This document shows positions 1 through 64,000 of a stretch of DNA of 64,000 nt, one piece after another. The notes beneath the pieces are model-generated. The model had not been told where the DNA came from, did not search any database, and saw only the letters and a program-made list of their open reading frames with translations. The translations under genes were made by a program, and so were the position numbers. The DNA is taken from assembly GCA_030532895.1 (NCBI GenBank), contig JAUNKF010000018.1, positions 1 to 64,000 on the forward strand. Reading direction: 5' to 3'. How positions within the stretch are numbered: the stretch's first letter is position 1; each line of letters opens with the position of its first letter. The DNA is from Lautropia sp. GTDB lineage: Bacteria > Pseudomonadota > Gammaproteobacteria > Burkholderiales > Burkholderiaceae_E.

Positions 1-52
1 GGCCCCGGCCGTGGCCGATGGTCTGTATCTGGTGCCGAGGGTGGTCGAATGA
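1..52 (+). CDS. gatC: GatC C-terminal end (partial)
   Basis: The last 16 codons of an open frame enter from the left edge and end in TGA at 50-52. The peptide ends [10 protein letters not shown], which matches the usual C-terminus of GatC, the small subunit of the Glu/Asp-tRNA amidotransferase. The stop overlaps the gatA start codon in an ATGA arrangement, as expected for translational coupling inside a gatCAB operon. Only the tail is visible, so the assignment rests on this short motif plus the gatA and gatB genes that follow. Confidence 0.8.
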
Positions 53-1569
53 GCGAAAGTCAGGATCTGTTGCAACGTGGCCGTCTGGAAGACATCAGCC
101 GCGCCTTGCAGGCGGGTGAGGTGTCGGCCGTCGAATTGGCGCGCCAGTGTCTGGACACGATGGCCGCGAGTGAGGTCAACGCCTTCATCGACGTGCAGCC
201 CGAGCTGACACTCGCTGAAGCGAGGGCAGCCGATGCGCGGTTGGCCTCGGCCCGTCAGGCGGGGGAGGCTGTCTCTGCGCTGCTGGGGGTGCCGATGGCG
301 CACAAGGATGTGTTCGTCACCCGTGGCTGGAAGTCCACGGCCGGCTCCAAGATGTTGGCCAACTACCAAAGCCCCTTTGATGCCACGGTGGTGCAAAAGG
401 TGCGTGCGGCTGGTGCCGTCTGCCTGGGCAAACTGAATTGTGACGAGTTCGCCATGGGGTCGGGCAACGAGAATTCCTTTTTTGGCCCGGTCAAGAACCC
501 CTGGGACATCAGCCGCGTGGCCGGTGGCTCCTCGGGCGGTTCGGCTGCCGCCGTGGCGGCTGGGCTGGTGCCGTTGACGACCGGTACCGATACGGGTGGC
601 TCTGTACGCCAACCGGCTGCCATGTGTGGGGTGACGGGTATCAAACCCACCTATGGCCGTGTCTCGCGCTATGGCATGATCGCCTTTGCCAGCAGTCTGG
701 ATCAGGCCGGTGTCTTTGCCCGTTCGGCGGCTGACTGCGCGCAGTTGCTGGCCGTGATGGCCGGTTTCGACGCGCGTGATTCGACGAGCCTTCAGGTGCC
801 GGCCGATGATCTGTTCTCGGTACCTGCCACTTGGGCTGGCGCCAGTGAGTCCGCGCCGCTGAAGGGTTTGCGGGTCGGCATCCCGGACGAGTTCTTTGGC
901 GAAAGCCTCTCGCCCGATGTGCGTGAAGCGGTCAAGGCGGCGCTCGCACAGTTCGAGGCCCTGGGCGCCACGATCATTCCGGTGTCATTACCGCATACTG
1001 AATTATCGATTCCGGCCTATTACGTGATCGCACCGGCCGAGGCATCCAGCAACCTGGCCCGCTATGACGGCGTGCGTTATGGCCACCGCAGTGAGCATCA
1101 GGACGATCTGCACGCACTCTATACGAACAGCCGGGCCGAAGGCTTCGGCGCGGAGGTGAAGCGCCGCATCATGATCGGCACTTATGTGCTGTCGCATGGT
1201 TATTACGACGCCTACTACCGCAAGGCCCAGCAGCTGCGCCGGATGATCGCCGATGATTTTCAGCGTGTCTTTACCGAGGTGGATGTGATCGCCGGCCCGG
1301 TCTCGCCCGAGACGGCCTGGCCCATCGGTCAGCAGACCAATGACCCTGTGCGTAATTATCTGGCCGACATCTTCACCTTGCCGGCATCGTTGGCGGGTCT
1401 GCCGGGGCTGTCCTTGCCCTGCGGCTTCGATCAGCAGCAGCTGCCGGTGGGCTTGCAGCTGGTGGGGCCGGCCCTGAGCGAGGCTCGCTTGCTGTCGATC
1501 GGGCAGGCTTACCAGCAGCATACCGACTGGCATCTGCGCCAGGCGCCGGTGCTCGCACGGACGGCCTGA
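49..1569 (+). CDS. gatA: Glu-tRNA(Gln)/Asp-tRNA(Asn) amidotransferase subunit A
   Basis: Amidase subunit of the GatCAB complex in the cytoplasm. It releases ammonia from glutamine (or asparagine) and passes it to GatB, which converts misacylated Glu-tRNA(Gln) or Asp-tRNA(Asn) into the correct form. The 506-residue protein has the amidase-signature layout: a lysine in AHKDVF (about residue 85), the glycine/serine stretch [14 protein letters not shown] (about 160) and the [10 protein letters not shown] segment (about 184). Together these give the Ser-cisSer-Lys triad. Length is normal for the family. It overlaps gatC by 4 bp and is followed by a lipoprotein gene and then gatB, so the gatA-gatB junction is interrupted, unlike the compact gatCAB order. 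Identification is secure. Confidence 0.97.
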
Positions 1570-1609
1570 GACGCGACTGAATGACGGTCATCTTGAAGGA
1601 ATTTGAATC

Positions 1610-2167
1610 ATGAATGCATCATTACAAAGATCTGAGCCGATGGGCATCCGACGCTGGGGCCAGTGGCTCGGTGTCCTGATGCTGGGCGTGTTGATGGCAG
1701 CCTGCTCGTCGTTGCCGCAGATGCCCTCCTTTCCAAAGCGCAGCTCGCCATCGGCGAGTGTGCCCGCCAAGCAGAAACCTGCGCCCGCGGCTGTCCCGGC
1801 ACTGAAGAATTTTTCCGGTGTCTGCCAGCAGACCGAAGACGATGGATTCAGTGAAAACGCCCGGCTCAATGTGGTCAACGGCCAGGTACGTGCGCTCGAT
1901 TGGCACATCCGGGTCAAGCGCAAGGGCCAGTGCCAGTTTGCGCTGACGGATTTTCAGCAGACGAAACAGGCGCCGCACATCGAGCTGCGGGCGTTGGGCC
2001 GGGGCAAACGGGCCAATTGCAAGCTGATGATCTATCAGGAGCCGCGCCGCGTGACGCTGGCGCACAATGGTTGTGAGGCTTTCTGCTCGAAGGCGGATCT
2101 GGCCGAAGAGGCCTGGCCTGTCATGTTCAATCCCAAGACCGGCCGTTGCGCCAGCCTTGACCGCTGA
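1610..2167 (+). CDS. Small predicted lipoprotein between gatA and gatB
   Basis: A 185-residue protein with a lipoprotein signal peptide: basic N-terminus (GIRRWGQ), hydrophobic core and lipobox LMAAC, giving a lipidated Cys at about residue 32. A Pro/Ser/Lys-rich linker follows, then a compact domain with several cysteines. I do not recognise the domain. An AAGGA sequence about 10 bp upstream supports the start at 1610; an internal ATG ten codons later would also leave a working signal peptide. It lies 40 bp after gatA and 17 bp before gatB in the same direction, so it is probably co-transcribed. Nothing suggests a direct role in tRNA amidation; the position may only reflect operon structure in this lineage. 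Confidence 0.75.
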
Positions 2168-2184
2168 TCTCGGAGACCGACAGC

Positions 2185-3666
<1,482 letters not shown>

Positions 3667-3718
3667 AGCGTGGCGTCGCCGGGGCTTTCGCGTGGGAAGA
3701 CCGTGCCCGACACGCCGG

Positions 3719-4399
3719 TCAGTGCCCGGACTCTGGTGTGCTGGCAATGTGCGCCAGCAGCTCCTTGAGCCGTTGGGCGTTCGCCTGAAAATCCTTGTTG
3801 ATCCGCTCCCGCTCGCCCCGTCGTTCCTTGATCAGTGAGTCTTCGGCCAGAATGGCATTGGCGATCGACGAGATCCGGTGTTCTCGGGCGTAGGGCAGTT
3901 TGGCATTGGGCCGCTTCTGCTCGGCCAGCCAGACTTGGGCGGCCGCTTTCTCTTCCTGAAGGCTCTTGTCCAGCACGAGGATGCGCTGAATGGCAGCCTC
4001 GATTTCGCCATCGATCCGGTCGAGATGCTGCTTGTGGCGCCGGTCGAGATCTTCCGGGCTTTGGTAAGTGAGCAGCAGGTGGCGATCCCGCGCCTGCTGT
4101 GCCCGTAATACCCGCTCCTGTTCCTGCTTGATCAGGGCTTGCTGGGCAGCAGCCCGTTCCTGAGCGCGTGTGAGAGGTGGCGGCACCAAGCGGCGCAACG
4201 AGCCGTCACTGTTCAGCTCGCGCATTTCCCGTTTGGCGCAGACGGCAATGGGCTGGTCGGAGGAAATGACCCGGCCGCGTTCATCCGTGCAGACGTAGAT
4301 CGAGCTGGTCGCCGGTTGTGCCACCACAACGGACTGGTTGCCGGCCGCAGGGGCCAGCAACAGGGTTGGCAGGAAGGAGAGAAAACGGGCGAGGCTCAT
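3719..4399 (-). CDS. DUF4124-like exported coiled-coil protein
   Basis: A 226-residue protein with an N-terminal signal peptide (LARFLSFLPTLLLAPAAG). A short segment then reads IYVCTDERGRVISSDQPI with a second Cys soon after, which resembles the DUF4124 domain of small periplasmic proteins. From about residue 75 to 215 the sequence is charged, rich in Glu/Gln/Arg/Ala and predicted to be helical or coiled coil. The function is unknown. Location is probably periplasmic. It lies 14 bp upstream of pyrE's stop on the same strand and could share a transcript with it, although no functional link is evident. DUF4124 is assigned from memory of the family pattern and not from a search. Confidence 0.7.
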   Translation of the reverse strand: MSLARFLSFLPTLLLAPAAGNQSVVVAQPATSSIYVCTDERGRVISSDQPIAVCAKREMRELNSDGSLRRLVPPPLTRAQERAAAQQALIKQEQERVLRAQQARDRHLLLTYQSPEDLDRRHKQHLDRIDGEIEAAIQRILVLDKSLQEEKAAAQVWLAEQKRPNAKLPYAREHRISSIANAILAEDSLIKERRGERERINKDFQANAQRLKELLAHIASTPESGH

Positions 4400-4413
4400 C
4401 CCTCATACTTTAG

Positions 4414-5196
4414 TCAGCCTTGGCTATGGACTCCATAGCGGCGACGATATTCGGAGATGGCCGCTCGATAAGCGGCGTGTGGCTGATTGGCACCATCAGC
4501 AGTGTCGATGAAGCGGAGCAGATCGTCCAGCGTGGCCAGCGCGTGCACGGCCAGACCATAGCGCTGGCGCACTTCTTCGACCGCCGAGCGGGCCTCGACG
4601 ATCTCGGCCGTGCCGGCGCGTTCCATCCGGTCGATGGCAATGAAAACGGCCGCGGGCGTGGCGCCAGCTGCCCGGATGATCTCCACCGATTCACGCACCG
4701 AGGTGCCCGCCGAGATCACGTCATCGATGATCGCCACCCGGCCCTTGAGCGGTGCGCCCACCAGTACCCCGCCTTCGCCATGATCCTTGGCTTCCTTGCG
4801 GTTGAAGGCAAAGGGCAGGTTGCGGCCACGAGCCGCGCAAGCCACTGCCATGCTGGATGCCAGCGTGATGCCCTTGTAGGCCGGGCCGAACAGCACGTCG
4901 AATTGGGGGGCGGGCTGAAGGGGGGCGACCGTGCTGTCACGCTGCTGCGCCGAAGCCTCCACCGCCAGCAGCTTCTCGGCGTAAAAGCCGGCCAACCGCC
5001 CCAGCGTGGCGCCATCGTGAAAGAGGCCCGCGTTGAAGAAATAGGGAGACAGCCGCCCGGCCTTGGTCTTGAACTCGCCAAAGCGCAGCGCGCCCGTCTC
5101 GATGGCGAACTGGATAAACTCGTGGGAAAGCGCGTCGTGCGGCAGGGTGTTGGCGGACGAGGCGGATGTATCAAGCGAAGTGTTCATCAGGAGCAT
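4414..5196 (-). CDS. pyrE: Orotate phosphoribosyltransferase
   Basis: Catalyses orotate + PRPP to orotidine 5'-phosphate, the fifth step of de novo pyrimidine synthesis, in the cytoplasm. The diagnostic PRPP-binding motif is VAIIDDVISAGTSVRES (about residues 152-168). Also present are FGEFKTKAGRLSPYFFN near the N-terminus and FNRKEAKDHGEGG, the catalytic loop. At 260 residues it is longer than the usual 210-230. The extra length is an N-terminal Ser/Thr/Ala-rich leader, so the start could be the ATG at 5196 or 5187; neither has a good ribosome-binding site. Its start region abuts the divergent exonuclease III gene, leaving almost no room between the two start codons. Confidence 0.95.
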   Translation of the reverse strand: MLLMNTSLDTSASSANTLPHDALSHEFIQFAIETGALRFGEFKTKAGRLSPYFFNAGLFHDGATLGRLAGFYAEKLLAVEASAQQRDSTVAPLQPAPQFDVLFGPAYKGITLASSMAVACAARGRNLPFAFNRKEAKDHGEGGVLVGAPLKGRVAIIDDVISAGTSVRESVEIIRAAGATPAAVFIAIDRMERAGTAEIVEARSAVEEVRQRYGLAVHALATLDDLLRFIDTADGANQPHAAYRAAISEYRRRYGVHSQG

Positions 5197-5198
5197 GC

Positions 5199-5978
5199 AT
5201 GTTGCGAGTGGTTTCCCAGAATCTTAACGGTATCCGCTCGGCGGCCCGCAAGGGCTGGTTCGAGTGGGCCGCCGGCATCGGCGCCGATGCCATCTGTGTG
5301 CAGGAGGTTCGGGCGCAGCTGGCCGACCTGAGCGAGCCGATGCGGGCCATCGGGCCGGCCGTGGGGCATTTTCATCTGGCCGAGCGCAAGGGCTATAGCG
5401 GGGTCGGCATCTATACGGCGCAGCAGCCCCAGTCCGTGCGGGAAGGCTTCGGGCAGGCCGCCTTCGATGCCGAGGGGCGCTACATCGAGATGGATTTTGG
5501 CACGCACACGATCATCTCGGTCTATGTGCCCTCCGGCTCGTCGTCGGAAGAACGCTTGCAGCAGAAATTCATCTTCATGGACGCCTTTGCGGCCCACATG
5601 CAGGCGCTGAAGGACAGCGGCCGCGAGATCATCCTCTGCGGCGACTGGAACGTGGCCCACAAGGAAATCGACCTGAAGAATTGGCGATCAAACCAGAAGA
5701 ACTCGGGCTTTTTGCCCGAGGAGCGCGCCTGGATGACGCGGCTTTTCGACGAGATCGGCTTTGTGGACGTGTTCCGCACGCTGGATGAGCGCCCGGAGCA
5801 ATACACCTGGTGGAGCAACCGGGGCCAGGCTTGGGCCAAGAACGTGGGCTGGCGGCTGGATTACCAGATCGCCACCCCCGGCATTGCCGCCACGGCAAAG
5901 CGCGTGGAAATCTACAAGGACGAGCGGTTTTCCGATCATGCGCCGCTGATCATTGACTATGAGTGGCCGGCGGGCTGA
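5199..5978 (+). CDS. xth: Exonuclease III (AP endonuclease)
   Basis: A metal-dependent exodeoxyribonuclease/AP endonuclease of the EEP superfamily that acts in base-excision repair. The 259-residue protein begins MLRVVSQNLNGIRSA and contains CVQEVRAQ (catalytic Glu), SVYVPSGS, CGDWNVAHKEIDLKNW (Asp/Asn pair), WWSNRGQA, GWRLDYQIA and the terminal FSDHAPLIIDYEW with the catalytic His. The start at 5199 follows a CAGGAG ribosome-binding site. The longer frame from 5166 would overlap pyrE and add nothing family-like. The gene is divergent from pyrE with only 2 bp between the outermost start codons, so their promoters must lie inside each other's coding regions. Confidence 0.95.
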   Translation: MLRVVSQNLNGIRSAARKGWFEWAAGIGADAICVQEVRAQLADLSEPMRAIGPAVGHFHLAERKGYSGVGIYTAQQPQSVREGFGQAAFDAEGRYIEMDFGTHTIISVYVPSGSSSEERLQQKFIFMDAFAAHMQALKDSGREIILCGDWNVAHKEIDLKNWRSNQKNSGFLPEERAWMTRLFDEIGFVDVFRTLDERPEQYTWWSNRGQAWAKNVGWRLDYQIATPGIAATAKRVEIYKDERFSDHAPLIIDYEWPAG

Positions 5979-6023
5979 GTTGTCGTGTTCTGGTGCATGG
6001 CCGGTGTGGGGGCCAAGGACTCG

Positions 6024-9000
6024 TTAGTCAGCCAGTATGTTTGCGTCTTCCCAGACCAGTTCCGGCATCACCACTTCCCACTTTGAGGTTTTGCACAGGT
6101 GGCGGTACGCTTCTTCGGTCTGCTCCCTTGAACGAACCTGAATGGCGCGCACGGTGACCGACACGCACCGCGCACCAGCGGGCGGGCAAAACTTTTTGGC
6201 CATGCTACCTACCGTGTTGCCGTGGCTGTCTTTTAGTAACCAGTTCCCGCCCTGTTGCGTGAGCTGCAACGGATGCCCCGGCCGCAGTGTGCGGATGTGG
6301 CGATGGATGGGGGCGCTCTCTGTTTGGCGGCCGCTGTAGCCGATGTCGATATCAGCCATGCCTGGCGTCTCATGGCGTCGCAACAGGACGGCATCGGGAA
6401 GCGGCGGCATGATCGTCCGGGTGAGGACGGCATCGGTATCGGCTGCGGATGGCGGGATCGCATCGGTTTCGGGTGGTGGGGGCGTGCGGGCGATCAGCGT
6501 TTGGCTGTTGTCTGTGGCCTGTACTGTCAGCGTATCTGTGTCGGTGCCAGCCCTGGGGAGGAAGGGGTGTGGTGCGCCATCCTGCACCATCATCAGGCTT
6601 TGGCGAGCACGAGTCATGGCCACGTAGAACAGGCGCCGGTCTTCATCAGGGTCGGGTGGGGTACTTTGACGTCTGGTGGCCGGCCGTGCCGTCCAGCCAG
6701 CATCCAGAATGGCCACGTGGTCAAACTCCAGGCCCTTGCTGCCATGTACCGTCACCAGCAGCAACCCCCGTTGCTGCAAGCGTGCTTCTCGGCACCATTC
6801 CCCCAGCCATTGGCGTGCATGACGGGCGGACAGCTTCAGGTTGCCCACGTCCGCCGCGTAGTCGTCGACTGCCGTTTGAAGCCAGGCTTGCCAAGGTGAT
6901 TCGGGCATGGCATCCACCAGCGACTTCAGTTCGATGGCGCTGATCGCCTCGTTGCCCTTCTGCTGCAGTGCCTGCACCAGCTGTTGCGTCTCGCGCAGGG
7001 ACCAGAGCGGTATCTGTGCATCGCGTGCCAGTTGCACGGGGACGCCGTGTTGCTCGCACCAGGCTCGAATGGGTTGAAGGTGTGACCATTCCCGCGCAAT
7101 GACTGCGCACCGGGCCCAGTTCCAGTTCTGTGCATGCTGCTTCAAGCGCATGAATTCGGTCATGACAGTCCATGCCTGCTGCGCCAGCCGGACGCGGCCT
7201 GGTCGACTGTCTGTGGTTCGGCAGGTTTCCCGTTCGCGCTGGACAGCAGGATTGGTGGCCGTGCCGTGTTCAAGCTGCAGGATTTGCACGCGCCCTTGAG
7301 CAACGGGATCGTGCGTCGTCAGCCAGCCACCGGGTGGTTCGTCGCGCCTAAGATCATTGATGCGGATCGGGTGGGCTACCTTCATTCGGTTGGCAGCCGG
7401 TGCAATCACCCGGTTGGCGGCTGCGATGATGTGGGCGGTGGAACGGAAGTTTTCCACCAGGTAGGAGGTCTTGGCGTTGTAATCCTGGCCAAAACTGTGG
7501 ATGAACTCCACGCTGGTGTCATTGAATCCGTAGATGTTCTGGTCATCGTCACCCACCGCAAACATGTGCAGGCGGCGGTCATCGGTCTGGTCATCGTTGT
7601 CGGCGGCGTTCGAGCCACGCCCAGGGGGAGGGGTGCCAGCCGGTGATGGGCCCAGTGTGCGGCCAGCGAGCGCAGAAATCAGATCGTAATGGCAACGTTC
7701 GATGTCCTGGTATTCGTCGATCAGGATCCAGCGGAAACCTGCCAGCAGGCGGTCCCGAGTCTCGTCGATTTCGCTTTCCTGTTCGGCCTGCGGGTTGTCG
7801 GTGCCATGGCCGGTCAGCAGGGCCGTGGCATCGCGAATGATCTGCCGGAAAAGTTCGTTCTGTGCTTTTCGGCTGGCAGCGGGAGCCTTGTCGTTCAGGC
7901 TGGTGCCAGTCAGGCGCATGGCCATCGAATGGATGGTCATCACCATCACGCCTTGGGCATCCGCGCCGATCAACTCGTACAGACGTCGGCGGATTTCCAG
8001 CGCCGCATGTCGGTTGTAGGCGATCGCCAGAATCGAGCTGGCGGGCTCGCGCAGAGCCCGTACCAGATAGGCGATACGGTGCACCAGTGTGCGGGTTTTT
8101 CCCGAGCCGGGTCCTGCCAGCACCAGTTCGTTGGCGGGCTTTTCTCGATCCACCATCACGATCTGGCGCTGGTGTTCGTTATTGAGTGAATCAACTATCC
8201 GGTTCCACGACGCCGGTGAGGTTTGTCGACGCAGCGTCGCCTCGGCGTTGGGTAGCCACTTTTTCAGAAAGGCCTCGTACTTGAGGCCGAAGTAGTCGCG
8301 CACCAGCGCCAGTGCTTCCTGCATCTTGTCCAGACTGCCGGCTTCACGTTTCAGGGCGCGCTGCGCGTACTCGTTCATGATCTGAATCTGCGCCACTTGT
8401 CCATCATAGTGGGTGGCCAGTGGCTGGTATTGCTCCTTGTTGAATCTGCCTCGGCCGGGGGCAACCCGCAATGTCATGGCCGGACGGAAAACGGCCGTGC
8501 CCTTGCTGAGCTGGATGATCCTGCGCTCGTGCATCCACAGCAGACCGCGTGTCAGCAGACGCTCGGCCCCGGTGCCCTGGTTTTTCTCGTCCCGTTCGGC
8601 CATGGAGCGCAGGGCGATGTCCTTCATCAGGGCGTCGCGCAAGGCACCCACGGTGGTGCTGGCCAGCTGGTCCTGGGCGCGTACCCTTGGGCCTAGCGAC
8701 TCCACCAGGTGGTTCAATAAAACGCTGCTGACGTTGTGGCGAACCTCTGCCGCCTTCTGAATACGATCCCAGCTCGTGTTCAGGATTAGCATGAAGCGTT
8801 CCCGGTCCAGCCGTTTGAGCGAGATGTTTCCACTGCTCTGGCTGGGCGGGCGGTCTTGCGTCATGCCCCTTATCAGCCCCTCGATCAGCATGGGCTGCAC
8901 GAAGGTGGTGCTGGCCTTGCCTGGCGGTGTGTCGGGGAAGATTTCGTCACGTACCTGCTGGGTCAGCAGCCGCGTATCCAGGGTATGGCTTTCTCCCGGT

Positions 9001-11741
9001 TTCATGTCGGGCGCTTCGCTCTTCAGCGCCTTGATGATGGCAGCCTCTGCCTGGCAGGCATGGCCAAGGCGTTCGCGGGAGCTGTTCCTGGCGCCCGTGT
9101 CCACAAAGGCCGTGAGACGGGTGTCATCGGAGATGATGGACAGTCGTTCCAGATCCTGCATCGCCTTGCGGATCATGGGGGGCTCCAGTCCGCTGGCAGC
9201 CATCAGGGTATCGGTGGAGATGCCATCGGTCTCGTCCGCATCAAACATTGCCTGAACGATGGCCTGCAGTTGCCGTCGGTACTGATCGAAGAGGTTGGCG
9301 GCCTGCAACTTCCGGCAGGCGGCTTCCATGTCGGGTACACGCAGGGAAGACGGAAAAACCGTCACCAGGTTTTCATTGCGCTCCAGCAGCCTGGCTTCTT
9401 CGAGCCAGGCCAGCGCTGTGCGAACACGGGTGTCATCGGTAGCCTGGTCTCGTTCGCTATCTTCGCTGTCGTCCTCGCGCAGGATTTCACCGGGGGTGGC
9501 TACCACCTCGGCGCTGCCATCTTCGGCACGGGGTCGGCGGTTGGCCAGGTTGCGTACGGCACGCAAGACGGCTCGGATATCCTTTTGCGACAGACGTGAT
9601 CGGGCCGACATGCCGAATTGCCGTTCGACGTCGTCTTCGGTGTAAAGCAGAATGCAGTGGGCGGGGGCGCGGTCACGGCCGGCACGGCCAGCTTCCTGGA
9701 GGTAGTTTTCCAGAGAGCCGGGAATGTCGGCATGAATCACCAGACGTACGTCGGGTTTGTCGATGCCCATGCCGAATGCGTTGGTGGCTGCCATGGCGCG
9801 TAAGTTGCCGGCAATGAAATCCTCCTGTGTTTCCTTTTTGACCGAGGGCTTCAGGCCTGCATGGAAAAATCCGCTGCGCACGCCACGCTCGGCAAGATAG
9901 GCCGCGACTTCTTCGGTGTGCTTGCGGCTGGCGCAGTAGATGATGGCGCCTGCGCCATCATCGGGGCTGGCTGGAAGGTGTTGCTGCAGCAGCTCGTGAA
10001 TCAGTGCGTTCTTCTGTGCCGCTGTGGTCTCAATGATGTCGTATGACAGATTCTGCCGTTCTGCACCGCCATCTTTCACGATCAGCGCAGCACCGGCGTG
10101 CGCTTGAAAATGCTGCACCATGTCGTCCACCACATCCGGTTTGGCCGTGGCAGTCAGGCACAGGATGGGTGGAATGGGATCATCACCGGCGCGCTCGCGG
10201 ATGTACCGGCTGGCATAGCGGTAGTCAGGTCTGAAGTCGTGTCCCCATTTGGAAACGCAATGCGCTTCGTCGAACACCCAATAGCCGATTTCACGCTGAT
10301 TGAGGGCTGTGCGTACGGTACGGTTGCGCAGCTGCTCGGGAGCAATGATGAGGATGCCTAGCTCGCCAAGCCGCAGACGTTCCAGTGTTTCGGCACGTTC
10401 CTGCATCGAGAGCAGGCCATTGATGGCGGCTGCGCAATGAATGCCGCGGGCAGCCAGTCCATTGACCTGATCTTCCATCAGCGCTACCAGCGGTGAGATC
10501 ACTACGGCAAGGTCGCCCGTCTTTTCAAAGCGCGAGAGCACCGGTACCTGATAGCAGAGTGACTTGCCGGTACCGGTGGGCAGAATGCCCAGCGTGTGCT
10601 GGCGCGTCAGCGCCAGTTCCACGATGACCTGCTGCAGCGGCTTGCTGCTTGCCTTATCGATCGGTTCGGGACGGAAGGTACGGATGTTTGGATCCTGGAA
10701 GATCCGTTGTAGCTCGCGCACGGCATCATGGCGTTCCGTGCACCAGGTGCAATCAGGCTGGCCGCATGGCGTGTCTCGCAACTGCTCGACGATGTCACGC
10801 ACGCGTGGAAACTGCTTGCGCACCCACGGTGGAATCACCGAGTTGCCACCGGCCACGCTCAGCCAGGCCAGCACATAGGCCAAGTTCCAGCCTTCCTGCG
10901 CAGCGTTGTTCAGCAGGGCTTCGGCCGATGTGATACAGCCCTTGCCGTGCAGGCATTCACGCAACGAGGATCGAGCGTCGTCATCGTCCGGCCGAGGCTG
11001 TTGTCGGATGGCGCTGAACAGTTGATCAAAGCCGTGATGTTCGGGTTTCTGGCTGCAGAGCCAGTGCCAGGCAGTGAGTTGCGCGGCTGGGCACGCACGC
11101 AGCGCAACGAACTGATCCACGAAAAGGCGCGCAGCAGTACGGGCATCGGCCACCGGGTTATTGCGCTGGCCGCTGGTCAGACGTCCTTCCTGAGTGTGCT
11201 TGACCAGATGGTGGTAGGGGTTTCTGGGAAATGCCAGCGGGTTGAGCCACAGCGTGTCCACCGCCGGCAGCGCCAGGAGATTCAGCGAGGGGTTGGCGGC
11301 GCGCAGGTGTGGCAGGTCAAAGTGGATGATGTTGTGGCCCAGCACAAATTCGCTGCCGTCCATGAAGGCATCCAGCGCCAGCAGGGCGGGAGCCAGAGGG
11401 CCACGTTCGTGTGCGTGGCAGTGTTCCTGTTCCTGTTGCCAACGCAGCGCCCCGATCAGATGGATTTGCTGGTCCTGTTTGCCCACTTCCAGATCCAGAC
11501 AGGTGCTTCGTGCGAGGAAGGTCTCGGCGGTGGCTGCCTGCGTCCCCGCATCGTGTACGGATGCAGCCGGTGTTGTTGCCGTGTTGGCCTCTGCAGGTTG
11601 GATTGCTGGCGCTGTCGGAGGCATGGCTGACGCAGATTCTGCTCCGCTCATGGGTGGTGCGTGCCCAGCGGTTGTTGCCGATGCCGCATGTACGGAATCG
11701 GCAACCAGTATGGTGTGCTCTGGCGGTGTGCTCATCCTCAT
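6024..11741 (-). CDS. Giant exonuclease-like / RecQ / UvrD helicase fusion
   Basis: A single 1905-residue open frame. An Ala/Thr/Pro-rich leader (1-75) precedes a DEDD exonuclease-like domain (about 78-215): CLDLEV supplies Asp and Glu, LGHNIIHFDLPHL the second motif and NPVADARTAARLF the last Asp. A Cys cluster (C-x4-C-x2-C-x3-H, 326-338) may bind zinc. A RecQ-type helicase follows, with Walker A LPTGTGKS (388-395), DEAH at 491-494, FHAGL, FGMGIDKPDVR and QEAGRAGRD. After a middle region comes a UvrD/PcrA-type helicase with AGPGSGKTRTLVHR (about 1210), IDEYQD (about 1342), DDDQNIYGF, TVHGSKGLEFDH (about 1670) and YVAMTRAR (about 1707). It probably acts on DNA ends or recombination intermediates. 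Neighbouring hipBA hints at an accessory or defence locus, but that is inference. The start could be at 11741 or two codons later. Confidence 0.9.
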   Translation of the reverse strand: MRMSTPPEHTILVADSVHAASATTAGHAPPMSGAESASAMPPTAPAIQPAEANTATTPAASVHDAGTQAATAETFLARSTCLDLEVGKQDQQIHLIGALRWQQEQEHCHAHERGPLAPALLALDAFMDGSEFVLGHNIIHFDLPHLRAANPSLNLLALPAVDTLWLNPLAFPRNPYHHLVKHTQEGRLTSGQRNNPVADARTAARLFVDQFVALRACPAAQLTAWHWLCSQKPEHHGFDQLFSAIRQQPRPDDDDARSSLRECLHGKGCITSAEALLNNAAQEGWNLAYVLAWLSVAGGNSVIPPWVRKQFPRVRDIVEQLRDTPCGQPDCTWCTERHDAVRELQRIFQDPNIRTFRPEPIDKASSKPLQQVIVELALTRQHTLGILPTGTGKSLCYQVPVLSRFEKTGDLAVVISPLVALMEDQVNGLAARGIHCAAAINGLLSMQERAETLERLRLGELGILIIAPEQLRNRTVRTALNQREIGYWVFDEAHCVSKWGHDFRPDYRYASRYIRERAGDDPIPPILCLTATAKPDVVDDMVQHFQAHAGAALIVKDGGAERQNLSYDIIETTAAQKNALIHELLQQHLPASPDDGAGAIIYCASRKHTEEVAAYLAERGVRSGFFHAGLKPSVKKETQEDFIAGNLRAMAATNAFGMGIDKPDVRLVIHADIPGSLENYLQEAGRAGRDRAPAHCILLYTEDDVERQFGMSARSRLSQKDIRAVLRAVRNLANRRPRAEDGSAEVVATPGEILREDDSEDSERDQATDDTRVRTALAWLEEARLLERNENLVTVFPSSLRVPDMEAACRKLQAANLFDQYRRQLQAIVQAMFDADETDGISTDTLMAASGLEPPMIRKAMQDLERLSIISDDTRLTAFVDTGARNSSRERLGHACQAEAAIIKALKSEAPDMKPGESHTLDTRLLTQQVRDEIFPDTPPGKASTTFVQPMLIEGLIRGMTQDRPPSQSSGNISLKRLDRERFMLILNTSWDRIQKAAEVRHNVSSVLLNHLVESLGPRVRAQDQLASTTVGALRDALMKDIALRSMAERDEKNQGTGAERLLTRGLLWMHERRIIQLSKGTAVFRPAMTLRVAPGRGRFNKEQYQPLATHYDGQVAQIQIMNEYAQRALKREAGSLDKMQEALALVRDYFGLKYEAFLKKWLPNAEATLRRQTSPASWNRIVDSLNNEHQRQIVMVDREKPANELVLAGPGSGKTRTLVHRIAYLVRALREPASSILAIAYNRHAALEIRRRLYELIGADAQGVMVMTIHSMAMRLTGTSLNDKAPAASRKAQNELFRQIIRDATALLTGHGTDNPQAEQESEIDETRDRLLAGFRWILIDEYQDIERCHYDLISALAGRTLGPSPAGTPPPGRGSNAADNDDQTDDRRLHMFAVGDDDQNIYGFNDTSVEFIHSFGQDYNAKTSYLVENFRSTAHIIAAANRVIAPAANRMKVAHPIRINDLRRDEPPGGWLTTHDPVAQGRVQILQLEHGTATNPAVQRERETCRTTDSRPGRVRLAQQAWTVMTEFMRLKQHAQNWNWARCAVIAREWSHLQPIRAWCEQHGVPVQLARDAQIPLWSLRETQQLVQALQQKGNEAISAIELKSLVDAMPESPWQAWLQTAVDDYAADVGNLKLSARHARQWLGEWCREARLQQRGLLLVTVHGSKGLEFDHVAILDAGWTARPATRRQSTPPDPDEDRRLFYVAMTRARQSLMMVQDGAPHPFLPRAGTDTDTLTVQATDNSQTLIARTPPPPETDAIPPSAADTDAVLTRTIMPPLPDAVLLRRHETPGMADIDIGYSGRQTESAPIHRHIRTLRPGHPLQLTQQGGNWLLKDSHGNTVGSMAKKFCPPAGARCVSVTVRAIQVRSREQTEEAYRHLCKTSKWEVVMPELVWEDANILAD

Positions 11742-11946
11742 CGGCCAAAAAGGATTGTCTCCGGGTCTTTCATGCTGAATGACCTAATGATACGGGGCAG
11801 GGGAAACGTTCATGTTCTGTTCTGCCGGGTGGCGGGTGAACGTGTTGCCTGTGCCTCAAAAAGCCGAAGAGAAGGGTATGGCATTTGGGACGTCATGTGC
11901 CGAGTGGGTGTGGAAGCGTGGGGAGAATACGTTTGCAACGTGCTCC

Positions 11947-12019
11947 AATCCTCATGATTGTGAGGATTTCTTGCCTGTGCTGGCGTTTTTAGCATAAAAT
12001 CCTCACGAACGTGAGGACT
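11947..12019 (+). promoter_or_regulatory. Two hipBA operators
   Basis: Two copies of one inverted repeat. The first (11947-11968) is AATCCTCA-N6-TGAGGATT, a perfect 8-bp arm pair. The second (11998-12019) is AATCCTCA-N6-TGAGGACT, with one mismatch and the same spacer length. They are 51 bp apart start to start, about five helical turns, so two HipB dimers would sit on the same face of the DNA. The second copy overlaps the -10 box and ends 5 bp before the hipB start. This is the layout expected for autorepression by the HipB-HipA complex. Confidence 0.8.
11971..12000 (+). promoter_or_regulatory. hipBA sigma-70 type promoter
   Basis: A -35-like TTGCCT at 11971-11976 and a -10-like TAAAAT at 11995-12000 are separated by 18 bp. 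They lie between the two hip operators; the downstream operator covers the last bases of the -10 box. This placement makes it the likely hipBA promoter under HipB control. Confidence 0.6.
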
Positions 12020-12024
12020 CCGTC

Positions 12025-12294
12025 ATGAAGATCCGTCTGGATGACCCTGCCCGCCTGGGTGCCGTGGTACGTGCCACCCGCAAGGCCTACAGGCTGCGGC
12101 AGGATGACACCGCCGCCAACCTGGGCCTGAGCGAGAACTTTCTGGGCAAGGTCGAGCGAGGCGGTGACACCGTGCAGTGGGGCAAGCTCTTTCAGGTATT
12201 GGCGGGCCTGGGCATCTGGGTCGATGTGGACGTGCCTGAATCGGTGCTCCCGTACCTGCCGGCCGATCTGGCGGAACGGGTGCGTCGGTCATGA
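12025..12294 (+). CDS. hipB: HipB-like antitoxin, HTH repressor
   Basis: An 89-residue helix-turn-helix protein of the HipB/Xre type. The recognition region runs LRQDDTAANLGLSENFLGKVERG (about residues 25-47), followed by QWGKLFQVLAGLGIWVDVDV, the typical dimerisation strand. In known HipBA systems HipB binds and inhibits the HipA kinase and represses the operon. Two inverted repeats immediately upstream fit that role. The stop codon overlaps the hipA start (ATGA), so the two are translationally coupled. Length is normal for the family. Confidence 0.9.
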   Translation: MKIRLDDPARLGAVVRATRKAYRLRQDDTAANLGLSENFLGKVERGGDTVQWGKLFQVLAGLGIWVDVDVPESVLPYLPADLAERVRRS

Positions 12295-13736
12295 GCCGGC
12301 CGAGCGGGCGGGTTGCCGCCACCTGCCCTGACGGGCCATCCGAGTCGGCTGGCGGGCCGGCGCCTGCAGCGGGTAGACCGCTCATGTCTCGGGCATCGTC
12401 TGTGCTTATGCCGAAAACGCAGCATGACGGCCGTGCATTGCGGGCATTCATCAATGATGTCGAGATGGGCCTGTTGCAGGAGCAGGGCGGGTTGTGGCGC
12501 TTCTGCTATGCGCCCGGCTGGTTGTCTAATCCGGAGGGTTTTGCGCTCAGCCCCTTCCTGCCCTTGCAGTCAGAACCGCTGGTGGATGGCGCCAGTGAGC
12601 GGCCGGTGCAGTGGTACTTCGACAATCTCCTGCCCGAAGAAGGCCAGCGCACGCTGATGGCGCATGATGCGGGTGTGGGCGTGGAGGATGCCTTTGGCTT
12701 GCTTCAATATTACGGTGCCGAATCAGCGGGGTCGCTCACGCTCTTGCCGGTGGATGTAGTGGGTGAATTGCCGGGCGGGCTGCGGCCACTGTCTCATACG
12801 TCGCTGGAGGGGCGCATCCGCCGATTGCCGCGGGTGTCGCTCACGCAGGGGGCGGTCAAGCGCATGTCCTTGGCCGGTGCCCAGCACAAGTTGGCGCTGG
12901 TGTTGGCGTGCAATGCCTTGTTCGAGCCGCAGGATGCAACCCCGTCCACCCATGTGCTGAAGCCCGATCACCCGGATGCCGACTACCCGCATTCCGTCAT
13001 CAACGAGTTTTTCGTGATGCGCCTGGCAGCAAGCTTGGGCCTGCCGGTGCCGCCTGTGCATCGGCTGTATGTACCTTCTCCGGTTTATCTGGTCGAGCGC
13101 TTTGATCGTGTTCGGACATCAGCCGGGTGGCAGCGGCGGCATGTGGTGGATGCCTGTCAGCTGTTGGGTCTGGATCGCAGTTTCAAGTACAGCCAGGGCA
13201 GCATCGAGCGGCTTGCCGAGCTGGCCGCGCTTTGTCGCAGTCCGTTGCTCGCGCGCACGCAGCTTTTTTCGTGGCTGGTGTTCAATGTATTGGTGGGCAA
13301 TGCAGATGCCCATCTGAAGAACCTCAGTTTCCTGGTGTCACACGAGGGCGTGCAGTTAGCGCCGTTTTACGATTTGCTGAGCGTGGCTGCTTATGACACG
13401 CCGGCCTTCGACAGAACGGGCTGGCCTGTGCAGGTTCAATTGGCCTGGCCGATACTGGATGTGCGTCATTTCTCGGGCATCACGCGAGCGCTGCTGTTGG
13501 AAGCGGGGGTGCGGCTGGGGGTGACTCGGCGCGCTGCCGAGCGAATCCTGGATGAGCTGGTGCAGCAGATGCCATTGCAGGCGGATTTACTGCTGGCCGA
13601 GCTGGCCCGAGACAATGATGAGCTGCTGAAGCATCAGCCGGACTTGGGCAATCGGCTGGCGGGTGAGATGCGCTGCCTGCGCGTCATCCGCCATGCCATT
13701 TTGCCGGACATGGCGGCTAGGTTCCAGGTTGCTTGA
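12291..13736 (+). CDS. hipA: HipA-like serine/threonine kinase toxin
   Basis: Toxin partner of hipB. HipA kinases phosphorylate translation targets (GltX in E. coli) and cause growth arrest or persistence. The 481-residue frame has the N-subdomain (FINDVEMGLLQEQGG, WYFDNLLPEEGQRTLMA), the LAGAQHKLALVL loop, HVLKPDHPD with the ATP-binding Lys and FVMRLAASLGLPVP. The catalytic GNADAHLKNLSF (about residue 336) and the metal-binding FYDLLS (about 360) are intact. The start at 12291 overlaps hipB; it gives a roughly 30-residue low-complexity leader, and internal ATGs at 12384 or 12408 could serve instead. A 299-bp stretch of its 3' part (13323-13621) is repeated exactly near 27.7-29.1 kb. Confidence 0.92.
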   Translation: MSRPSGRVAATCPDGPSESAGGPAPAAGRPLMSRASSVLMPKTQHDGRALRAFINDVEMGLLQEQGGLWRFCYAPGWLSNPEGFALSPFLPLQSEPLVDGASERPVQWYFDNLLPEEGQRTLMAHDAGVGVEDAFGLLQYYGAESAGSLTLLPVDVVGELPGGLRPLSHTSLEGRIRRLPRVSLTQGAVKRMSLAGAQHKLALVLACNALFEPQDATPSTHVLKPDHPDADYPHSVINEFFVMRLAASLGLPVPPVHRLYVPSPVYLVERFDRVRTSAGWQRRHVVDACQLLGLDRSFKYSQGSIERLAELAALCRSPLLARTQLFSWLVFNVLVGNADAHLKNLSFLVSHEGVQLAPFYDLLSVAAYDTPAFDRTGWPVQVQLAWPILDVRHFSGITRALLLEAGVRLGVTRRAAERILDELVQQMPLQADLLLAELARDNDELLKHQPDLGNRLAGEMRCLRVIRHAILPDMAARFQVA

Positions 13737-13739
13737 TGG

Positions 13740-13755
13740 GGCCGGAATACCGGCC
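13740..13755 (+). terminator. Possible hairpin after hipA
   Basis: GGCCGG-AATA-CCGGCC forms a perfect 6-bp GC stem with a 4-base loop, starting 3 bp after the hipA stop. No T-run follows, so it would be at best a weak or factor-dependent terminator. Confidence 0.35.
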
Positions 13756-14050
13756 GATGCTAGCACGGCTTGCCCTGAATGTTCTCTAACAAGCTGTCTA
13801 ACAACACGATTGCTGCTCTGCGATGACTGAAAGGGTCAGGTGCTTTGGCGTCTGCAACCTGGGAGATGCAGTTCAGCAGGGTACTAAAAGCTGGTCAGCT
13901 GTTACTGACGCCACACCGACTCAAAAGCAGCTCTGGTGGCCTCAAGCAAAAGTTCATAGCACGCTTTAGACAGCCCTATTAGAAATTGTAGGAGCGCTGA
14001 GAGGAGAAGTGCAGTACATTCGCCAGAGTAAGCACGATGAAGAGTTTGTT
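13756..14050. other. Intergenic boundary between host hipA and the low-GC cluster
   Basis: About 295 bp without a convincing gene. Base composition falls across it from host-like to AT-richer, so the left junction of the acquired block lies here or close by. I see no tRNA, integrase or attachment site. A promoter for the amine oxidase operon must be here or upstream, but no -35/-10 pair is clear. Confidence 0.5.
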
Positions 14051-15607
14051 ATGAACAGCAATTGTAGTAGACGAGACTTTGCAAAGTTCGTTGCGTTATC
14101 CGCGGCGTTAGGAACCCTACTTGATTCGCAAAAGGCGATGTCTAGAAGCTATGAGTACGACACTCACCTTTCGACAAGAAAAGAACTATCAACTGCAAGA
14201 GAGAAGATAATAGGCTTAAATGTTGCGATTATAGGATCGGGTGTTGCGGGTTTAGTGGCTGCATACGAACTAGCTATGGCAGGGGCAATGCCTGTCGTCT
14301 TTGAAGCAAGAGATAAAATCGGTGGTCGTGTCGAAACAGTTCGATCCGGAGATTATATTAATGAAGACGACATCTCCGTCCAAGTATGCGATTTTGATGA
14401 GCACCGTTCTTTATTTTTCAACACCGGCGCTGCTAGGATATCTCAAGAGCACGCTCTTATAATGCATTACTGCAGGGAGCTAAATGTTCCCATGGAGTTG
14501 GTTTGCAATGAAAACAAAGCCGCTTATTACTTTGATGAAGCTATTTCAAACAACAACGCTTTCAGGATACGCACTCTCCAATCCAGCATTCGAGGATGGA
14601 TTTCTGAGCTTGCTGCAAAGAGTGTGGTTGGATCTGGTGATAAGTATATGTCCTCGGCAGATTCCTCCGCTCTCCTGGAATTAATATCTGATTTCGGCGA
14701 TCTTAACCAGGATCTGAGGTTCGTGTCGACACCAAGGGGTGGAGTTTATTTTGACTGGAGTACAGGGCAGACTACTGGTAATTTTGAGTCAATACCGATT
14801 TCAGAAATTGTTAAACTCGAATCTTTTTCGAGGTACAAGCTAAATCTCGGGGAATTTTTAAATCAACAGGCGAGTATGATGCATCCTATTGGGGGTATGG
14901 ATAAGTTTATCCAAGCCTTCTACCAGAAGATTTCATCGAGAGTTTTTGTTCAAACTGAAGTTGTTTCCGTAAAAAGATATGATGGAAGATGTGTTGTACG
15001 GGTCAAAGATGCTTCTGGCCGGTTTTTTTTGAAAAAATTTGATGCGGTCATTGTAACAACCCCTCCCGTTATAATCAATGGTTTGGATATTGACATTTCT
15101 GAGGGTTTGAAGAGCGAGTTAGTCAGTAAAACAATGTCTAAACCATCCAAGGTGGCTTTTCAGTCGCCTAGATTTTGGGAGACTAGAGACGGAATATATG
15201 GTGGTGTTTCTTACACGAGTGATGAAATAACTATGCTCTGGTATCCTTCTAACGACCTAGGGAGTGAGCAGGGAATTATCGTCGGAGCTTATCATTTAGG
15301 GGTTTTTCCTGGGGAACTATTCTCATCTTTGTCCGTCAATGAAAGAGTTTCTCGCGCAATAACCCAGGGGGGTAAAATTCATCAAGGTTATGAGTCTTTT
15401 GTAAAAAAAGGAATCACTCGGTCGTGGGAAAGGACAAACTTTATTAAAGGTGGCTGGGCATTAGTAGGTTCGTCTTTTGAGTCGACAAGGCGCGCTGATG
15501 GTTCTATATTTTTCGCAGGGGATCATATGTCTAGTATGCCGGGATGGATGGAAGGATCAGCATTGTCTGCCCATTTGGCGGTTCGTGAGCTGTTGAAGGT
15601 TTTGTGA
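14051..15607 (+). CDS. Tat-exported FAD-dependent amine oxidase
   Basis: A flavin monoamine-oxidase family protein of about 518 residues. The start at 14051 puts a twin-arginine motif SRRDFAKF at residues 5-12, followed by a hydrophobic stretch, so the folded flavoprotein is probably exported by Tat. The FAD dinucleotide-binding motif VAIIGSGVAGLVAAYE is followed by a Glu in VVFEARDKIGGRVE. The C-terminal FAD motif reads FFAGDHMSSMPGWMEGSALS. It would oxidise an amine with oxygen, giving an imine or aldehyde plus peroxide; substrate unknown. It opens a three-gene + strand operon with the DUF2834 and kinase-aminotransferase genes. Codon use and GC are unlike the surrounding chromosome. A longer frame from 14009 would hide the Tat motif inside the protein and is less likely. 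Confidence 0.85.
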   Translation: MNSNCSRRDFAKFVALSAALGTLLDSQKAMSRSYEYDTHLSTRKELSTAREKIIGLNVAIIGSGVAGLVAAYELAMAGAMPVVFEARDKIGGRVETVRSGDYINEDDISVQVCDFDEHRSLFFNTGAARISQEHALIMHYCRELNVPMELVCNENKAAYYFDEAISNNNAFRIRTLQSSIRGWISELAAKSVVGSGDKYMSSADSSALLELISDFGDLNQDLRFVSTPRGGVYFDWSTGQTTGNFESIPISEIVKLESFSRYKLNLGEFLNQQASMMHPIGGMDKFIQAFYQKISSRVFVQTEVVSVKRYDGRCVVRVKDASGRFFLKKFDAVIVTTPPVIINGLDIDISEGLKSELVSKTMSKPSKVAFQSPRFWETRDGIYGGVSYTSDEITMLWYPSNDLGSEQGIIVGAYHLGVFPGELFSSLSVNERVSRAITQGGKIHQGYESFVKKGITRSWERTNFIKGGWALVGSSFESTRRADGSIFFAGDHMSSMPGWMEGSALSAHLAVRELLKVL

Positions 15608-15623
15608 AAATGCGTGGTGAGAA

Positions 15624-15941
15624 ATGATCAAGGTATATGCTCTGCTGAGTTTTTTTGGTGCTTTGGCTCCTTTGACTCCGTTTTGTTTTTTTCTTTTGGA
15701 AAACGGGGTTGATGTGAGCTTGTTCTTCGATGAATTGTTTTATGGCTACATTAGCACATTCTTTGCTATTGATGTGATAATTTCTGCGTTGGTTTTTATT
15801 GCTTTCGCGGTGTCAGAGTCCTTAAGGCTGCGAAAAACATGGATGATCTGGTCTATTTTAGGCTTGATAATCGGTGTCTCTTTTTCGCTTCCGTTGTTTC
15901 TGCTATTTCGTGAGATAGCAGTCAATAAAAGGATTGGGTGA
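15624..15941 (+). CDS. DUF2834-like small membrane protein
   Basis: A 105-residue hydrophobic protein with three predicted membrane segments (about residues 4-26, 45-66 and 74-95). The pattern FLLENGVDVSLFFDEL, FFAIDVIISALVF and FSLPLFLLFREI matches what I remember of DUF2834 proteins, which have no known function. It starts 16 bp after the oxidase gene, and its stop overlaps a possible GTG start of the following gene, so it belongs to the same operon. A role in anchoring or handling a lipid-like intermediate is only a guess. Confidence 0.72.
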   Translation: MIKVYALLSFFGALAPLTPFCFFLLENGVDVSLFFDELFYGYISTFFAIDVIISALVFIAFAVSESLRLRKTWMIWSILGLIIGVSFSLPLFLLFREIAVNKRIG

Positions 15942-16003
15942 GTTTTAGGTGGTTAACGCTTTGTAAGCGAATCTGTTGGAAGGGATGGGGTTTGGAGAAG
16001 ATG

Positions 16004-18625
16004 ATGACGGTTTTTGTCGATGTAGTCAAAATGCTATTCTTGGCTGTGGTTTTTCTATCTAAGTATTCCTATCGCAAGTTAGTAAAGAGCGAGTCCAAGG
16101 GGCGCCTAGTCGGAAGGTTGCTTCATGATTATTTTGTCGCTATGGGCCCGCTTTATATTAAGGTAGGTCAGATAATGGCTACAAGGAAGGATTTAATTTC
16201 AGAAGAAGTAGCCGAAGAGCTGTCGAATTTGCAGGATAGCACTAGTGCAATGAGCGAAGAGGTAACCAGATCGACTCTTTCGTCGTCTCTGTCTAATTCC
16301 TTAAGTAATATTTTTTCCGAGTTTGACTATTACCCTATTGCCAGTGCTTCTATTGCTCAAGTACATATAGCGCGACTCCGCACAGGTGAACAGGTTGCGG
16401 TGAAGATCGTCAAGAAAGGTGTCGAAAAGAGTTTAAGATCTAGTTTGTCTTTTTATCAGTTTCTTTTTTTTCTAGCAGAGAAGTTCAGTAGAACTGCTCG
16501 CCAGGTGGGTGTTTGCGAGAGATTTAAAGAGCTTGCCTCGGTTTTATTAGATCAAACAAATATGATCAAGGAGTTGGAGCAGCAGGAAAATGTAAGGAAA
16601 AACTTCGAAGGACATCGTTTTGTCAATATTCCTAAAGCATACCCTGAATTTTCATCTAAGGATGTACTTGTGATGGAGTACATAGATAGGGTATCCGGGA
16701 GAAAGCTGGAGTCTATCTCTTGTGATAGGAAGAAGCTCGCGCGGAGGCTTCAGGATGCAATTTATACGATGCTTTATATGCACGGTAAGTGCCACGGAGA
16801 CCCCCATCCGGGAAATGTATTTTTTGATTCTGATGGTGGTATAACCTTGGTGGATTTTGGAATTACTGTAGATTTGAGCGAGGACGAAAAGTGGGGTTTG
16901 TCTTCTTTTTATTACGCCTGTGTCAGGAAAGAGTGGGAATTGGCTGTTTCAAGGTTTACGGAGCACTTTGTCGAAGACAAGGAGAATATTTTTAAAAGCT
17001 GGAGCGATTATCAGTCTCAAATGGCGGTTGTATTGAAGAGACATTTCGAAGATAATTCAACACGTTGGTCTACGATTTCGTACTTTAGGGATGTTAACGA
17101 AATTTTGAATTTTTTTGGGGCTAGGTATACAGCGACCTTCACCAAAGTAGAGTTGGTTTTTTTGAGTGTTGAGGGATTTGCGTCTATTATTGACCCTAGT
17201 ATTGACATTTGGGAGAATGCTCGTTTGTTTACGGATAAATATTCTCCGTACATGAGTGCCGATATTAAGAGTAGACTTGATTTTTCGTTTGCTCAGTTAA
17301 TTCCTGGGTCACTACGGCTTCGGGATCAGGCTGAAAGCTGTTTGGTTGCGCCAACTCACATTCACCGATACTTTTTTCCAAGTGCATACCCTGTTTTTGT
17401 GGAAAAGGCAGAGGGAGCGCATATTTTCGATGTTGATGGCAACTGTTTTGTCGATTTATCCGGGGGGTACGGGCCTCATATACTAGGGTACAACCATCCT
17501 GTTATCAGGAACGCTTTGCACGAAGGTGTTGATAGCGGGGTAATAAACGCCGTTGGGCATAGGGAAGAAATTCTGTTTGCTGATAAGTTGGTTTCTGCGT
17601 TTTCCGGGAGCGAGAAGGTTGTGCTTTGTAATTCAGGTACTGAGGCTTGCTTGAAGGCGGTGCGTCTTGCAAGGGCTTATTCAAGAAAGACGCGCGTCGT
17701 CAAGTTTGAAGGTCATTACCACGGTTGGTCCGATCAGGGTATGGTTAGTTCTTGGTTCAGATTCTCAGGAGGAGAGTGTCATCCTGCTCCGATAGAGGGA
17801 TGTAAAGGTACTGACCCAAATGTAGTTATGTCCACTTTGGTTTTTCAGTATGGAGATATGGAGTCTTTGAGGGTTATAGAAAGTCTCGCCTCTGATATTG
17901 CTTGCGTTATATGTGAGCCAATGCCGTCGTCTATGGCTAAAGTCGACGAGAGGTTTTTGTTTGAGTTGCGGTTATGTTGTTCGAAGTCGGGCATTGTTTT
18001 GATTTTCGATGAGGTGGTGACTGGGTTTCGGGTGTGTTATGGTGGTGTTCAAACTATTGCGGGTGTTGTGCCTGATTTGACTGCTTTGGGCAAGATTATT
18101 GGAGGTGGCTTGCCTTGTGGGGCTGTTGTTGGGCGTGCGGATATCATTGACGTTGCAAAAAGTTCGGAGGATCCTTTTTTTGACTACGATAACAAGGCGT
18201 TTGTTGGCGGGACGATGAGTGGTAATTCTTTGACATGCAAGGCTGGGGTTGCGGTTCTCTCTGAGCTTGGGTCGTCCAAAGGATATTATGATGACCTATA
18301 TAAAAAAAGCGAATATTTGTTGAGTGAAATGAGGCGTGTTGCGAATAGATTAGATATTGATTGTTTCGTTGATGGCGGGAGGAGTATTTTTTCTTTGATG
18401 TTTGGACATAGAAAGTCTGCTGTTTACAGGAAGAAGCAGGCTGGTAGCAATTTTAAGGCGACTATAGCTCTCGCTTATTATATGCGCAAGGAGGGTGTTT
18501 ATATGCCGGAGCTTCATTCGTTTATGATCAGCATGGCTCATTCTTACCGTGATATTGATGTCGTTTTGGGCGCGTTTGAGAGGAGTCTTGTTGAAATGTC
18601 TGGCGATGGTTTTTTTGTTAATTAG
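16004..18625 (+). CDS. UbiB/ABC1 kinase - class III aminotransferase fusion
   Basis: One uninterrupted frame of about 873 residues joins two complete enzymes. Residues about 1-430 are a UbiB/ADCK-type atypical kinase: YIKVGQIMATRKDL (KxGQ motif), SASIAQVHIA, VAVKIVKKG, MEYIDRVSG, HGDPHPGNVFF and LVDFGIT. Residues about 455-873 are a class III PLP aminotransferase close to glutamate-1-semialdehyde aminomutase: GYGPHILGYNHP, NSGTEACLKAVRLA, GHYHGWSD, FDEVVTGFR and the Schiff-base Lys in LGKIIGGGLPCG (about residue 696). GGAG at 15994 supports the ATG at 16004; a GTG at 15938 overlapping the previous stop is possible. UbiB proteins help lipid-soluble quinone synthesis, so a membrane-held amino-lipid intermediate is plausible. 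Low GC indicates transfer. Confidence 0.88.
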   Translation: MTVFVDVVKMLFLAVVFLSKYSYRKLVKSESKGRLVGRLLHDYFVAMGPLYIKVGQIMATRKDLISEEVAEELSNLQDSTSAMSEEVTRSTLSSSLSNSLSNIFSEFDYYPIASASIAQVHIARLRTGEQVAVKIVKKGVEKSLRSSLSFYQFLFFLAEKFSRTARQVGVCERFKELASVLLDQTNMIKELEQQENVRKNFEGHRFVNIPKAYPEFSSKDVLVMEYIDRVSGRKLESISCDRKKLARRLQDAIYTMLYMHGKCHGDPHPGNVFFDSDGGITLVDFGITVDLSEDEKWGLSSFYYACVRKEWELAVSRFTEHFVEDKENIFKSWSDYQSQMAVVLKRHFEDNSTRWSTISYFRDVNEILNFFGARYTATFTKVELVFLSVEGFASIIDPSIDIWENARLFTDKYSPYMSADIKSRLDFSFAQLIPGSLRLRDQAESCLVAPTHIHRYFFPSAYPVFVEKAEGAHIFDVDGNCFVDLSGGYGPHILGYNHPVIRNALHEGVDSGVINAVGHREEILFADKLVSAFSGSEKVVLCNSGTEACLKAVRLARAYSRKTRVVKFEGHYHGWSDQGMVSSWFRFSGGECHPAPIEGCKGTDPNVVMSTLVFQYGDMESLRVIESLASDIACVICEPMPSSMAKVDERFLFELRLCCSKSGIVLIFDEVVTGFRVCYGGVQTIAGVVPDLTALGKIIGGGLPCGAVVGRADIIDVAKSSEDPFFDYDNKAFVGGTMSGNSLTCKAGVAVLSELGSSKGYYDDLYKKSEYLLSEMRRVANRLDIDCFVDGGRSIFSLMFGHRKSAVYRKKQAGSNFKATIALAYYMRKEGVYMPELHSFMISMAHSYRDIDVVLGAFERSLVEMSGDGFFVN

Positions 18626-18651
18626 TCGGCCCATGCAAACCTTGGTTCATA

Positions 18652-18677
18652 AGTTAAGTGTAACAGTATGACGTTGG
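18652..18677 (+). repeat. Solo IS30-family end remnant
   Basis: This 26-bp segment matches 24 of 26 bases of 27789-27814, the end of the IS30-type element downstream (shared core AACAGTATGACGTTGG). No IS30 transposase adjoins it, so it is a leftover end. Confidence 0.65.
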
Positions 18678-18812
18678 CACGTAGACTTCCCCCGTCCTTG
18701 ATATTAGCCCAAAGTCGTAATGTCCCCTTGATGCAGGATGGCCCCTCTGTGTCAGACTAGTTGCCGCCCCGATAGGATCCATCATAAGGGGGCGAGATGA
18801 CGAGGAAAGCCG

Positions 18813-19281
18813 ATGGCACGATATGGCCAGAAGTTCAAGGAACAGGCGGTGGCGAGAATGCTCCCACCGGGGAGCACCCCCTTGCAGACGCTGTCTGTCG
18901 AGTTGGGCGTGAGTGTGCCCACCCTGGAGCGCTGGCGCAGTGATGCGCTGTCCAGGCCCGCGCATGAGCGGGCCTGGACAGCGGCGGCACGTCATGATCA
19001 CGGCCGCCATGGATGAAGCCACACGCCATGCCTGGTGTCGCGAGCACGGGGTCTATCCACAGGAGTTGGCGCAATGGAAGGAGGCTGCCACCCAGGCGCT
19101 GGCCGCGCCCGAAGAGCAGCGCGCCAGCCCCTTGCAAACCCGGCGCGACCGCCAGCGAATTCGGGCTCTGGAGCGCGACCTGCGCCGCAAGGACAAGGCC
19201 CTGGCCGAGACCACCGCCCTGCTGGTGTTGTCCCGACAGCTCGAGACGATCTTCAAAGACCACGAGGGCGAGGCAGAATAA
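18813..19281 (+). pseudogene. IS3-family transposase OrfA, frame-broken
   Basis: The frame opens MARYGQKFKEQAVARML and runs through a helix-turn-helix (LQTLSVELGVSVPTLERW) and the ERAWTAAAR segment, then stops at 19016. The rest of OrfA (TAAMDEATRHAWCREHGVYPQEL onward to 19281) continues in another frame from about 18990. Family members as I recall them read through this junction, so a frameshift or small deletion has split the gene. A perfect 14-bp inverted repeat (18948-18981) lies just upstream of the break. Confidence 0.7.
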
Positions 19282-20338
19282 TTTGTCTCAAAGATCGTCA
19301 GGTTCTGGCCCGGAACATCCTGGAAGCGCAGCGCAGTGGTGCGCGCCTGGCCCTGGCTTGCCAGGAGGCCGGCATCGACATCCGCACCCTGCAGCGCTGG
19401 CAAGCCCGGGGCGGTCTGATCGTGGGGGGTCGGCGCCCCGAGGCCATACGCCCCAAACCAGCTCATGCGCTCAGTGACGAGGAGCGCCAGCGCCTGCTGG
19501 CCGTGGTCAACGAGCCGCGCTTTGCCGATCTGCCGCCGGCCCGTATCGTGCCGATGCTGGCTGACGAAGGCGTGTATCTGGCCAGTGAGTCCACTTTCTC
19601 GCGGGTCTTGCGTGCTGTCGGCCAGACCTCCCACCGCGGCCGGGCACGAGCACCTCGCCCTCAGCGCGCGCCCAGCACCCACGTCGCCACGGCACCGAAT
19701 CAGGTCTGGACCTGGGACATGACCTACCTGCCAACGACCGTGGCCGGGCGCTGGCTGCACCTGTACCTGATCATGGATCTGTTCAGCCGCAAGATCGTCG
19801 GCTTCGAGGTGCACGACAGCGATGTCGATGATCATGCCGCCCGGCTCGTGCACCGCACGGCCCTGGCCACCGGCATTGCCCTGAACGCCCAAAAGCCCGT
19901 CCTGCATGGCGACAACGGCTCGAGCTTCAAGTCCACGACCGTGCTGGCCATGCTGCACTGGCTCGGCATCAGCCCCTCGTACTCACGGCCCCGCGTCAGC
20001 GATGACAACGCCCATGTCGAAGCGCTGTTTCGCACCACGAAGTATCGGCCCGAATTCCCGGCCCACGGTTTTGTCGACCTGCATCAGGCCCGCCAATGGG
20101 CGGCTGATTTCGTGCACTGGTACAACCACGACACCGCCACAGTGGTATCCGCTACGTGACACCCGCCCAGCGCTACAGCGGCGAAGATCTGGCCATCCTT
20201 GAGGCCCGTCACGTGGTCTACGAGCAGGCTCGGGCACGTCACCCACGTCGTTGGTCAGGCCACACCCGGAACTGGCGGCACATCGATCATGTCACGCTCA
20301 ATCCCGAACGCGATGCGGTGGTTCAGGCCACGGTGTAG
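19281..20338 (+). pseudogene. IS3-family transposase OrfB with frameshifted C-terminus
   Basis: DDE integrase-type transposase. The catalytic residues are visible in VWTWDMTYLP (Asp), LHGDNGSSF (Asp) and DNAHVEALFRTTKY (Glu). The main frame ends early at 20159 after WYNHD. The expected continuation, HRHSGIRYVTPAQRYSGEDL, is in another frame and runs to 20338. A single missing C near 20131 explains the shift. The N-terminal start codon is also unclear: the family start position reads ATA here. The element is probably inactive without help in trans. Confidence 0.75.
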
Positions 20339-20381
20339 GGGCACCCGCTATCACAAGATATTCAACAGCAGGCTGCATGAA

Positions 20382-20573
20382 TCAGGCGGCAACTATCTTG
20401 ACATGCACCGCTTTCTTCGCATCATCCATCCAGGCCTCTATCTCTGAGGGCGGGACATCGTAGTTTCGGCTGGCCTCCGCCACCGTGGTCTTACCCTGGA
20501 TGATCTCCAGTACTAAGGCCGTCTTGCGCTTGGCCGTCCAGCGCTTGATTTCTTCGTTCATCAACATGCTCAT
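20382..20573 (-). pseudogene. Truncated IS3-type OrfA fragment
   Basis: A 63-residue frame with the transposase N-terminus NEEIKRWTAKRKTALVLEI and a helix-turn-helix (TVAEASRNYDVPPSEIEAW). Family OrfA proteins run to about 100 residues; this one loses similarity after WMDDAKK and soon stops. A possible element end (TGTAATGACCC on the - strand) lies near 20625, inside the IS4-type fragment. Confidence 0.65.
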
Positions 20574-20628
20574 CGGTGTTCTCCTCGAACGATAACACCT
20601 GAGCAGGTTTTTAGTGGGTCATTACAGA

Positions 20629-20829
20629 TTACCGGTACGCGCCCTTGATGTCGGCCCAGTTCTCCAATGCCGATGGTATCGACCCACCCACGTTCTGGCT
20701 CAGCTGTTTGATCACCTTGCCCAGCCGGGCCTTCAACCGTGCATCTGGCAACGCCGCCCCGCTGATCTCCTCGTCCATCCAGTCGTTGTCTGTCACCGGC
20801 TCTGATGCTACGCCCTGCTGACCCTTCAT
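20629..20829 (-). pseudogene. IS4-family transposase N-terminal fragment
   Basis: The segment NDWMDEEISGAALPDARL and SIPSALENWADIKGAYR match the N-terminal DNA-binding domain found in Tn5/IS4-type transposases. It stops right after AYR, where the family continues into the catalytic core, so only about 66 residues remain. The break coincides with the presumed end of the neighbouring IS3-type fragment. Confidence 0.65.
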
Positions 20830-20991
20830 CTCTGTCTGCCTTGATCCCTCTCATCCTGACTGCCATTATGCTCGCTGACAGGCGGGTGATCGGCTTGGTG
20901 AGGGAAGATGTGGGTAATCACAAGATCTGAGCGGGGTGGGCGGGGAGCAATCCCCGATCCTACCGCGACCTCTTGAGACCAAGTGTGTCTA

Positions 20992-22053
20992 TTAATAAAC
21001 AAAAGAAAATGCGCTAAAGGACATACCCGCACTACCGACCCACCCCACTATTTTATCCCCCCGACGAACCTTTCCTTCATCAATAGACAAAGAAAGCGCT
21101 GCGGGGATGGAGGCGGAAACAATATTACCCGTCGATGAAAATATCGATTTGTATATATCCTGCAGCCCAAGAATCCTGCAGAATCGCAACCAATCCCTAT
21201 ACGAGGACGTGTGCGTGAACAACGCTTTAGCATCAGAGAGATCCGCCTTAGACTTCAGCCTGCTCATAACTTCAAGTATATTTTCTTCGCCGAATTCTAT
21301 CAATTTGTCTCCGAACGAAGTGAAATAACCACATCCGTTAGCAGCTATTCTTGGCGAAGCCGATGCGTACCTATCAAAACCATGTATAGGTATGTTACAT
21401 AGATCCGCCAATCTAGGAGACGACGAAAACTCAAAGGCCCAATCTCCATGACTGGAATCAGCATTGCCTCCTTTTAAAATAGTGGCAGATGCCGCTTCGC
21501 CGAGCGTAAATGACGGAAAACTCCACTCCAGCGAATCGACATCTTTTATATTAAAAACCTCTGGATAAACAGGCCCTCCTGGAATCATATTAAATTCGGC
21601 GTTTACAATCATCACTCTATTATAAATACCGGCATCTAGCAGAAGTTTCGCCAAATAAACCCCCCTTACCCAGCTCATACAAGCATCTATTATGTCGAAA
21701 CACGCAACGGAATTCATCCCAAGCGAACTGGCCACATGATAAGCACCTCCAGGCTCAATGAAGCCCCGCCCTATTCCAACATAGATCAGCAAATCAATAT
21801 CGCCAACTGCCACTCCGCTTTCCGCCATAGCTAACGTAGCTGCATCACATACCAAGTCTATAGGCTTTTCATGGTCAAGAAGCCATTTTCGATGCTTAGA
21901 TCCGGTCAGATCAAGACAAAACCTAACTTTTTTTATCACAGCGTCCAAGACATCTGGAGACGTGTTTTTGCTATGAAACTTTATCTCCTTAATGATGTCG
22001 TCGTTGCTAACAACTTTACCTGGAAAAGCAACTTTCACTGATTCTATATACAT
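20992..22053 (-). CDS. KAS III-like beta-ketoacyl-ACP synthase family protein
   Basis: A thiolase-fold protein of about 353 residues, related to FabH-type synthases and acyltransferases. The catalytic triad is complete: Cys in DIIDACMSWVRG, His in FTHTSSYRDW and Asn in SSTGNIVSASIPAALSL. FabH enzymes condense an acyl-CoA with malonyl-ACP; relatives form ketones, esters or amides. The His motif deviates from the usual PHQAN, which favours a specialised reaction. The start at 22053 gives MYIESVKVAFPGKVVSND, a typical family opening; a frame extended to 22107 would overlap the ACP gene. It is the last gene of the - strand operon, 19 bp after the ACP gene, so its acyl substrate is probably carried on that ACP. 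Confidence 0.85.
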   Translation of the reverse strand: MYIESVKVAFPGKVVSNDDIIKEIKFHSKNTSPDVLDAVIKKVRFCLDLTGSKHRKWLLDHEKPIDLVCDAATLAMAESGVAVGDIDLLIYVGIGRGFIEPGGAYHVASSLGMNSVACFDIIDACMSWVRGVYLAKLLLDAGIYNRVMIVNAEFNMIPGGPVYPEVFNIKDVDSLEWSFPSFTLGEAASATILKGGNADSSHGDWAFEFSSSPRLADLCNIPIHGFDRYASASPRIAANGCGYFTSFGDKLIEFGEENILEVMSRLKSKADLSDAKALFTHTSSYRDWLRFCRILGLQDIYKSIFSSTGNIVSASIPAALSLSIDEGKVRRGDKIVGWVGSAGMSFSAFSFVY

Positions 22054-22072
22054 ACTCTCTGCCCCCGCGAAA

Positions 22073-22357
22073 TCAATCTTTAGAACAACAGCGCAGCAAC
22101 TCAGCAACCAAGCCGTTCACGTCTAGCTCTAGGTCGGAAAAAACCTCTCCAGAAATACTGACGCCGGTTTTAGCCTCCAGCAACGATTGCAATTTAAAGG
22201 CATCCATTGAACTCATGCCAAAATCATACAATCGGGAGTCCGTCCTGACATCGGCTTCTTTAATTTTCAAAACCTCAGAGACACTTCTCATGGCAATGTC
22301 TAAGTATGCATTCATTTTCTTGGAGTCGGAAATCGTGCCTTTCTCTTCTTGCGTCAT
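22073..22357 (-). CDS. Acyl carrier protein of the acquired cluster
   Basis: A 94-residue carrier protein. The phosphopantetheine attachment Ser lies in YDFGMSSMDAFKLQSLL, where the usual D-S-L core reads S-S-M, so the carrier is divergent. The helices before and after (IAMRSVSEVLKIKEADV, ELDVNGLVAELL) fit the four-helix fold. AGGAG 8 bp upstream supports the start. It sits between the fatty acyl-AMP ligase and the KAS III-like gene with 9- and 19-bp gaps, the classic order for an enzyme that loads a free fatty acid onto a dedicated ACP. No phosphopantetheinyl transferase is present in the window. Confidence 0.87.
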   Translation of the reverse strand: MTQEEKGTISDSKKMNAYLDIAMRSVSEVLKIKEADVRTDSRLYDFGMSSMDAFKLQSLLEAKTGVSISGEVFSDLELDVNGLVAELLRCCSKD

Positions 22358-22366
22358 ATGCTGCTC

Positions 22367-24109
22367 CTAGTCACCTTCAAATGATCTACTCCCAAGAATA
22401 TTCAACCTGTTCTCAAGCCAAAGCTTTTTGCTCAGCTTTCGTTGAATCTTTCCGCTAGTCGTCTTCGGGATTGATCCAGGTCTTAATATTCCAATATACA
22501 CCGGTTTTACACCATGCTCAATCGTTAGCCTCGAAAAAATGTTGGAAATAACATTATCATAATTCACGTCGCCATCAAAATATCGTTTTCTCTCGGCTAG
22601 GATTACTAATTCCTCCCTGTTTTTCTTAACGAAAGGAAATGCTGCCACAAATTCTCTGTTTATCAAATCATTAGCCTCGTAGACGGTTTTCTCCAAGTCC
22701 TGAGGGTAGTGATTTACTCCTCGAATAATAATCAGATCTTTCTCTCGTCCCGTGATATAAATCTCCCCGTTATGGAAGAAGCCAAGATCGCCCGTTCGAA
22801 CAAAATTTCGAGTCAATTCACTGTCACTTCCCTTGTCGGAAACCACTGTGGCTGCAAACACATGTTCACTTTCTTCCTGATTGTTCCAATATCCAGCCCC
22901 TACCCAGGGAGCTGAAACCCATATTTCGCCAACTCTTCTTTCGGGAAGCTCCCGCATACTTCTCGGATCTACTACTAGGACACAGCTTCCTTCCAGAGGA
23001 AATCCATTACTAACAAGAGGAATCAGGTCCGTTGATTCACTTTCTGGTTTTATTAATATTTCATTGTTTTTGTATTTGCTCTTGTCTAGCCAAATGGTAG
23101 TTGGAGTGGCATTGGCTTTATGTGCGGAAATTACCAGTGTAGTTTCTGCCATCCCGTAAGAAGGTCGATGAGCGGCTGGAGAAAAACCTGATTTGGAGAA
23201 CTCCTCGCTAAATGCTTTTAATGTGGAGAATTTGACGGGTTCTGCGCCATTGACAGCCACCTTCCAGGATTCAAGATTCAACTTATCAGAATTAATCCTA
23301 CTGTTCGCCTCGACGCAATGCATATATGCAAAGTCCGGAGCAGCACTATGGGTGGCTTTATAACGATCTATCGCGGAAAGCCAAAGCATTGGTTTCTTTA
23401 TAAATGAAGCTGGAGACATGAGAATCGCCTTCATGCCGTAGTACAATGGCTGGAGCACATTAAGAACCTGTCCTAAGTCATGAAAATGCGGTAGCCATGA
23501 AACCAAAACACTGCTGGAACTTATATCCCAAGCTTTTCCTAGAGCTTTGGAATGCTTAATCGTTGCAGCATGCGTCAACATGACCCCTTTGGGAGAGGAC
23601 GTTGAACCGGACGTGTACTGTAAATAGGCAAGAGAACTATTTCTGAAAGATGTTTGAGGTCTATTTTTACTTCTCTCGTCGATAAGCCAGTCTTCCGGCG
23701 AAATTACTTTAAGATCTTTCCCGTTAACCTCAATTTTTCCTCTGGCTTTTGGTAGATAAAACTTAGTGGTCATCGCCAAAGATGGTCGGCAGTCTTCGGC
23801 GATTTTTTCGATGAGCATCAATTTTCTTGAGTTCTGAGGGGCGTAAAGAGGAACGGCAACCACTCCAGAAAGCAGGCAGGCGTAAAAAGCTTTTATATAG
23901 TCAAGGCCCGGCCCATAGAGTAAGAGCACCCGATCCCCTGCGCTTGTCTCTTTTGACAAAGCATAGGATATTTTCGAAGCGCATTCAAAAAGCTCTGAAA
24001 AGGAAAGGCTCTCTTCCTCCTCGCCAAAGTCGTTTAAGAAAACAAAGGCCTTTTTCTCTTTAAGTGAAAAGGCCCTTTCTCTTAATAAAATTGCCCAATT
24101 GTTCTTCAT
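22367..24109 (-). CDS. Fatty acyl-AMP ligase (FAAL)
   Basis: An adenylate-forming enzyme of about 580 residues that activates a free fatty acid as acyl-AMP and transfers it to an ACP. Motifs: LQYTSGSTSSPKGVMLTH (P-loop), WLPHFHDLGQVLNVL, the FAAL-type VNGAEPV and YGMAETTL, RTGDLGFF, ITGREKDLIIIRG and the C-terminal Lys in TTSGKIQRKLSKKLW. I chose 24109 (MKNNWAILL) because AGAGGA lies 5 bp upstream; the longer frame to 24139 has no ribosome-binding site. The neighbouring ACP gene supports transfer to ACP and not to CoA. Low GC, as in the rest of the operon. Confidence 0.9.
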   Translation of the reverse strand: MKNNWAILLRERAFSLKEKKAFVFLNDFGEEEESLSFSELFECASKISYALSKETSAGDRVLLLYGPGLDYIKAFYACLLSGVVAVPLYAPQNSRKLMLIEKIAEDCRPSLAMTTKFYLPKARGKIEVNGKDLKVISPEDWLIDERSKNRPQTSFRNSSLAYLQYTSGSTSSPKGVMLTHAATIKHSKALGKAWDISSSSVLVSWLPHFHDLGQVLNVLQPLYYGMKAILMSPASFIKKPMLWLSAIDRYKATHSAAPDFAYMHCVEANSRINSDKLNLESWKVAVNGAEPVKFSTLKAFSEEFSKSGFSPAAHRPSYGMAETTLVISAHKANATPTTIWLDKSKYKNNEILIKPESESTDLIPLVSNGFPLEGSCVLVVDPRSMRELPERRVGEIWVSAPWVGAGYWNNQEESEHVFAATVVSDKGSDSELTRNFVRTGDLGFFHNGEIYITGREKDLIIIRGVNHYPQDLEKTVYEANDLINREFVAAFPFVKKNREELVILAERKRYFDGDVNYDNVISNIFSRLTIEHGVKPVYIGILRPGSIPKTTSGKIQRKLSKKLWLENRLNILGSRSFEGD

Positions 24110-24142
24110 GGTTTCCTCTCGAATATTCTGGTTGGTCATAAT

Positions 24143-25249
24143 TTATGGGAGAGAAAATTCTCCTCCCAGCTCATAACAATCTATGTGCTTGCTCGCGGAG
24201 CGAAAACTAGGAGGATGGTATGCTAGTGCTCTCACTACGCCCAACATGTACCTAAATCCAGGGTCGGTCAGAAAATTCATGCCGCCGGCCTCTTCTATTA
24301 TCGTAGCAGCGCATTCCATAATCCTTTTTTGAGTTTCAAATCTCACTAATAGTGAAGAGGAGACGTTGTATTCAGACAAATTTCCGTTATCTATTTCTTT
24401 TGCAATATTTTCCAGGGCCAGCATGCAAGTTCTTACTCCGGACAGTGCTCTCACCCTAGAGGCATCGTCTCCCCTTCCTCTGTCACAAATCTGCTCAAAC
24501 ATCGCGCTGAGCACCCCGAGGTAGCTGGCACTTATCATTATTTCGAACCATATAAACGCCGACGAAAGTTCTTTCGTTATGTTGAAGCTTTCGCCAAAAG
24601 TTGATACATTTTCACTGGGAACGAACACGTCTTCTAAGATGATTTCCACGTTCTCCGCTGCATCCAAAAAACCTTTTGCTCCGAACTCCATGATATAAAT
24701 ACCTTCGGAGTGAGAGGGGATTGTGGCAATGGAAAATAACTTATCTTTGCCATCTTCAAGCAACATGCTTGCTGTAAATATATCCATAGACCTACCAAGG
24801 CTGCATGGCTTCTTTTTTCCGGACACCAAAAAACCTCCTTTGGTTTTTTTTACCTTCATATCCGGGGTTTGGATGCTCGTGCTTGCGCGTCCGTCAGCAA
24901 ATCCCGATGCAACCAAAAGCTTCTCGCCTGCTATAAGTTTAAGGTGATTCTCCGTTTCCTCGGATCGAGGAATTGCGCATACAGTGCAGTTATGCATGTT
25001 GGCCGCAATCGCTAATGAGGGAGACCGGCTTCCCAACGCGAACTGAATCTGTAATAATTGAACTGCTGAGCACCCTTGTCCGCCGAACCTCTTTGGAACA
25101 GTCAAACCGCAGCCCCCATGTTCTTTATAACAAGAAAGAACAGGAGAATTCTTTCCTTCAAGCTCGGTTAAAGACCTTTGACAAAGAGACGAATCCAGTC
25201 CCGGCAGAAAAGATTCCATTGTGTCACGACATTTTTGTATTAGTCTCAT
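24143..25249 (-). CDS. Acyl-CoA dehydrogenase-like flavoprotein
   Basis: A 368-residue acyl-CoA dehydrogenase family protein. Recognisable parts are YKEHGGCGLTVPKRFGGQG near the N-terminus, the FAD/substrate segment (KKTKGGFLVSGKKKPCSLG), LEDVFVPSENV and the C-terminal helical domain (ATIIEEAGGMNFLTDPGFRYM). The usual C-terminal YEGT-like segment with the nearby catalytic Glu is not evident; AYHPPSFRSASKH stands there, so the chemistry may differ. FAAL-associated dehydrogenases are known to desaturate ACP-bound chains, for example in tambjamine synthesis, and that is my preferred role. A strong AGGAGG precedes the start. It is 3 bp from the longer possible start of the FAAL gene. Confidence 0.83.
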   Translation of the reverse strand: MRLIQKCRDTMESFLPGLDSSLCQRSLTELEGKNSPVLSCYKEHGGCGLTVPKRFGGQGCSAVQLLQIQFALGSRSPSLAIAANMHNCTVCAIPRSEETENHLKLIAGEKLLVASGFADGRASTSIQTPDMKVKKTKGGFLVSGKKKPCSLGRSMDIFTASMLLEDGKDKLFSIATIPSHSEGIYIMEFGAKGFLDAAENVEIILEDVFVPSENVSTFGESFNITKELSSAFIWFEIMISASYLGVLSAMFEQICDRGRGDDASRVRALSGVRTCMLALENIAKEIDNGNLSEYNVSSSLLVRFETQKRIMECAATIIEEAGGMNFLTDPGFRYMLGVVRALAYHPPSFRSASKHIDCYELGGEFSLP

Positions 25250-25261
25250 AATTCCTCCTGG

Positions 25262-25879
25262 TCATTTCCGGTCCGCTATTGTTGCAATCTCGAATCTGTA
25301 AGAAAAGGCGCGGTCTTTTTTGTTTAAAAAAGACATCATCTCATTATCGATCTCCAGATTATCCTCGTTTGCGTCGTCCACAGAGTAGTTTGTTATGAAG
25401 TTCCTGAAGCACAAGCGTCCATTGAGTCTTCCTCGAGTTGATATATTTTTCAAAATACTCATAAAATCATCCTTAGACAGACACGAAGTTATGTCTGAAA
25501 GGGAGAATTTATTGAACTTTTCATGCGGCATTTTTCCGCAGTATTCGACTATGTCTCCATTAACTATGGAGACTTTTGTTTTACACTTCTTTATTTGTTC
25601 GACAACATCCTCCTTTAAGAAGTGTGGGAGAGAATTTTTTTCGTTGTATTTTCCAGTGAACATGAACGTCAACCAGTCGCTTTCTTTTGCGAGGTGGTTG
25701 CAAAACGCATAGTCCAACGTCTTCAACATGTATCGACCAAGGTCTCCGACTTCAATGTTGATGTCATATCTCTTGTCATTCAAGATTAGCTTGAGAAGGT
25801 TTTTGTTAAATCCCTTCGATATTAATATGTTGTATAGCGGTCCTTTTATTTCTTTTTTAAAAAATTTCTCTCTGCTCAT
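25262..25879 (-). CDS. BtaA/DUF3419-like transferase, C-terminal part
   Basis: A 205-residue frame that continues the BtaA-like domain begun by the overlapping upstream gene, in the +1 frame. It carries WLTFMFTGKYNEKNSLPHFL and FNKFSLSDITSCLSKDDFMSIL, which resemble the central and C-terminal parts of DUF3419 proteins (tGRY...LPhYL and FNLSDIFEYM patterns, from memory). Joined after DEQREIF of the upstream part, the two make one protein of normal length (about 360 residues). The ATG at 25879 has no good ribosome-binding site. The sequence is very AT-rich. Whether it is made alone, by +1 frameshifting or not at all cannot be told from sequence. Confidence 0.65.
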   Translation of the reverse strand: MSREKFFKKEIKGPLYNILISKGFNKNLLKLILNDKRYDINIEVGDLGRYMLKTLDYAFCNHLAKESDWLTFMFTGKYNEKNSLPHFLKEDVVEQIKKCKTKVSIVNGDIVEYCGKMPHEKFNKFSLSDITSCLSKDDFMSILKNISTRGRLNGRLCFRNFITNYSVDDANEDNLEIDNEMMSFLNKKDRAFSYRFEIATIADRK

Positions 25880-26351
25880 CTAGGGTCTCCGAATTGAAAA
25901 TCCTTTCTATTGATCGACCGTAGAGGGTTTTAAATAAGGGGGCCATGATCTTGACATAGAACTGCTCGTGGCGGCCTTGAAAAATAATTCCGTTTTCAAT
26001 TTTTTTCATATTGTTCTTGAAATACATCCATGCCTCGTCGCTCAGTCTGTCTTTTAGGGAAAGAAAGGTATCTTTTCTGTCCATTCCTTCATTTCTGATT
26101 CCTAAAAAGTTTAACAAATCTCTGTAGCTCAGGGATCTGATGGCAGCAAGCTTGAGTTCAAATATAAGATTTTGACCAGCTGCATAATCTATCGTGCTTA
26201 AAGACGCAGGGTTCATGGAAAGTAAACTAAGACTTCTGCAGCCGCTTCCCGTGACAGACAGAACGTCGTCCACCGGGCTTATAGAGAGGGCCTTCATTTC
26301 TGAATCGGCGTCTTCGTCGCACGTGCTATAAAGAATCCACTTTTGATGCAT
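25857..26351 (-). CDS. BtaA/DUF3419-like SAM transferase, N-terminal part
   Basis: First gene of the - strand operon, 164 residues from the ATG at 26351 (AAGGA 9 bp upstream). It holds the SAM-binding half of a BtaA-like domain: YSTCDEDADSEMKAL, VLSVTGSGCRSLSLL (motif I) and DYAAGQNLIFELKLAAIRSL (motif II), then IIFQGRHEQFY and SETLDEQREIF before the stop. BtaA moves the 3-amino-3-carboxypropyl group of SAM onto diacylglycerol to start betaine-lipid synthesis; related enzymes use other acceptors. Here the acceptor may be an acyl-derived intermediate. The frame ends at a T6A6 run and the rest of the domain is in the next frame. The family call is from remembered motifs. Confidence 0.66.
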   Translation of the reverse strand: MHQKWILYSTCDEDADSEMKALSISPVDDVLSVTGSGCRSLSLLSMNPASLSTIDYAAGQNLIFELKLAAIRSLSYRDLLNFLGIRNEGMDRKDTFLSLKDRLSDEAWMYFKNNMKKIENGIIFQGRHEQFYVKIMAPLFKTLYGRSIERIFNSETLDEQREIF

Positions 26352-26483
26352 GATATTCAATCCTTGAACATAATGACTAGAGGTTATGAAATTTTGGATT
26401 CTTTGGCTACTATGAAATATAGTGGTAAGCCCTGCGAAATTCTGTGAACCGCCCCGGGTATCGAGGAGGCCCGTTGGTTTGAG

Positions 26484-27615
<1,132 letters not shown>

Positions 27616-27778
27616 GGCTCCATCTTCTCAAAGATTGGAGCCTCCTCAAAACTCGGGGCGATTCATTCAGCTGGCCCTTCGATCGGCTCGCCAGGCGGGT
27701 TTTCGGAGTGTTGCAGGGGAGACTCAGTTTCCTGGTGTCACACGAGGGCGTGCAGTTAGCGCCGTTTTACGATTTGCT

Positions 27779-28861
27779 TGGTCTCAAGAGTCAAGTGCAA
27801 CAGTATGACGTTGGGGGTCTGATGCGATGTTTCTGGCATGGGCTTCGAGAACCTGAGTCATGGCTTCCTCAGGTGTCTGCCAATCGAGTGTGGCGCGCGG
27901 CCTGGTATTGAGCAGATGGGCAATGTCTTTGAGACGAGTCTGGCTCAAGGTGGACAGGTCGGTGCCTTTGGGCAGAAACTGACGTAGCACCCCGTTTGTG
28001 TTTTTGTTAGAGCCTCGTTGCCAGGGCGCATGCGGGCCGAAGAACCAAAGATCGATGTTGAGCCGTTTTCTCTGCCACGGTCGTAGGTCAGGCTGTTTCG
28101 CAGGAAAGCGGGCACGTTTTTATCTGTCTTGAGAAGCCTTCCAGCGCGTCCTGTGCCGTGCAACCGTCCATGCGGCAGAGGATCCACGTAGCGTGTCTGA
28201 CGCTCGACGAGCACACGGACGGCGGAGCGGTTATAGGCGCCCTTGATCAGGTCGCCTTCCCAGTGGCCAGGCATCAGCCGGTCTTCAATGTCTGGGGGAC
28301 GATGGCGGATGCGCAGATCGGGCGGCACGAAACTGGTACTGGCTGCGGTGGTTCGGCGCGTACCTCGCTTGGGTTTGGCCTGACGCAAGGCATCCACGAG
28401 GGCCTGTTTGAGGGCACCACGAGGCTGGGCATAGATTTAGGCGTAGATGGTCTCGTGACTGACGAGACCGGGGCGTTTGGTGGCTGGCATACGCCGTAGT
28501 CTGGCAGCAATTTGCTTGGGAGACCAGAAGCGATAGACAAGACGGTCGTGGATGTATCGGTACAAGCGGGTGCCGGGCTGAAGCGCGGGTTGTCGCCGGC
28601 TATGCGAGCGCTGTTGCCGATAGTGTTGTGCAGCGGCCGAGGCGTCATAGGCAACGTCCTGACCCAGACGTTTCAACTCGCGGCTGATGGTGGAGGGCGA
28701 GCGCTTCAAGGTGCGGGCTATTGCCCGCACCTTGAGCTGATGGCTGGTGGCGATCATGATGAAGGCCCGGTCTTCCGGGGTCAGGTGCTGGTAGTGGCGT
28801 GGTGTAGACATGGCAATAGCTCAGATGGGGATGAGTGTTGCACTTGAAAGTTGAGTCTAAG
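27779..28861 (-). mobile_element. IS30-family insertion sequence in the hipA copy
   Basis: An element of about 1083 bp interrupts the second hipA copy. Its ends share an imperfect inverted repeat with the exact core TCAAGTGCAACA (27791-27802, and the complement near 28831-28842). The bases TTGCT flank both sides (27774-27778 and 28862-28866), which fits a short target duplication. The intact hipA gives the empty-site sequence, so the insertion point is certain. Confidence 0.85.
27784..28811 (-). pseudogene. IS30-family transposase, multiply broken
   Basis: The N-terminal part (28811-28437) carries the IS30-type helix-turn-helix, LTPEDRAFIMIATSHQ and RTLKRSPSTISRELKR, and reaches SHETIYA, where TAA replaces the expected Trp codon. 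The same frame then continues with IYAQPRGALKQALVDALRQ, PGHWEGDLIKGA (catalytic Asp) and LTYDRGRE (second Asp). Further frame changes occur after VERQTRY and after RGRE. The last part, [15 protein letters not shown] and [17 protein letters not shown], lies in the 27784-27990 frame. A stop plus several shifts make it non-functional. Confidence 0.85.
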
Positions 28862-29297
28862 TTGCTGAGCGTGGCTGCTTATGACACGCCGGCCTTCGAC
28901 AGAACGGGCTGGCCTGTGCAGGTTCAATTGGCCTGGCCGATACTGGATGTGCGTCATTTCTCGGGCATCACGCGAGCGCTGCTGTTGGAAGCGGGGGTGC
29001 GGCTGGGGGTGACTCGGCGCGCTGCCGAGCGAATCCTGGATGAGCTGGTGCAGCAGATGCCATTGCAGGCGGATTTACTGCTGGCCGAGCTGGCCCGAGA
29101 CAATGATGACATTTTGAAGACACAGCCGGACTTGGCCAACCGGCTGGCAGGCGAGATGCGCTGTTTGCGCGTCATCCGCTACGCTATCTTGCCGGACATG
29201 GTGGCCCGGATCGGAGCTGGATGATGAAGTCAGGGGCGCAGACTGATGTCAGTAGATACCCCTGGTGTAGTCTCTTTAGGAATGTCTGGCTCTTGAG

Positions 29298-29327
29298 GTC
29301 ATGCCTTGGCCAAGGCCAAGGCATGAC
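29298..29327. terminator. Palindromic stem between hipA remnant and maeB
   Basis: GTCATGCCTTGGCC-AA-GGCCAAGGCATGAC is a perfect 14-bp stem with a 2-base loop, 7 bp beyond the maeB stop. It lies between convergent genes and could stop transcription from both sides, although no T-run is present. Confidence 0.55.
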
Positions 29328-29334
29328 AGCTCGC

Positions 29335-31662
29335 TCAGTGCTTACCGGTAGCCACCTTGTGCTTCCCGGCCGCCACTTCCGCCACGGCTAGTGCCGTCAT
29401 GTTGATGAGGCGCCGAACGGTGGCCGTCGGGGTCATCACGTGGGCGGGCGCGGCGCTGCCGAGCAGGATCGGGCCGATCGTCACGCCGTGGCCGTCGATC
29501 GTTTTCAGCACGTTGAAGAGGATGTTGGCTGCATCGAGGTTCGGGCACACGAGCAGGTTGGCTTCACCGTGCAGCGTGCTGTCGGACACCATCCGTTCGC
29601 GCACCTCGGGCAGGAAGGCGGCATCCCCGTGCATTTCGCCATCGCACTCGATATGCGGGGCCAGCTCACGGAAGATGTTGCGCGCCTCGCGCATCTTCAC
29701 GGCCGAGGGGCGGCGGGAGCTGCCAAACTGCGAGTGCGACACGAAGGCAACCTTCGGCGGAATGCCGAAGTTGCCCACCTCCTCGGCCGCCATCAGCGCG
29801 ATCTGCGCCAGCATCTCGGCATCGGGCGAGTCGTTCACGTAGGTGTCGGTGATGAAGAGCGTGCGGCTGCCCATCATCAGCGCATTCACCGTGGCCAGGC
29901 CCGGTGCACCGGCACGGGCGCCGATCACGTCCTTGATGTGGCCGAGGTGTGTGTCGAAGCGGCCCAGCGTGCCGCAGAGCATCGTGTCGGCATCGCCCAG
30001 GCGCACCATCAGCGCGGCGATCAGCGTGGTCGAGCGACGCACCGCTTCCTTGGCAGCTTCGCGTGAGACGCCGTCGCGCCCCATCACCCGGTGGTATTCC
30101 TCCCAATATTGCTTGAAGCGGGGGTCGTTGTTCGGGTCGACGTTGTCGACATCCTTGCCGATCCGGATACGCAGACCCGCTTTCTTGATGCGGGCGGTGA
30201 TGACTTCGGGGCGGCCGATCAGGATCGGTCGTGCCAGGCCGTCGTCCACCACTGTTTGAGCGGCACGCAGCACGCGCTCGTCCTCGCCTTCGGCATAGGC
30301 CACGCGCTTCTTCTCCAGGGGCGCTGCCTTGGCGGCCTGGATCACGGGGCGCATCAGCATGCCCGACTGGTAGACGAAACGGCTCAGCGACTGACGGTAG
30401 GCATCCATGTCCTCGATCGGACGGGTGGCCACCCCCGAGGCTTTGGCCGCTTCGGCCACGGCCGGGGCGATGCGCAGGATCAGGCGCGGGTCGAAGGGGG
30501 TCGGGATGATGTAGTCGGGGCCGAAGTTCAGATCCTTGCCCACATAGGCGCTGGCCACCTCATCGCTGGCTTCTGCCTTGGCCAGCGCCGCGATCTCGCG
30601 CACGCAGGCGAGCTTCATCTCCTCGGTGATGCAGGAGGCGCCGCAATCGAGCGCGCCGCGGAAGATGTACGGGAAGCACAGGACGTTGTTGACCTGATTG
30701 GGATAGTCGGAACGGCCGGTTGCGATGATGCAGTCGGCGCGGGCGGCGCGGGCCTCTTCGGGGCGGATTTCCGGCTCGGGGTTGGCGAGCGCCAGAATCA
30801 CCGGCTGGCGAGCCATCGTCTTGACCATGTCAGCCGTCAGCACACCGGCTGTCGAGCAGCCGAGGAAAACATCGGCGTCCTTGCAGATGTCGGCGAGCGT
30901 CCGGGCCTCGGTGTCCTGCGCGTAGCGGGCCTTCGATTCATCCAGATTGCCGGGGCGGCCTTTGTAGATCACGCCCTTGGAGTCGGCCACGTAGATGTTC
31001 TTGGGCGACACGCCCAGCGCCACCATGATGTCCAGACAGGCGATGGCGGCAGCACCCGCGCCCGAGGCCGCCACTTTGACCTCATCGATCTTCTTGCCGA
31101 CCAGTTCCAGACCGTTCAGCAGCGCCGCACCCGAGATGATGGCCGTGCCGTGCTGGTCATCATGAAAGACCGGGATGTTCATCTCTTCACGCAGCTTGCG
31201 CTCGATGTAGAAGCATTCCGGCGCCTTGATGTCTTCGAGGTTGATGCCGCCCAGGGTCGGCTCCAGCGCCTTGATGATCTCGACGAGTTTGTCCGGATCA
31301 CGCTCGTCCAGTTCGATGTCGAACACGTCGATGCCAGCAAACTTCTTGAAGAGACAACCCTTGCCTTCCATCACCGGTTTGCCGGCCAGCGGGCCGATGT
31401 CGCCCAGGCCCAGCACGGCCGTGCCGTTCGTGATCACGCCGACGAGGTTGCCGCGCGAGGTGTACTCGGCGGCCTTGGCGGGATCGGCCTGAATGTCCAG
31501 ACACGGATAGGCCACGCCGGGCGAATAGGCCAGCGACAGGTCACGCTGATTCGACAGCGGCTTAGTGGGGTTGACGGAGATTTTGCCGCGGGTGGGTTGG
31601 GCGTGATACTCGCGTGCTGCATCGCGCAGCGCCGCTTCGGCAGCAGAAAGTTTTTGCGTCAT
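29335..31662 (-). CDS. maeB: NADP-dependent malic enzyme with phosphotransacetylase-like domain
   Basis: A 775-residue MaeB-type enzyme. Malate + NADP+ gives pyruvate + CO2 + NADPH, linking the TCA cycle to pyruvate and NADPH supply. The malic domain (about residues 1-430) has [31 protein letters not shown], the metal-binding segment [17 protein letters not shown] and the NAD(P)-binding stretch [17 protein letters not shown]. The C-terminal third (about 430-760) resembles phosphate acetyltransferase ([55 protein letters not shown]); in MaeB this domain is regulatory and binds acetyl-CoA. Length is normal. Host-like GC marks the return to core chromosome after the acquired block. Confidence 0.96.
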
Positions 31663-32061
31663 GATCGAAGACTGTCAGGGGCGAAAAAGTCAAGCATGAA
31701 AGAAGTCATGAGGGGCCGGCTGATGCCATCGGCATGCTGGCACCGGTAGTGGCGATGCTGTGCGCTCGCCGGGCTGCGTGTGATGTCGTCGTGCCTGGTT
31801 GATGACAGGCTCACATGCGCCGGACTATCCCAGAAGATTACACCGATACGCCTGCTGCTGTCTGGCGCTGCCGCATGGCCGAAGGGGATGTCCGCGGCCC
31901 TCGTTGCCTCGTCCTTGTCGGGTGCATGCGCGGGGGCATGCGTGATGGGGCGCGGCGTGCGCAGCCTGTTGTAAAGACCGCAACCGATGACTGCGTTGGC
32001 AGGTTGGTGCCCGCCGGTCGTCACCGGTCGGGCACAGGATGGAGGCGGTGTCGGCAAGTGA
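31663..32061. other. Intergenic region between divergent maeB and ampG
   Basis: About 400 bp without a convincing gene. The open frames here are Pro/Arg/His-rich, as expected from chance reading of GC-rich DNA. It must hold the divergent promoters of maeB and ampG; I could not pick out a clear -35/-10 pair. Confidence 0.5.
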
Positions 32062-32088
32062 CCGGGGCGCACTGTTACACTGCCCCGG
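32062..32088 (+). promoter_or_regulatory. Hairpin directly before the ampG start
   Basis: CCGGGGC (32062-32068) and GCCCCGG (32082-32088) form a 7-bp GC stem that ends on the base before the ATG. No ribosome-binding site is visible here, so the stem may limit translation or the mRNA may be nearly leaderless. Confidence 0.4.
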
Positions 32089-33618
32089 ATGATGGTCCGT
32101 TCAAAGCCCGAGCCAGGTCTGTGGCAAACCTATGGGCAAGTCTTTGCATCGCGGCGCATTGCCGCCATGTTGCTGCTGGGTTTTTCCAGCGGCTTGCCAT
32201 TGGCGCTCACGGCGGGCGCGCTGCAGGCGTGGCTGACGGTCGAGGGCATCAGCCTGCGCACCATCGGGTATTTTGCGCTGGTGGGTCTGCCCTACACGTT
32301 CAAATTCGTCTGGGCGCCCTTGCTCGATCGTTTCGAGCCACCCTTGCTGGGCCGTCGCCGGGGCTGGATCCTGATCTTTCAGCTGGGTATTGCCCTCGGC
32401 TGTTTTGCGATGGCCCGCCTTGATCCGCAGCATTCGGTCAAGCTGATTGCGGCGTTGGCCGTACTGATGGCTGGACTCTCGGCCTCGCAGGATGTGGTTT
32501 TCGATGCTTATCGGGCCGATCTGCTCGACCCGGAGGAGCGGGGGGCGGGCGCTGCCGTGTCGGTCCTCGGCTACCGGCTGGCGATGCTGGTGTCAGGCGG
32601 TGGTGCCCTGATGCTGGCCGACACCCGGTTGGGTTGGCCCGGCACCTACCAGCTGATGGGGGTGTGCTTCGTGCTGCTGATGCTGGCCACGGTCTGGAGT
32701 CCCGCCTTGTCCCGGCCCAGTGGGCCACGCAGTTCAGCCACCATCGAGTTGCGAGGGTTTCTGGTGATGGTGGGCAGTGCAGCCGTCGTCTGGTGGAGCG
32801 GATCGCAGCTCATCGACTGGCTCAGTGCCGTGCTGACAGCAGCGCCGGGTGGGCAGGCACCCGTAACGTCGGCAGCCGCAGGGGCGGCGTCAGCGCTCGA
32901 TCCCTTCGTGTCTCTGGGGCTGGAGACGGCGCTCATGCTGCTCACGGGCTTCAGTGCCGTGCTGATGGCCAGGCGGGTGGGTTTTCCTTCCTTCGTCGAA
33001 CCTTGGGACGCTTTTTTCACGCGGCGGCGTGCGGTGGCTTTCCTGCTCCTGATCGTGCTCTACAAGCTGGGCGATGCCTTCGCCGGCAGCCTGAGCACCA
33101 GTTTCCTGCTGCGTGGGCCGGGCTTCAGTCAGACCGAGATTGGTGCCATCAACAAGGGGCTTGGATTGGTGGCCACCATCGTGGGGGCCTTGCTGGGCGG
33201 CGCCTGGTTGTCCTCCCGTTCGCTCTATGGGGCACTGATGACATTCGGGTTGCTGCAAGCGCTCTCCAATCTGGGCTACTGGCTGTTGGCCGTGCTACCC
33301 AAAAGCTACGGCCTCATGGTGCTCGCGATCGGGGTGGAGAACCTGTGCGGGGGGCTGGGCACGGCGGCCTTCGTCGCCTTCCTCATGGCGCTCACGGACA
33401 AGCGGTTTTCTGCTGCCCAATACGCGCTACTGTCAGCGTTGGCGGCCGTGGGGCGGGTGTATGTCGGCCCGGTGGCGGGCGTGGCCGTGGAGCACTATGG
33501 CTGGGGGACGTTCTTTCTGATGACCGTGGTGGCCTCGGTGCCGGGCCTCGTCATGCTGTGGTGGCTGCGTCGGGATGTGCGGGCGCTGGATGAACAGGCT
33601 CGACAGGTCAGCGCCTGA
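32089..33618 (+). CDS. ampG: AmpG-like muropeptide permease (MFS)
   Basis: A 509-residue inner-membrane transporter with about 12-14 hydrophobic segments. AmpG imports GlcNAc-anhydroMurNAc peptides from the periplasm for cell-wall recycling, and in many bacteria also feeds beta-lactamase induction. The family signature is near the N-terminus: LLGFSSGLPLALTAGALQAWL, then YTFKFVWAPLLDRF, RRRGWILIFQLG and ASQDVVFDAYRADLL. The loop around residues 255-275 is Ala/Gly-rich. Start uncertainty: ATG at 32089 or 32092. Two GC hairpins follow the gene (33646-33691). Confidence 0.9.
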   Translation: MMVRSKPEPGLWQTYGQVFASRRIAAMLLLGFSSGLPLALTAGALQAWLTVEGISLRTIGYFALVGLPYTFKFVWAPLLDRFEPPLLGRRRGWILIFQLGIALGCFAMARLDPQHSVKLIAALAVLMAGLSASQDVVFDAYRADLLDPEERGAGAAVSVLGYRLAMLVSGGGALMLADTRLGWPGTYQLMGVCFVLLMLATVWSPALSRPSGPRSSATIELRGFLVMVGSAAVVWWSGSQLIDWLSAVLTAAPGGQAPVTSAAAGAASALDPFVSLGLETALMLLTGFSAVLMARRVGFPSFVEPWDAFFTRRRAVAFLLLIVLYKLGDAFAGSLSTSFLLRGPGFSQTEIGAINKGLGLVATIVGALLGGAWLSSRSLYGALMTFGLLQALSNLGYWLLAVLPKSYGLMVLAIGVENLCGGLGTAAFVAFLMALTDKRFSAAQYALLSALAAVGRVYVGPVAGVAVEHYGWGTFFLMTVVASVPGLVMLWWLRRDVRALDEQARQVSA

Positions 33619-33645
33619 TCGTCTTTGATGATGGGCGTGTGTCAT

Positions 33646-33691
33646 CCAGGGGAGTTATCCCTGGCGATCCCCGGCGAAAGTCCCGCCGGGG
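33646..33691. terminator. Two GC hairpins between ampG and the yqj-like operon
   Basis: CCAGGG (33646-33651) pairs with CCCTGG (33659-33664), and CCCCGGC (33669-33675) pairs with GCCGGGG (33685-33691). They lie between convergent genes and probably end transcripts from either side. Neither has a T-run. Confidence 0.5.
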
Positions 33692-33716
33692 GCATGGGGC
33701 GTGCCGATCCGGGCAG

Positions 33717-34283
33717 TCAGCCCGTGAAGCGCCGAACCTGCTTCCAGAGCTGCTGCTTGGCGGCAAATTTGCCTACCTGATAGGCCGTGCGCCGGATGGT
33801 GCGTGAACGCAGGGCCAGATAAGCAGTCGGCAAGGCGACGGCGAGCGCCAGTTCCGGGCGACGAATCAGGGTGCGGAAGGTCTTGCTCCGCGGAAAGCCT
33901 GGATCCATGTCGATCTCATCGTCTTCATCGCCCCAGACGGACTCCGACAGCCGCAGTGGGACGAGGGCGTTCGATTCGCCGTGGCGGCCCGATTCTGCGT
34001 CGGCTGAGTGGCTGGTGGCGGACTGATCCGCGCTTGCCGGCACCGGCATGATGTCGTGATGCCGGCCGTTTTGGCTGGCGCGTCGCGAGATGCGTGTGGC
34101 GTCATGCGGCTCGGCGGTCGCATCTGCCTCGTCGGCCGCGGTTCTTTCGTGGTGTCCGTCGGGCAGCATGTCGGCATCGGTGGCGTTCAGTACGCCACGA
34201 CGCCGCTGGATCCGCGCAAACACGTCTTCGGCGGATTCAGCCGGTTCGGCTTTCGGATTCATCGAGGCCGAGTGGTCATTCAT
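33717..34283 (-). CDS. YqjK-like small protein with disordered N-terminus
   Basis: About 188 residues from the ATG at 34283, chosen because GAGGAG lies 9-10 bp upstream. The first 140 residues are polar, rich in Asp/Glu/Ala/His and probably disordered. The last 50 (TLIRRPELALAVALPTAYLALRSRTIRRTAYQVGKFAAKQQLW) form one hydrophobic segment plus a basic helix. Its position as third gene after a DUF883 and a holin-like gene matches the E. coli yqjD-yqjE-yqjK order, and the C-terminus has YqjK-like character, but sequence support is weak. It overlaps the preceding gene by 8 bp, so the operon is translationally coupled. Confidence 0.6.
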   Translation of the reverse strand: MNDHSASMNPKAEPAESAEDVFARIQRRRGVLNATDADMLPDGHHERTAADEADATAEPHDATRISRRASQNGRHHDIMPVPASADQSATSHSADAESGRHGESNALVPLRLSESVWGDEDDEIDMDPGFPRSKTFRTLIRRPELALAVALPTAYLALRSRTIRRTAYQVGKFAAKQQLWKQVRRFTG

Positions 34284-34671
34284 GGTCGATTTCTCCTCGC
34301 AGGGACTGGATGTCGTCGGCAAAGACCCGTCGACTCAGGGGGAAGGGCGCCTGGCGCTTTTTCAGCATGCTGCGGATCTTCAGCAGCAGGCCGATGCTCA
34401 GCAGCAGCCAGAAGCCCGCGGCGCCTCCGAGGGCATGGAGGCGCCACGGGGTGTCCCAGGCCAGTGCCACCAGCGTGGCCATCAGCCAGACCAGGCAGAT
34501 GATCAGCACGATGACGGCACCCAGCACCAGTGCACCCATCCACGCGAGCCAGCGCGCTTCTGCACCAAATTCGAGAGCCAGCAGGCGGGAACGATCATCC
34601 AGACCGCTCAACAGGTTGATGGCGGTCTGTTTGACTTGCCTGATTCTCGTGTCGAAGAAACGGCCAAGCAT
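34276..34671 (-). CDS. YqjE-like holin-family membrane protein
   Basis: A 131-residue protein with two membrane segments (about residues 44-70 and 76-98: GALVLGAVIVLIICLVWLM and GGAAGFWLLLSIGLLL) and charged ends. It matches the Phage_holin_3_6 / YqjE pattern. Despite the name these are chromosomal envelope proteins, and no phage genes are nearby. It starts 15 bp after the DUF883 gene and is probably part of a stress-related envelope operon, as with yqjCDEK in E. coli. Confidence 0.8.
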   Translation of the reverse strand: MLGRFFDTRIRQVKQTAINLLSGLDDRSRLLALEFGAEARWLAWMGALVLGAVIVLIICLVWLMATLVALAWDTPWRLHALGGAAGFWLLLSIGLLLKIRSMLKKRQAPFPLSRRVFADDIQSLRGEIDHE

Positions 34672-34686
34672 CGGCGGAATCGGCGA

Positions 34687-35094
34687 TCAGCGCCGCGACA
34701 GCAAAAAGCCGATCAAGAGGCCGGCTGCAGCAGCCATGCCGGCTGTCTGCCAGGGCGAGGTGTGGGCATAATCATTGACTGCTTCTGCTCCTTCACGGGC
34801 ACGGCGCTGAACTTCCTGGGCCGTGTCGTAGGCGGCGTCGCTGATGTCCTGGAAGGTGTCCTGCACCCGGCGAATGGCGGCGCGCACTTCCGGACGGTCA
34901 CGCAGCGAGTCGCTGTCCATCAGATCGGCCAGATCCTTTTTCAGGTCATCCCACTCTCGCTCGATGGCATGACGGGAGCGCTCGGCAGAGCGGCCGACAC
35001 TGCGGCTGCCGCGCTTCATCGAGCGCTCCAGCGAGGAAGCAATTTCTTCAATGCGGGCGGCCAGCTTGTCGGTGGTATCCGTAGACATGGTCAT
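34687..35094 (-). CDS. ElaB/YqjD-like DUF883 protein
   Basis: A 135-residue protein of the ElaB/YqjD/DUF883 family. These are C-tail-anchored inner-membrane proteins; E. coli YqjD binds ribosomes in stationary phase. Most of the length is a charged amphipathic helix (KLAARIEEIASSLERSMKRG, EWDDLKKDLADLMDS, RRVQDTFQDISDAAYDTAQE). It ends in WQTAGMAAAAGLLIGFLLSRR, the family's membrane anchor. The start at 35094 has AGGAG 5-6 bp upstream; a longer frame reaching 35685 runs into non-coding DNA and the imelysin gene and is rejected. Confidence 0.85.
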   Translation of the reverse strand: MTMSTDTTDKLAARIEEIASSLERSMKRGSRSVGRSAERSRHAIEREWDDLKKDLADLMDSDSLRDRPEVRAAIRRVQDTFQDISDAAYDTAQEVQRRAREGAEAVNDYAHTSPWQTAGMAAAAGLLIGFLLSRR

Positions 35095-35288
35095 AGGTCT
35101 CCTGGTTAGGCGGTTCAGTGAGCGACGAGGCAGGCCGGAGCTGGCGGGGGTCGTCGCACGATCGTGTCCGCTATCGATGGCATCGAAGGACACGGACGGT
35201 TTAGTCAGGGCGCTTCCTGACGCCGCCGGGCAAGTGTGACACGTTTGATGGCCCGTAGTGTTTAATGACCGGATAGTATAGTAACTTT

Positions 35289-35317
35289 TTGCAAAAATAT
35301 TTGCTTGAAAATATATT
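35289..35317 (+). promoter_or_regulatory. Candidate sigma-70 promoter
   Basis: TTGCAA (35289-35294) and TATATT (35312-35317) are separated by 17 bp in an AT-rich island. It points at the imelysin operon, with a leader of about 255 bp, unless a closer promoter overlaps the Fur-like site. Confidence 0.5.
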
Positions 35318-35400
35318 TCATAGTAAGCGACCTGGTCGGAGGCAAGGACAAACCCTTGCGCAGGCGGTGCAATCGGCCCCAAGCGCTGCAGGCCATATAC

Positions 35401-35418
35401 AATGCGAATCGTTTTTAT
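35401..35418 (+). promoter_or_regulatory. Candidate Fur box upstream of the iron operon
   Basis: AATGCGAATCGTTTTTAT resembles beta-proteobacterial Fur sites. Against a 7-1-7 consensus the left half TGCGAAT matches 5 of 7 and the right half 4 of 7, so it is imperfect. Placement 160 bp before an imelysin-type iron operon supports it. Confidence 0.45.
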
Positions 35419-35576
35419 ACGCATAGTAGGTCTGTTCGTAGGCGGCAGACCGCTTTCATGATGTTGCAGCCTGGCCGTTGTGCGCGGGCCCCATGCCCGA
35501 GTCCTGTTTCGGCTGCGCCCGGTTGGTGCGATGCCTGGCTGGCGCCGGCTGCCTTTTCTTTTTCTGGAGAATTTCC

Positions 35577-36788
35577 GTGAAGCGTCATCATCTCGTGTCT
35601 GCCTTGTCGGTGCTGGCTTTTGCCTTGGCCGGTGGGGGTATGTTGTCCGCGTCGCTCTGGCCAACGTCGGTCGAGGCCAAGGCACAGGCCCCTGAAGCCA
35701 CGGCGGTGGATGCCGTGGTCAAGCACTATGCCGCGCTTGTGCACGCCAACTATGAAGATTCCGTCACGTCGGCCAAAACCATGCAGAAAGCCATCGAAGC
35801 TTTTCTGGCCAAGCCTTCCGACAAGGCTTTTCTGGAAGCGCGCAAACAGTGGCTGGCTGCCCGTGAAATTTATGGTCAGACCGAGGCTTTCCGTTTCTAT
35901 GGCGGCCCGATCGATGGCGAGGATGGCCCGGAAGGCCAGATCAATGCCTGGCCGCTGGATGAAGCCTATATCGATTATGTGGATGGCGATGACAACGCCG
36001 GCCTGATCAATGACGCCAACGTGCCGATGACGGTCGAGCAGCTGGCCGAGATGAACGAGCGCGGTGGCGAAGAAAACATTTCCACGGGCTGGCATGCGAT
36101 CGAGTTCATGCTGTGGGGCCAGGATTTCAGTGACAACGGCGCTGGCAATCGGGCCTACACCGATTTTGTCGATGGTGAGCGCGCCAATGCCGACCGTCGT
36201 CGTCAGTATCTGAAGCTCGTCACGCAATTGCTGGTGGATGATCTCCAGTCGTTGGTCGATGCCTGGGCACCGGGCAAGGCCGACAATTACCGGGCCGATT
36301 TCGAGAAAGGTGGGCTGGAGTCGGTGCGCAAGATCATCGTGGGCGTCGGCTCGCTGTCGCGTGGTGAGCTGGCCGGTGAGCGGATCGAGGTGGCGATGAA
36401 CACGCAGGATCAGGAAGACGAGCATTCCTGCTTCTCGGACAACACGCACCGCGATGCCGTCACCAATGCGCAGGGCATCCAGAACGTGTGGCTGGGCACG
36501 TATCAGCGCCTCGATGGCAGCAAGATGGTCGGTGCCTCGCTGGCGGATCTGGTGGCCACCAAAAACCCCGCGCTGGCCAAGAAAACCACGAAGCAGATTG
36601 CGGAATCGCTGGCGGCTGCCGAAGGTATCCAGACGCCTTTCGATCGTGAAATCCTTGGCGATGCCTCGGCACCGGGTCGCAAGCGCCTGCAGCGCACGGT
36701 TGACAGCCTTACCGCCCAGTCGAAAGATCTGGTCGAGGCCGCAGGTGCCATTGGCATCACGAAGCTGACGCTGACGGAACCCGAGTAA
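35577..36788 (+). CDS. Imelysin-family iron-uptake protein (IrpA-like)
   Basis: About 403 residues from the GTG at 35577, with GGAG 9 bp upstream. A signal peptide (KRHHLVSALSVLAFALAGGGMLSASL) exports it to the periplasm or outer surface. The imelysin signature GxHxxE appears as GWHAIEFMLWG (about residue 180), alongside the EAFRFYGGPIDGEDGPEGQIN segment. Imelysin proteins take part in iron uptake and often accompany a DUF1111 di-heme protein, a second imelysin and DUF1513, which is exactly the order here. The long frame reaching back to 35478 is only a random extension. Regulation by Fur is likely from the upstream site. Confidence 0.9.
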   Translation: MKRHHLVSALSVLAFALAGGGMLSASLWPTSVEAKAQAPEATAVDAVVKHYAALVHANYEDSVTSAKTMQKAIEAFLAKPSDKAFLEARKQWLAAREIYGQTEAFRFYGGPIDGEDGPEGQINAWPLDEAYIDYVDGDDNAGLINDANVPMTVEQLAEMNERGGEENISTGWHAIEFMLWGQDFSDNGAGNRAYTDFVDGERANADRRRQYLKLVTQLLVDDLQSLVDAWAPGKADNYRADFEKGGLESVRKIIVGVGSLSRGELAGERIEVAMNTQDQEDEHSCFSDNTHRDAVTNAQGIQNVWLGTYQRLDGSKMVGASLADLVATKNPALAKKTTKQIAESLAAAEGIQTPFDREILGDASAPGRKRLQRTVDSLTAQSKDLVEAAGAIGITKLTLTEPE

Positions 36789-36794
36789 ATCAGG

Positions 36795-38534
36795 ATGACC
36801 CCGCCCATGACCGAGATCGTTTCTGTTGCAGTGGGCCGCCGTCGCTGGGCGGTCTGGGAAGGGTGCCGGCCTGTGTTGTCGGTGCCGCTGTTCCTGGCAG
36901 CGTTCACCCTAGGGGCGGGGTGTCTGACGGCCCATGCCGAGACCCGTCGCGTATCGTTGGCGGGCGTGGCGGCAGTAGATGCACCGCTACGGCTGGCGGC
37001 CGCCTCGATGGGCACGACGCTGCCGGCCGAGTCAGGCACCGCCAGCGAGCAGCCGGACAGTGGCAGGCGCGCGCAGCCGGATGCCGCGGCAGCGTCGGGC
37101 GGCTCGGCTTCACGAGGAAAATCCGTTGACATCGGCCAGAGCGAGGGGGCGCCTCGCCTTTCGTCGCCAACAGGGCGTGCCGACCCGGAAAAGACCGGCG
37201 GAGACACCACTGTCTTTGCCGATGGCCGGATGGCGTTTTCCTTTCCGGCGGCGAACCTGAGCGAGGCCGAGCGCACCCGTTTCGTGGTGGGCAATTCCTT
37301 CTTTCGCCGCAACTGGGTGGCGGCACCGGCCTCGACCCGTGCGCGGGATGGCCTGGGGCCGCTGTTCATCGCGCGCTCCTGTGGTGGCTGTCATGTGCAG
37401 GATGGTCGTGGCCCGTTGCCCAAGCGAAAAGTGGATGGCTCCCTGGAGGATGCGGTTGCCTTGCTGATCCGCCTCTCCGTGCCTGGCAAGGCCGACAACG
37501 GTGGCCCGGTGCCTGAGCCGATGTATGGCGAGCAGCTTGGCAATGCCGGCATCAAGGGCGTGCCGCCCGAGGCGCATGTGGACATCCGCTACACGCCGGT
37601 CGAGGGCAAATTTGCCGACGGCACGTCGTGGACATTGATGGCGCCTCATTATCAGCTCACGAATCTGGGTTATGGCCCGATGGCCAAGGATGTGATGATC
37701 AGCCCGCGTCTGGCGCCGCAGGTGATTGGCATGGGCTTGCTTGAAGCCATTCCTGAGGCCGAGATCCTCAAAAATGCGGCTGATCAGCAAGCGATGAAAG
37801 GCCCGATCAAGGGGAAGCCCAACTATGTCTGGGACAACTTTGCGGGCAAGAAGGTGATTGGCCGTTTTGGCTGGAAAGCCAATACCGGCACCGTGGCTCA
37901 CCAGAGTGGGGCGGCTTTCGTCAACGACATTGGCATCACTTCGCCAGCCTTTCCGGAAGAAGCCTGCATGCCGGGCCAGAAAGCCTGCGTCGAGGCACCG
38001 AGCGGAAGCAATGCGCCGGGCAAGCCGGAGGCCGAGCACAAGGTGTTCAACGATGTGGTGTTCTATCAGGCCACACTCGCCCCGCCGGCGCGACGCAACA
38101 TGAATGACCCCATCGTGCAGCGTGGTGAGAAGCTCTTTCATGAGGCCGGTTGCCAAACCTGCCATCGGCCGTCTTATACGACCGGGCGTTCTCCCCTCGC
38201 GGACACGCATCCGCAATTCACGAGTGCTGCCCTGGAAAACCAGGTGATCTGGCCTTACACCGATCTGCTCCTGCATGACATGGGCGAAGGCTTGGCCGAT
38301 GGCCGGCCTGATTTTGAAGCCAATGGCAAGCAGTGGCGCACGCCACCACTCTGGGGCATTGGCCTGATCAAGCAGGTGAACGGCCATACACGCCTCTTGC
38401 ATGATGGGCGTGCCGATGGCGTGCTGGAAGCCGTGTTGTGGCATGAGGGCGAAGCGAGCGAGCAGCGGGCGCGCGTGGTCGCCATGCCGAAGGCCGACCG
38501 TGAGGCGTTGGTGCGATTTGTGGAATCGCTTTGA
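36795..38534 (+). CDS. Di-heme (DUF1111) thiol-oxidoreductase-like cytochrome
   Basis: A 579-residue exported c-type cytochrome of the DUF1111 family. The N-terminus carries a signal peptide (PVLSVPLFLAAFTLGAGCLTAHA) followed by a 100-residue low-complexity linker. Two CxxCH heme sites are visible: RSCGGCHVQDGRG (about residue 198) and AGCQTCHRPSYT (about 454). Met and His residues that could serve as axial ligands follow each. It lies 6 bp after the first imelysin gene and is probably co-translated. Its exact reaction is unknown; the family is linked to iron uptake by this conserved neighbourhood and may change the redox state of iron. The start could be 36795 or the ATG at 36807. Confidence 0.88.
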   Translation: MTPPMTEIVSVAVGRRRWAVWEGCRPVLSVPLFLAAFTLGAGCLTAHAETRRVSLAGVAAVDAPLRLAAASMGTTLPAESGTASEQPDSGRRAQPDAAAASGGSASRGKSVDIGQSEGAPRLSSPTGRADPEKTGGDTTVFADGRMAFSFPAANLSEAERTRFVVGNSFFRRNWVAAPASTRARDGLGPLFIARSCGGCHVQDGRGPLPKRKVDGSLEDAVALLIRLSVPGKADNGGPVPEPMYGEQLGNAGIKGVPPEAHVDIRYTPVEGKFADGTSWTLMAPHYQLTNLGYGPMAKDVMISPRLAPQVIGMGLLEAIPEAEILKNAADQQAMKGPIKGKPNYVWDNFAGKKVIGRFGWKANTGTVAHQSGAAFVNDIGITSPAFPEEACMPGQKACVEAPSGSNAPGKPEAEHKVFNDVVFYQATLAPPARRNMNDPIVQRGEKLFHEAGCQTCHRPSYTTGRSPLADTHPQFTSAALENQVIWPYTDLLLHDMGEGLADGRPDFEANGKQWRTPPLWGIGLIKQVNGHTRLLHDGRADGVLEAVLWHEGEASEQRARVVAMPKADREALVRFVESL

Positions 38535-38608
38535 CAGTACGGCATCCTGCCTGTTCATCACCGGATGACGGGGATGGGAGAGAAGCAGCAGCAAGAGAAA
38601 GCGTCATC

Positions 38609-40045
38609 ATGACAAAGGGATGGTTGGTGCAGATGGGGAAGATGGCGAAGACGGCGCAAATGGATCAGGAGAGTCAAGTGGATCAGAGGCTGCCTGCAAG
38701 GGGGGGCTGCCAACGCTTCGGTGCCGGGGCGTTGGGTGTGGCTGCCTGGTTGGCCTGCTTGTCGGCAGGGGCTGTCAGTGCCGGAACCGCTATCGCCGGA
38801 ACTGTCGGTGTCGGAACTGCCGCCACCGGCATGGCCATTGCCGCTGCACCTGCCCCCTCGACAACGGCCGTTGAGAACGGCAAGCAGCCCGCTGCCGTGC
38901 AAAAGGCGAGCATGCCGGAAGATGCGCCGTCGCCTTACTATAGTGATGCGGTTTTTGTCATGGCCTTGGCCGAGCATCATCACCTCCCGCTGGCGCAGCG
39001 CTTCCGTGAGCAAAGCCTCGCCCTGCAAGAGGCTGCGCGCGCCTTGTGTCCGGTCGGGCAGACATTGCCGGTGGTTTCCACCCAAGCTGCTGCAGCCGCT
39101 TCTCCTTCAATGAAAGCAACCCGCTCGGCCTGGCTCCTGGCCGCCAATACGTGGGCACAGCTCGATGCCGTCTCGGTTGGCCCCGTCATCACCCGGCGCA
39201 GTGCCAAAGCCATCGATTTTCGCCCAACCCGACCGAGGCTGATCCTGAAGGTGTTGGCCGCACTGGACAAAACCGATGCCGTGCCGGATGCCGCTGCCAT
39301 GGGAAAAATCGGTTCGGCCACGAAAGGTATGGCCGCTATCGAGTGGCTGCTGTGGTCGCCCCAGGCGCCCGCGACGGAGGCTGCCTGCCGCTACCTGCGA
39401 GGCATGGTCGATGACGTGGCACGGGAGGCTCAGGCGCTTGCGCACGACTATCAGGCCGATGCTGCCGTCGATTGGGTGGCAGCCTCTGAAGACGACGGCC
39501 AGCCCGTGGCTGTGGAAGGCACGGAAAGCGCCGCTCAGCGGGCCGCCATGATCGTGAACCAGTGGCTGGGCGGGCTGGAGGGCTTGCGCTGGCGTGCGCT
39601 GGGCAAGCCGTTGGCCGTCATCGAAACGGCCTCGGGCGACAAGGCCACCGATCCGCACCGGGATATCTGGCCGCGCCCGCCGAGTGCTTCCCATCGCCAA
39701 GCCTGGCAGGCGCGCTGGGCGAGCTTGAAGCAGGTGGGCATCGGCCGCTCGCCCACCGATGGCAGTGGCCCACAGCCCGAGCGCTTGCCGGCCGTGGTGA
39801 GTCTCGAAGCGCTGTTGCGAGGCTTGGGCAAGGCGGCGGTGGCCGATACTTGGCGGCGAGCCGTGATCGAGGCGGACGACGCCATCACGGCTCTGGTCAT
39901 GCCGCTGGATGACACCCGCTTGCCGTCGGTCAAGACGATGAAAGAGGCGCTGGCCGCCCTCGATCGGCTCAAATGGCTGATGCAGGACAAGGTGGCGCCG
40001 GCGCTGAGCGTCACGCTCGGGTTTTCGGATGCTGATGGTGATTGA
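38609..40045 (+). CDS. Second imelysin-like protein of the iron operon
   Basis: About 478 residues. The region after the start is long and partly low in complexity (AGTAIAGTVGVGTAATGMAIA), including a hydrophobic export segment (GAGALGVAAWLACLSAGAVSA). The imelysin-like domain starts near SPYYSDAVFVMALAEHHHLPL. At the position of GxHxxE it reads GMAAIEWLLWS, so the His is replaced by Ala. The start is uncertain: a TTG at 38531 overlaps the previous stop, and ATGs occur at 38609 and 38633; I prefer an ATG. It is the third gene of the operon. Loss of the His suggests it does not bind metal in the same way as the first copy. Confidence 0.8.
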   Translation: MTKGWLVQMGKMAKTAQMDQESQVDQRLPARGGCQRFGAGALGVAAWLACLSAGAVSAGTAIAGTVGVGTAATGMAIAAAPAPSTTAVENGKQPAAVQKASMPEDAPSPYYSDAVFVMALAEHHHLPLAQRFREQSLALQEAARALCPVGQTLPVVSTQAAAAASPSMKATRSAWLLAANTWAQLDAVSVGPVITRRSAKAIDFRPTRPRLILKVLAALDKTDAVPDAAAMGKIGSATKGMAAIEWLLWSPQAPATEAACRYLRGMVDDVAREAQALAHDYQADAAVDWVAASEDDGQPVAVEGTESAAQRAAMIVNQWLGGLEGLRWRALGKPLAVIETASGDKATDPHRDIWPRPPSASHRQAWQARWASLKQVGIGRSPTDGSGPQPERLPAVVSLEALLRGLGKAAVADTWRRAVIEADDAITALVMPLDDTRLPSVKTMKEALAALDRLKWLMQDKVAPALSVTLGFSDADGD

Positions 40046-40198
40046 TCCTCGGGTGTGTTGGGTTGCGCATCATCCCCGTGGTGCCCGGTCGGTTCATGGT
40101 GTTTGGGGTAGGAGCGGGGATGAATCGGTGCATGATTCGTTCAACATGCCGTGGTTTTTCGGGTAGGCGCATGTCTGCCGGTATAGACGGAGGCGTTG

Positions 40199-41605
40199 AT
40201 GGCTGAGATGGATCATCGGCTTGTCAATGGATTGCGCCGGCAGCTGATTCGAGGATTGGGGGGCATGGCCGCCCTGGGTAGCCTCACGTCGTTGTCGGCC
40301 GTGACCGGCGTGGGTTCCCATGGCCGTACTGGCGCAGACGCCGATACCGGTGCGGGTGCCGGAACAGGCGCCCAAACACGTCATGTCTCGATTGAAGCAG
40401 GCTGGCCGACGCCACGGCTCGCCGCCACCTGGTTGCAGGGCACTCGCCATCATGTGGGCCTACTGAAACCCGAGGCCGGTGGCATGCGGGTGCTCAAGGC
40501 CGTCGCTTTGCCTTCCCGTGCGCATGCCGTCATCCCCCAGCCGGATGGGCGCGTGCTGGTGGTGGCACGCCGGCCCGGCGACTGGATGATGCGGGTGGAT
40601 TTCAGTGGCCGCCATGCGCCCCAATGGTGCTGGTCGGATGGCAGCACCTGCTTCAATGGGCATGTGATCGCCACGACCGATGGCAAGCGCCTGTTGGCTT
40701 CCGAGACCGATCTGGATACGGGCGAAGGCTTGCTCGGCGTCTATGCGGCTGACACGTTGGAACTGATCGAACGCTGGCCCGTGGCGGGTATCGATCCCCA
40801 CCAGATGATCGAGGGCCGGGATGGTGCCCTGTGGGTGGCCGTGGGGGGTATCGAGATACGTCGGGAAACCGGCCGGCTCAAATACGGTCTCGACCGCATG
40901 GATTCCTTCCTCGCTCGGCTTGATCCGATTTCTGGTGAGATCCGGCAGCGTTGGCATCTGCCCGACAAGCGCCTGGGACTGCGCCATTTGGCCGAGACGG
41001 CCGATGGCCGAATCGGCATCGCCTTGCAGGCCGAACATGCCGACCCGGAGGCCAGACAACGGGCGCCCGTGCTTGCCGTGCTTGATCCGCGCGAAGGCAT
41101 CCAGACCATCGAGCTGCCGCAAGGCGTGGCCTGTGCCGGCTATGGTGGCTCGATCGCTGGCGCCGGCTCGCGCCTCTTCGTCAGCTGCCCTCGGGTTGGC
41201 CGTGTCATGCAGTGGGATGGCAGCCGGTTTTCTGGTGATGCCCGTGCCGGCTGGCTCAGCCCGATCCGCCTGAACGAGGCTTGCCCGCTGGCCGTGCAGA
41301 CCTTGCAGGCATCAGGCGAGGAAGAGCAAGGGGCATCTCCCCGATCGTCCTCCTCGCTCTTGTCGCCGCCATTGCGGCCATTGCAGCCAATGTCTCCATC
41401 TCAACCATTGTCCTCCCCGTCACCCGCAGGACATGTGGGGAACGCCCCCCGTCAACGGATCTGGGCCGGTGGCCTGGGCGCCGTCGTGGCCGAAACCGGG
41501 CATGCCACCCCGTCTTCAGCCAAGCCCCAACGCCCTCAGCGCATCGCCCACCCGCTCGCAACTGACTTCCGGCTCGACAACCACTGGTCGGTGATGCCTT
41601 CATGA
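40199..41605 (+). CDS. DUF1513 beta-propeller-like protein of the iron operon
   Basis: About 468 residues from the ATG at 40199 (GGAGG 6 bp upstream). A Tat/Sec-type N-terminus (LRRQLIRGLGGMAALGSLTSL) is followed by a Gly/Ala/Thr-rich linker. The DUF1513 core shows repeated propeller blades: HAVIPQPDGRVLVVARRPG, TCFNGHVIATTDGKRLLASE, GIDPHQMIEGRDGALWVAVGG and RHLAETADGRIGIALQAEH. Near the C-terminus a Ser/Pro/Leu-rich insertion of about 50 residues (about 375-425) interrupts the last blade before IWAGGLGAVVAETG. It ends the imelysin operon. The function is unknown beyond its association with iron uptake. A 150-bp gap separates it from the second imelysin gene, so it may also have its own promoter. 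Confidence 0.83.
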   Translation: MAEMDHRLVNGLRRQLIRGLGGMAALGSLTSLSAVTGVGSHGRTGADADTGAGAGTGAQTRHVSIEAGWPTPRLAATWLQGTRHHVGLLKPEAGGMRVLKAVALPSRAHAVIPQPDGRVLVVARRPGDWMMRVDFSGRHAPQWCWSDGSTCFNGHVIATTDGKRLLASETDLDTGEGLLGVYAADTLELIERWPVAGIDPHQMIEGRDGALWVAVGGIEIRRETGRLKYGLDRMDSFLARLDPISGEIRQRWHLPDKRLGLRHLAETADGRIGIALQAEHADPEARQRAPVLAVLDPREGIQTIELPQGVACAGYGGSIAGAGSRLFVSCPRVGRVMQWDGSRFSGDARAGWLSPIRLNEACPLAVQTLQASGEEEQGASPRSSSSLLSPPLRPLQPMSPSQPLSSPSPAGHVGNAPRQRIWAGGLGAVVAETGHATPSSAKPQRPQRIAHPLATDFRLDNHWSVMPS

Positions 41606-41661
41606 CAGTGCCCAGCGCGCATAAAGCGCGCTTAACGATGAGCACCGCGACACATCCCACG

Positions 41662-42321
41662 TCACCCCGCCAGCACCTGCTTCAGGAACACATCGATATC
41701 CGCGATTTCTTCCGGGCTGACCGAGTGCGGGATCGGGTATTCGTGCCACTCGACCGAATAGCCGAGCTGTTGCAGCAGCTCGCGTGAGGCGATGGCGCGG
41801 TCGATCGGCACCACCGGATCCAGCTTGCCGTGGGCCAGAAAGATGGGCGTTTGCTGATTGGCCGGGTTGCGTTCTGCTTCGGTCGTGGCTGCAATGGGCA
41901 GATAGCCCGACAGCCCGATCAGGCCGGCCAGCTTCTTCGGTTGCCGAAGCCCCGTCATCAACGTCATCGCGCAGCCCTGCGAGAAACCCATCAGCACGAT
42001 CTTGTCGCTGGCGATGCCGCGTTCGACCTCGCGCTCGATCAGTTCGTTGATCTGGGCCATCGACTGCCGCAGGCCACCTTCGTCCTCACGTTGTGCCAGA
42101 TCGGCGTTGCGGATGTCGTACCACGCGCGCATCACGTAGCCGTTGTTGATCGTCACGGGCATCATCGGCGCATGCGGAAAGATGTAACGCACGCCCACGC
42201 CCGGATTCAGCATCTTTGCCACCGGCACGAAATCGTTGCCATCGGCGCCCAGACCGTGCAGCACGATCACGCTGGCCTGGGGATTGGGCTCTGTCACGAA
42301 TTCGAGGGTCTCAAGCGTCAC
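41662..42321 (-). CDS. Carboxylesterase/phospholipase-type alpha/beta hydrolase
   Basis: About 219 residues of the PF02230-type alpha/beta hydrolase family (acyl-protein thioesterase/carboxylesterase). The triad is visible: Ser in [10 protein letters not shown], Asp in HGKLDPVVP and His in [10 protein letters not shown]. The oxyanion region is [17 protein letters not shown] chose the GTG at 42321, which gives an 11-bp overlap with the end of queH and has AGGA about 9 bp upstream. The longer frame to 42483 would overlap queH by over 170 bp and adds a spurious leader. Probably cytoplasmic, acting on small esters or lysophospholipid-like substrates. Confidence 0.87.
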
Positions 42322-43072
42322 GTCGGATGTCCTGTGAGTGGATGGGGGCTGAGGGGTTTTCGGGGGTTGTTGCCTGCTCGCCTGGGGCTGGCAGGCCGTA
42401 ATACAGCTCGCCAATGCGAATCCGATCACGGCCCTGCGCCCGGCGATGACGGTTGGTGTCGCGCAGCGAATAGACACAGCCACAATACTCCTGCTGATAG
42501 AAGTGCTCGGCCTTGGCGATCTCGATCATGCGGGCCGAACCACCTTTCTTGCGCCAGTTGTAGTCCCAGTAGATCATGCCCGGATAACGGGCGGCCGCAC
42601 GGTGACCGCAGCCGTTGATCTGGTTCATGTCTTTCCAGCGGGAAATGCCCAGCGAGCTGGAAATGGCCGTGAAGCCGTGTTCATGCGCGTAGAGTGCGGT
42701 GCGCTCGAAACGCATGTCGAAGCACACGGTGCAGCGTTCGCCGCGCTCCGGTGCGTCTTCCAGCCCCTTGACCCTGGCAAACCAGTTGTCCGCGTCATAA
42801 TCGGCATCGATGAAGCGGATGCCGTGCTTTTGCGCAAAGCGGATGTTCTCCTCCTTGCGGATTTCGTATTCGCGGATCGGGTGGATGTTGGGGTTGTAGA
42901 AAAAGATCGTGTACGGAATGCCCGCGTCCATCATCGCCTGCATCGGCTCGCCCGAACAAGGCGCGCAGCACGAATGCAGCAACAGGTGCGTGTGGCCATC
43001 GGGCAGTGCCATCGGCTCGTCCTTGGCCGGGCGCTTCTTGGGCTTGGGGGTGGGATGATGTCCGTCAGACAT
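42311..43072 (-). CDS. queH: Epoxyqueuosine reductase QueH
   Basis: A 253-residue DUF208 protein. QueH reduces epoxyqueuosine to queuosine in tRNA anticodons and is a non-homologous replacement for QueG, with an iron-sulfur cluster and a second metal site. The conserved Cys pattern is present: [13 protein letters not shown] near the N-terminus, [16 protein letters not shown] in the middle and EYCGCVYSL near the C-terminus. [17 protein letters not shown] and [16 protein letters not shown] are also family features. Its last 11 bp overlap the start of the hydrolase gene, so the two are coupled. Confidence 0.92.
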
Positions 43073-43238
43073 GGTCAGATGCTTCGCAACGAGGGGGCGC
43101 AGGCAGCAGGCGCCGATGAGGCGGGTGGTGAGCCTGGGCGGGGAATGGCCTCAGAGTGTAGGGATGTGAGGCGTCGTGTCAATAGCTGGGACATGGTCGG
43201 GACAGGGAATGCCGGGCCGGTGATGACTTGCCAGACCG

Positions 43239-44003
43239 TCATGTCATGCGGCCATTCGTTGAACACGGGCAGATCGGCACCACTGCCGTGCGCTGGCTGG
43301 GACTGGTGAGAATTTCCGACTCGATCCCGTACACCGCCCGCAGGCTGTCGGGGCAGACAACCTCGGTAAAGGCGCCCTGGCCCGCCAGCTTGCCCCGGTT
43401 CAGCAGCAGGATCTGCTGCGTGTGCTGGGCTGCGAGGTTCAGGTCGTGGATCGCGATCATCACCAAGGCACCGGTGCGCGCCACATAGGCGTTCAGTTGC
43501 TCGAACACCTGCATCTGGTGGCGGATGTCCAGCGCGCTGGTGGCTTCGTCCAGCAACAGCAGTTTCGGTTGGCGCAGCAACCGCTGGGCCAGCAGTACCA
43601 GTTGCTGCTGCCCACCCGAGAGCTGGCGCATGCCCCGCTGGTGCAGATGAGCAATGCCGAAGTCGTCGAGGATCCGGGCCGCTGCATCGATCACCTGCCG
43701 GTTCACACGCCAGCCCAGACGCTCATGCTGGCCCAGCAACACCGTTTCGATCACGCTCAGCTCGGCCTGCACCTGACAGTTCTGTGGCATGAAGCCGATT
43801 TCCTGCAAGCGAACCGCTTGGCCTTGCCAGCGAATCCGGCCATCAAAGGGCAGCAGCCCCGCAATGGCCCGGATCAAGGTCGATTTGCCGGTGCCGTTAG
43901 GGCCGATCAGCCCGACGATGCGGCCCGGCTCCACCTCGACGCTGATGCCATCCAGAATGGTATGGCGCCCGTAAGTGACCCTGACATCGTTGAGTGCGAG
44001 CAT
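43239..44003 (-). CDS. Iron-type ABC importer ATPase
   Basis: A 254-residue ATP-binding protein of the FepC/FhuC type. Walker A GLIGPNGTGKSTLIRAI, Q-loop FMPQNCQVQ, signature QLSGGQQQLVLLAQRLL, Walker B LLLLDEATSALD and the switch His in IAIHDLNL are all present. The start at 44003 overlaps the permease stop (ATGA). The long frame reaching 44399 is the permease read in another frame. It is the last of a three-gene binding protein-permease-ATPase operon. Confidence 0.93.
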   Translation of the reverse strand: MLALNDVRVTYGRHTILDGISVEVEPGRIVGLIGPNGTGKSTLIRAIAGLLPFDGRIRWQGQAVRLQEIGFMPQNCQVQAELSVIETVLLGQHERLGWRVNRQVIDAAARILDDFGIAHLHQRGMRQLSGGQQQLVLLAQRLLRQPKLLLLDEATSALDIRHQMQVFEQLNAYVARTGALVMIAIHDLNLAAQHTQQILLLNRGKLAGQGAFTEVVCPDSLRAVYGIESEILTSPSQRTAVVPICPCSTNGRMT

Positions 44004-45214
44004 CAGTGGTTTCCTCCCCGGCTGCGTTGCACGATGATCGCAAAAAGCATTGGCACGCCGGCCACGGCCGTGATGATGCCCACAGGAATCACGGCTGCTG
44101 GTGAGATGAGCTTGGCACAGACCGAGGCGCCCACCAGGATGATGGCGCCCGCCATGGCTGACAGCGGCAGTGCGAAACGATGGTCTTCGCCCACCAGCGT
44201 GCGGGCGGCATGCGGGGCGATCAGGCCCACGAAACCGATGGTGCCGACGAAGGCCACGGCGGCGGCCGTCAGCAGCGCCACGAGGATGAAGGTGCGGCGC
44301 CGGATGCGTGCCACCGACAGACCCAGGCTCATCGCATTGGCATCGCCCAGCCGTAGTGTCGTCAACGCCCAGCTGTCGCGGATGATCAGTGGCAGGCACA
44401 GCAACAGGATCAATGCCGTGGTGGCCACACTAGTCCAGCTCGATTTGAGCAGGCTCCCGAACAGCCAGAAGACGATCTGTTGCAGCACTTCCGGCGAGGC
44501 CAGAAATTGCAGCAGCGATTGCATCGACTGAAAGAAGAACAGCACTGCGATGCCGCCCAGAATCAGGATGTCGGCCGAGGCATTGCGCAGCATCGCCAGC
44601 AGATGCACCAGACCACAGGCCACCAGCGTCATCCCGAAGGCGGCCGCAGGCACCAGCACATGATCAGGCAGCGGCAGGGCGCCGCCAAACATGATGGCCA
44701 GTGCTGCGCCAAAACCGGCCGCGGCCGAGAAGCCGAGCGTGAAGGGGCTGGCCAGTGGGTTGTCCAGAATCGTCTGCATCTGCAACCCCGCCAGCCCCAG
44801 GCAGGCCCCCACCAGCAAGCCCATCGCCGTTTGCGGCATGCGCAGTTGCCACAGGATGATGCCGATCTTGCGTTCGTGCGCCGTTGCCGCCGAGGCTGGA
44901 TCCATCGGCCCCAGTTGCAAGGCTTGCATCACGTCGGCTACCGGCATGCCGGAAGGGCCGGTGGTCAGATCCAGCAGCATCAGGATCAGCAGCAGCACGA
45001 GGCTGGCACCCAAGGTCAGCAGGCGACGATGGTGGCTTTGGCGATACTGCCGGTTGATGTCCGTCTGCCAGGTGTCTGGCGCTAAAAGTGCCGTGGCGGA
45101 TGAGGACGGACGGGCCGTGGGCGTCGAGGTGGCGTGGCCGGGCAGCGTAGCGCCGCGCATCCCGGGCGTCTCAGTCCGGTTGCCGCTGGAGGTGACCGTG
45201 GCCGCTGCTTTCAT
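44003..45214 (-). CDS. FecCD-family ABC importer permease
   Basis: A 403-residue permease of the BtuC/FecCD family with about 10 membrane segments. Typical stretches are LWQLRMPQTAMGLLVGACLGLAG, NPLASPFTLGFSAAAGFGA, LILGGIAVLFFFQSMQSLLQF, GTIGFVGLIAPHAAR and VGIITAVAGVPMLFAII. The first 60 residues are Ser/Thr/Pro-rich and not part of the fold, so translation may start later, but the ATG at 45214 overlaps the binding-protein stop (ATGA) as expected for coupling. It would carry an iron chelate or related cofactor across the inner membrane. Confidence 0.92.
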   Translation of the reverse strand: MKAAATVTSSGNRTETPGMRGATLPGHATSTPTARPSSSATALLAPDTWQTDINRQYRQSHHRRLLTLGASLVLLLILMLLDLTTGPSGMPVADVMQALQLGPMDPASAATAHERKIGIILWQLRMPQTAMGLLVGACLGLAGLQMQTILDNPLASPFTLGFSAAAGFGAALAIMFGGALPLPDHVLVPAAAFGMTLVACGLVHLLAMLRNASADILILGGIAVLFFFQSMQSLLQFLASPEVLQQIVFWLFGSLLKSSWTSVATTALILLLCLPLIIRDSWALTTLRLGDANAMSLGLSVARIRRRTFILVALLTAAAVAFVGTIGFVGLIAPHAARTLVGEDHRFALPLSAMAGAIILVGASVCAKLISPAAVIPVGIITAVAGVPMLFAIIVQRSRGGNH

Positions 45215-46365
45215 GGGTTGCCTTGAGATGAGCCGTGCTTCGACGTGACGGGCGCTTTGGCCGCTGGTTGGTGCTGCATCATGAACACGCCATCAGCCGG
45301 AATCGGCAGCCATTGCCGATAAAAATCACGCAGGTTCTGTGCCGGATCGACATCGGCAAAAGCGTCCGGATACAGCTGCTTGGCGATGTATTGCGCATAG
45401 ACGTAATCCGACAGCGTGCGGGCGCCGCCGTGATAAATGCCATGCACCTGGCCCTGTTTCACGGCAGGCAGCATGTCCCAGCCTGTGCGTCGGGTGTAGG
45501 CTGCGACGCGCTCACGAGTTTGGGCAGGCTCTGCCCCAAAGCCGAGGTTCACGGCCTGCGGCTTGTTCAGCCATTCCGAGCCGGCCAGAAAGACCAGATC
45601 CGGCTGCTGATCCAGCACATATTCCGGACTGAGCGGCCCCCAGTTGCCCACCTGCCCCGCCGCGATGTTCTGCCCGCCCAGTTGCGTGACCAGGGCGCCC
45701 CACATCGAGTTGCCGTAGGAGTTGCCGACCGTGCCGGGGCCGTTCTGGGCCAGTTCCACGTACACCTTCTTGGGGGAAGGTTTTTGCTTGCCAATCCGCT
45801 GCTCGATGTCCTGCATGGCCTGTGTGTACTGGTCGGCCAGCTGGCGGGCACGTTGCTCCTGACCCATCAGCTTGCCCAGCGCCATCGTCGATTGCACATG
45901 TTTCTCGATCGTCTGGGCGTTGTAGTCGAGCACCACGATGGGGATACCGGCTGCTTCCAGCTGTTTGATCGACTCCCCGATCGTGTCGTAATTCCACGCC
46001 CCCAAAATCAGTAGGTCGGGATCAGCTGCGATCACCTTTTCCACCGAGAAACTGCTGTCTTCGGTGCTGCCCACATCCGGCAGCTTCTTGAGGCGGGGCA
46101 GAGCCGCTTCGTAGCGTGCGTATTGCTGGGGCCGCCAGTCCTTCCAGGTGGATAGCGACAGCGCCACCACCTTGTCGATGGCTTCTGGGCCGACGATGGC
46201 CAGATAATCCTCGTAATAGAAGCCCAGCACCACCCGCTTGGGCACCTCGGGCACCTTCACGGTGCGCCCCAGCACGTCGGTGACGCTGATATCGGCATGG
46301 GCTGCCCCACTCAGGGCGAGATTGAAGGCCAGTGCCGCGGCTGCGGCGAGAACACGGTTTTTCAT
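45211..46365 (-). CDS. Periplasmic iron-chelate binding protein
   Basis: A 384-residue class III (TroA/FhuD-fold) substrate-binding protein. The signal peptide is RVLAAAAALAFNLALSGAAHA. Family features are VTDVLGRTVKVPEVPKRVV, AADPDLLILGAWNYD and LDQQPDLVFLAG, with the helical backbone between the lobes around residues 165-200. It opens the operon with the permease and ATPase. The ligand cannot be told from sequence; iron-siderophore or heme is most likely given the FecCD-type permease and a possible Fur site upstream. There is no TonB-dependent receptor in the window. Confidence 0.9.
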   Translation of the reverse strand: MKNRVLAAAAALAFNLALSGAAHADISVTDVLGRTVKVPEVPKRVVLGFYYEDYLAIVGPEAIDKVVALSLSTWKDWRPQQYARYEAALPRLKKLPDVGSTEDSSFSVEKVIAADPDLLILGAWNYDTIGESIKQLEAAGIPIVVLDYNAQTIEKHVQSTMALGKLMGQEQRARQLADQYTQAMQDIEQRIGKQKPSPKKVYVELAQNGPGTVGNSYGNSMWGALVTQLGGQNIAAGQVGNWGPLSPEYVLDQQPDLVFLAGSEWLNKPQAVNLGFGAEPAQTRERVAAYTRRTGWDMLPAVKQGQVHGIYHGGARTLSDYVYAQYIAKQLYPDAFADVDPAQNLRDFYRQWLPIPADGVFMMQHQPAAKAPVTSKHGSSQGNP

Positions 46366-46785
46366 GAGGGATCTCCAACAAGCAGATGACAGGAGCGTGC
46401 GACTATCTGACTGACTGCCGCGCGGACTCCTCGGTTACTTTGTACTATTTTGTGGCATGCTGGCGATCGGATTCATGACAATCGTTAATGTCGAGGGACA
46501 TTTCTCGCGGTGATGTCTGCGTTGTGCTTGATGTTTCTGCGACAGGGGGCGTGCGATTGTCGGGTTAGACTCTGAAGCGTGTCATGCTTGGCCTGGCGCG
46601 TGTTCTGCACGGTTTCACCCGTGCCAAAGCGGGGGTCGGCGCCGATGGCACGGGCAGTGCCTTGTCTTTCTCCCTTAGCGCGTGCCAGCGAATGTCGGAT
46701 CCGTGGCTGGCTCGGATGTGCAGGGAAGCCCGTGTGCAGGACTCACCATCGATTTCAATCTCTTGCATCCTTTGCATTCGCTTTC
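46366..46785. other. Divergent intergenic region, iron importer / RND pump
   Basis: About 420 bp without a gene. Its left half is relatively AT-rich and holds a Fur-like sequence at 46476-46490. The right half is covered only by a random extension of the adaptor gene's frame. Confidence 0.5.
46476..46490 (-). promoter_or_regulatory. Weak Fur-like site before the iron ABC operon
   Basis: TGACAATCGTTAATG matches a 7-1-7 Fur consensus well in its left half (6 of 7) and poorly in the right (3 of 7). It lies 111 bp upstream of the binding-protein start, a reasonable operator position. Confidence 0.35.
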
Positions 46786-47898
46786 ATGTCCAGTTCCAAA
46801 CGTGTCTTCCTGGTGGTCTGCCTGCTGGTGCTGTTGTTGGCCGGCCTGATCTTCGTCTTGCGTCCTGATCTTTTGGCGCCAGCGCCGGCGGCCGAAGCTG
46901 AAGACAAGCCGGTGATGACCGTCACCACCGAGACCCCACAGCGAGAGCGCTTGCCGATCCGCCTGCTCACCGATGGTGACATCAGCGCCTGGCAGGAATC
47001 GAGCATCGCCTCCGAATCGAATGGGCTGAAGCTGGCCGATGTGCTGGTGGATGTGGGCGACACGGTGAAGAAAGGGCAGCTGCTGGCACGTTTTGCCGGT
47101 GAGACGGTGGCGGCCGAGCTGGCTCAGGCCCGCGCCTCGTTGAATGAAGCCGAAAGCGCGGTGAACGAGGCCAGGGCCAATGCCCGACGAGCCAGGTCGC
47201 TGGCCCAGAGTGGGGCGCTCAGCCAGCAGCAGATCGACCAGTATCAGGCCGCAGACCGGGCCGCACAGGCGCGCCTGCGCGTGGCTCGCGCCGCGCTCAC
47301 GGCCCGGTTGCAAAACTACCGCTACACCGAGCTGGTGGCGCCCGATGATGGCGTGATTTCGGCGCGCAGCGCCACGGTGGGGGCGGTGCCGGGTGCGGGC
47401 ACCGAGTTGTTCCGGCTCATCCGGCAGGGGCGTCTTGAATGGCGGGCCGAAGTGGGGGCCGATGATCTGCATTTGCTTAAAACGGGCACGCAGGCCGAGC
47501 TGTCCCGACGTGATCAGCCGCCTGTACCGGTTACGGTGCGTGCCGTCTCGCCGGCGGTCGACCCCAAAACCCGGACGGCGCTCGTCTACCTGGACATTCC
47601 GGCCGATGCGGGCGTTCGCGCCGGCATGTTCGGTCAGGGGGCATTTTTGCTGGGTGAGAGTGAGGCGCTCACCGTGCCGGCCGAGGCGGTGGTTCCGCGG
47701 GACGGCTTCAATTTCCTCTACCGGCTCAAGGCGGATCAGCACGTTGAGCGGGTGAAGGTCAAAACCGGCCGCCGGGTGGCTGATCGTGTCGAGGTGATCC
47801 CGGCGGATCCGGCACAGCTGGATGCACACAGTGCGATCGTGGTGAAGGGGGCCGGCTTTCTGGCGGATGGTGACCGTGTGAAGCAGGTGTCGCCATGA
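46786..47898 (+). CDS. RND periplasmic adaptor (membrane fusion protein)
   Basis: About 370 residues from the ATG at 46786, which puts the single N-terminal membrane anchor first (SKRVFLVVCLLVLLLAGLIFVL). Then come a lipoyl/barrel-sandwich segment (ADVLVDVGDTVKKGQLLA), a helical hairpin (about 95-165, Ala/Arg/Gln-rich) and a beta-barrel region (LVAPDDGVISARSATVG, RAVSPAVDPKTRTALV). It links the inner-membrane RND pump to an outer-membrane channel. It overlaps the pump gene by 4 bp (ATGA). The frame extended to 46579 adds nothing family-like. No ribosome-binding site is clear. Confidence 0.9.
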   Translation: MSSSKRVFLVVCLLVLLLAGLIFVLRPDLLAPAPAAEAEDKPVMTVTTETPQRERLPIRLLTDGDISAWQESSIASESNGLKLADVLVDVGDTVKKGQLLARFAGETVAAELAQARASLNEAESAVNEARANARRARSLAQSGALSQQQIDQYQAADRAAQARLRVARAALTARLQNYRYTELVAPDDGVISARSATVGAVPGAGTELFRLIRQGRLEWRAEVGADDLHLLKTGTQAELSRRDQPPVPVTVRAVSPAVDPKTRTALVYLDIPADAGVRAGMFGQGAFLLGESEALTVPAEAVVPRDGFNFLYRLKADQHVERVKVKTGRRVADRVEVIPADPAQLDAHSAIVVKGAGFLADGDRVKQVSP

Positions 47899-50800
47899 AC
47901 GTGTCGGCCTGGTCGATCCGCAACCCCATTGCGGTCCTGATGCTCTTTCTGCTGCTGACCGTGGCGGGGCTGATGAGCTTTCACACCATGCGGGTTCAGA
48001 ACTTCCCGGACATGGATCTGCCGATCATCACGGTCTCGGCCGGGCTGGAGGGGGCATCGCCTGGCCAGCTGGAGAATGATGTCGCCCGAAAGATAGAAAA
48101 TTCGATCTCGAACATTCAGGGGTTGAAGCATATCAGGACCACGCTGGCGCAGGGCAGCGTGTCCATCGCAGCGGAGTTCCGGCTCGAAAAGCCCATCCAG
48201 GAAGCGCTCGATGACGTGCGCTCGGCCGTGCAAAGTGTACGAAGCGATCTGCCAGCCGAGCTGCCCGAGCCGATCGTGGCCAAGGTCGATCTGGCGAGCG
48301 TGCCCGTGCTGGCCTACAGCGTGCAGAACGCGCGGATGGATACCGAGGCCCTGTCGTGGTTCATCGACAACGAGCTGACACGACGGCTTTTGGCGTTGCC
48401 GGGCGTGGGGCAGGTGAGCCGTGTGGGCGGCGTCACCCGGCAGGTGCATGTGGATCTGCAACCCGACAAGCTCCGCGCGTTGGGGCTGACGGTGGGCGAG
48501 GTCTCGCAGCAATTGCGTGCCTCGGAAGTGGAAAGCGCCGGGGGCGAGGCCAAGCTCTCGCAAGGCAACCAGCCCGTGCGCCTGCTGGCGCGGGCGGCGG
48601 ATGCCCAGGCGCTGGCCGATGTACAGCTGAGCACGCAGGATGGCCGCCGTCTGAGATTGGCGCAGGTGGCGCATATCCGTGACACGGTGGCCGACCCCAC
48701 CAGCTCGGCCTGGCTGGATGGCAAACCGGTGATCGGTTTCGAGGTGACGAGAAGCCGTGGCGCGAGCGAAGTCGAAGTGGGCGAGCGGGTGCGTGAGTCC
48801 ATCGCCCAGCTCGTGGCCCAGCAGCCAGCCTTCCAGTTCACCGAGACGCTTGATTTCGTCACCTTCGTCGATCAGGAATACCAGGCGTCGATGAAACTGC
48901 TCTACGAAGGCGCGCTGCTCGCCGTCATCGTCGTCTGGCTTTTCCTGCGCGATTGGCGCGCCACCTTCGTCGCGGCCGTGGCCTTGCCAATGTCGGTGCT
49001 GCCGGCCTTCATCGGCATGTACTTGTGGGGGTTCTCCCTCAATGCCGTCACGCTGCTCGCGCTCTCGCTGGTGGTGGGCATTCTGGTCGATGATGCCATC
49101 GTCGAGATCGAGAACATCGTGCGTCATCTGCGCCAGGGCAAGACGCCGTATCAGGCGGCGATGGAAGCCACCGACGAGATCGGGCTGGCGGTGGTGGCCA
49201 CCACCTTCACGATCATCGCCGTCTTTTTGCCGACTGCCTTCATGAGCGGGGTGGTCGGCAAGTTCTTCAAGCAGTTTGGCTGGACGGCATCGCTCGCCGT
49301 TTTTGCCTCGCTCGTCGTGGCCCGGATGCTCACGCCGATGATGGCGGCTTACCTGCTGAAACCCATCGTGCATGCCGAGACCGACAGCCGCTGGATGCGC
49401 GCCTACCTGAAGGGCGCTGCCTGGGTCATGCGTCATCGTGTGCAGACGATGGTGTATGCGGTACTGTTCTTCATCGGCTCCCTGATGCTGGCCGGCTGGT
49501 TGCCGGCCGGCTTCATGCCCAGTGATGACAACGATCAGACGCAGGTGAAGCTCACGCTGGCGCCGGGCGCCACCTTGCAGCAGACCGAGGCGATGACGGA
49601 AGCGGCGCGGCAGCGGCTCGTGACGTTGCCACAGGTCGAGCAGGTCTACGCCACGGTGGGGGGCGGCGCATCGGCCGACCCCTTCGTGCCCAGCAGCAGC
49701 GCGGTCAACGCGTCCACGCTGACGGTGCGCTTCATCCCTCGTGGCCAGCGCCCGAAGAAGGCGGTGCTGGAGCAGGACATCCGGGATGCCTTGGCCGATC
49801 TGCCAGGGGTCAGGGTGGCGATCGGGTTGGATGATGGCCAGAAGTACATTGCGGCACTCTCGGGCAACGACCCGCTGCGGCTCGATGATGCTGCCAGGAT
49901 GGTCGAGCGTGACGTGAGAAAGATCCCTGGCGTGGGCAACGTGGTCTCCAGCGCCGATCTGGTTCGGCCCGAAATCATCGTCCGCCCCGATGCGGCCCGT
50001 GCGGCAGCGCTGGGCGTGACGCCCGAGGCCATCGCCAACACGCTGCGGATTTCCACCGTGGGCGATTATGCGCAGGCGCTGCCCAAGCTCAACCTCGACG
50101 AGCGTCAGGTGCCCATCGTCGTGAAGCTCGACCCCTCGGTCAAGCACGATCTGGCCGCACTTGAACGTATCGTCGTGCAGGGCGCCAAAGGGCCGGTCAT
50201 GCTGGGCCAGGTGGCCTCACTCGAATTGGGAGGCGGGCCGTCCGTCATCAGCCGTTATGACCGGGAACGCAATGTGAACCTGGAGATCGAGACTGGCCGC
50301 CTGGGTCTTGGCGAGATTGCCAGCACCGTGCAGAACCTGCCCGCCATGAAGCAGTTGCCGGATGGCGTACACGTCACCGAAGTGGGCAATGCCGAGGCGA
50401 TGGGCGAGATGTTCACCGGTTTTGCGATGGCGATGCTGGCCGGTGTGCTGTGCATCTACATCGTGCTGGCCTTGCTCTTCAAGGACCTGCTGCACCCGGT
50501 CACGATCCTGTCGGCCCTGCCACTTGCCATTGGGGGATCCTTCGTGGGCCTGCTGCTTGGTCGTTTCGACCTGTCGATGCCGGCCCTGATCGGTCTCGTC
50601 ATGCTGATGGGCATCGTCACGAAGAACTCGATCCTGCTCGTCGAATACGCGATCATGGCCCGGCGCGATCATGGCATGAACCGCTGGGAGGCCCTGCTTG
50701 ATGCCTGCCACAAGCGGGCCCGGCCCATCATCATGACGACGCTCGCGATGGGCGCTGGCATGCTGCCGATCATCATCGGCTCGGCAGACTTCGACAGCAG

Positions 50801-50942
50801 CTTCCGCGCGCCGATGGGCGTGGCCGTGCTGGGTGGGCTGCTCACGTCCACGGCCTTGAGCCTCTTGGTGGTGCCGGCCGTGTTCACCTACGTGGATGAC
50901 CTGGGCCAGTGGGTGTTGCGCCGCTGGCGGCAGCGGGGATGA
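47895..50942 (+). CDS. RND-family multidrug efflux pump
   Basis: A 1015-residue proton-driven inner-membrane transporter of the AcrB/HAE1 type with 12 membrane segments and two large periplasmic loops. Landmarks: WSIRNPIAVLMLFLLLTVAG at the N-terminus, the proton-relay helix with VVGILVDDAIVEIENIVRHL (about residues 390-410), and the second-half equivalent LIGLVMLMGIVTKNSILLVEYA (about 895-916). It forms an operon with the adaptor. No TolC-like channel is encoded here, so it must borrow one from elsewhere. Substrates cannot be inferred; in this family they are drugs, dyes, detergents or lipids. Confidence 0.94.
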   Translation: MNVSAWSIRNPIAVLMLFLLLTVAGLMSFHTMRVQNFPDMDLPIITVSAGLEGASPGQLENDVARKIENSISNIQGLKHIRTTLAQGSVSIAAEFRLEKPIQEALDDVRSAVQSVRSDLPAELPEPIVAKVDLASVPVLAYSVQNARMDTEALSWFIDNELTRRLLALPGVGQVSRVGGVTRQVHVDLQPDKLRALGLTVGEVSQQLRASEVESAGGEAKLSQGNQPVRLLARAADAQALADVQLSTQDGRRLRLAQVAHIRDTVADPTSSAWLDGKPVIGFEVTRSRGASEVEVGERVRESIAQLVAQQPAFQFTETLDFVTFVDQEYQASMKLLYEGALLAVIVVWLFLRDWRATFVAAVALPMSVLPAFIGMYLWGFSLNAVTLLALSLVVGILVDDAIVEIENIVRHLRQGKTPYQAAMEATDEIGLAVVATTFTIIAVFLPTAFMSGVVGKFFKQFGWTASLAVFASLVVARMLTPMMAAYLLKPIVHAETDSRWMRAYLKGAAWVMRHRVQTMVYAVLFFIGSLMLAGWLPAGFMPSDDNDQTQVKLTLAPGATLQQTEAMTEAARQRLVTLPQVEQVYATVGGGASADPFVPSSSAVNASTLTVRFIPRGQRPKKAVLEQDIRDALADLPGVRVAIGLDDGQKYIAALSGNDPLRLDDAARMVERDVRKIPGVGNVVSSADLVRPEIIVRPDAARAAALGVTPEAIANTLRISTVGDYAQALPKLNLDERQVPIVVKLDPSVKHDLAALERIVVQGAKGPVMLGQVASLELGGGPSVISRYDRERNVNLEIETGRLGLGEIASTVQNLPAMKQLPDGVHVTEVGNAEAMGEMFTGFAMAMLAGVLCIYIVLALLFKDLLHPVTILSALPLAIGGSFVGLLLGRFDLSMPALIGLVMLMGIVTKNSILLVEYAIMARRDHGMNRWEALLDACHKRARPIIMTTLAMGAGMLPIIIGSADFDSSFRAPMGVAVLGGLLTSTALSLLVVPAVFTYVDDLGQWVLRRWRQRG

Positions 50943-51231
50943 TCGTTCAGCACCGCGCACCGACCGTGGTGCCGCGCGTGTGACGGATCGAAGCCTTGGC
51001 TGTCCTGGTAGTTTGCCCGGCCACGGTTTGGGGCGCGCCCCGTGTCGTGGCGAACCGAACAGGAGCCTGACACGGGCCAGGGTGAGCAGACAGGGGTATT
51101 CCCGACCAGCCAAATGGCTGCTTTGAGACTTTGTTGACAGACGGCTGGGGGTGGGTGTGACCTCCGGCACTGCCAGGATCGACCATTCGTCCGAAGATGA
51201 GCGTCTTACCGTCTTTCTGAGGACATACGCT

Positions 51232-54123
51232 GTGCGTCATCCCTTCCCCTCGCTTGCCGTGCCTGCCGGGTTCCGCCGTCAGGCGATGACCTTGTCCACC
51301 CTCACCGCGTTGCTGACCCTGGCCGCCTGTGGTGGCGGTGCGGCCGGTGATGCGGGTTCATCGCCTGCACCGGGTGCGCATGGCTCGGGCATCAGCACCA
51401 CCGATGACCGCGCACTGTTCCGGGATGGGCCGAACGAGATTCCGGCCCCCAATGTGGGCATCGATTTTCAGGCAGAGCCGGTGCTCGATGGCTTGCCTGA
51501 TGCCCATGCCGACGTGCGTGATTCGCTGGTGGCCCGCAAGAACCTGCCGACCGCGCCGATGGCTGCCGTGCAGGGTGCCTGGGGGCCACAGGTGAAGTGG
51601 CCCTTCATTCCCATTCATGCCGTCGTGATGCCCGATGGCCGCGTGATGACCTATGGCTCGCAGGCCAACGGGCAGCAAGGCGGCAAGTTCTTCTATGATG
51701 TGTGGGATCCGACCATGGGCACCGGTGACGATGCTCACCTCCTGCTGCCCAACACCACGCAGGTCGACATCTTCTGTTCGGCTCAGGTGGTGCTGCCGCT
51801 CACCGGTGATCTGTTCATCGCCGGGGGGGATGTCTTCAGCCAGGCGCGGGGGCGCAGCACCAACCGTCCCAACAACGACACGACGCTGTTCCGGCCGGGT
51901 AGCAACACGATTGAGAAAGGCCAGCAGCTGAAAGTGCCGCGCTGGTACGCCACAGCCACGACACTGCCCAATGGCGAGGTGTACATCCAGGGCGGTCTGG
52001 GCGGCGAAAAGCACCCGGAAATCCGTCGCAACGATGGCAGCACCGTGCTGCTCGACGGCATCGATTCGTCGGACATCTATCACGAGTATCCCCGCAACTG
52101 GGTGGCACCGGATGGCAAGATCTTCGGCTTTTCGGCCACGAAGATGTACCGCATGGATGTGAGCGGCAAGGGCACGCGGCGTGATGTCGGCGAGCTGAAC
52201 TACAAGTCGCACTGGGAAGGCTCGGCCGTCATGTTCGAGCCGGGCCGCATCCTGATGACCGAGGCGCACGGTGATCGTGCCGCGATCATCGACATCCGTA
52301 GCGACAAGCCTGTGGTGAGGGATGCCGGCCGCATGAGCAACACGCGGATGTGGCATGACAGCACGGTGCTGGCCGACGGCACGGTGGCCATCACCGGCGG
52401 GGCCGAGCATTTCGATTTCAGCACGGCCAAGGCGCGCAACCCGATCTATCAGATCGAGCTGTGGAACCCGAAAACCGGTGTCTGGACTAAAGGCCCGGCC
52501 CAGAAGCGCATGCGTCTGTACCATTCGACCTCGGTGCTGTTGCCCGATGGCACGCTGTTCACCGGTGGTGGTGGTGCGGGTGGCCCCGAGACGAACCTGA
52601 ATGCCGAGATCTACTACCCGCCGTACCTGTACAACGCCGATGGATCACCGGCCAGGCGCCCGGTGATCGATTCGGCGCCGATGGTGGTGCAGCCTTCAGG
52701 TTCGCTGGTGCTCGAATCCGCCGATGCCGCCAGCATCCAGCGCATCACGATGGTGGCCTCCGGTTCGGTCACGCATTCCTTCGACATGAACCAGCGCTTC
52801 ATCGAGCTGAATTTCCGTCGTGAAGGCAACCGCCTGGTTGCCCAGTTGCCGGCCAACCACTTCGAGACGCCGCCGGGCTATTACATGGTGTTTGCCATTA
52901 ACAGGGCCGGCACGCCTTCGGTGGCGAGCATGGTGCGCGTGAACGTGAAGCAGCCTGCGGGCAACGACCCGGACGTGATCCCGGTGTACCAGTATGGTGT
53001 GCGTGATGGCAGCCAGCGCTACCGCTACAGCACGGACCCGGCGCTGGGTGGCGAGTGGGTGCGCGAGCGCGAGGCATTTCTGGCCTATGGCAGCCCGAAA
53101 AACAATACGGTGCCTGTCTACCGGTATGAGGCCACCGAGGCGGGCAAGACGCGCTATCTGTACTCGACGAATGACAATATTCCCGAGCGTGGCTGGCAGC
53201 GCACGGCTGTGGCTTTTCATGCCTTTGCCGGGGCGGGTGAAGGTCGTCAGGCGGTGGCGGAATATCGGCAGTATCGGGCTGGCACCTATGCCACCTATAC
53301 AGTAGGCAATGCGCCTGCGGGTGGCTGGACGCGGTTCTCGCCGGCCAGCTTCCATGTGCCCGTGTCGCCGCGTGTGGAGAACCCGGCCGTTCATGACACG
53401 CAAGCGCCTTCGGTGCCGCAGAACCTGAAGGCCGAGGTGCAGCCCGACAACAGCATCATCGTCACCTGGGATGCGGCCACCGATACCGGCGGCGCGGGGC
53501 TTGAAGGCTATCGCCTGCGCCGTGGTCCTATCGTGCTGACGGCAGACCTGCTCAAAACCCCGCGCTTCGTGAACGAGCCGCTGGGGCCGGGGCAGTACAC
53601 CTATTCGGTCGAGGCGGTTGACAAGGCGGGCAATACCTCCGCACGCAGCTTCTTCCGCACCTATGTGCAACCGAATGAGGAGGCGGCCCTGCGCGCAGCC
53701 AACCTGGTGAAGGTCTATCGCTACGTGGGTCCGGGCGGAGATGGCGACCTGAGCTATGTCTATAGCGCCAATGCGTCTCTGGGTAGTGAGTGGACGCGTC
53801 AGGAACTGGCGTTTCATGCCTATGCCACGCCGCAGACGGGCACGGTACCTGTGTATCGCTATCGCGCCCGTGGCCTCAATGGCATGACCCGCTACCTGCT
53901 CAGCATCCAGCCGTCGCTGGGTTATGGGTGGCAGCGCGAGCAGGTGGTGTTTCATGTGCTACGCTCGGCACGGCAGGGTACGCAGCCGGTGCACGAGTTC
54001 TATCGCCTCAGTGGTGGTCTGTATCTGGGCTATGGCACGGGCAATAGTTTTGGCAAATCGTCCGGCTGGCGTCGCCATGGCACGGTGTTCCATGTGCCAA
54101 CCTGGAACGGTACGGGCAACTGA
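51232..54123 (+). CDS. Secreted copper-radical oxidase-like lipoprotein (galactose oxidase fold)
   Basis: About 963 residues from the GTG at 51232 (GAGGA about 9 bp upstream), giving a lipoprotein signal with lipobox LTLAAC. The kelch propeller and C-terminal early-set (DUF1929) domain of galactose oxidase span about residues 70-575. All copper-radical residues have counterparts: Cys in IFCSAQVVLP, Tyr in RWYATATTLPNG (Cys-Tyr pair), Tyr-His in MRLYHSTSVLLPDG and His in VTHSFDMNQRF. Residues about 585-960 hold six repeats of the PVYRY...RYLYST...GW...FHA type, three before and three after a fibronectin-III-like domain (PSVPQNLKAEV). It probably oxidises sugars or alcohols outside the cell with release of peroxide. 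A hairpin follows the gene. Confidence 0.87.
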   Translation: MRHPFPSLAVPAGFRRQAMTLSTLTALLTLAACGGGAAGDAGSSPAPGAHGSGISTTDDRALFRDGPNEIPAPNVGIDFQAEPVLDGLPDAHADVRDSLVARKNLPTAPMAAVQGAWGPQVKWPFIPIHAVVMPDGRVMTYGSQANGQQGGKFFYDVWDPTMGTGDDAHLLLPNTTQVDIFCSAQVVLPLTGDLFIAGGDVFSQARGRSTNRPNNDTTLFRPGSNTIEKGQQLKVPRWYATATTLPNGEVYIQGGLGGEKHPEIRRNDGSTVLLDGIDSSDIYHEYPRNWVAPDGKIFGFSATKMYRMDVSGKGTRRDVGELNYKSHWEGSAVMFEPGRILMTEAHGDRAAIIDIRSDKPVVRDAGRMSNTRMWHDSTVLADGTVAITGGAEHFDFSTAKARNPIYQIELWNPKTGVWTKGPAQKRMRLYHSTSVLLPDGTLFTGGGGAGGPETNLNAEIYYPPYLYNADGSPARRPVIDSAPMVVQPSGSLVLESADAASIQRITMVASGSVTHSFDMNQRFIELNFRREGNRLVAQLPANHFETPPGYYMVFAINRAGTPSVASMVRVNVKQPAGNDPDVIPVYQYGVRDGSQRYRYSTDPALGGEWVREREAFLAYGSPKNNTVPVYRYEATEAGKTRYLYSTNDNIPERGWQRTAVAFHAFAGAGEGRQAVAEYRQYRAGTYATYTVGNAPAGGWTRFSPASFHVPVSPRVENPAVHDTQAPSVPQNLKAEVQPDNSIIVTWDAATDTGGAGLEGYRLRRGPIVLTADLLKTPRFVNEPLGPGQYTYSVEAVDKAGNTSARSFFRTYVQPNEEAALRAANLVKVYRYVGPGGDGDLSYVYSANASLGSEWTRQELAFHAYATPQTGTVPVYRYRARGLNGMTRYLLSIQPSLGYGWQREQVVFHVLRSARQGTQPVHEFYRLSGGLYLGYGTGNSFGKSSGWRRHGTVFHVPTWNGTGN

Positions 54124-54193
54124 GCAGGTATTGTTGTCATCGTCAGGGGGGCGTCCGCTCGGGCGACACCGCTTCAACAGGCGGGTAAACAGG

Positions 54194-54225
54194 GCGGGTC
54201 ATCTTCCGTTCGGAAGATGACCCGT
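54194..54225 (+). terminator. Terminator-like hairpin after the copper oxidase gene
   Basis: GGGTCATCTTCC-GTTC-GGAAGATGACCC is a perfect 12-bp stem with a 4-base loop; flanking C-G and G-U pairs extend it to 14. It lies between the oxidase and the convergent adhesin-like gene. The remaining 200 bp up to 54427 holds no gene I can support. Confidence 0.65.
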
Positions 54226-54427
54226 TCCTTGATGGGCACGTGGGGACGAACACGGACATGACGTGTGCGGCTTGCACCTTGCGTGTGTGGATGATGGCGA
54301 GAAATGGCAAGCAGCCAGACATGTCAAATGCCGCAAGCCGGTGACGGGTGATGCTGCCTGTCATCGGCTTGCGGCTTTGGGGCATGCTGTCTGCCGGTGG
54401 ATGCTGCTTTGCCGGCAGGCTGAACGA

Positions 54428-57097
54428 TCAGAACAACGGGGTAGGCAGCTGGATCAGCTCATCGATGTCGGCAAAAGCCTTGGGGCTGATGCTCGTGGTG
54501 TCATCCTGCTGCGCCGTTGCCGGGCTACCCTCGGTGACCTGAGTGCGAGGCGACGATTTGTCCGGCTCGGCATCGACGATGGTATCGCTCGACGACCCGG
54601 CCAGTTCCTCGATCCGGATCGTTTGCGGAGTTGCCCCCAGGTGCGTGTTGCTCTTGGCGAATCCGGTCACGGACACGAAGCTGAAGCTGCCGCCATCGCT
54701 GTGGCTTGCATCCCATTGCAGCGTCTTGACCTCGTCGGCCGTCAGCACCTGACCAATCTTGACACCGATCCCCTCGCTACCAAACTTCAAGACATTGGAC
54801 GGGGTGTCGGAGACCGTGCTGTCGTCGTTGATGGCCGTGATCTTGACATGTGTGGCGGCCTCGCCGGTGCCCAGCACACGCTCGAAAGCGATGGGGGCAT
54901 CGGGTTGATCGTGCGCCACTTTCAGCGGGGCATTCTCACCATAGGTTGGGGCTGCACGGTGTTCATAGATGTGGATGACATGGCGCTTGGCGCCTGGGAT
55001 GTCGGTGCCATCGAGGTCGGCCACCGGCTTGAAACGGATCAGGGCCGGGCCTTCCGTGTGTTGGGCATTCCAGCTGATCTTGTCGAAATCGGCGGCAGCC
55101 ACCTTGTCCCCGACTTTCAGCGGCTGGCCGCTCTTGGTCAGGGCGCCCTCGGGGGCTGCCTGTGGTCCCGATTCCGAGGCGTCGTCCACGGATGGGGAAA
55201 CCCCCGCCGAACTCGGCCCGGTTGGTTGCGGGGTACCGAGGATCTCCAGGATTTCGATGAACTGTGCCGGTACCTTCGGGTTGTCGCCCCTGAAGAGAGC
55301 CGCGTCGATGCGGGTGGATTCGGCATCGTGCGCCATGGAAACGGTTTGGGTGTTTTCATAGAACGGCACGTCTAGCGGTGGCAGATCACTGTCATTGGTG
55401 TCTGCTGCATTGCCGCTGTCCTGATCCGGTTGTGCCATGTTCGGGTTGTCCGAGGTGCCGGGAGCATCAGGCTTTTCCTGTTGATCCGGTGTCGTGCCGT
55501 TCGTGGCCGGCGGCTGCTTGCCGTTGCCGGGATTCGTCTGGCCGTTCTGAGCCTGATCGTCGGCGCTTTCCGAATGGCCGTTGTGGCCGCTGTCGTCGCT
55601 CCCGTGATGGTCGTGGTGTTCGGTGGGTGGTTCTGCCTCACCGGGCTTGTGGCCGGGGTTGGCCGGTGCCTGGACGCTCGCGTCGTCGATCAGCTTGATG
55701 GTGCCGACGACTGGCACCTCTTCACCGGTGTCGCTGGTACGCGTCAGCTCCTTGGCCGTGGCCGGATCGGCCGAATCCACGGCACTCAGCGAAATGGAGG
55801 CACTGCGGCTCGTATTGCCTTGCCAGACCAGCTTGTCGAAATCGGCCTTGGTGATGATATCGCCTTCGGAAACCGGCACGAGCTTGCCGTCCTTGATCAG
55901 CATCAGCGGATGCTGGTAATTGGGGTATTCGATGACAAAGGCAAAGAGCGGTGTGTCTGCGCCTACCTCCTCGGAAAAGCTAAGCAATGCACCGTTATAA
56001 GGCGGCGTGACACGCTCGATGACGTTGACGCCGGGCTTGGCGTGATGGTTGTCGAACCAGGCCTTGTCTTCTTGCAGCTGGTTCAAGAAAATCCGGCTCA
56101 GCCATTCGGCTTCGCGTGCATCGTCGATGCTGAGCAGTTTGCCACCAAACTGCTTGGCCATCTCGCGGGCCTGTGCCAGCGTCACGGTGCCCTGATTCGG
56201 CAGCTTGTACACTTCGTAGGCCGTGTTGCCCGTGCTGGTGGCGCCATCATTCGGGCCTTTCAGCTCGATGCGCTGATGAAAGGCATTGGCATCCAGTGGT
56301 TTGCCGTCGTCATCGCCATAGCGCACCAGACGTGAGGTGCTTTCGTTGTCGCCGTGGCGGGCAAAGATGTTGGTGATCTGCACAAAATCAGCCACCTGTC
56401 CATTGGCGAGTGTCAGCTGGAAGCTTTCGGCGTTCAGGCGGGTGTAACCGTCAGGCGAAACATGTGGCTCGTCGGCCGGGCCATTGGCCTGGGCCAGCGG
56501 CATGTCGACCGGGTTGTCGTCGCTGCGTGGGGTGCTGTCGTTTTTGTCCGTGTCACTGCCGGGGAGGGAGGGCTGGTTGCCTTCCGGAGTATTGGGGGGG
56601 GCTGCCTCACTCCCGCCGCCTTGTGCGTTCTGGCCCTGGTTCGGCTCGATCGTCTGGGGTGGTTTGCTTTGAAGCGAGTCCTGCCCGCCGGGCTGTTGGC
56701 TACCATGGTTGTTGCCATGGCTGCCGCCACTGCTGCTGGTGGCCAGCAGCGCGGTCAACCCGATGGCGCCAGCCCCGAGGACAAGTGGTGAGACCGTCGA
56801 AGCAGCCGTAGCGCCGGTCGTGGTCGTGCCGTCCTCAGCCTGAAGAGCGCCCAGCGCAGCGGGGGCCTCGGTGCTGGCCGCTGTGTCACCGGCAGGGTTC
56901 ATGGCCTGCATCATGACGGGTTCACCGCTCTTGGCTACGAGCTGTGGTGCGTCCACCTCGGGCTGATGCTGGGCGCGCATGTCCTCGTCTTCGAGTTGCC
57001 AGGTTTGGGCGCGCAGTGGCATGGCTCGTTGGGCGTCGTGTCGGGCGAGGGGGGGGGCTTGGGTGTTGACCGGTTTCGTCATGTCTGAACGGTTCAT
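54428..57097 (-). CDS. Large adhesin-like surface protein with cadherin-like modules
   Basis: An 889-residue acidic protein I do not recognise as a known family. No cleavable signal is obvious; a hydrophobic stretch at about 103-121 (VLGAGAIGLTALLATSSSG) follows a polar N-terminus. A 90-residue Pro/Gln/Gly/Asn-rich linker leads to a region resembling C-type lectin folds (about 305-345: VTLAQAREMAKQFGGKLLSIDDAREAEWL). Three similar modules follow, around GDIITKADFDKLVWQG, GDKVAAADFDKISWN and GQVLTADEVKTLQWD, like the tandem modules of large bacterial adhesins. A His/Asp-rich linker (HHDHHGSDDSGHNGH) separates the first two. A poly-C tract and a 13-bp palindrome lie upstream. The first ATG has no good ribosome-binding site. 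Confidence 0.6.
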   Translation of the reverse strand: MNRSDMTKPVNTQAPPLARHDAQRAMPLRAQTWQLEDEDMRAQHQPEVDAPQLVAKSGEPVMMQAMNPAGDTAASTEAPAALGALQAEDGTTTTGATAASTVSPLVLGAGAIGLTALLATSSSGGSHGNNHGSQQPGGQDSLQSKPPQTIEPNQGQNAQGGGSEAAPPNTPEGNQPSLPGSDTDKNDSTPRSDDNPVDMPLAQANGPADEPHVSPDGYTRLNAESFQLTLANGQVADFVQITNIFARHGDNESTSRLVRYGDDDGKPLDANAFHQRIELKGPNDGATSTGNTAYEVYKLPNQGTVTLAQAREMAKQFGGKLLSIDDAREAEWLSRIFLNQLQEDKAWFDNHHAKPGVNVIERVTPPYNGALLSFSEEVGADTPLFAFVIEYPNYQHPLMLIKDGKLVPVSEGDIITKADFDKLVWQGNTSRSASISLSAVDSADPATAKELTRTSDTGEEVPVVGTIKLIDDASVQAPANPGHKPGEAEPPTEHHDHHGSDDSGHNGHSESADDQAQNGQTNPGNGKQPPATNGTTPDQQEKPDAPGTSDNPNMAQPDQDSGNAADTNDSDLPPLDVPFYENTQTVSMAHDAESTRIDAALFRGDNPKVPAQFIEILEILGTPQPTGPSSAGVSPSVDDASESGPQAAPEGALTKSGQPLKVGDKVAAADFDKISWNAQHTEGPALIRFKPVADLDGTDIPGAKRHVIHIYEHRAAPTYGENAPLKVAHDQPDAPIAFERVLGTGEAATHVKITAINDDSTVSDTPSNVLKFGSEGIGVKIGQVLTADEVKTLQWDASHSDGGSFSFVSVTGFAKSNTHLGATPQTIRIEELAGSSSDTIVDAEPDKSSPRTQVTEGSPATAQQDDTTSISPKAFADIDELIQLPTPLF

Positions 57098-57189
57098 GTC
57101 AGTGTCGTCGGGTCTGAGGAATGGAAGTCACCTGTGCCCCTTGGTGCGTGTCATGCAAGTGTTCGTTCCCGCGAGCGCTAATCTGGGCG

Positions 57190-57202
57190 TGCATGACATG
57201 CA
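57190..57202. promoter_or_regulatory. 13-bp palindrome, candidate operator
   Basis: TGCATG-A-CATGCA is a perfect palindrome 93 bp before the adhesin-like start. A related half, TCATGCAAGTG, occurs closer to the gene (about 57148-57160), so a dimeric regulator could bind both. The regulator is not identified. Confidence 0.4.
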
Positions 57203-57448
57203 CTTGGGTGATCACGCCGGGCGCAACTGCGCCAGTACGACCTGTCGGGCTGATCGTGTAACAGGGTTACGTTATATTGCGGCCCGAAGCCCCCCAAGGG
57301 GAGGGGTAAGGGCATGGACGGTGGCTTGCCGCTGCCAGACGTGGGGCGAGATATTCTTTTGGGTGATGTCGAACCCGCGCTCAGATGCACGAAGCGGTTT
57401 GCCGATCCTGGCACCCGTCATGCACGGCTTGCTGTCAACTTGCAGTTC

Positions 57449-57460
57449 GGGGGGGGGGGG
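57449..57460. repeat. Homopolymer of 12 G (12 C on the coding strand)
   Basis: An uninterrupted G12 run lies about 350 bp upstream of the adhesin-like gene and 46 bp after the DUF937 gene. Runs of this length are prone to slippage and are known phase-variation sites in surface-protein promoters. Confidence 0.6.
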
Positions 57461-57505
57461 AACCCGTGTATGACAGGTGCTGGATATGCATGCCCAGGCG
57501 GGTGA

Positions 57506-58297
57506 TCAACGGCGACCGCTGAGGAGGCTGCTGCCCAGTGACACGAGGTCGTTCATGTCGAGCTTGCCGTCTCCATTCTGGTCGAGCAGGCTGCTGAACA
57601 CGGTGTCGGCGCCCTGGCGCTTGAGTTCGGCCTGCTCCTGGCTCAGTGCCTCGTTCAGTGCCTGGGGGTCAGACTGGCTCTGGCTGCCTTGCAGGAAGCG
57701 CTGGCCCAGAAAGGAGAGGACGATCGGCATCAGCATGGCCAGCAGGTTGTGTGCACCGCCAGCGCCCAGCCCCGAGGCCTGACCGAGTCCGGCTTCGACA
57801 CGGGCCTGTTGTCCGCCGAACAGCGAGCCGAGTGCGGCATCGATAGCACCGGTGTCAGCTGTCTGATCGGCCGCGCTGCCGGCGGTGCCGGTCATGCGGG
57901 TGTCGGGAGAGCCAGGGCCGCCGTTGCCCAGCATGCCACCCAGCATCCCGCCAAGTGCGCCTGCCAGACCGCCGCCGGCTGCGCTGGTACCGGCCCCGCC
58001 CAACAGGCTGCCCAGCGCACCGGCCAGGCCGCCACTGGCTGTGGCGCTGCCGCCCAGCAGGCCGCCGAGCATGCCCGCGAGATTGGCGCCGCCCGGCCCG
58101 CCCAGGCCACCGAGCAGGGGTTGCATGCCCTGGGGCTGGCTCGCCTGGTTGCCAAGTGCGCCCATCAGCATGGGGAGTGCCTGGCTCACGGCGGTGCTGG
58201 CCTGTTCGGGGGTGGTGCCCAGTTGCTGGGCGATCTGCTGCATCGGTGCGCCTTGCAGTTGGGTGAAGAGTTGCTGGGTGAGGGTGGGTTCGGTCAT
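57506..58297 (-). CDS. DUF937 protein with glycine-rich core and EF-hand-like tail
   Basis: About 263 residues from the ATG at 58297 (GGAG about 10 bp upstream). The N-terminus TQQLFTQLQGAPMQQIAQQLG and EQASTAVSQALPMLMGALG match the DUF937 pattern. The middle is made of Gly/Leu/Ala-rich repeats of the GLGGLLGGxxG kind. The C-terminus carries an EF-hand-like loop (LDQNGDGKLDMNDLVSLG) that could bind calcium. A longer frame to 58414 is unsupported. Function is unknown; such proteins are usually small, stress-related or envelope-associated. Confidence 0.8.
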   Translation of the reverse strand: MTEPTLTQQLFTQLQGAPMQQIAQQLGTTPEQASTAVSQALPMLMGALGNQASQPQGMQPLLGGLGGPGGANLAGMLGGLLGGSATASGGLAGALGSLLGGAGTSAAGGGLAGALGGMLGGMLGNGGPGSPDTRMTGTAGSAADQTADTGAIDAALGSLFGGQQARVEAGLGQASGLGAGGAHNLLAMLMPIVLSFLGQRFLQGSQSQSDPQALNEALSQEQAELKRQGADTVFSSLLDQNGDGKLDMNDLVSLGSSLLSGRR

Positions 58298-58664
58298 GAT
58301 GTTCAGGCTCCAGAAAATGATGAGGAGTGACGCGTGTTGCTCGGCCTGCGTACCGACGAAGACGTGCATGCACGCGCTGCAGTCGCCGGGGCTGGTGCCT
58401 TGCCTGACACGCATCGATCTGCCGATGATAGACGTCAGTTGCCGACTCTTTCAAAAATCGCCCTTGGGATACTGCTGAACAAGTGTCTTTTGGTTGGGTT
58501 TCGCGGTGTTGCCGGTTGGTGCGCATGAACCACTTGATGACATTTGTCGCGCGTTTGGCAGGTATGATGTCGGTTCGCCGATGTGTCAGCACGCCTCGCT
58601 GCTTGTCCGTCCGGCCACGGGCGGCAATGCATCAGCTCATGTCGCACTTTCCGTTTTTCTGGGC
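58298..58664. other. Divergent intergenic region, DUF937 / AI-2E permease
   Basis: About 370 bp without a convincing gene; the open frames are random extensions of the neighbours. A -10-like TATGAT near 58563 faces the permease, but no -35 is correctly spaced. Confidence 0.4.
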
Positions 58665-59831
58665 ATGAAACGCATGAAATTCCACGGTGAACAACGGGTC
58701 TTCTTTCTGGTGACCCTGTCTCTGGTGACGATCGCATTCATCGCGATCCTGTTGCCGTTCTACAGTGCACTGCTTTGGGCGGTGATTCTGGCACTGCTGT
58801 TTTCGCCGTTGCAGCGTTGGCTGCTGGCGCGGATGGGGGGGCGCAAGAACCTGGCCACGCTTACGACGCTTGGGGTGGTGATGATGCTCGTCATCCTGCC
58901 GGTGGTCGGCATCTCGATGTCGATCGTCCGGGAGGGGACAGCACTTTTCAATCGGGTTCGCTCTGGAGAGCTGAATTTTGGCGCCTACCTGGGGCAGATC
59001 ATCGATGCATTGCCAGCCTGGCTCAAACGGCTGCTCGATCATCAAGGGCTGCTCGACCTGCCTTCGCTGCAGCAGCGGCTGGCCGAGAGCAGTTCCAAGA
59101 TCGGTCAGACGCTTGGTTCGCAGGCGGTGGAGATTGGTCAGAACACGGTGCATGTGATGGCGAGCACCGGTATCCTGCTCTACGTGCTTTTCTTTCTGCT
59201 GCGCGATGCGCGCGACATGGTGCCGATGATCCGGCGAGCGATTCCGTTGGCCGATGACCAGACGCATCATCTGGTCAGCAAGTTTTCGGCGGTGATCAAG
59301 GCGACCGTCAAGGGTAATGTGGCGGTGGCGGCCATTCAGGGGGCTCTGGGTGGGGTGATCCTGTGGTTTCTGGGCATTCAGGGCGCCGTGTTGTGGGCGG
59401 TGGTGATGGCCTTTCTGTCGTTGTTGCCGGCGGTTGGCGCAGGATTGATCTGGGGGCCGATTGCAGCCTATTTCCTGGCAACCGGGAATGTCTGGCAGGG
59501 GGTGGTGCTGATGCTCTGGGGCGTTTTCGTGATCGGTTTGGTCGACAACGTGCTGCGCCCGGTACTGGTGGGCAAGGACACGAAGATGCCCGACTATGTG
59601 GTGCTCGTCTCGACGGTGGGCGGCATGTCGCTCTTCGGGCTGAATGGTTTCGTCATCGGCCCGTTGATTGCGGCACTTTTCATGGCCACCTGGGATATTT
59701 ATGTTTCTCCCGACAAGGTGCGAGAGGAAGTCCGTGAGGATGGGCTGGTCGTGGACGAGCACGGCAATGAGGCGGCAAGCCACGCCCATGAGGCAGGGCA
59801 CGCAAACGGCCCGCGTGACGAGGGCTCCTGA
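58665..59831 (+). CDS. AI-2E family permease (PerM/TqsA-like)
   Basis: About 388 residues from the ATG at 58665, with another ATG three codons later. There are roughly eight membrane segments, and the family pattern is clear: FYSALLWAVILALLFSPLQRWL, LTTLGVVMMLVILPVVGISM, LLYVLFFLLRDARDMVPMI, AIQGALGGVILWFLGI, LLPAVGAGLIWGPIAAYF, VDNVLRPVLVGKDTKMPDYVVLVSTVGGM and FVIGPLIAALFMATWDIY. Members export small molecules or act as ion/proton antiporters; an autoinducer role is not implied. The C-terminal 40 residues are acidic and His-rich. A hairpin follows. Confidence 0.9.
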   Translation: MKRMKFHGEQRVFFLVTLSLVTIAFIAILLPFYSALLWAVILALLFSPLQRWLLARMGGRKNLATLTTLGVVMMLVILPVVGISMSIVREGTALFNRVRSGELNFGAYLGQIIDALPAWLKRLLDHQGLLDLPSLQQRLAESSSKIGQTLGSQAVEIGQNTVHVMASTGILLYVLFFLLRDARDMVPMIRRAIPLADDQTHHLVSKFSAVIKATVKGNVAVAAIQGALGGVILWFLGIQGAVLWAVVMAFLSLLPAVGAGLIWGPIAAYFLATGNVWQGVVLMLWGVFVIGLVDNVLRPVLVGKDTKMPDYVVLVSTVGGMSLFGLNGFVIGPLIAALFMATWDIYVSPDKVREEVREDGLVVDEHGNEAASHAHEAGHANGPRDEGS

Positions 59832-59854
59832 CTGGCGATCAATCGCTGAGTGAG

Positions 59855-59875
59855 CGGCAGGTCAACGGCCTGCCG
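59855..59875. terminator. Hairpin between convergent permease and regulator genes
   Basis: CGGCAGG (59855-59861) pairs with CCTGCCG (59869-59875) across a 7-base loop. No T-run follows. Confidence 0.45.
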
Positions 59876-59921
59876 GGTGTTGGGGGGGCAGACAGGCCGC
59901 GGGCTGATCGAGTGCAGCCGC

Positions 59922-60293
59922 CTACGTCGACTGCCGCGAGTCCTGCCGCGCCGGCGTCTGGCTGTCTGCTGTGCCTTGCGGGCTGCAATACAGCTCGTGC
60001 AGCAGTTTGATGACGGCTGCAGCAGGGCCGTCGGCCAGCCGGTAATAGATGGTCTGGGAGGCTCGTCGGGTCGTGACGATTCCTTCCTCGCGCAGGACGG
60101 CCAAGTGCTGGGACAAGGCAGATTGACTGAGGTCGATCCGTTCGTTTATTTCACCGACGGACGATTCTCCGTCGGCCAGCATGCAAAGGATCATCAGACG
60201 CCGTGCATTGGCCAGCCCCTTCAGTAGGCGAGCGGCCTCGCCGGCATGGCGACGCATCTGTTCGGGATCGATACTTGGCGTTGAATCGGACAT
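59922..60293 (-). CDS. ArsR-family repressor, BigR/SqrR-like
   Basis: About 123 residues from the ATG at 60293, a winged-helix repressor. The HTH reads SSVGEINERIDLSQSALSQHLAVLREEG, and the wing is IVTTRRASQTIYYRL. It lacks the CVC metal box of ArsR/SmtB. Instead it has two Cys where BigR/SqrR have theirs, in RLMILCML and near the end in LLHELYC, which in those proteins form a (poly)sulfide link in response to persulfide. It is therefore more likely a sulfide sensor than a metal sensor. No sulfide-oxidation gene adjoins it, so its target is elsewhere. A longer start at 60377 is possible but would add only low-complexity sequence. Confidence 0.82.
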   Translation of the reverse strand: MSDSTPSIDPEQMRRHAGEAARLLKGLANARRLMILCMLADGESSVGEINERIDLSQSALSQHLAVLREEGIVTTRRASQTIYYRLADGPAAAVIKLLHELYCSPQGTADSQTPARQDSRQST

Positions 60294-60403
60294 GGAGGAG
60301 AGAGAATTGCTGGCGCGTGTCGTGCCCTGCTTTTGTCCCGGCAACCGTGCCGTCCGGGTGAGCATGACACGCGCCAATCGATCACATCAGCCGTGGCTTG
60401 CCG

Positions 60404-62263
60404 TTATTCGACCGTGACCGACTTGGCCAGGTTCCGGGGCTTGTCCACGTCGGTGCCACGGGCCAGGGCCGCATGGTAGGAAAGCAGCTGCAACGGCACC
60501 ACGTGGAGGATCGGCGACAGTGGCCCGGCGTGATCGACGAGGTTGATCACGTGCAGGAAGTCTTCTTCCTCGATATGGGTGTCACGGTCGGCAAAGACGA
60601 ACAGCTCGCCGCCACGGGCACGCACTTCCTGGATGTTGGACTTTAGCTTTTCGATCAGCGCGTCTTTGGGAGCCACCACCACCACTGGCATGTTGGCGTC
60701 CACGAGCGCAAGCGGGCCGTGCTTCAGCTCGCCGGCCGCATAGGCTTCGGCGTGGATGTAGGTGATTTCCTTCAGCTTGAGCGCGCCTTCCATCGCGATC
60801 GGGAAATGCACGTCACGGCCGAGGAAGAGTGCATGATCCTTCTCGGCAAATCGTTTGGCCCAAGCTTTGACGGCCGGTTCGATCGACAGCACATGGTTCA
60901 TGGCGGCCGGCAGGTGACGCAGCTGCGTGAGCAGCTCGGTCTCCCGGTTGGGGGAGAGTTCGCCACGCAGTTTGGCCATCACCATCGTGAGCAGGAAGAG
61001 GGCGGCCAGCTGGGTCGTGAAGGCTTTGGTCGAGGCCACACCGATTTCAGGGCCGGCACGGGTCAAAAAGCGCAGCTTGCTGGCACGTATCAGGGCCGAC
61101 TCGGGTACGTTGCAGATCGACAGCGTGTCGGTCATGCCCTTGCCCTTGGCGTGCTGCAGCGCGGCCAGCGTGTCAGCCGTTTCACCCGACTGCGAGATCG
61201 TGATGACGAGGGTGTTCTCCTGGGGTACCGGGTCGCGGTAGCGGTATTCGCTGGCGATCTCGACATCGGTCGGGATGCGAGCGATCGATTCGAGCCAGTA
61301 TTTCGCCACGAAGCCGGCGTGGTAGCTGGTGCCGCAGGCGAGGATCAGGATGCGCTTGGCACGTTTGAAGATCGTTTCGGCATCGGCACCGAAGAGACCC
61401 GGTTGCAGAGAGCTGGCGTGCTGGATCATCTCCAGCGTGTTGCCGATGGCGCCCGGCTGCTCGAAGATCTCCTTCTGCATGTAGTGGTCGTAGTTGCCCA
61501 GCTCGACCGCATCGGCCGACAGCTGGCTCTCGACCACCGGACGCTCGACGAGCTGGCCGGCTTCGTCACGAATCTCGTAGCCGTCGCAGGTCATCGTGAC
61601 CAGGTCGCCTTCTTCGAGGTAGACGACGAACTTCGTCACTTGCAACAGGGCCGAGGTGTCGGAGGCGAGGAAGTTCTCGCCCTTGCCGGTGCCTTCGGCG
61701 CCCACGCCCAGCAGCAGCGGCGAGCCGCGACGGGTGCCGACGACGGTGCCAGGTTCCTGGCTGCTGATGACGGCCAGTGCGTAAGCGCCTTCGAGCTGTT
61801 TGACGGCTGCCGTGACGGCATCGGTCAGCCCCAGACCGCCCACCACCAGCGAGTGGACGAGGTGGGCCACCACTTCGGTGTCGGTCTGCGACTGGAATGC
61901 GTAGCCCTTGGCCTTCAGTGCGTTGCGCAGGCTTTCATGGTTTTCGATGATGCCGTTGTGCACCACCGAGATCTTCACGCCCTGACCTTCGGAAATGTGC
62001 GGGTGGGCGTTGCCTTCGTTCACGCCGCCGTGGGTGGCCCAACGCGTGTGGGCGATGCCGGTGGGGGCATCGGCGGCGGATTCTTCGGCACGGGTCTCCA
62101 GCTCGGCCACACGGCCGACGGCACGCACGCGGCCCATCTGGCCGTCGTTGGCGAGCAGTGCGATGCCGGCCGAGTCGTAACCACGGTATTCGAGCTTGCG
62201 CAGCCCTTCGATCAGGACGGGAACGATATTACGTTGAGCAACTGCACCAACGATGCCACACAT
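60404..62263 (-). CDS. glmS: Glutamine-fructose-6-phosphate aminotransferase
   Basis: Makes glucosamine-6-phosphate from fructose-6-phosphate and glutamine, the first committed step to UDP-GlcNAc for peptidoglycan and LPS. The 619-residue protein begins [20 protein letters not shown], with catalytic Cys2 exposed after Met removal. The glutaminase domain (1-240) includes [18 protein letters not shown]. Two SIS sugar-isomerase domains follow ([32 protein letters not shown]), and the C-terminus is [11 protein letters not shown]. Length is normal. It follows glmU in the same direction after a 271-bp gap. Confidence 0.97.
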
Positions 62264-62534
62264 AGATGTTTCTCTCTGCTTGGTCGGGATGGAACCGGTT
62301 CAGGCATGAACCGGTCGATGTCGGGTGCACCGGACTGTTGGCGGTCTGGGCCGTCTGGCTCAGGCTGACATCAGCCAGGGGGCGGGTCTTGGGGTGTCAT
62401 TCGTCAGCCGGTAGTCGGCCGTGGGCTGCCCGCATGGCCGATGGACTGTGGTCCAAGGCGCCAAGTGCTTGGCCACCCGTGTCGGGCGCAGGGGCGATGG
62501 GGCAGGTCGGGGCTGAGCGGACGACGTGGGTATT

Positions 62535-63902
62535 TCATGCCTTGGGGGTTTTTTCCGGGCGTTTCCACTCGGGCAGGCTTTTCTGTGGCGTCCGGCTGAT
62601 CGTCAGGGTGTCGGCCGGGGCTTCCTTCGTGAGCGTGGTACCGGCACCCAGGGTGGCACCACGACGCACGGTGACAGGGGCCACCAGTTGCGTGTCGCTG
62701 CCCACGAACACATCGTCTTCGATGATGGTCTTGTGCTTGTTGACCCCATCGTAGTTGCAGGTGATGGTGCCGGCGCCCACGTTGACGCGCGAGCCGATCT
62801 CGGCATCGCCGATGTAGGACAGATGGTTGATCTTGCTGCCGGTGCCGGTCTTCGCGTTCTTGATCTCGACGAAGTTGCCGACGTGGTTGTCCTCACCCAG
62901 CGCGGTGCCGGGGCGAAGGCGGGCGAAGGGGCCGATGCGGTTGTTGGGGCCGACCTCGGCGCTGTCGATCACGGACATGGGCAATACATGGGTGCCATCG
63001 GCGATGACACAATCCTTCAGCACGCAGTTGGGGCCGATCTTGACCCCTTTGCCGAGGGTAACTTCGCCTTCGAAGACGCACCCCACGTCAATGGCCACGT
63101 CACGGCCGCAGACGAGGTTGCCACGGATGTCGATGCGATCCGGGTCGACCAGCATGACACCGCTGTCGGTCAGCCGGTTGGCGAGGTTGCGCTGGTGGCG
63201 ACGCTCCAGATAGGCGAGCTGGGTCTTGCTGTTGACGCCCAGTGTCTCCCAGTTGGCGGCCGGGTGAGCGGTGGTGACGCCGGTGCCATCGGCGACGGCT
63301 GCGGCAATCACGTCCGTGAGGTAATACTCGTTCTGGGCGTTGTCATTCTTCAGGGCCGCCAACCAGCGCTTGAGCGGCACGGTGGGCGCGATCAGGATGC
63401 CGGTGTTGACCTCGTTGATCTTCAGTGTCTCGGCGTCGGCATCCTTCTGTTCGACGATTTTCTGAACCCGCCCTTGGGCATCGCGCACGATGCGGCCGTA
63501 CCCGGTCGGGTCGTCGGCGAACTCGGTCAGCAGCGCCAGCTGGCCCTGGCTGGCGGCATCGCGCAGCCGTTGCAGCGTGTCGGTGGTGACGAGCGGCACG
63601 TCTCCGTAGAGGATCAGTGTGGGGACGGTTTCGTCGAGCTGGGGCACGGCCTGAGCCACCGCGTGGCCGGTGCCCAGCTGCGGGGATTGCTTGGCCCAGC
63701 ACAGATCGGCCTGGTCGGCGAAGACGCCCTGCACCTGTTCGCCCCCATGACCGAAGACCACCACCAGCCGGCGGGGAATCAGGGTTCGGGCGGTGTCAAT
63801 GACATGGCCCAGCAGCGGTTTGCCGGCCAGCGGATGCAGCACTTTCGGCAGGTCGGAATTCATCCGTTTGCCCATGCCGGCAGCCAGGATCACGATGTTC
63901 AT
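62535..63902 (-). CDS. glmU: Bifunctional UDP-GlcNAc pyrophosphorylase / GlcN-1-P acetyltransferase
   Basis: Acetylates glucosamine-1-phosphate and then couples it to UTP, giving UDP-GlcNAc. The 455-residue protein starts [23 protein letters not shown] (nucleotide-binding loop) and has [21 protein letters not shown] and NEVNTGI in the uridyltransferase half. The C-terminal half is a left-handed beta-helix acetyltransferase (hexapeptide repeats from about 250; [30 protein letters not shown]). Pairing with glmS keeps the amino-sugar pathway together. The 271-bp gap to glmS and the 98 bp to the right edge hold no gene I can support. Confidence 0.97.
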
Positions 63903-64000
63903 CTGAAGCTCGGAATAACAGGAAAAATGAGACAGGCCGTCTCTGTCAAGCTGGCGTCGATCGGCGCCGAGGCACGATGCCGTCCGCGTGCCATCAGGTG

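Follow-up and report, generated by a model that had tools for sequence, protein, structure and literature searches.

The biosynthetic gene cluster of nocuolin A (noc) comprises 19–22 ORFs spanning 37.7–41.6 kb, and an "acyl-ACP reductase" is placed among nocD-G in the accessible sections of its 2017 description (PMC5333925). A review assigns NocG, in the part of its text available, as a ketosynthase and NocH as a fatty acyl-AMP ligase–acyl carrier protein (FAAL-ACP) used for C6 and C8 chains, with in vitro data; NocG condenses a pair of fatty acids carried by NocH, giving a C13 β-keto acid (PMC11837247). In the tambjamine pathway, as given in the available portion of PMC9594044, TamA consists of an adenylation domain and an ACP, while TamH combines a transaminase with a thioester reductase. 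Relatives of the noc core bear on the question of how nocuolin A acquires its nitrogens and its 1,2,3-oxadiazine (N-N-O) ring.

The window analyzed here, a 64,000-nucleotide stretch of Lautropia sp. DNA, contains a low-GC gene block which, judged by homology and gene content, we consider with a probability of about 0.7 to be an acquired and rearranged relative of a minimal noc-type core, encoding a route from fatty acids through a β-keto acid or a ketone to a lipid amine. Its product is probably a lipid-derived amine or a compound with a nitrogen ring, less complex than nocuolin A, in line with the lipid-like amine or amino acid proposed in an earlier note on this DNA. All the genes named there were recovered, including the FAAL, ACP and dehydrogenase core.

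The cluster is composed of two arms with GC contents of 43.0% (left) and 42.8% (right), compared with 62.5% and 63.6% in the flanks; the lowest value among 391 overlapping 4.6-kb windows outside the block was 60.5%. Against these windows the composition of the block is exceptional, which supports the view that it is horizontally acquired DNA, and this DNA is also rearranged. The low GC content of the single block of about 12 kb previously described was thus confirmed (43% vs 62–64%), but not its unity: a GC-rich insert (18641-20985, unstranded; 62.4% GC), overlooked earlier as was the two-frame state of the DUF3419 gene, parts the two arms. The insert, which lies outside the pathway, carries an IS3-type transposase (19035-20159; NF033516, 162.6 bits, cut-off 160) and IS30-like end sequences. 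Positions 18647-18677 repeat one end of the IS30-like element (87%), and the right-hand IS30-like end was recognized by eye.

The right border of the block is marked by an IS3-family element (26484-27615, minus strand) with rve and HTH_21 domains in 26484-27338, an ALIL pseudoknot at 27221-27337 and a second frame at 27292-27615 that was read by eye. Beyond it, the 3′ end of hipA occurs a second time (27723-29224, plus strand), with stretches of 56 nt and 300 nt that are 100% and 96% identical, respectively, to 13323-13673. This copy is interrupted by an element at 27777-28861, flanked by TTGCT on either side, which we presume to be IS30-like from its HTH_38 domain.

The left arm, transcribed from the plus strand, encodes a FAD amine oxidase (14009-15607; PF01593 over 79-529, E 1.1e-35), a small DUF2834 protein (15624-15941; PF11196, 71.7 bits) and a fusion of an ABC1/UbiB kinase-like domain with a class III (GSA-type) aminotransferase (15938-18625; PF03109, 184 bits; PF00202, 169.9 bits). 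Relatives of the amine oxidase (37% identity) and the DUF2834 protein (39%) are encoded in the operon of locus L017, and this pair is common to the window and L017 alone; the N-terminus of both oxidases is Tat-like (motif recognized by eye). The fusion shares 46–55% identity with 25 aligned relatives and keeps their invariant columns (pLDDT of the predicted model, 81.0). None of 1677 plasmid records covers 80% of this query, and among the 20 matches listed about half of it is covered, on the aminotransferase side.

The right arm, on the minus strand, encodes a KAS III-like condensing enzyme (20992-22107; PF08541, 38.4 bits, over the cut-off; PF08545, 23.6 bits, just under it), a stand-alone ACP (22073-22357; PF00550, 34.6 bits), a putative FAAL (22367-24139; PF00501, 190 bits) and an acyl-CoA dehydrogenase-like flavoprotein (24143-25249; PF02771, 25.3 bits, cut-off 22.9). 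In NCBIfam the best match of the FAAL was a model for the FAAL-like start of NRPS/PKS proteins, followed by FAAL models, all under the cut-off; in locus L030 the ACP is fused to the FAAL. The dehydrogenase is 36–43% identical to seven cluster relatives and remote from PigA/RedW (PigA model 41.2 bits, far below the cut-off). The KAS III matched 22 plasmid records (best identity 42.6%). Its residues Glu118, Cys143 and His299 are present in all 81 aligned sequences and Asn328 in 80, with a gap in the remaining one, so that the OleA-type signature of Cys-His-Asn plus the OleA glutamate is present. Among solved structures, the KAS III profile matched 3row and its kin best, although remotely (94 bits, in two pieces); we take these to be OleA, and in the profile alignment the glutamate falls on that of their LEP motif. 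The window enzyme differs from OleA in acting beside a FAAL and an ACP, and in the scan of the ten block ORFs we noticed no OleBCD-like match.

All pathway genes are open frames except that of DUF3419 (25262-26360, minus strand), which is split over two frames encoding the N-terminal half (25857-26360; PF11899 positions 10-172) and the C-terminal half (25262-25879; positions 168-339). The two align consecutively to both halves of the family (alignment A3) and are the sole DUF3419 matches in the genome. The BtaA/DUF3419-like transferase named previously is therefore present, though not as one open frame; the split may be due either to breakage of the gene or to an error in the sequence. PF11899, presumably the family of BtaA, scores over the cut-off in both halves (213.9 bits in the intact L030 relative). 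The DUF3419 protein of L017 is 20.7–26.3% identical to those of 11 plasmid records, none of them named BtaA. A Foldseek search with the model of this intact protein (pLDDT 84.9) gave solely weak SAM-methyltransferase-fold matches (best E 4e-4, TMq 0.20), which add nothing on the acceptor.

In Trichormus NMC-1, relatives of the fusion (53% identity over 865 aa), KAS III (46% over 353 aa), FAAL (41% over 587 aa), dehydrogenase (40%) and DUF3419 lie together in one bidirectional 36.8-kb region with 17 ORFs of at least 100 aa. This region also encodes an NRPS with A, KR and TE domains, a KS-AT-ACP PKS, a lipase, a lectin-like protein and, in all, two FAALs, with a P450 and a methyltransferase at one end. 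It agrees with the noc cluster of the same strain in the available text of PMC5333925, although it falls short of the printed ORF count and length, and the kinase of the printed cluster was not found in the region. The earlier note knew of no cluster joining these parts, but because the Trichormus NMC-1 locus matches the published cluster, the combination is the noc core, and the idea of a wholly undescribed cluster was dropped. Homologues of NocF (the fusion), NocG (KAS III) and NocH (FAAL) occur together in the window, and beside them lie the dehydrogenase and DUF3419, matched by gene order to the presumed NocI and NocK; we take DUF3419 for the "unknown putative transferase" of the 2017 description.

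The match to a characterized cluster with a known product holds for this core, not for the block as a whole. None of the ten block ORFs scanned encodes an NRPS (A-KR-TE), PKS, second FAAL, Rieske protein or N-monooxygenase, all of them genes of the complete noc set and seen either in Trichormus or in the Anabaena counterpart, nor a P450 or methyltransferase; thioester reductase and transporter genes were likewise missing from these ORFs, as stated before. Since no PKS, NRPS, Rieske or second FAAL gene was found in the block, we consider nocuolin A itself an unlikely product. In addition, the window ACP is stand-alone, the gene order is different, and the amine oxidase, which belongs outside the FMO family seen in cyanobacteria, occupies the place of the FMO of cyanobacterial noc-type loci. 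The window proteins are only 40–54% identical to those of Trichormus, and the substrates of the enzymes may differ. On sequence grounds, the block is probably a divergent, broken-up relative of the noc core. No AurF match was obtained in three cyanobacterial genomes, which is uninformative, since NocO is described as only distantly AurF-like.

To place the block among its relatives, 80 loci fetched with the window KAS III were screened, with presence thresholds of 500 (fusion), 400 (FAAL), 300 (dehydrogenase), and 140 and 150 (DUF3419 halves) aligned residues. The counts are lower bounds, since some contigs are short. L026:16837-19341, a false fusion label, was left out before the trees were built, and a 223-aa dehydrogenase match in L027 (23%) by the length threshold. 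KAS III, FAAL, acyl-CoA dehydrogenase and DUF3419 occur together in 10/80 loci, from Pseudomonadota, Acidobacteriota, Actinomycetota and Cyanobacteriota, and nine of these also contain the fusion, the contig of the tenth stopping before it; the Trichormus NMC-1 locus is one of the ten. The two arms therefore belong together, and their co-occurrence elsewhere, proposed as a check in the earlier note, was confirmed. DUF3419 and the dehydrogenase are found in the same 10 of the 80 loci (hypergeometric p 6e-13, uncorrected for relatedness). By the same thresholds, 16 of the 25 fusion-bearing loci contain neither, so the amine unit is independent of both. The comparison over four phyla leaves a core of five genes out of a cluster of about 20 and draws attention to DUF3419, which accompanies the dehydrogenase throughout (10/10 loci). 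The window groups with L017 and L065 in the KAS III (100/96) and FAAL (97/95) trees, on long branches in both and with a long-branch warning on the former. No description of a noc-type core outside cyanobacteria was found in the open-licence PMC literature, as far as its text was accessible.

In the proposed pathway, the FAAL would load fatty acids onto the ACP, as the in vitro data for NocH reviewed in PMC11837247 suggest. Given the homology to NocG and the conserved Glu, Cys, His and Asn, the KAS III would carry out a head-to-head condensation of two acyl chains of the NocG and OleA kind, and the resulting β-keto acid could lose CO2 to give a ketone. The UbiB-aminotransferase could then convert the keto group into an amine, its ABC1 domain possibly extracting or presenting the greasy substrate, while the dehydrogenase would unsaturate an acyl chain. 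An intact DUF3419 may add a SAM-derived 3-amino-3-carboxypropyl unit, a role that we presume from the BtaA family; in the window strain, with DUF3419 in two frames, this step is doubtful. The probably exported amine oxidase would finish the molecule. As in tambjamine synthesis, a carrier-loaded fatty acid would become an amine with the aid of a fused aminotransferase, but the window has a KAS III instead of a thioester reductase, and its aminotransferase is fused to UbiB, that of TamH to the reductase.

The same enzymes might instead form a β-amino fatty acid resembling the starters of iturin or puwainaphycin, with the KAS III using malonate to elongate the chain loaded by the FAAL, and a carrier-bound β-amino acyl thioester then arising through the GSA-type aminotransferase. 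The puwainaphycin cluster does contain a FAAL and an aminotransferase (PMC4219810, available part), and the aminotransferase domain of mycosubtilin MycA is among the solved relatives of the fusion (6kfm, E 1.5e-52); however, GSA aminomutases and D-phenylglycine aminotransferase score higher, no PKS or NRPS to accept the starter was seen among the block ORFs scanned, the KAS III bears the OleA-like glutamate, and the review cited above has NocG condense two chains; we regard this route as quite unlikely. A betaine-lipid-like product, for which DUF3419 would work like BtaA upon a glycerolipid or a fatty alcohol while the remaining genes only tailored its chains, is highly improbable: PF11899 is matched by both halves, yet DUF3419 accompanies the FAAL and dehydrogenase in 10/10 loci and the fusion in nine, no BtaB-kind methyltransferase is encoded by the ten block ORFs scanned, and the L017 protein shares no more than 26.3% identity with its plasmid-borne relatives. 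The cluster may also be dead and yield no product in this strain, which we consider less likely than not and which is compatible with a noc-type pathway in the relatives. The IS insert between the arms, the rearrangement, the split DUF3419 without a further copy in the genome, and the long branches point to such decay, while the remaining pathway genes are open, the KAS III retains its four residues and the fusion its invariant columns.

Returning to the noc-type route, we propose, tentatively and as an unlikely extension, that DUF3419 supplies both the second nitrogen and the 3-hydroxypropanoyl group in nocuolin A and its relatives. DUF3419 would O-alkylate the NocG β-keto acid (or another acid) with the SAM-derived aminocarboxypropyl group, which would hold the homoserine amine beside the one introduced by the NocF-type fusion; once the N-N bond had formed, the carboxyl of homoserine had been lost by oxidation and the ester had been cleaved, HO-CH2-CH2-CO-N would remain. 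The window and L017 operons would then represent the smallest N-N-forming lipid pathway, with a quorum-sensing-linked L017 branch. Small intact operons like that of L017 open noc-type chemistry to testing outside cyanobacteria. In a gammaproteobacterial MAG the operon adjoins LuxI/LuxR genes; a LuxI search gave no match in the window's own genome, nor in control genomes, so absence is not shown by it. A search of the window's own genome for 16S gave no match either. Tundrenone, a quorum-sensing-linked product, was also considered, but the available part of PMC6977074 offers no gene-by-gene comparison.

None of the ten window block ORFs scanned encodes a RedH/PigC ligase or bipyrrole genes of the prodiginine and tambjamine type, in contrast to the surroundings of several relatives. 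In all four Nocardia genomes queried, the FAAL/KAS III/fusion unit lies at most 11 kb from a RedH match over the cut-off, with a PigA-like gene near, a setting in which one would expect an amine or pyrrole partner. In Microcystis (L024) and Uabimicrobium (L069), too, KAS III and fusion genes are found near a RedH or RedH-like ligase. These settings suggest a portable condensing and aminating unit that has been placed in prodiginine-like (RedH/PigC, RedW/PigA, PigJ) clusters.

The low-GC block lies in contig 28 of a 3.64-Mb genome and consists of two arms, at 14.0-18.6 kb (43.0% GC) and 21.0-26.4 kb (42.8% GC), between flanks of 62.5% and 63.6% GC. The gene names given by the earlier note were correct for both arms. 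However, it took the block as a single low-GC unit and DUF3419 as one gene, overlooking both the segment of 62.4% GC, carrying an IS3-type transposase, that parts the arms and the division of DUF3419 between two frames. The left arm (forward strand) encodes an amine oxidase, a DUF2834 protein and an ABC1/UbiB-aminotransferase fusion, and the right arm (reverse strand) DUF3419, an acyl-CoA dehydrogenase, FAAL, ACP and KAS III. Both are enclosed by an intact hipA-like gene (12291-13736; PF07804) and a second copy of its 3′ end, interrupted by an IS30-like element (27723-29224); these duplicated ends may record the entry or a later rearrangement of the block. Outside it, a single protein of 1905 aa is encoded on the reverse strand at 6024-11741; in it a UvrD helicase comes after a DEAD/helicase-C unit (PF00270, PF00271, PF00580, PF13361).

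The core gene combination is not new. The view that no known cluster has this core was overturned by locus L023, fetched as a relative of the window KAS III, whose source, Trichormus sp. NMC-1, is among the four strains in which the nocuolin A (noc) cluster is described (PMC5333925, in excerpt). The wider region (scaffold 345622-382378) joins the same parts and has a bidirectional centre. In one direction it encodes FAAL, a protein that by eye looks dehydrogenase-like, one of 442 aa that matches no Pfam family, a KS-AT-ACP PKS, an NRPS (domains C, A, KR, carrier, TE), a lipase and a lectin-like protein. In the other it encodes DUF3419, Rieske, dehydrogenase, FAAL, KAS III, UbiB-aminotransferase, FMO, P450 and methyltransferase proteins (the labels Rieske, FMO, P450 and methyltransferase being transferred from Pfam matches of Anabaena counterparts). 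This arrangement agrees with the excerpted noc text for NMC-1, terminal P450 and methyltransferase included (PMC5333925). The region has 17 ORFs of at least 100 aa in 36.8 kb, compared with 19-22 in 37.7-41.6 kb in the excerpted description; the kinase of published noc was not found in it, and the acyl-ACP reductase that the excerpt places among nocD-G fits imperfectly. The imperfect fit slightly lowers our confidence in the best explanation, that the block is a noc-like cluster, divergent, minimal and possibly damaged (probability about 0.7). In the excerpted sources NocF is an aminotransferase (PMC5333925), NocH a FAAL-ACP and NocG a ketosynthase (PMC11837247). From gene order we read NocE as the FMO, NocI as the dehydrogenase, NocJ as the Rieske protein and NocK as DUF3419.

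Before the noc match was recognised, the KAS III profile had been aligned with solved structures. The best were 3row and its kin, presumably OleA, whose LEP glutamate (with the role that we assume for it in OleA) aligns with Glu118 of the window protein. Glu118, Cys143 and His299 are identical in 81 of 81 sequences, and Asn328 in 80, with one gap. This alignment and conservation suggest that the window KAS III may join two acyl chains. The excerpted review agrees, having NocG condense two NocH-bound acyl chains (hexanoic and octanoic) into a C13 beta-keto acid (PMC11837247). Derivative names in part of PMC10221466 give a dipentyl-dihydro-oxadiazine with a 3-oxopropyl ester arm; as far as these names go, pentyl-C(=N)-CH2-CH(O)-pentyl fits the C13 chain minus CO2 and carries nitrogen where the ketone had been; most simply, then, the fusion would transaminate the NocG product. 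Among solved structures, those nearest to the fusion are GSA aminomutases, followed by D-phenylglycine aminotransferase and the MycA domain. ABC1 motifs fall within invariant columns of 26 fusion sequences, and substrate handling is our guess for this domain. The DUF3419 family includes BtaA; the predicted model of the L017 protein (pLDDT 84.9) had weak matches, to SAM-methyltransferase folds only. Based on the nocuolin structure and gene content, we hypothesize that a SAM-derived C4 unit added by DUF3419 would, after loss of its carboxyl, provide HO-CH2-CH2-CO-N of nocuolin A, including its nitrogen. The 15N-tryptophan feeding, as excerpted, speaks neither for nor against such a unit (PMC5333925).

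A search of 74 genomes from 16 genera of the family, the window's own among them, found the window KAS III at E 1e-30 in that one only; at 1e-40 it was found in 3 of 369 genomes of the class, own included. A profile search of genome contigs, using an alignment of four KAS III sequences, returned 169 stretches and 117 relatives. Within the best 80 of these 117 loci, covering at most 10 kb on each side of KAS III (some contigs being shorter), length thresholds yielded the fusion in 25, FAAL in 23, and the dehydrogenase and DUF3419 in 10 each. The latter two share the identical 10 loci (hypergeometric p 6e-13, kinship ignored); all 10 contain FAAL and nine the fusion, the tenth (L065) being on a contig that stops at KAS III. 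These loci vary in gene order (e.g. L066) and derive from a gammaproteobacterial MAG (L017), acidobacterial MAGs (L065, L066), Streptomyces (L019), Nonomuraea (L034), Nocardia (L021, L032) and cyanobacteria (L023, L030, L033), so that seven of the ten, plus the window, are non-cyanobacterial. On the KAS III tree the fusion label must change 10 times. In 55 of the 80 loci, many of them from Paraburkholderia, no fusion match reaches 500 residues, so the KAS III family extends beyond this pathway.

A member of this KAS III family (43%), encoded at L012:15004-16041 on a plasmid of Paraburkholderia caribensis, lies directly upstream of an annotated response-regulator gene, perhaps a signal synthase paired with its sensor; neither FAAL nor aminotransferase was matched within this 31-kb stretch. 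Loci of Amycolatopsis azurea (L035), Streptomyces cellostaticus (L036) and S. inusitatus (L037) combine KAS III, UbiB-aminotransferase and a P450-family relative, with no FAAL at the thresholds used for the 80 loci; L035 encodes a reductive-aminase-like protein (PF21761), a relative of which is present in L036. In Cupriavidus (L083, L095), KAS III and UbiB-aminotransferase stand amid genes that by eye resemble those for ketosynthases, MMPL proteins and dehydratases, in what looks like an aryl-polyene-type setting.

The window groups with L017 and L065 in the KAS III (100/96) and FAAL (97/95) trees, and with L017 in the fusion tree (90/92); the DUF3419 tree, built from the N-terminal piece, left it unplaced. 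It sits on long branches (1.0-1.7), and a long-branch warning came with the KAS III tree. L017 encodes in a single run a LuxI-type synthase (PF00765), DUF3419 (373 aa, one frame), dehydrogenase, FAAL (699 aa), KAS III, the fusion, an amine oxidase with a Tat-like N-terminal start, and DUF2834. Past LuxI lie DUF4902 and, on the opposite strand, LuxR (PF03472, PF00196). Its cluster is, as in the window, low in GC (49.1% versus 64-65% around). LuxR and DUF4902 relatives of the same families occur in L065. No LuxI, LuxR or DUF4902 genes were seen beside the window block, which ends on the right in IS DNA, and a search lacking a positive control gave no LuxI match in the window genome.

Prodiginine-like clusters lie near FAAL, KAS III and UbiB-aminotransferase genes in Nocardia altamirensis (NZ_BDAY01000008; L115/L116) and in genomes G444, G445 and G446; RedH is over its cut-off in all four, and RedW in N. 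altamirensis, the sole one tested. In N. altamirensis the unit is preceded by genes for an alpha-oxoamine-synthase-like protein, an adenylating enzyme, a protein of 351 aa that matches no NCBIfam model, RedH (1542 bits, cut-off 1350), a PigJ-like protein (387, cut-off 900), RedW (677, cut-off 650) and HapK; scanning seven proteins of this region against families, we noticed no RedL/RedK-, PigD/PigE- or TamH-like genes. Perhaps the unit substitutes in Nocardia for RedL/RedK or PigDEB. In all four Nocardia genomes picked for sharing these families (L026, L027, L031, L038; other Nocardia loci lie outside this count), RedH over cut-off occurs within 11 kb of KAS III, and a PigA-like gene, under cut-off, is nearby. 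RedH-like genes under cut-off also adjoin a unit of this type in Microcystis (L024, 886 bits) and Uabimicrobium (L069, 818 bits). In Streptomyces MNU76, RedH is on a different contig from L019 (553,954 versus 273,308 bases), and the genomes of L017 and L030 gave no RedH at 1e-60. These settings suggest that the unit's contribution is the amine (or pyrrole) partner, which agrees with the interpretation of the block as the source of a lipid amine. Descriptions of the spread of the core, the L017 quorum-sensing genes or the prodiginine-like settings were not found in open-licence PMC literature.

Candidatus Uabimicrobium amorphum has a compact cluster (L117:9150-19999 and L118:1-4724) encoding UbiB-aminotransferase, KAS III, a RedH-like protein, a 2044-aa FAAL-PKS-alpha-oxoamine-synthase protein, a FlxJ-like methyltransferase and a nitroreductase-family relative; the best PigA-like match of this genome is distant from it. 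A similar gene set is present in the Microcystis locus L024.
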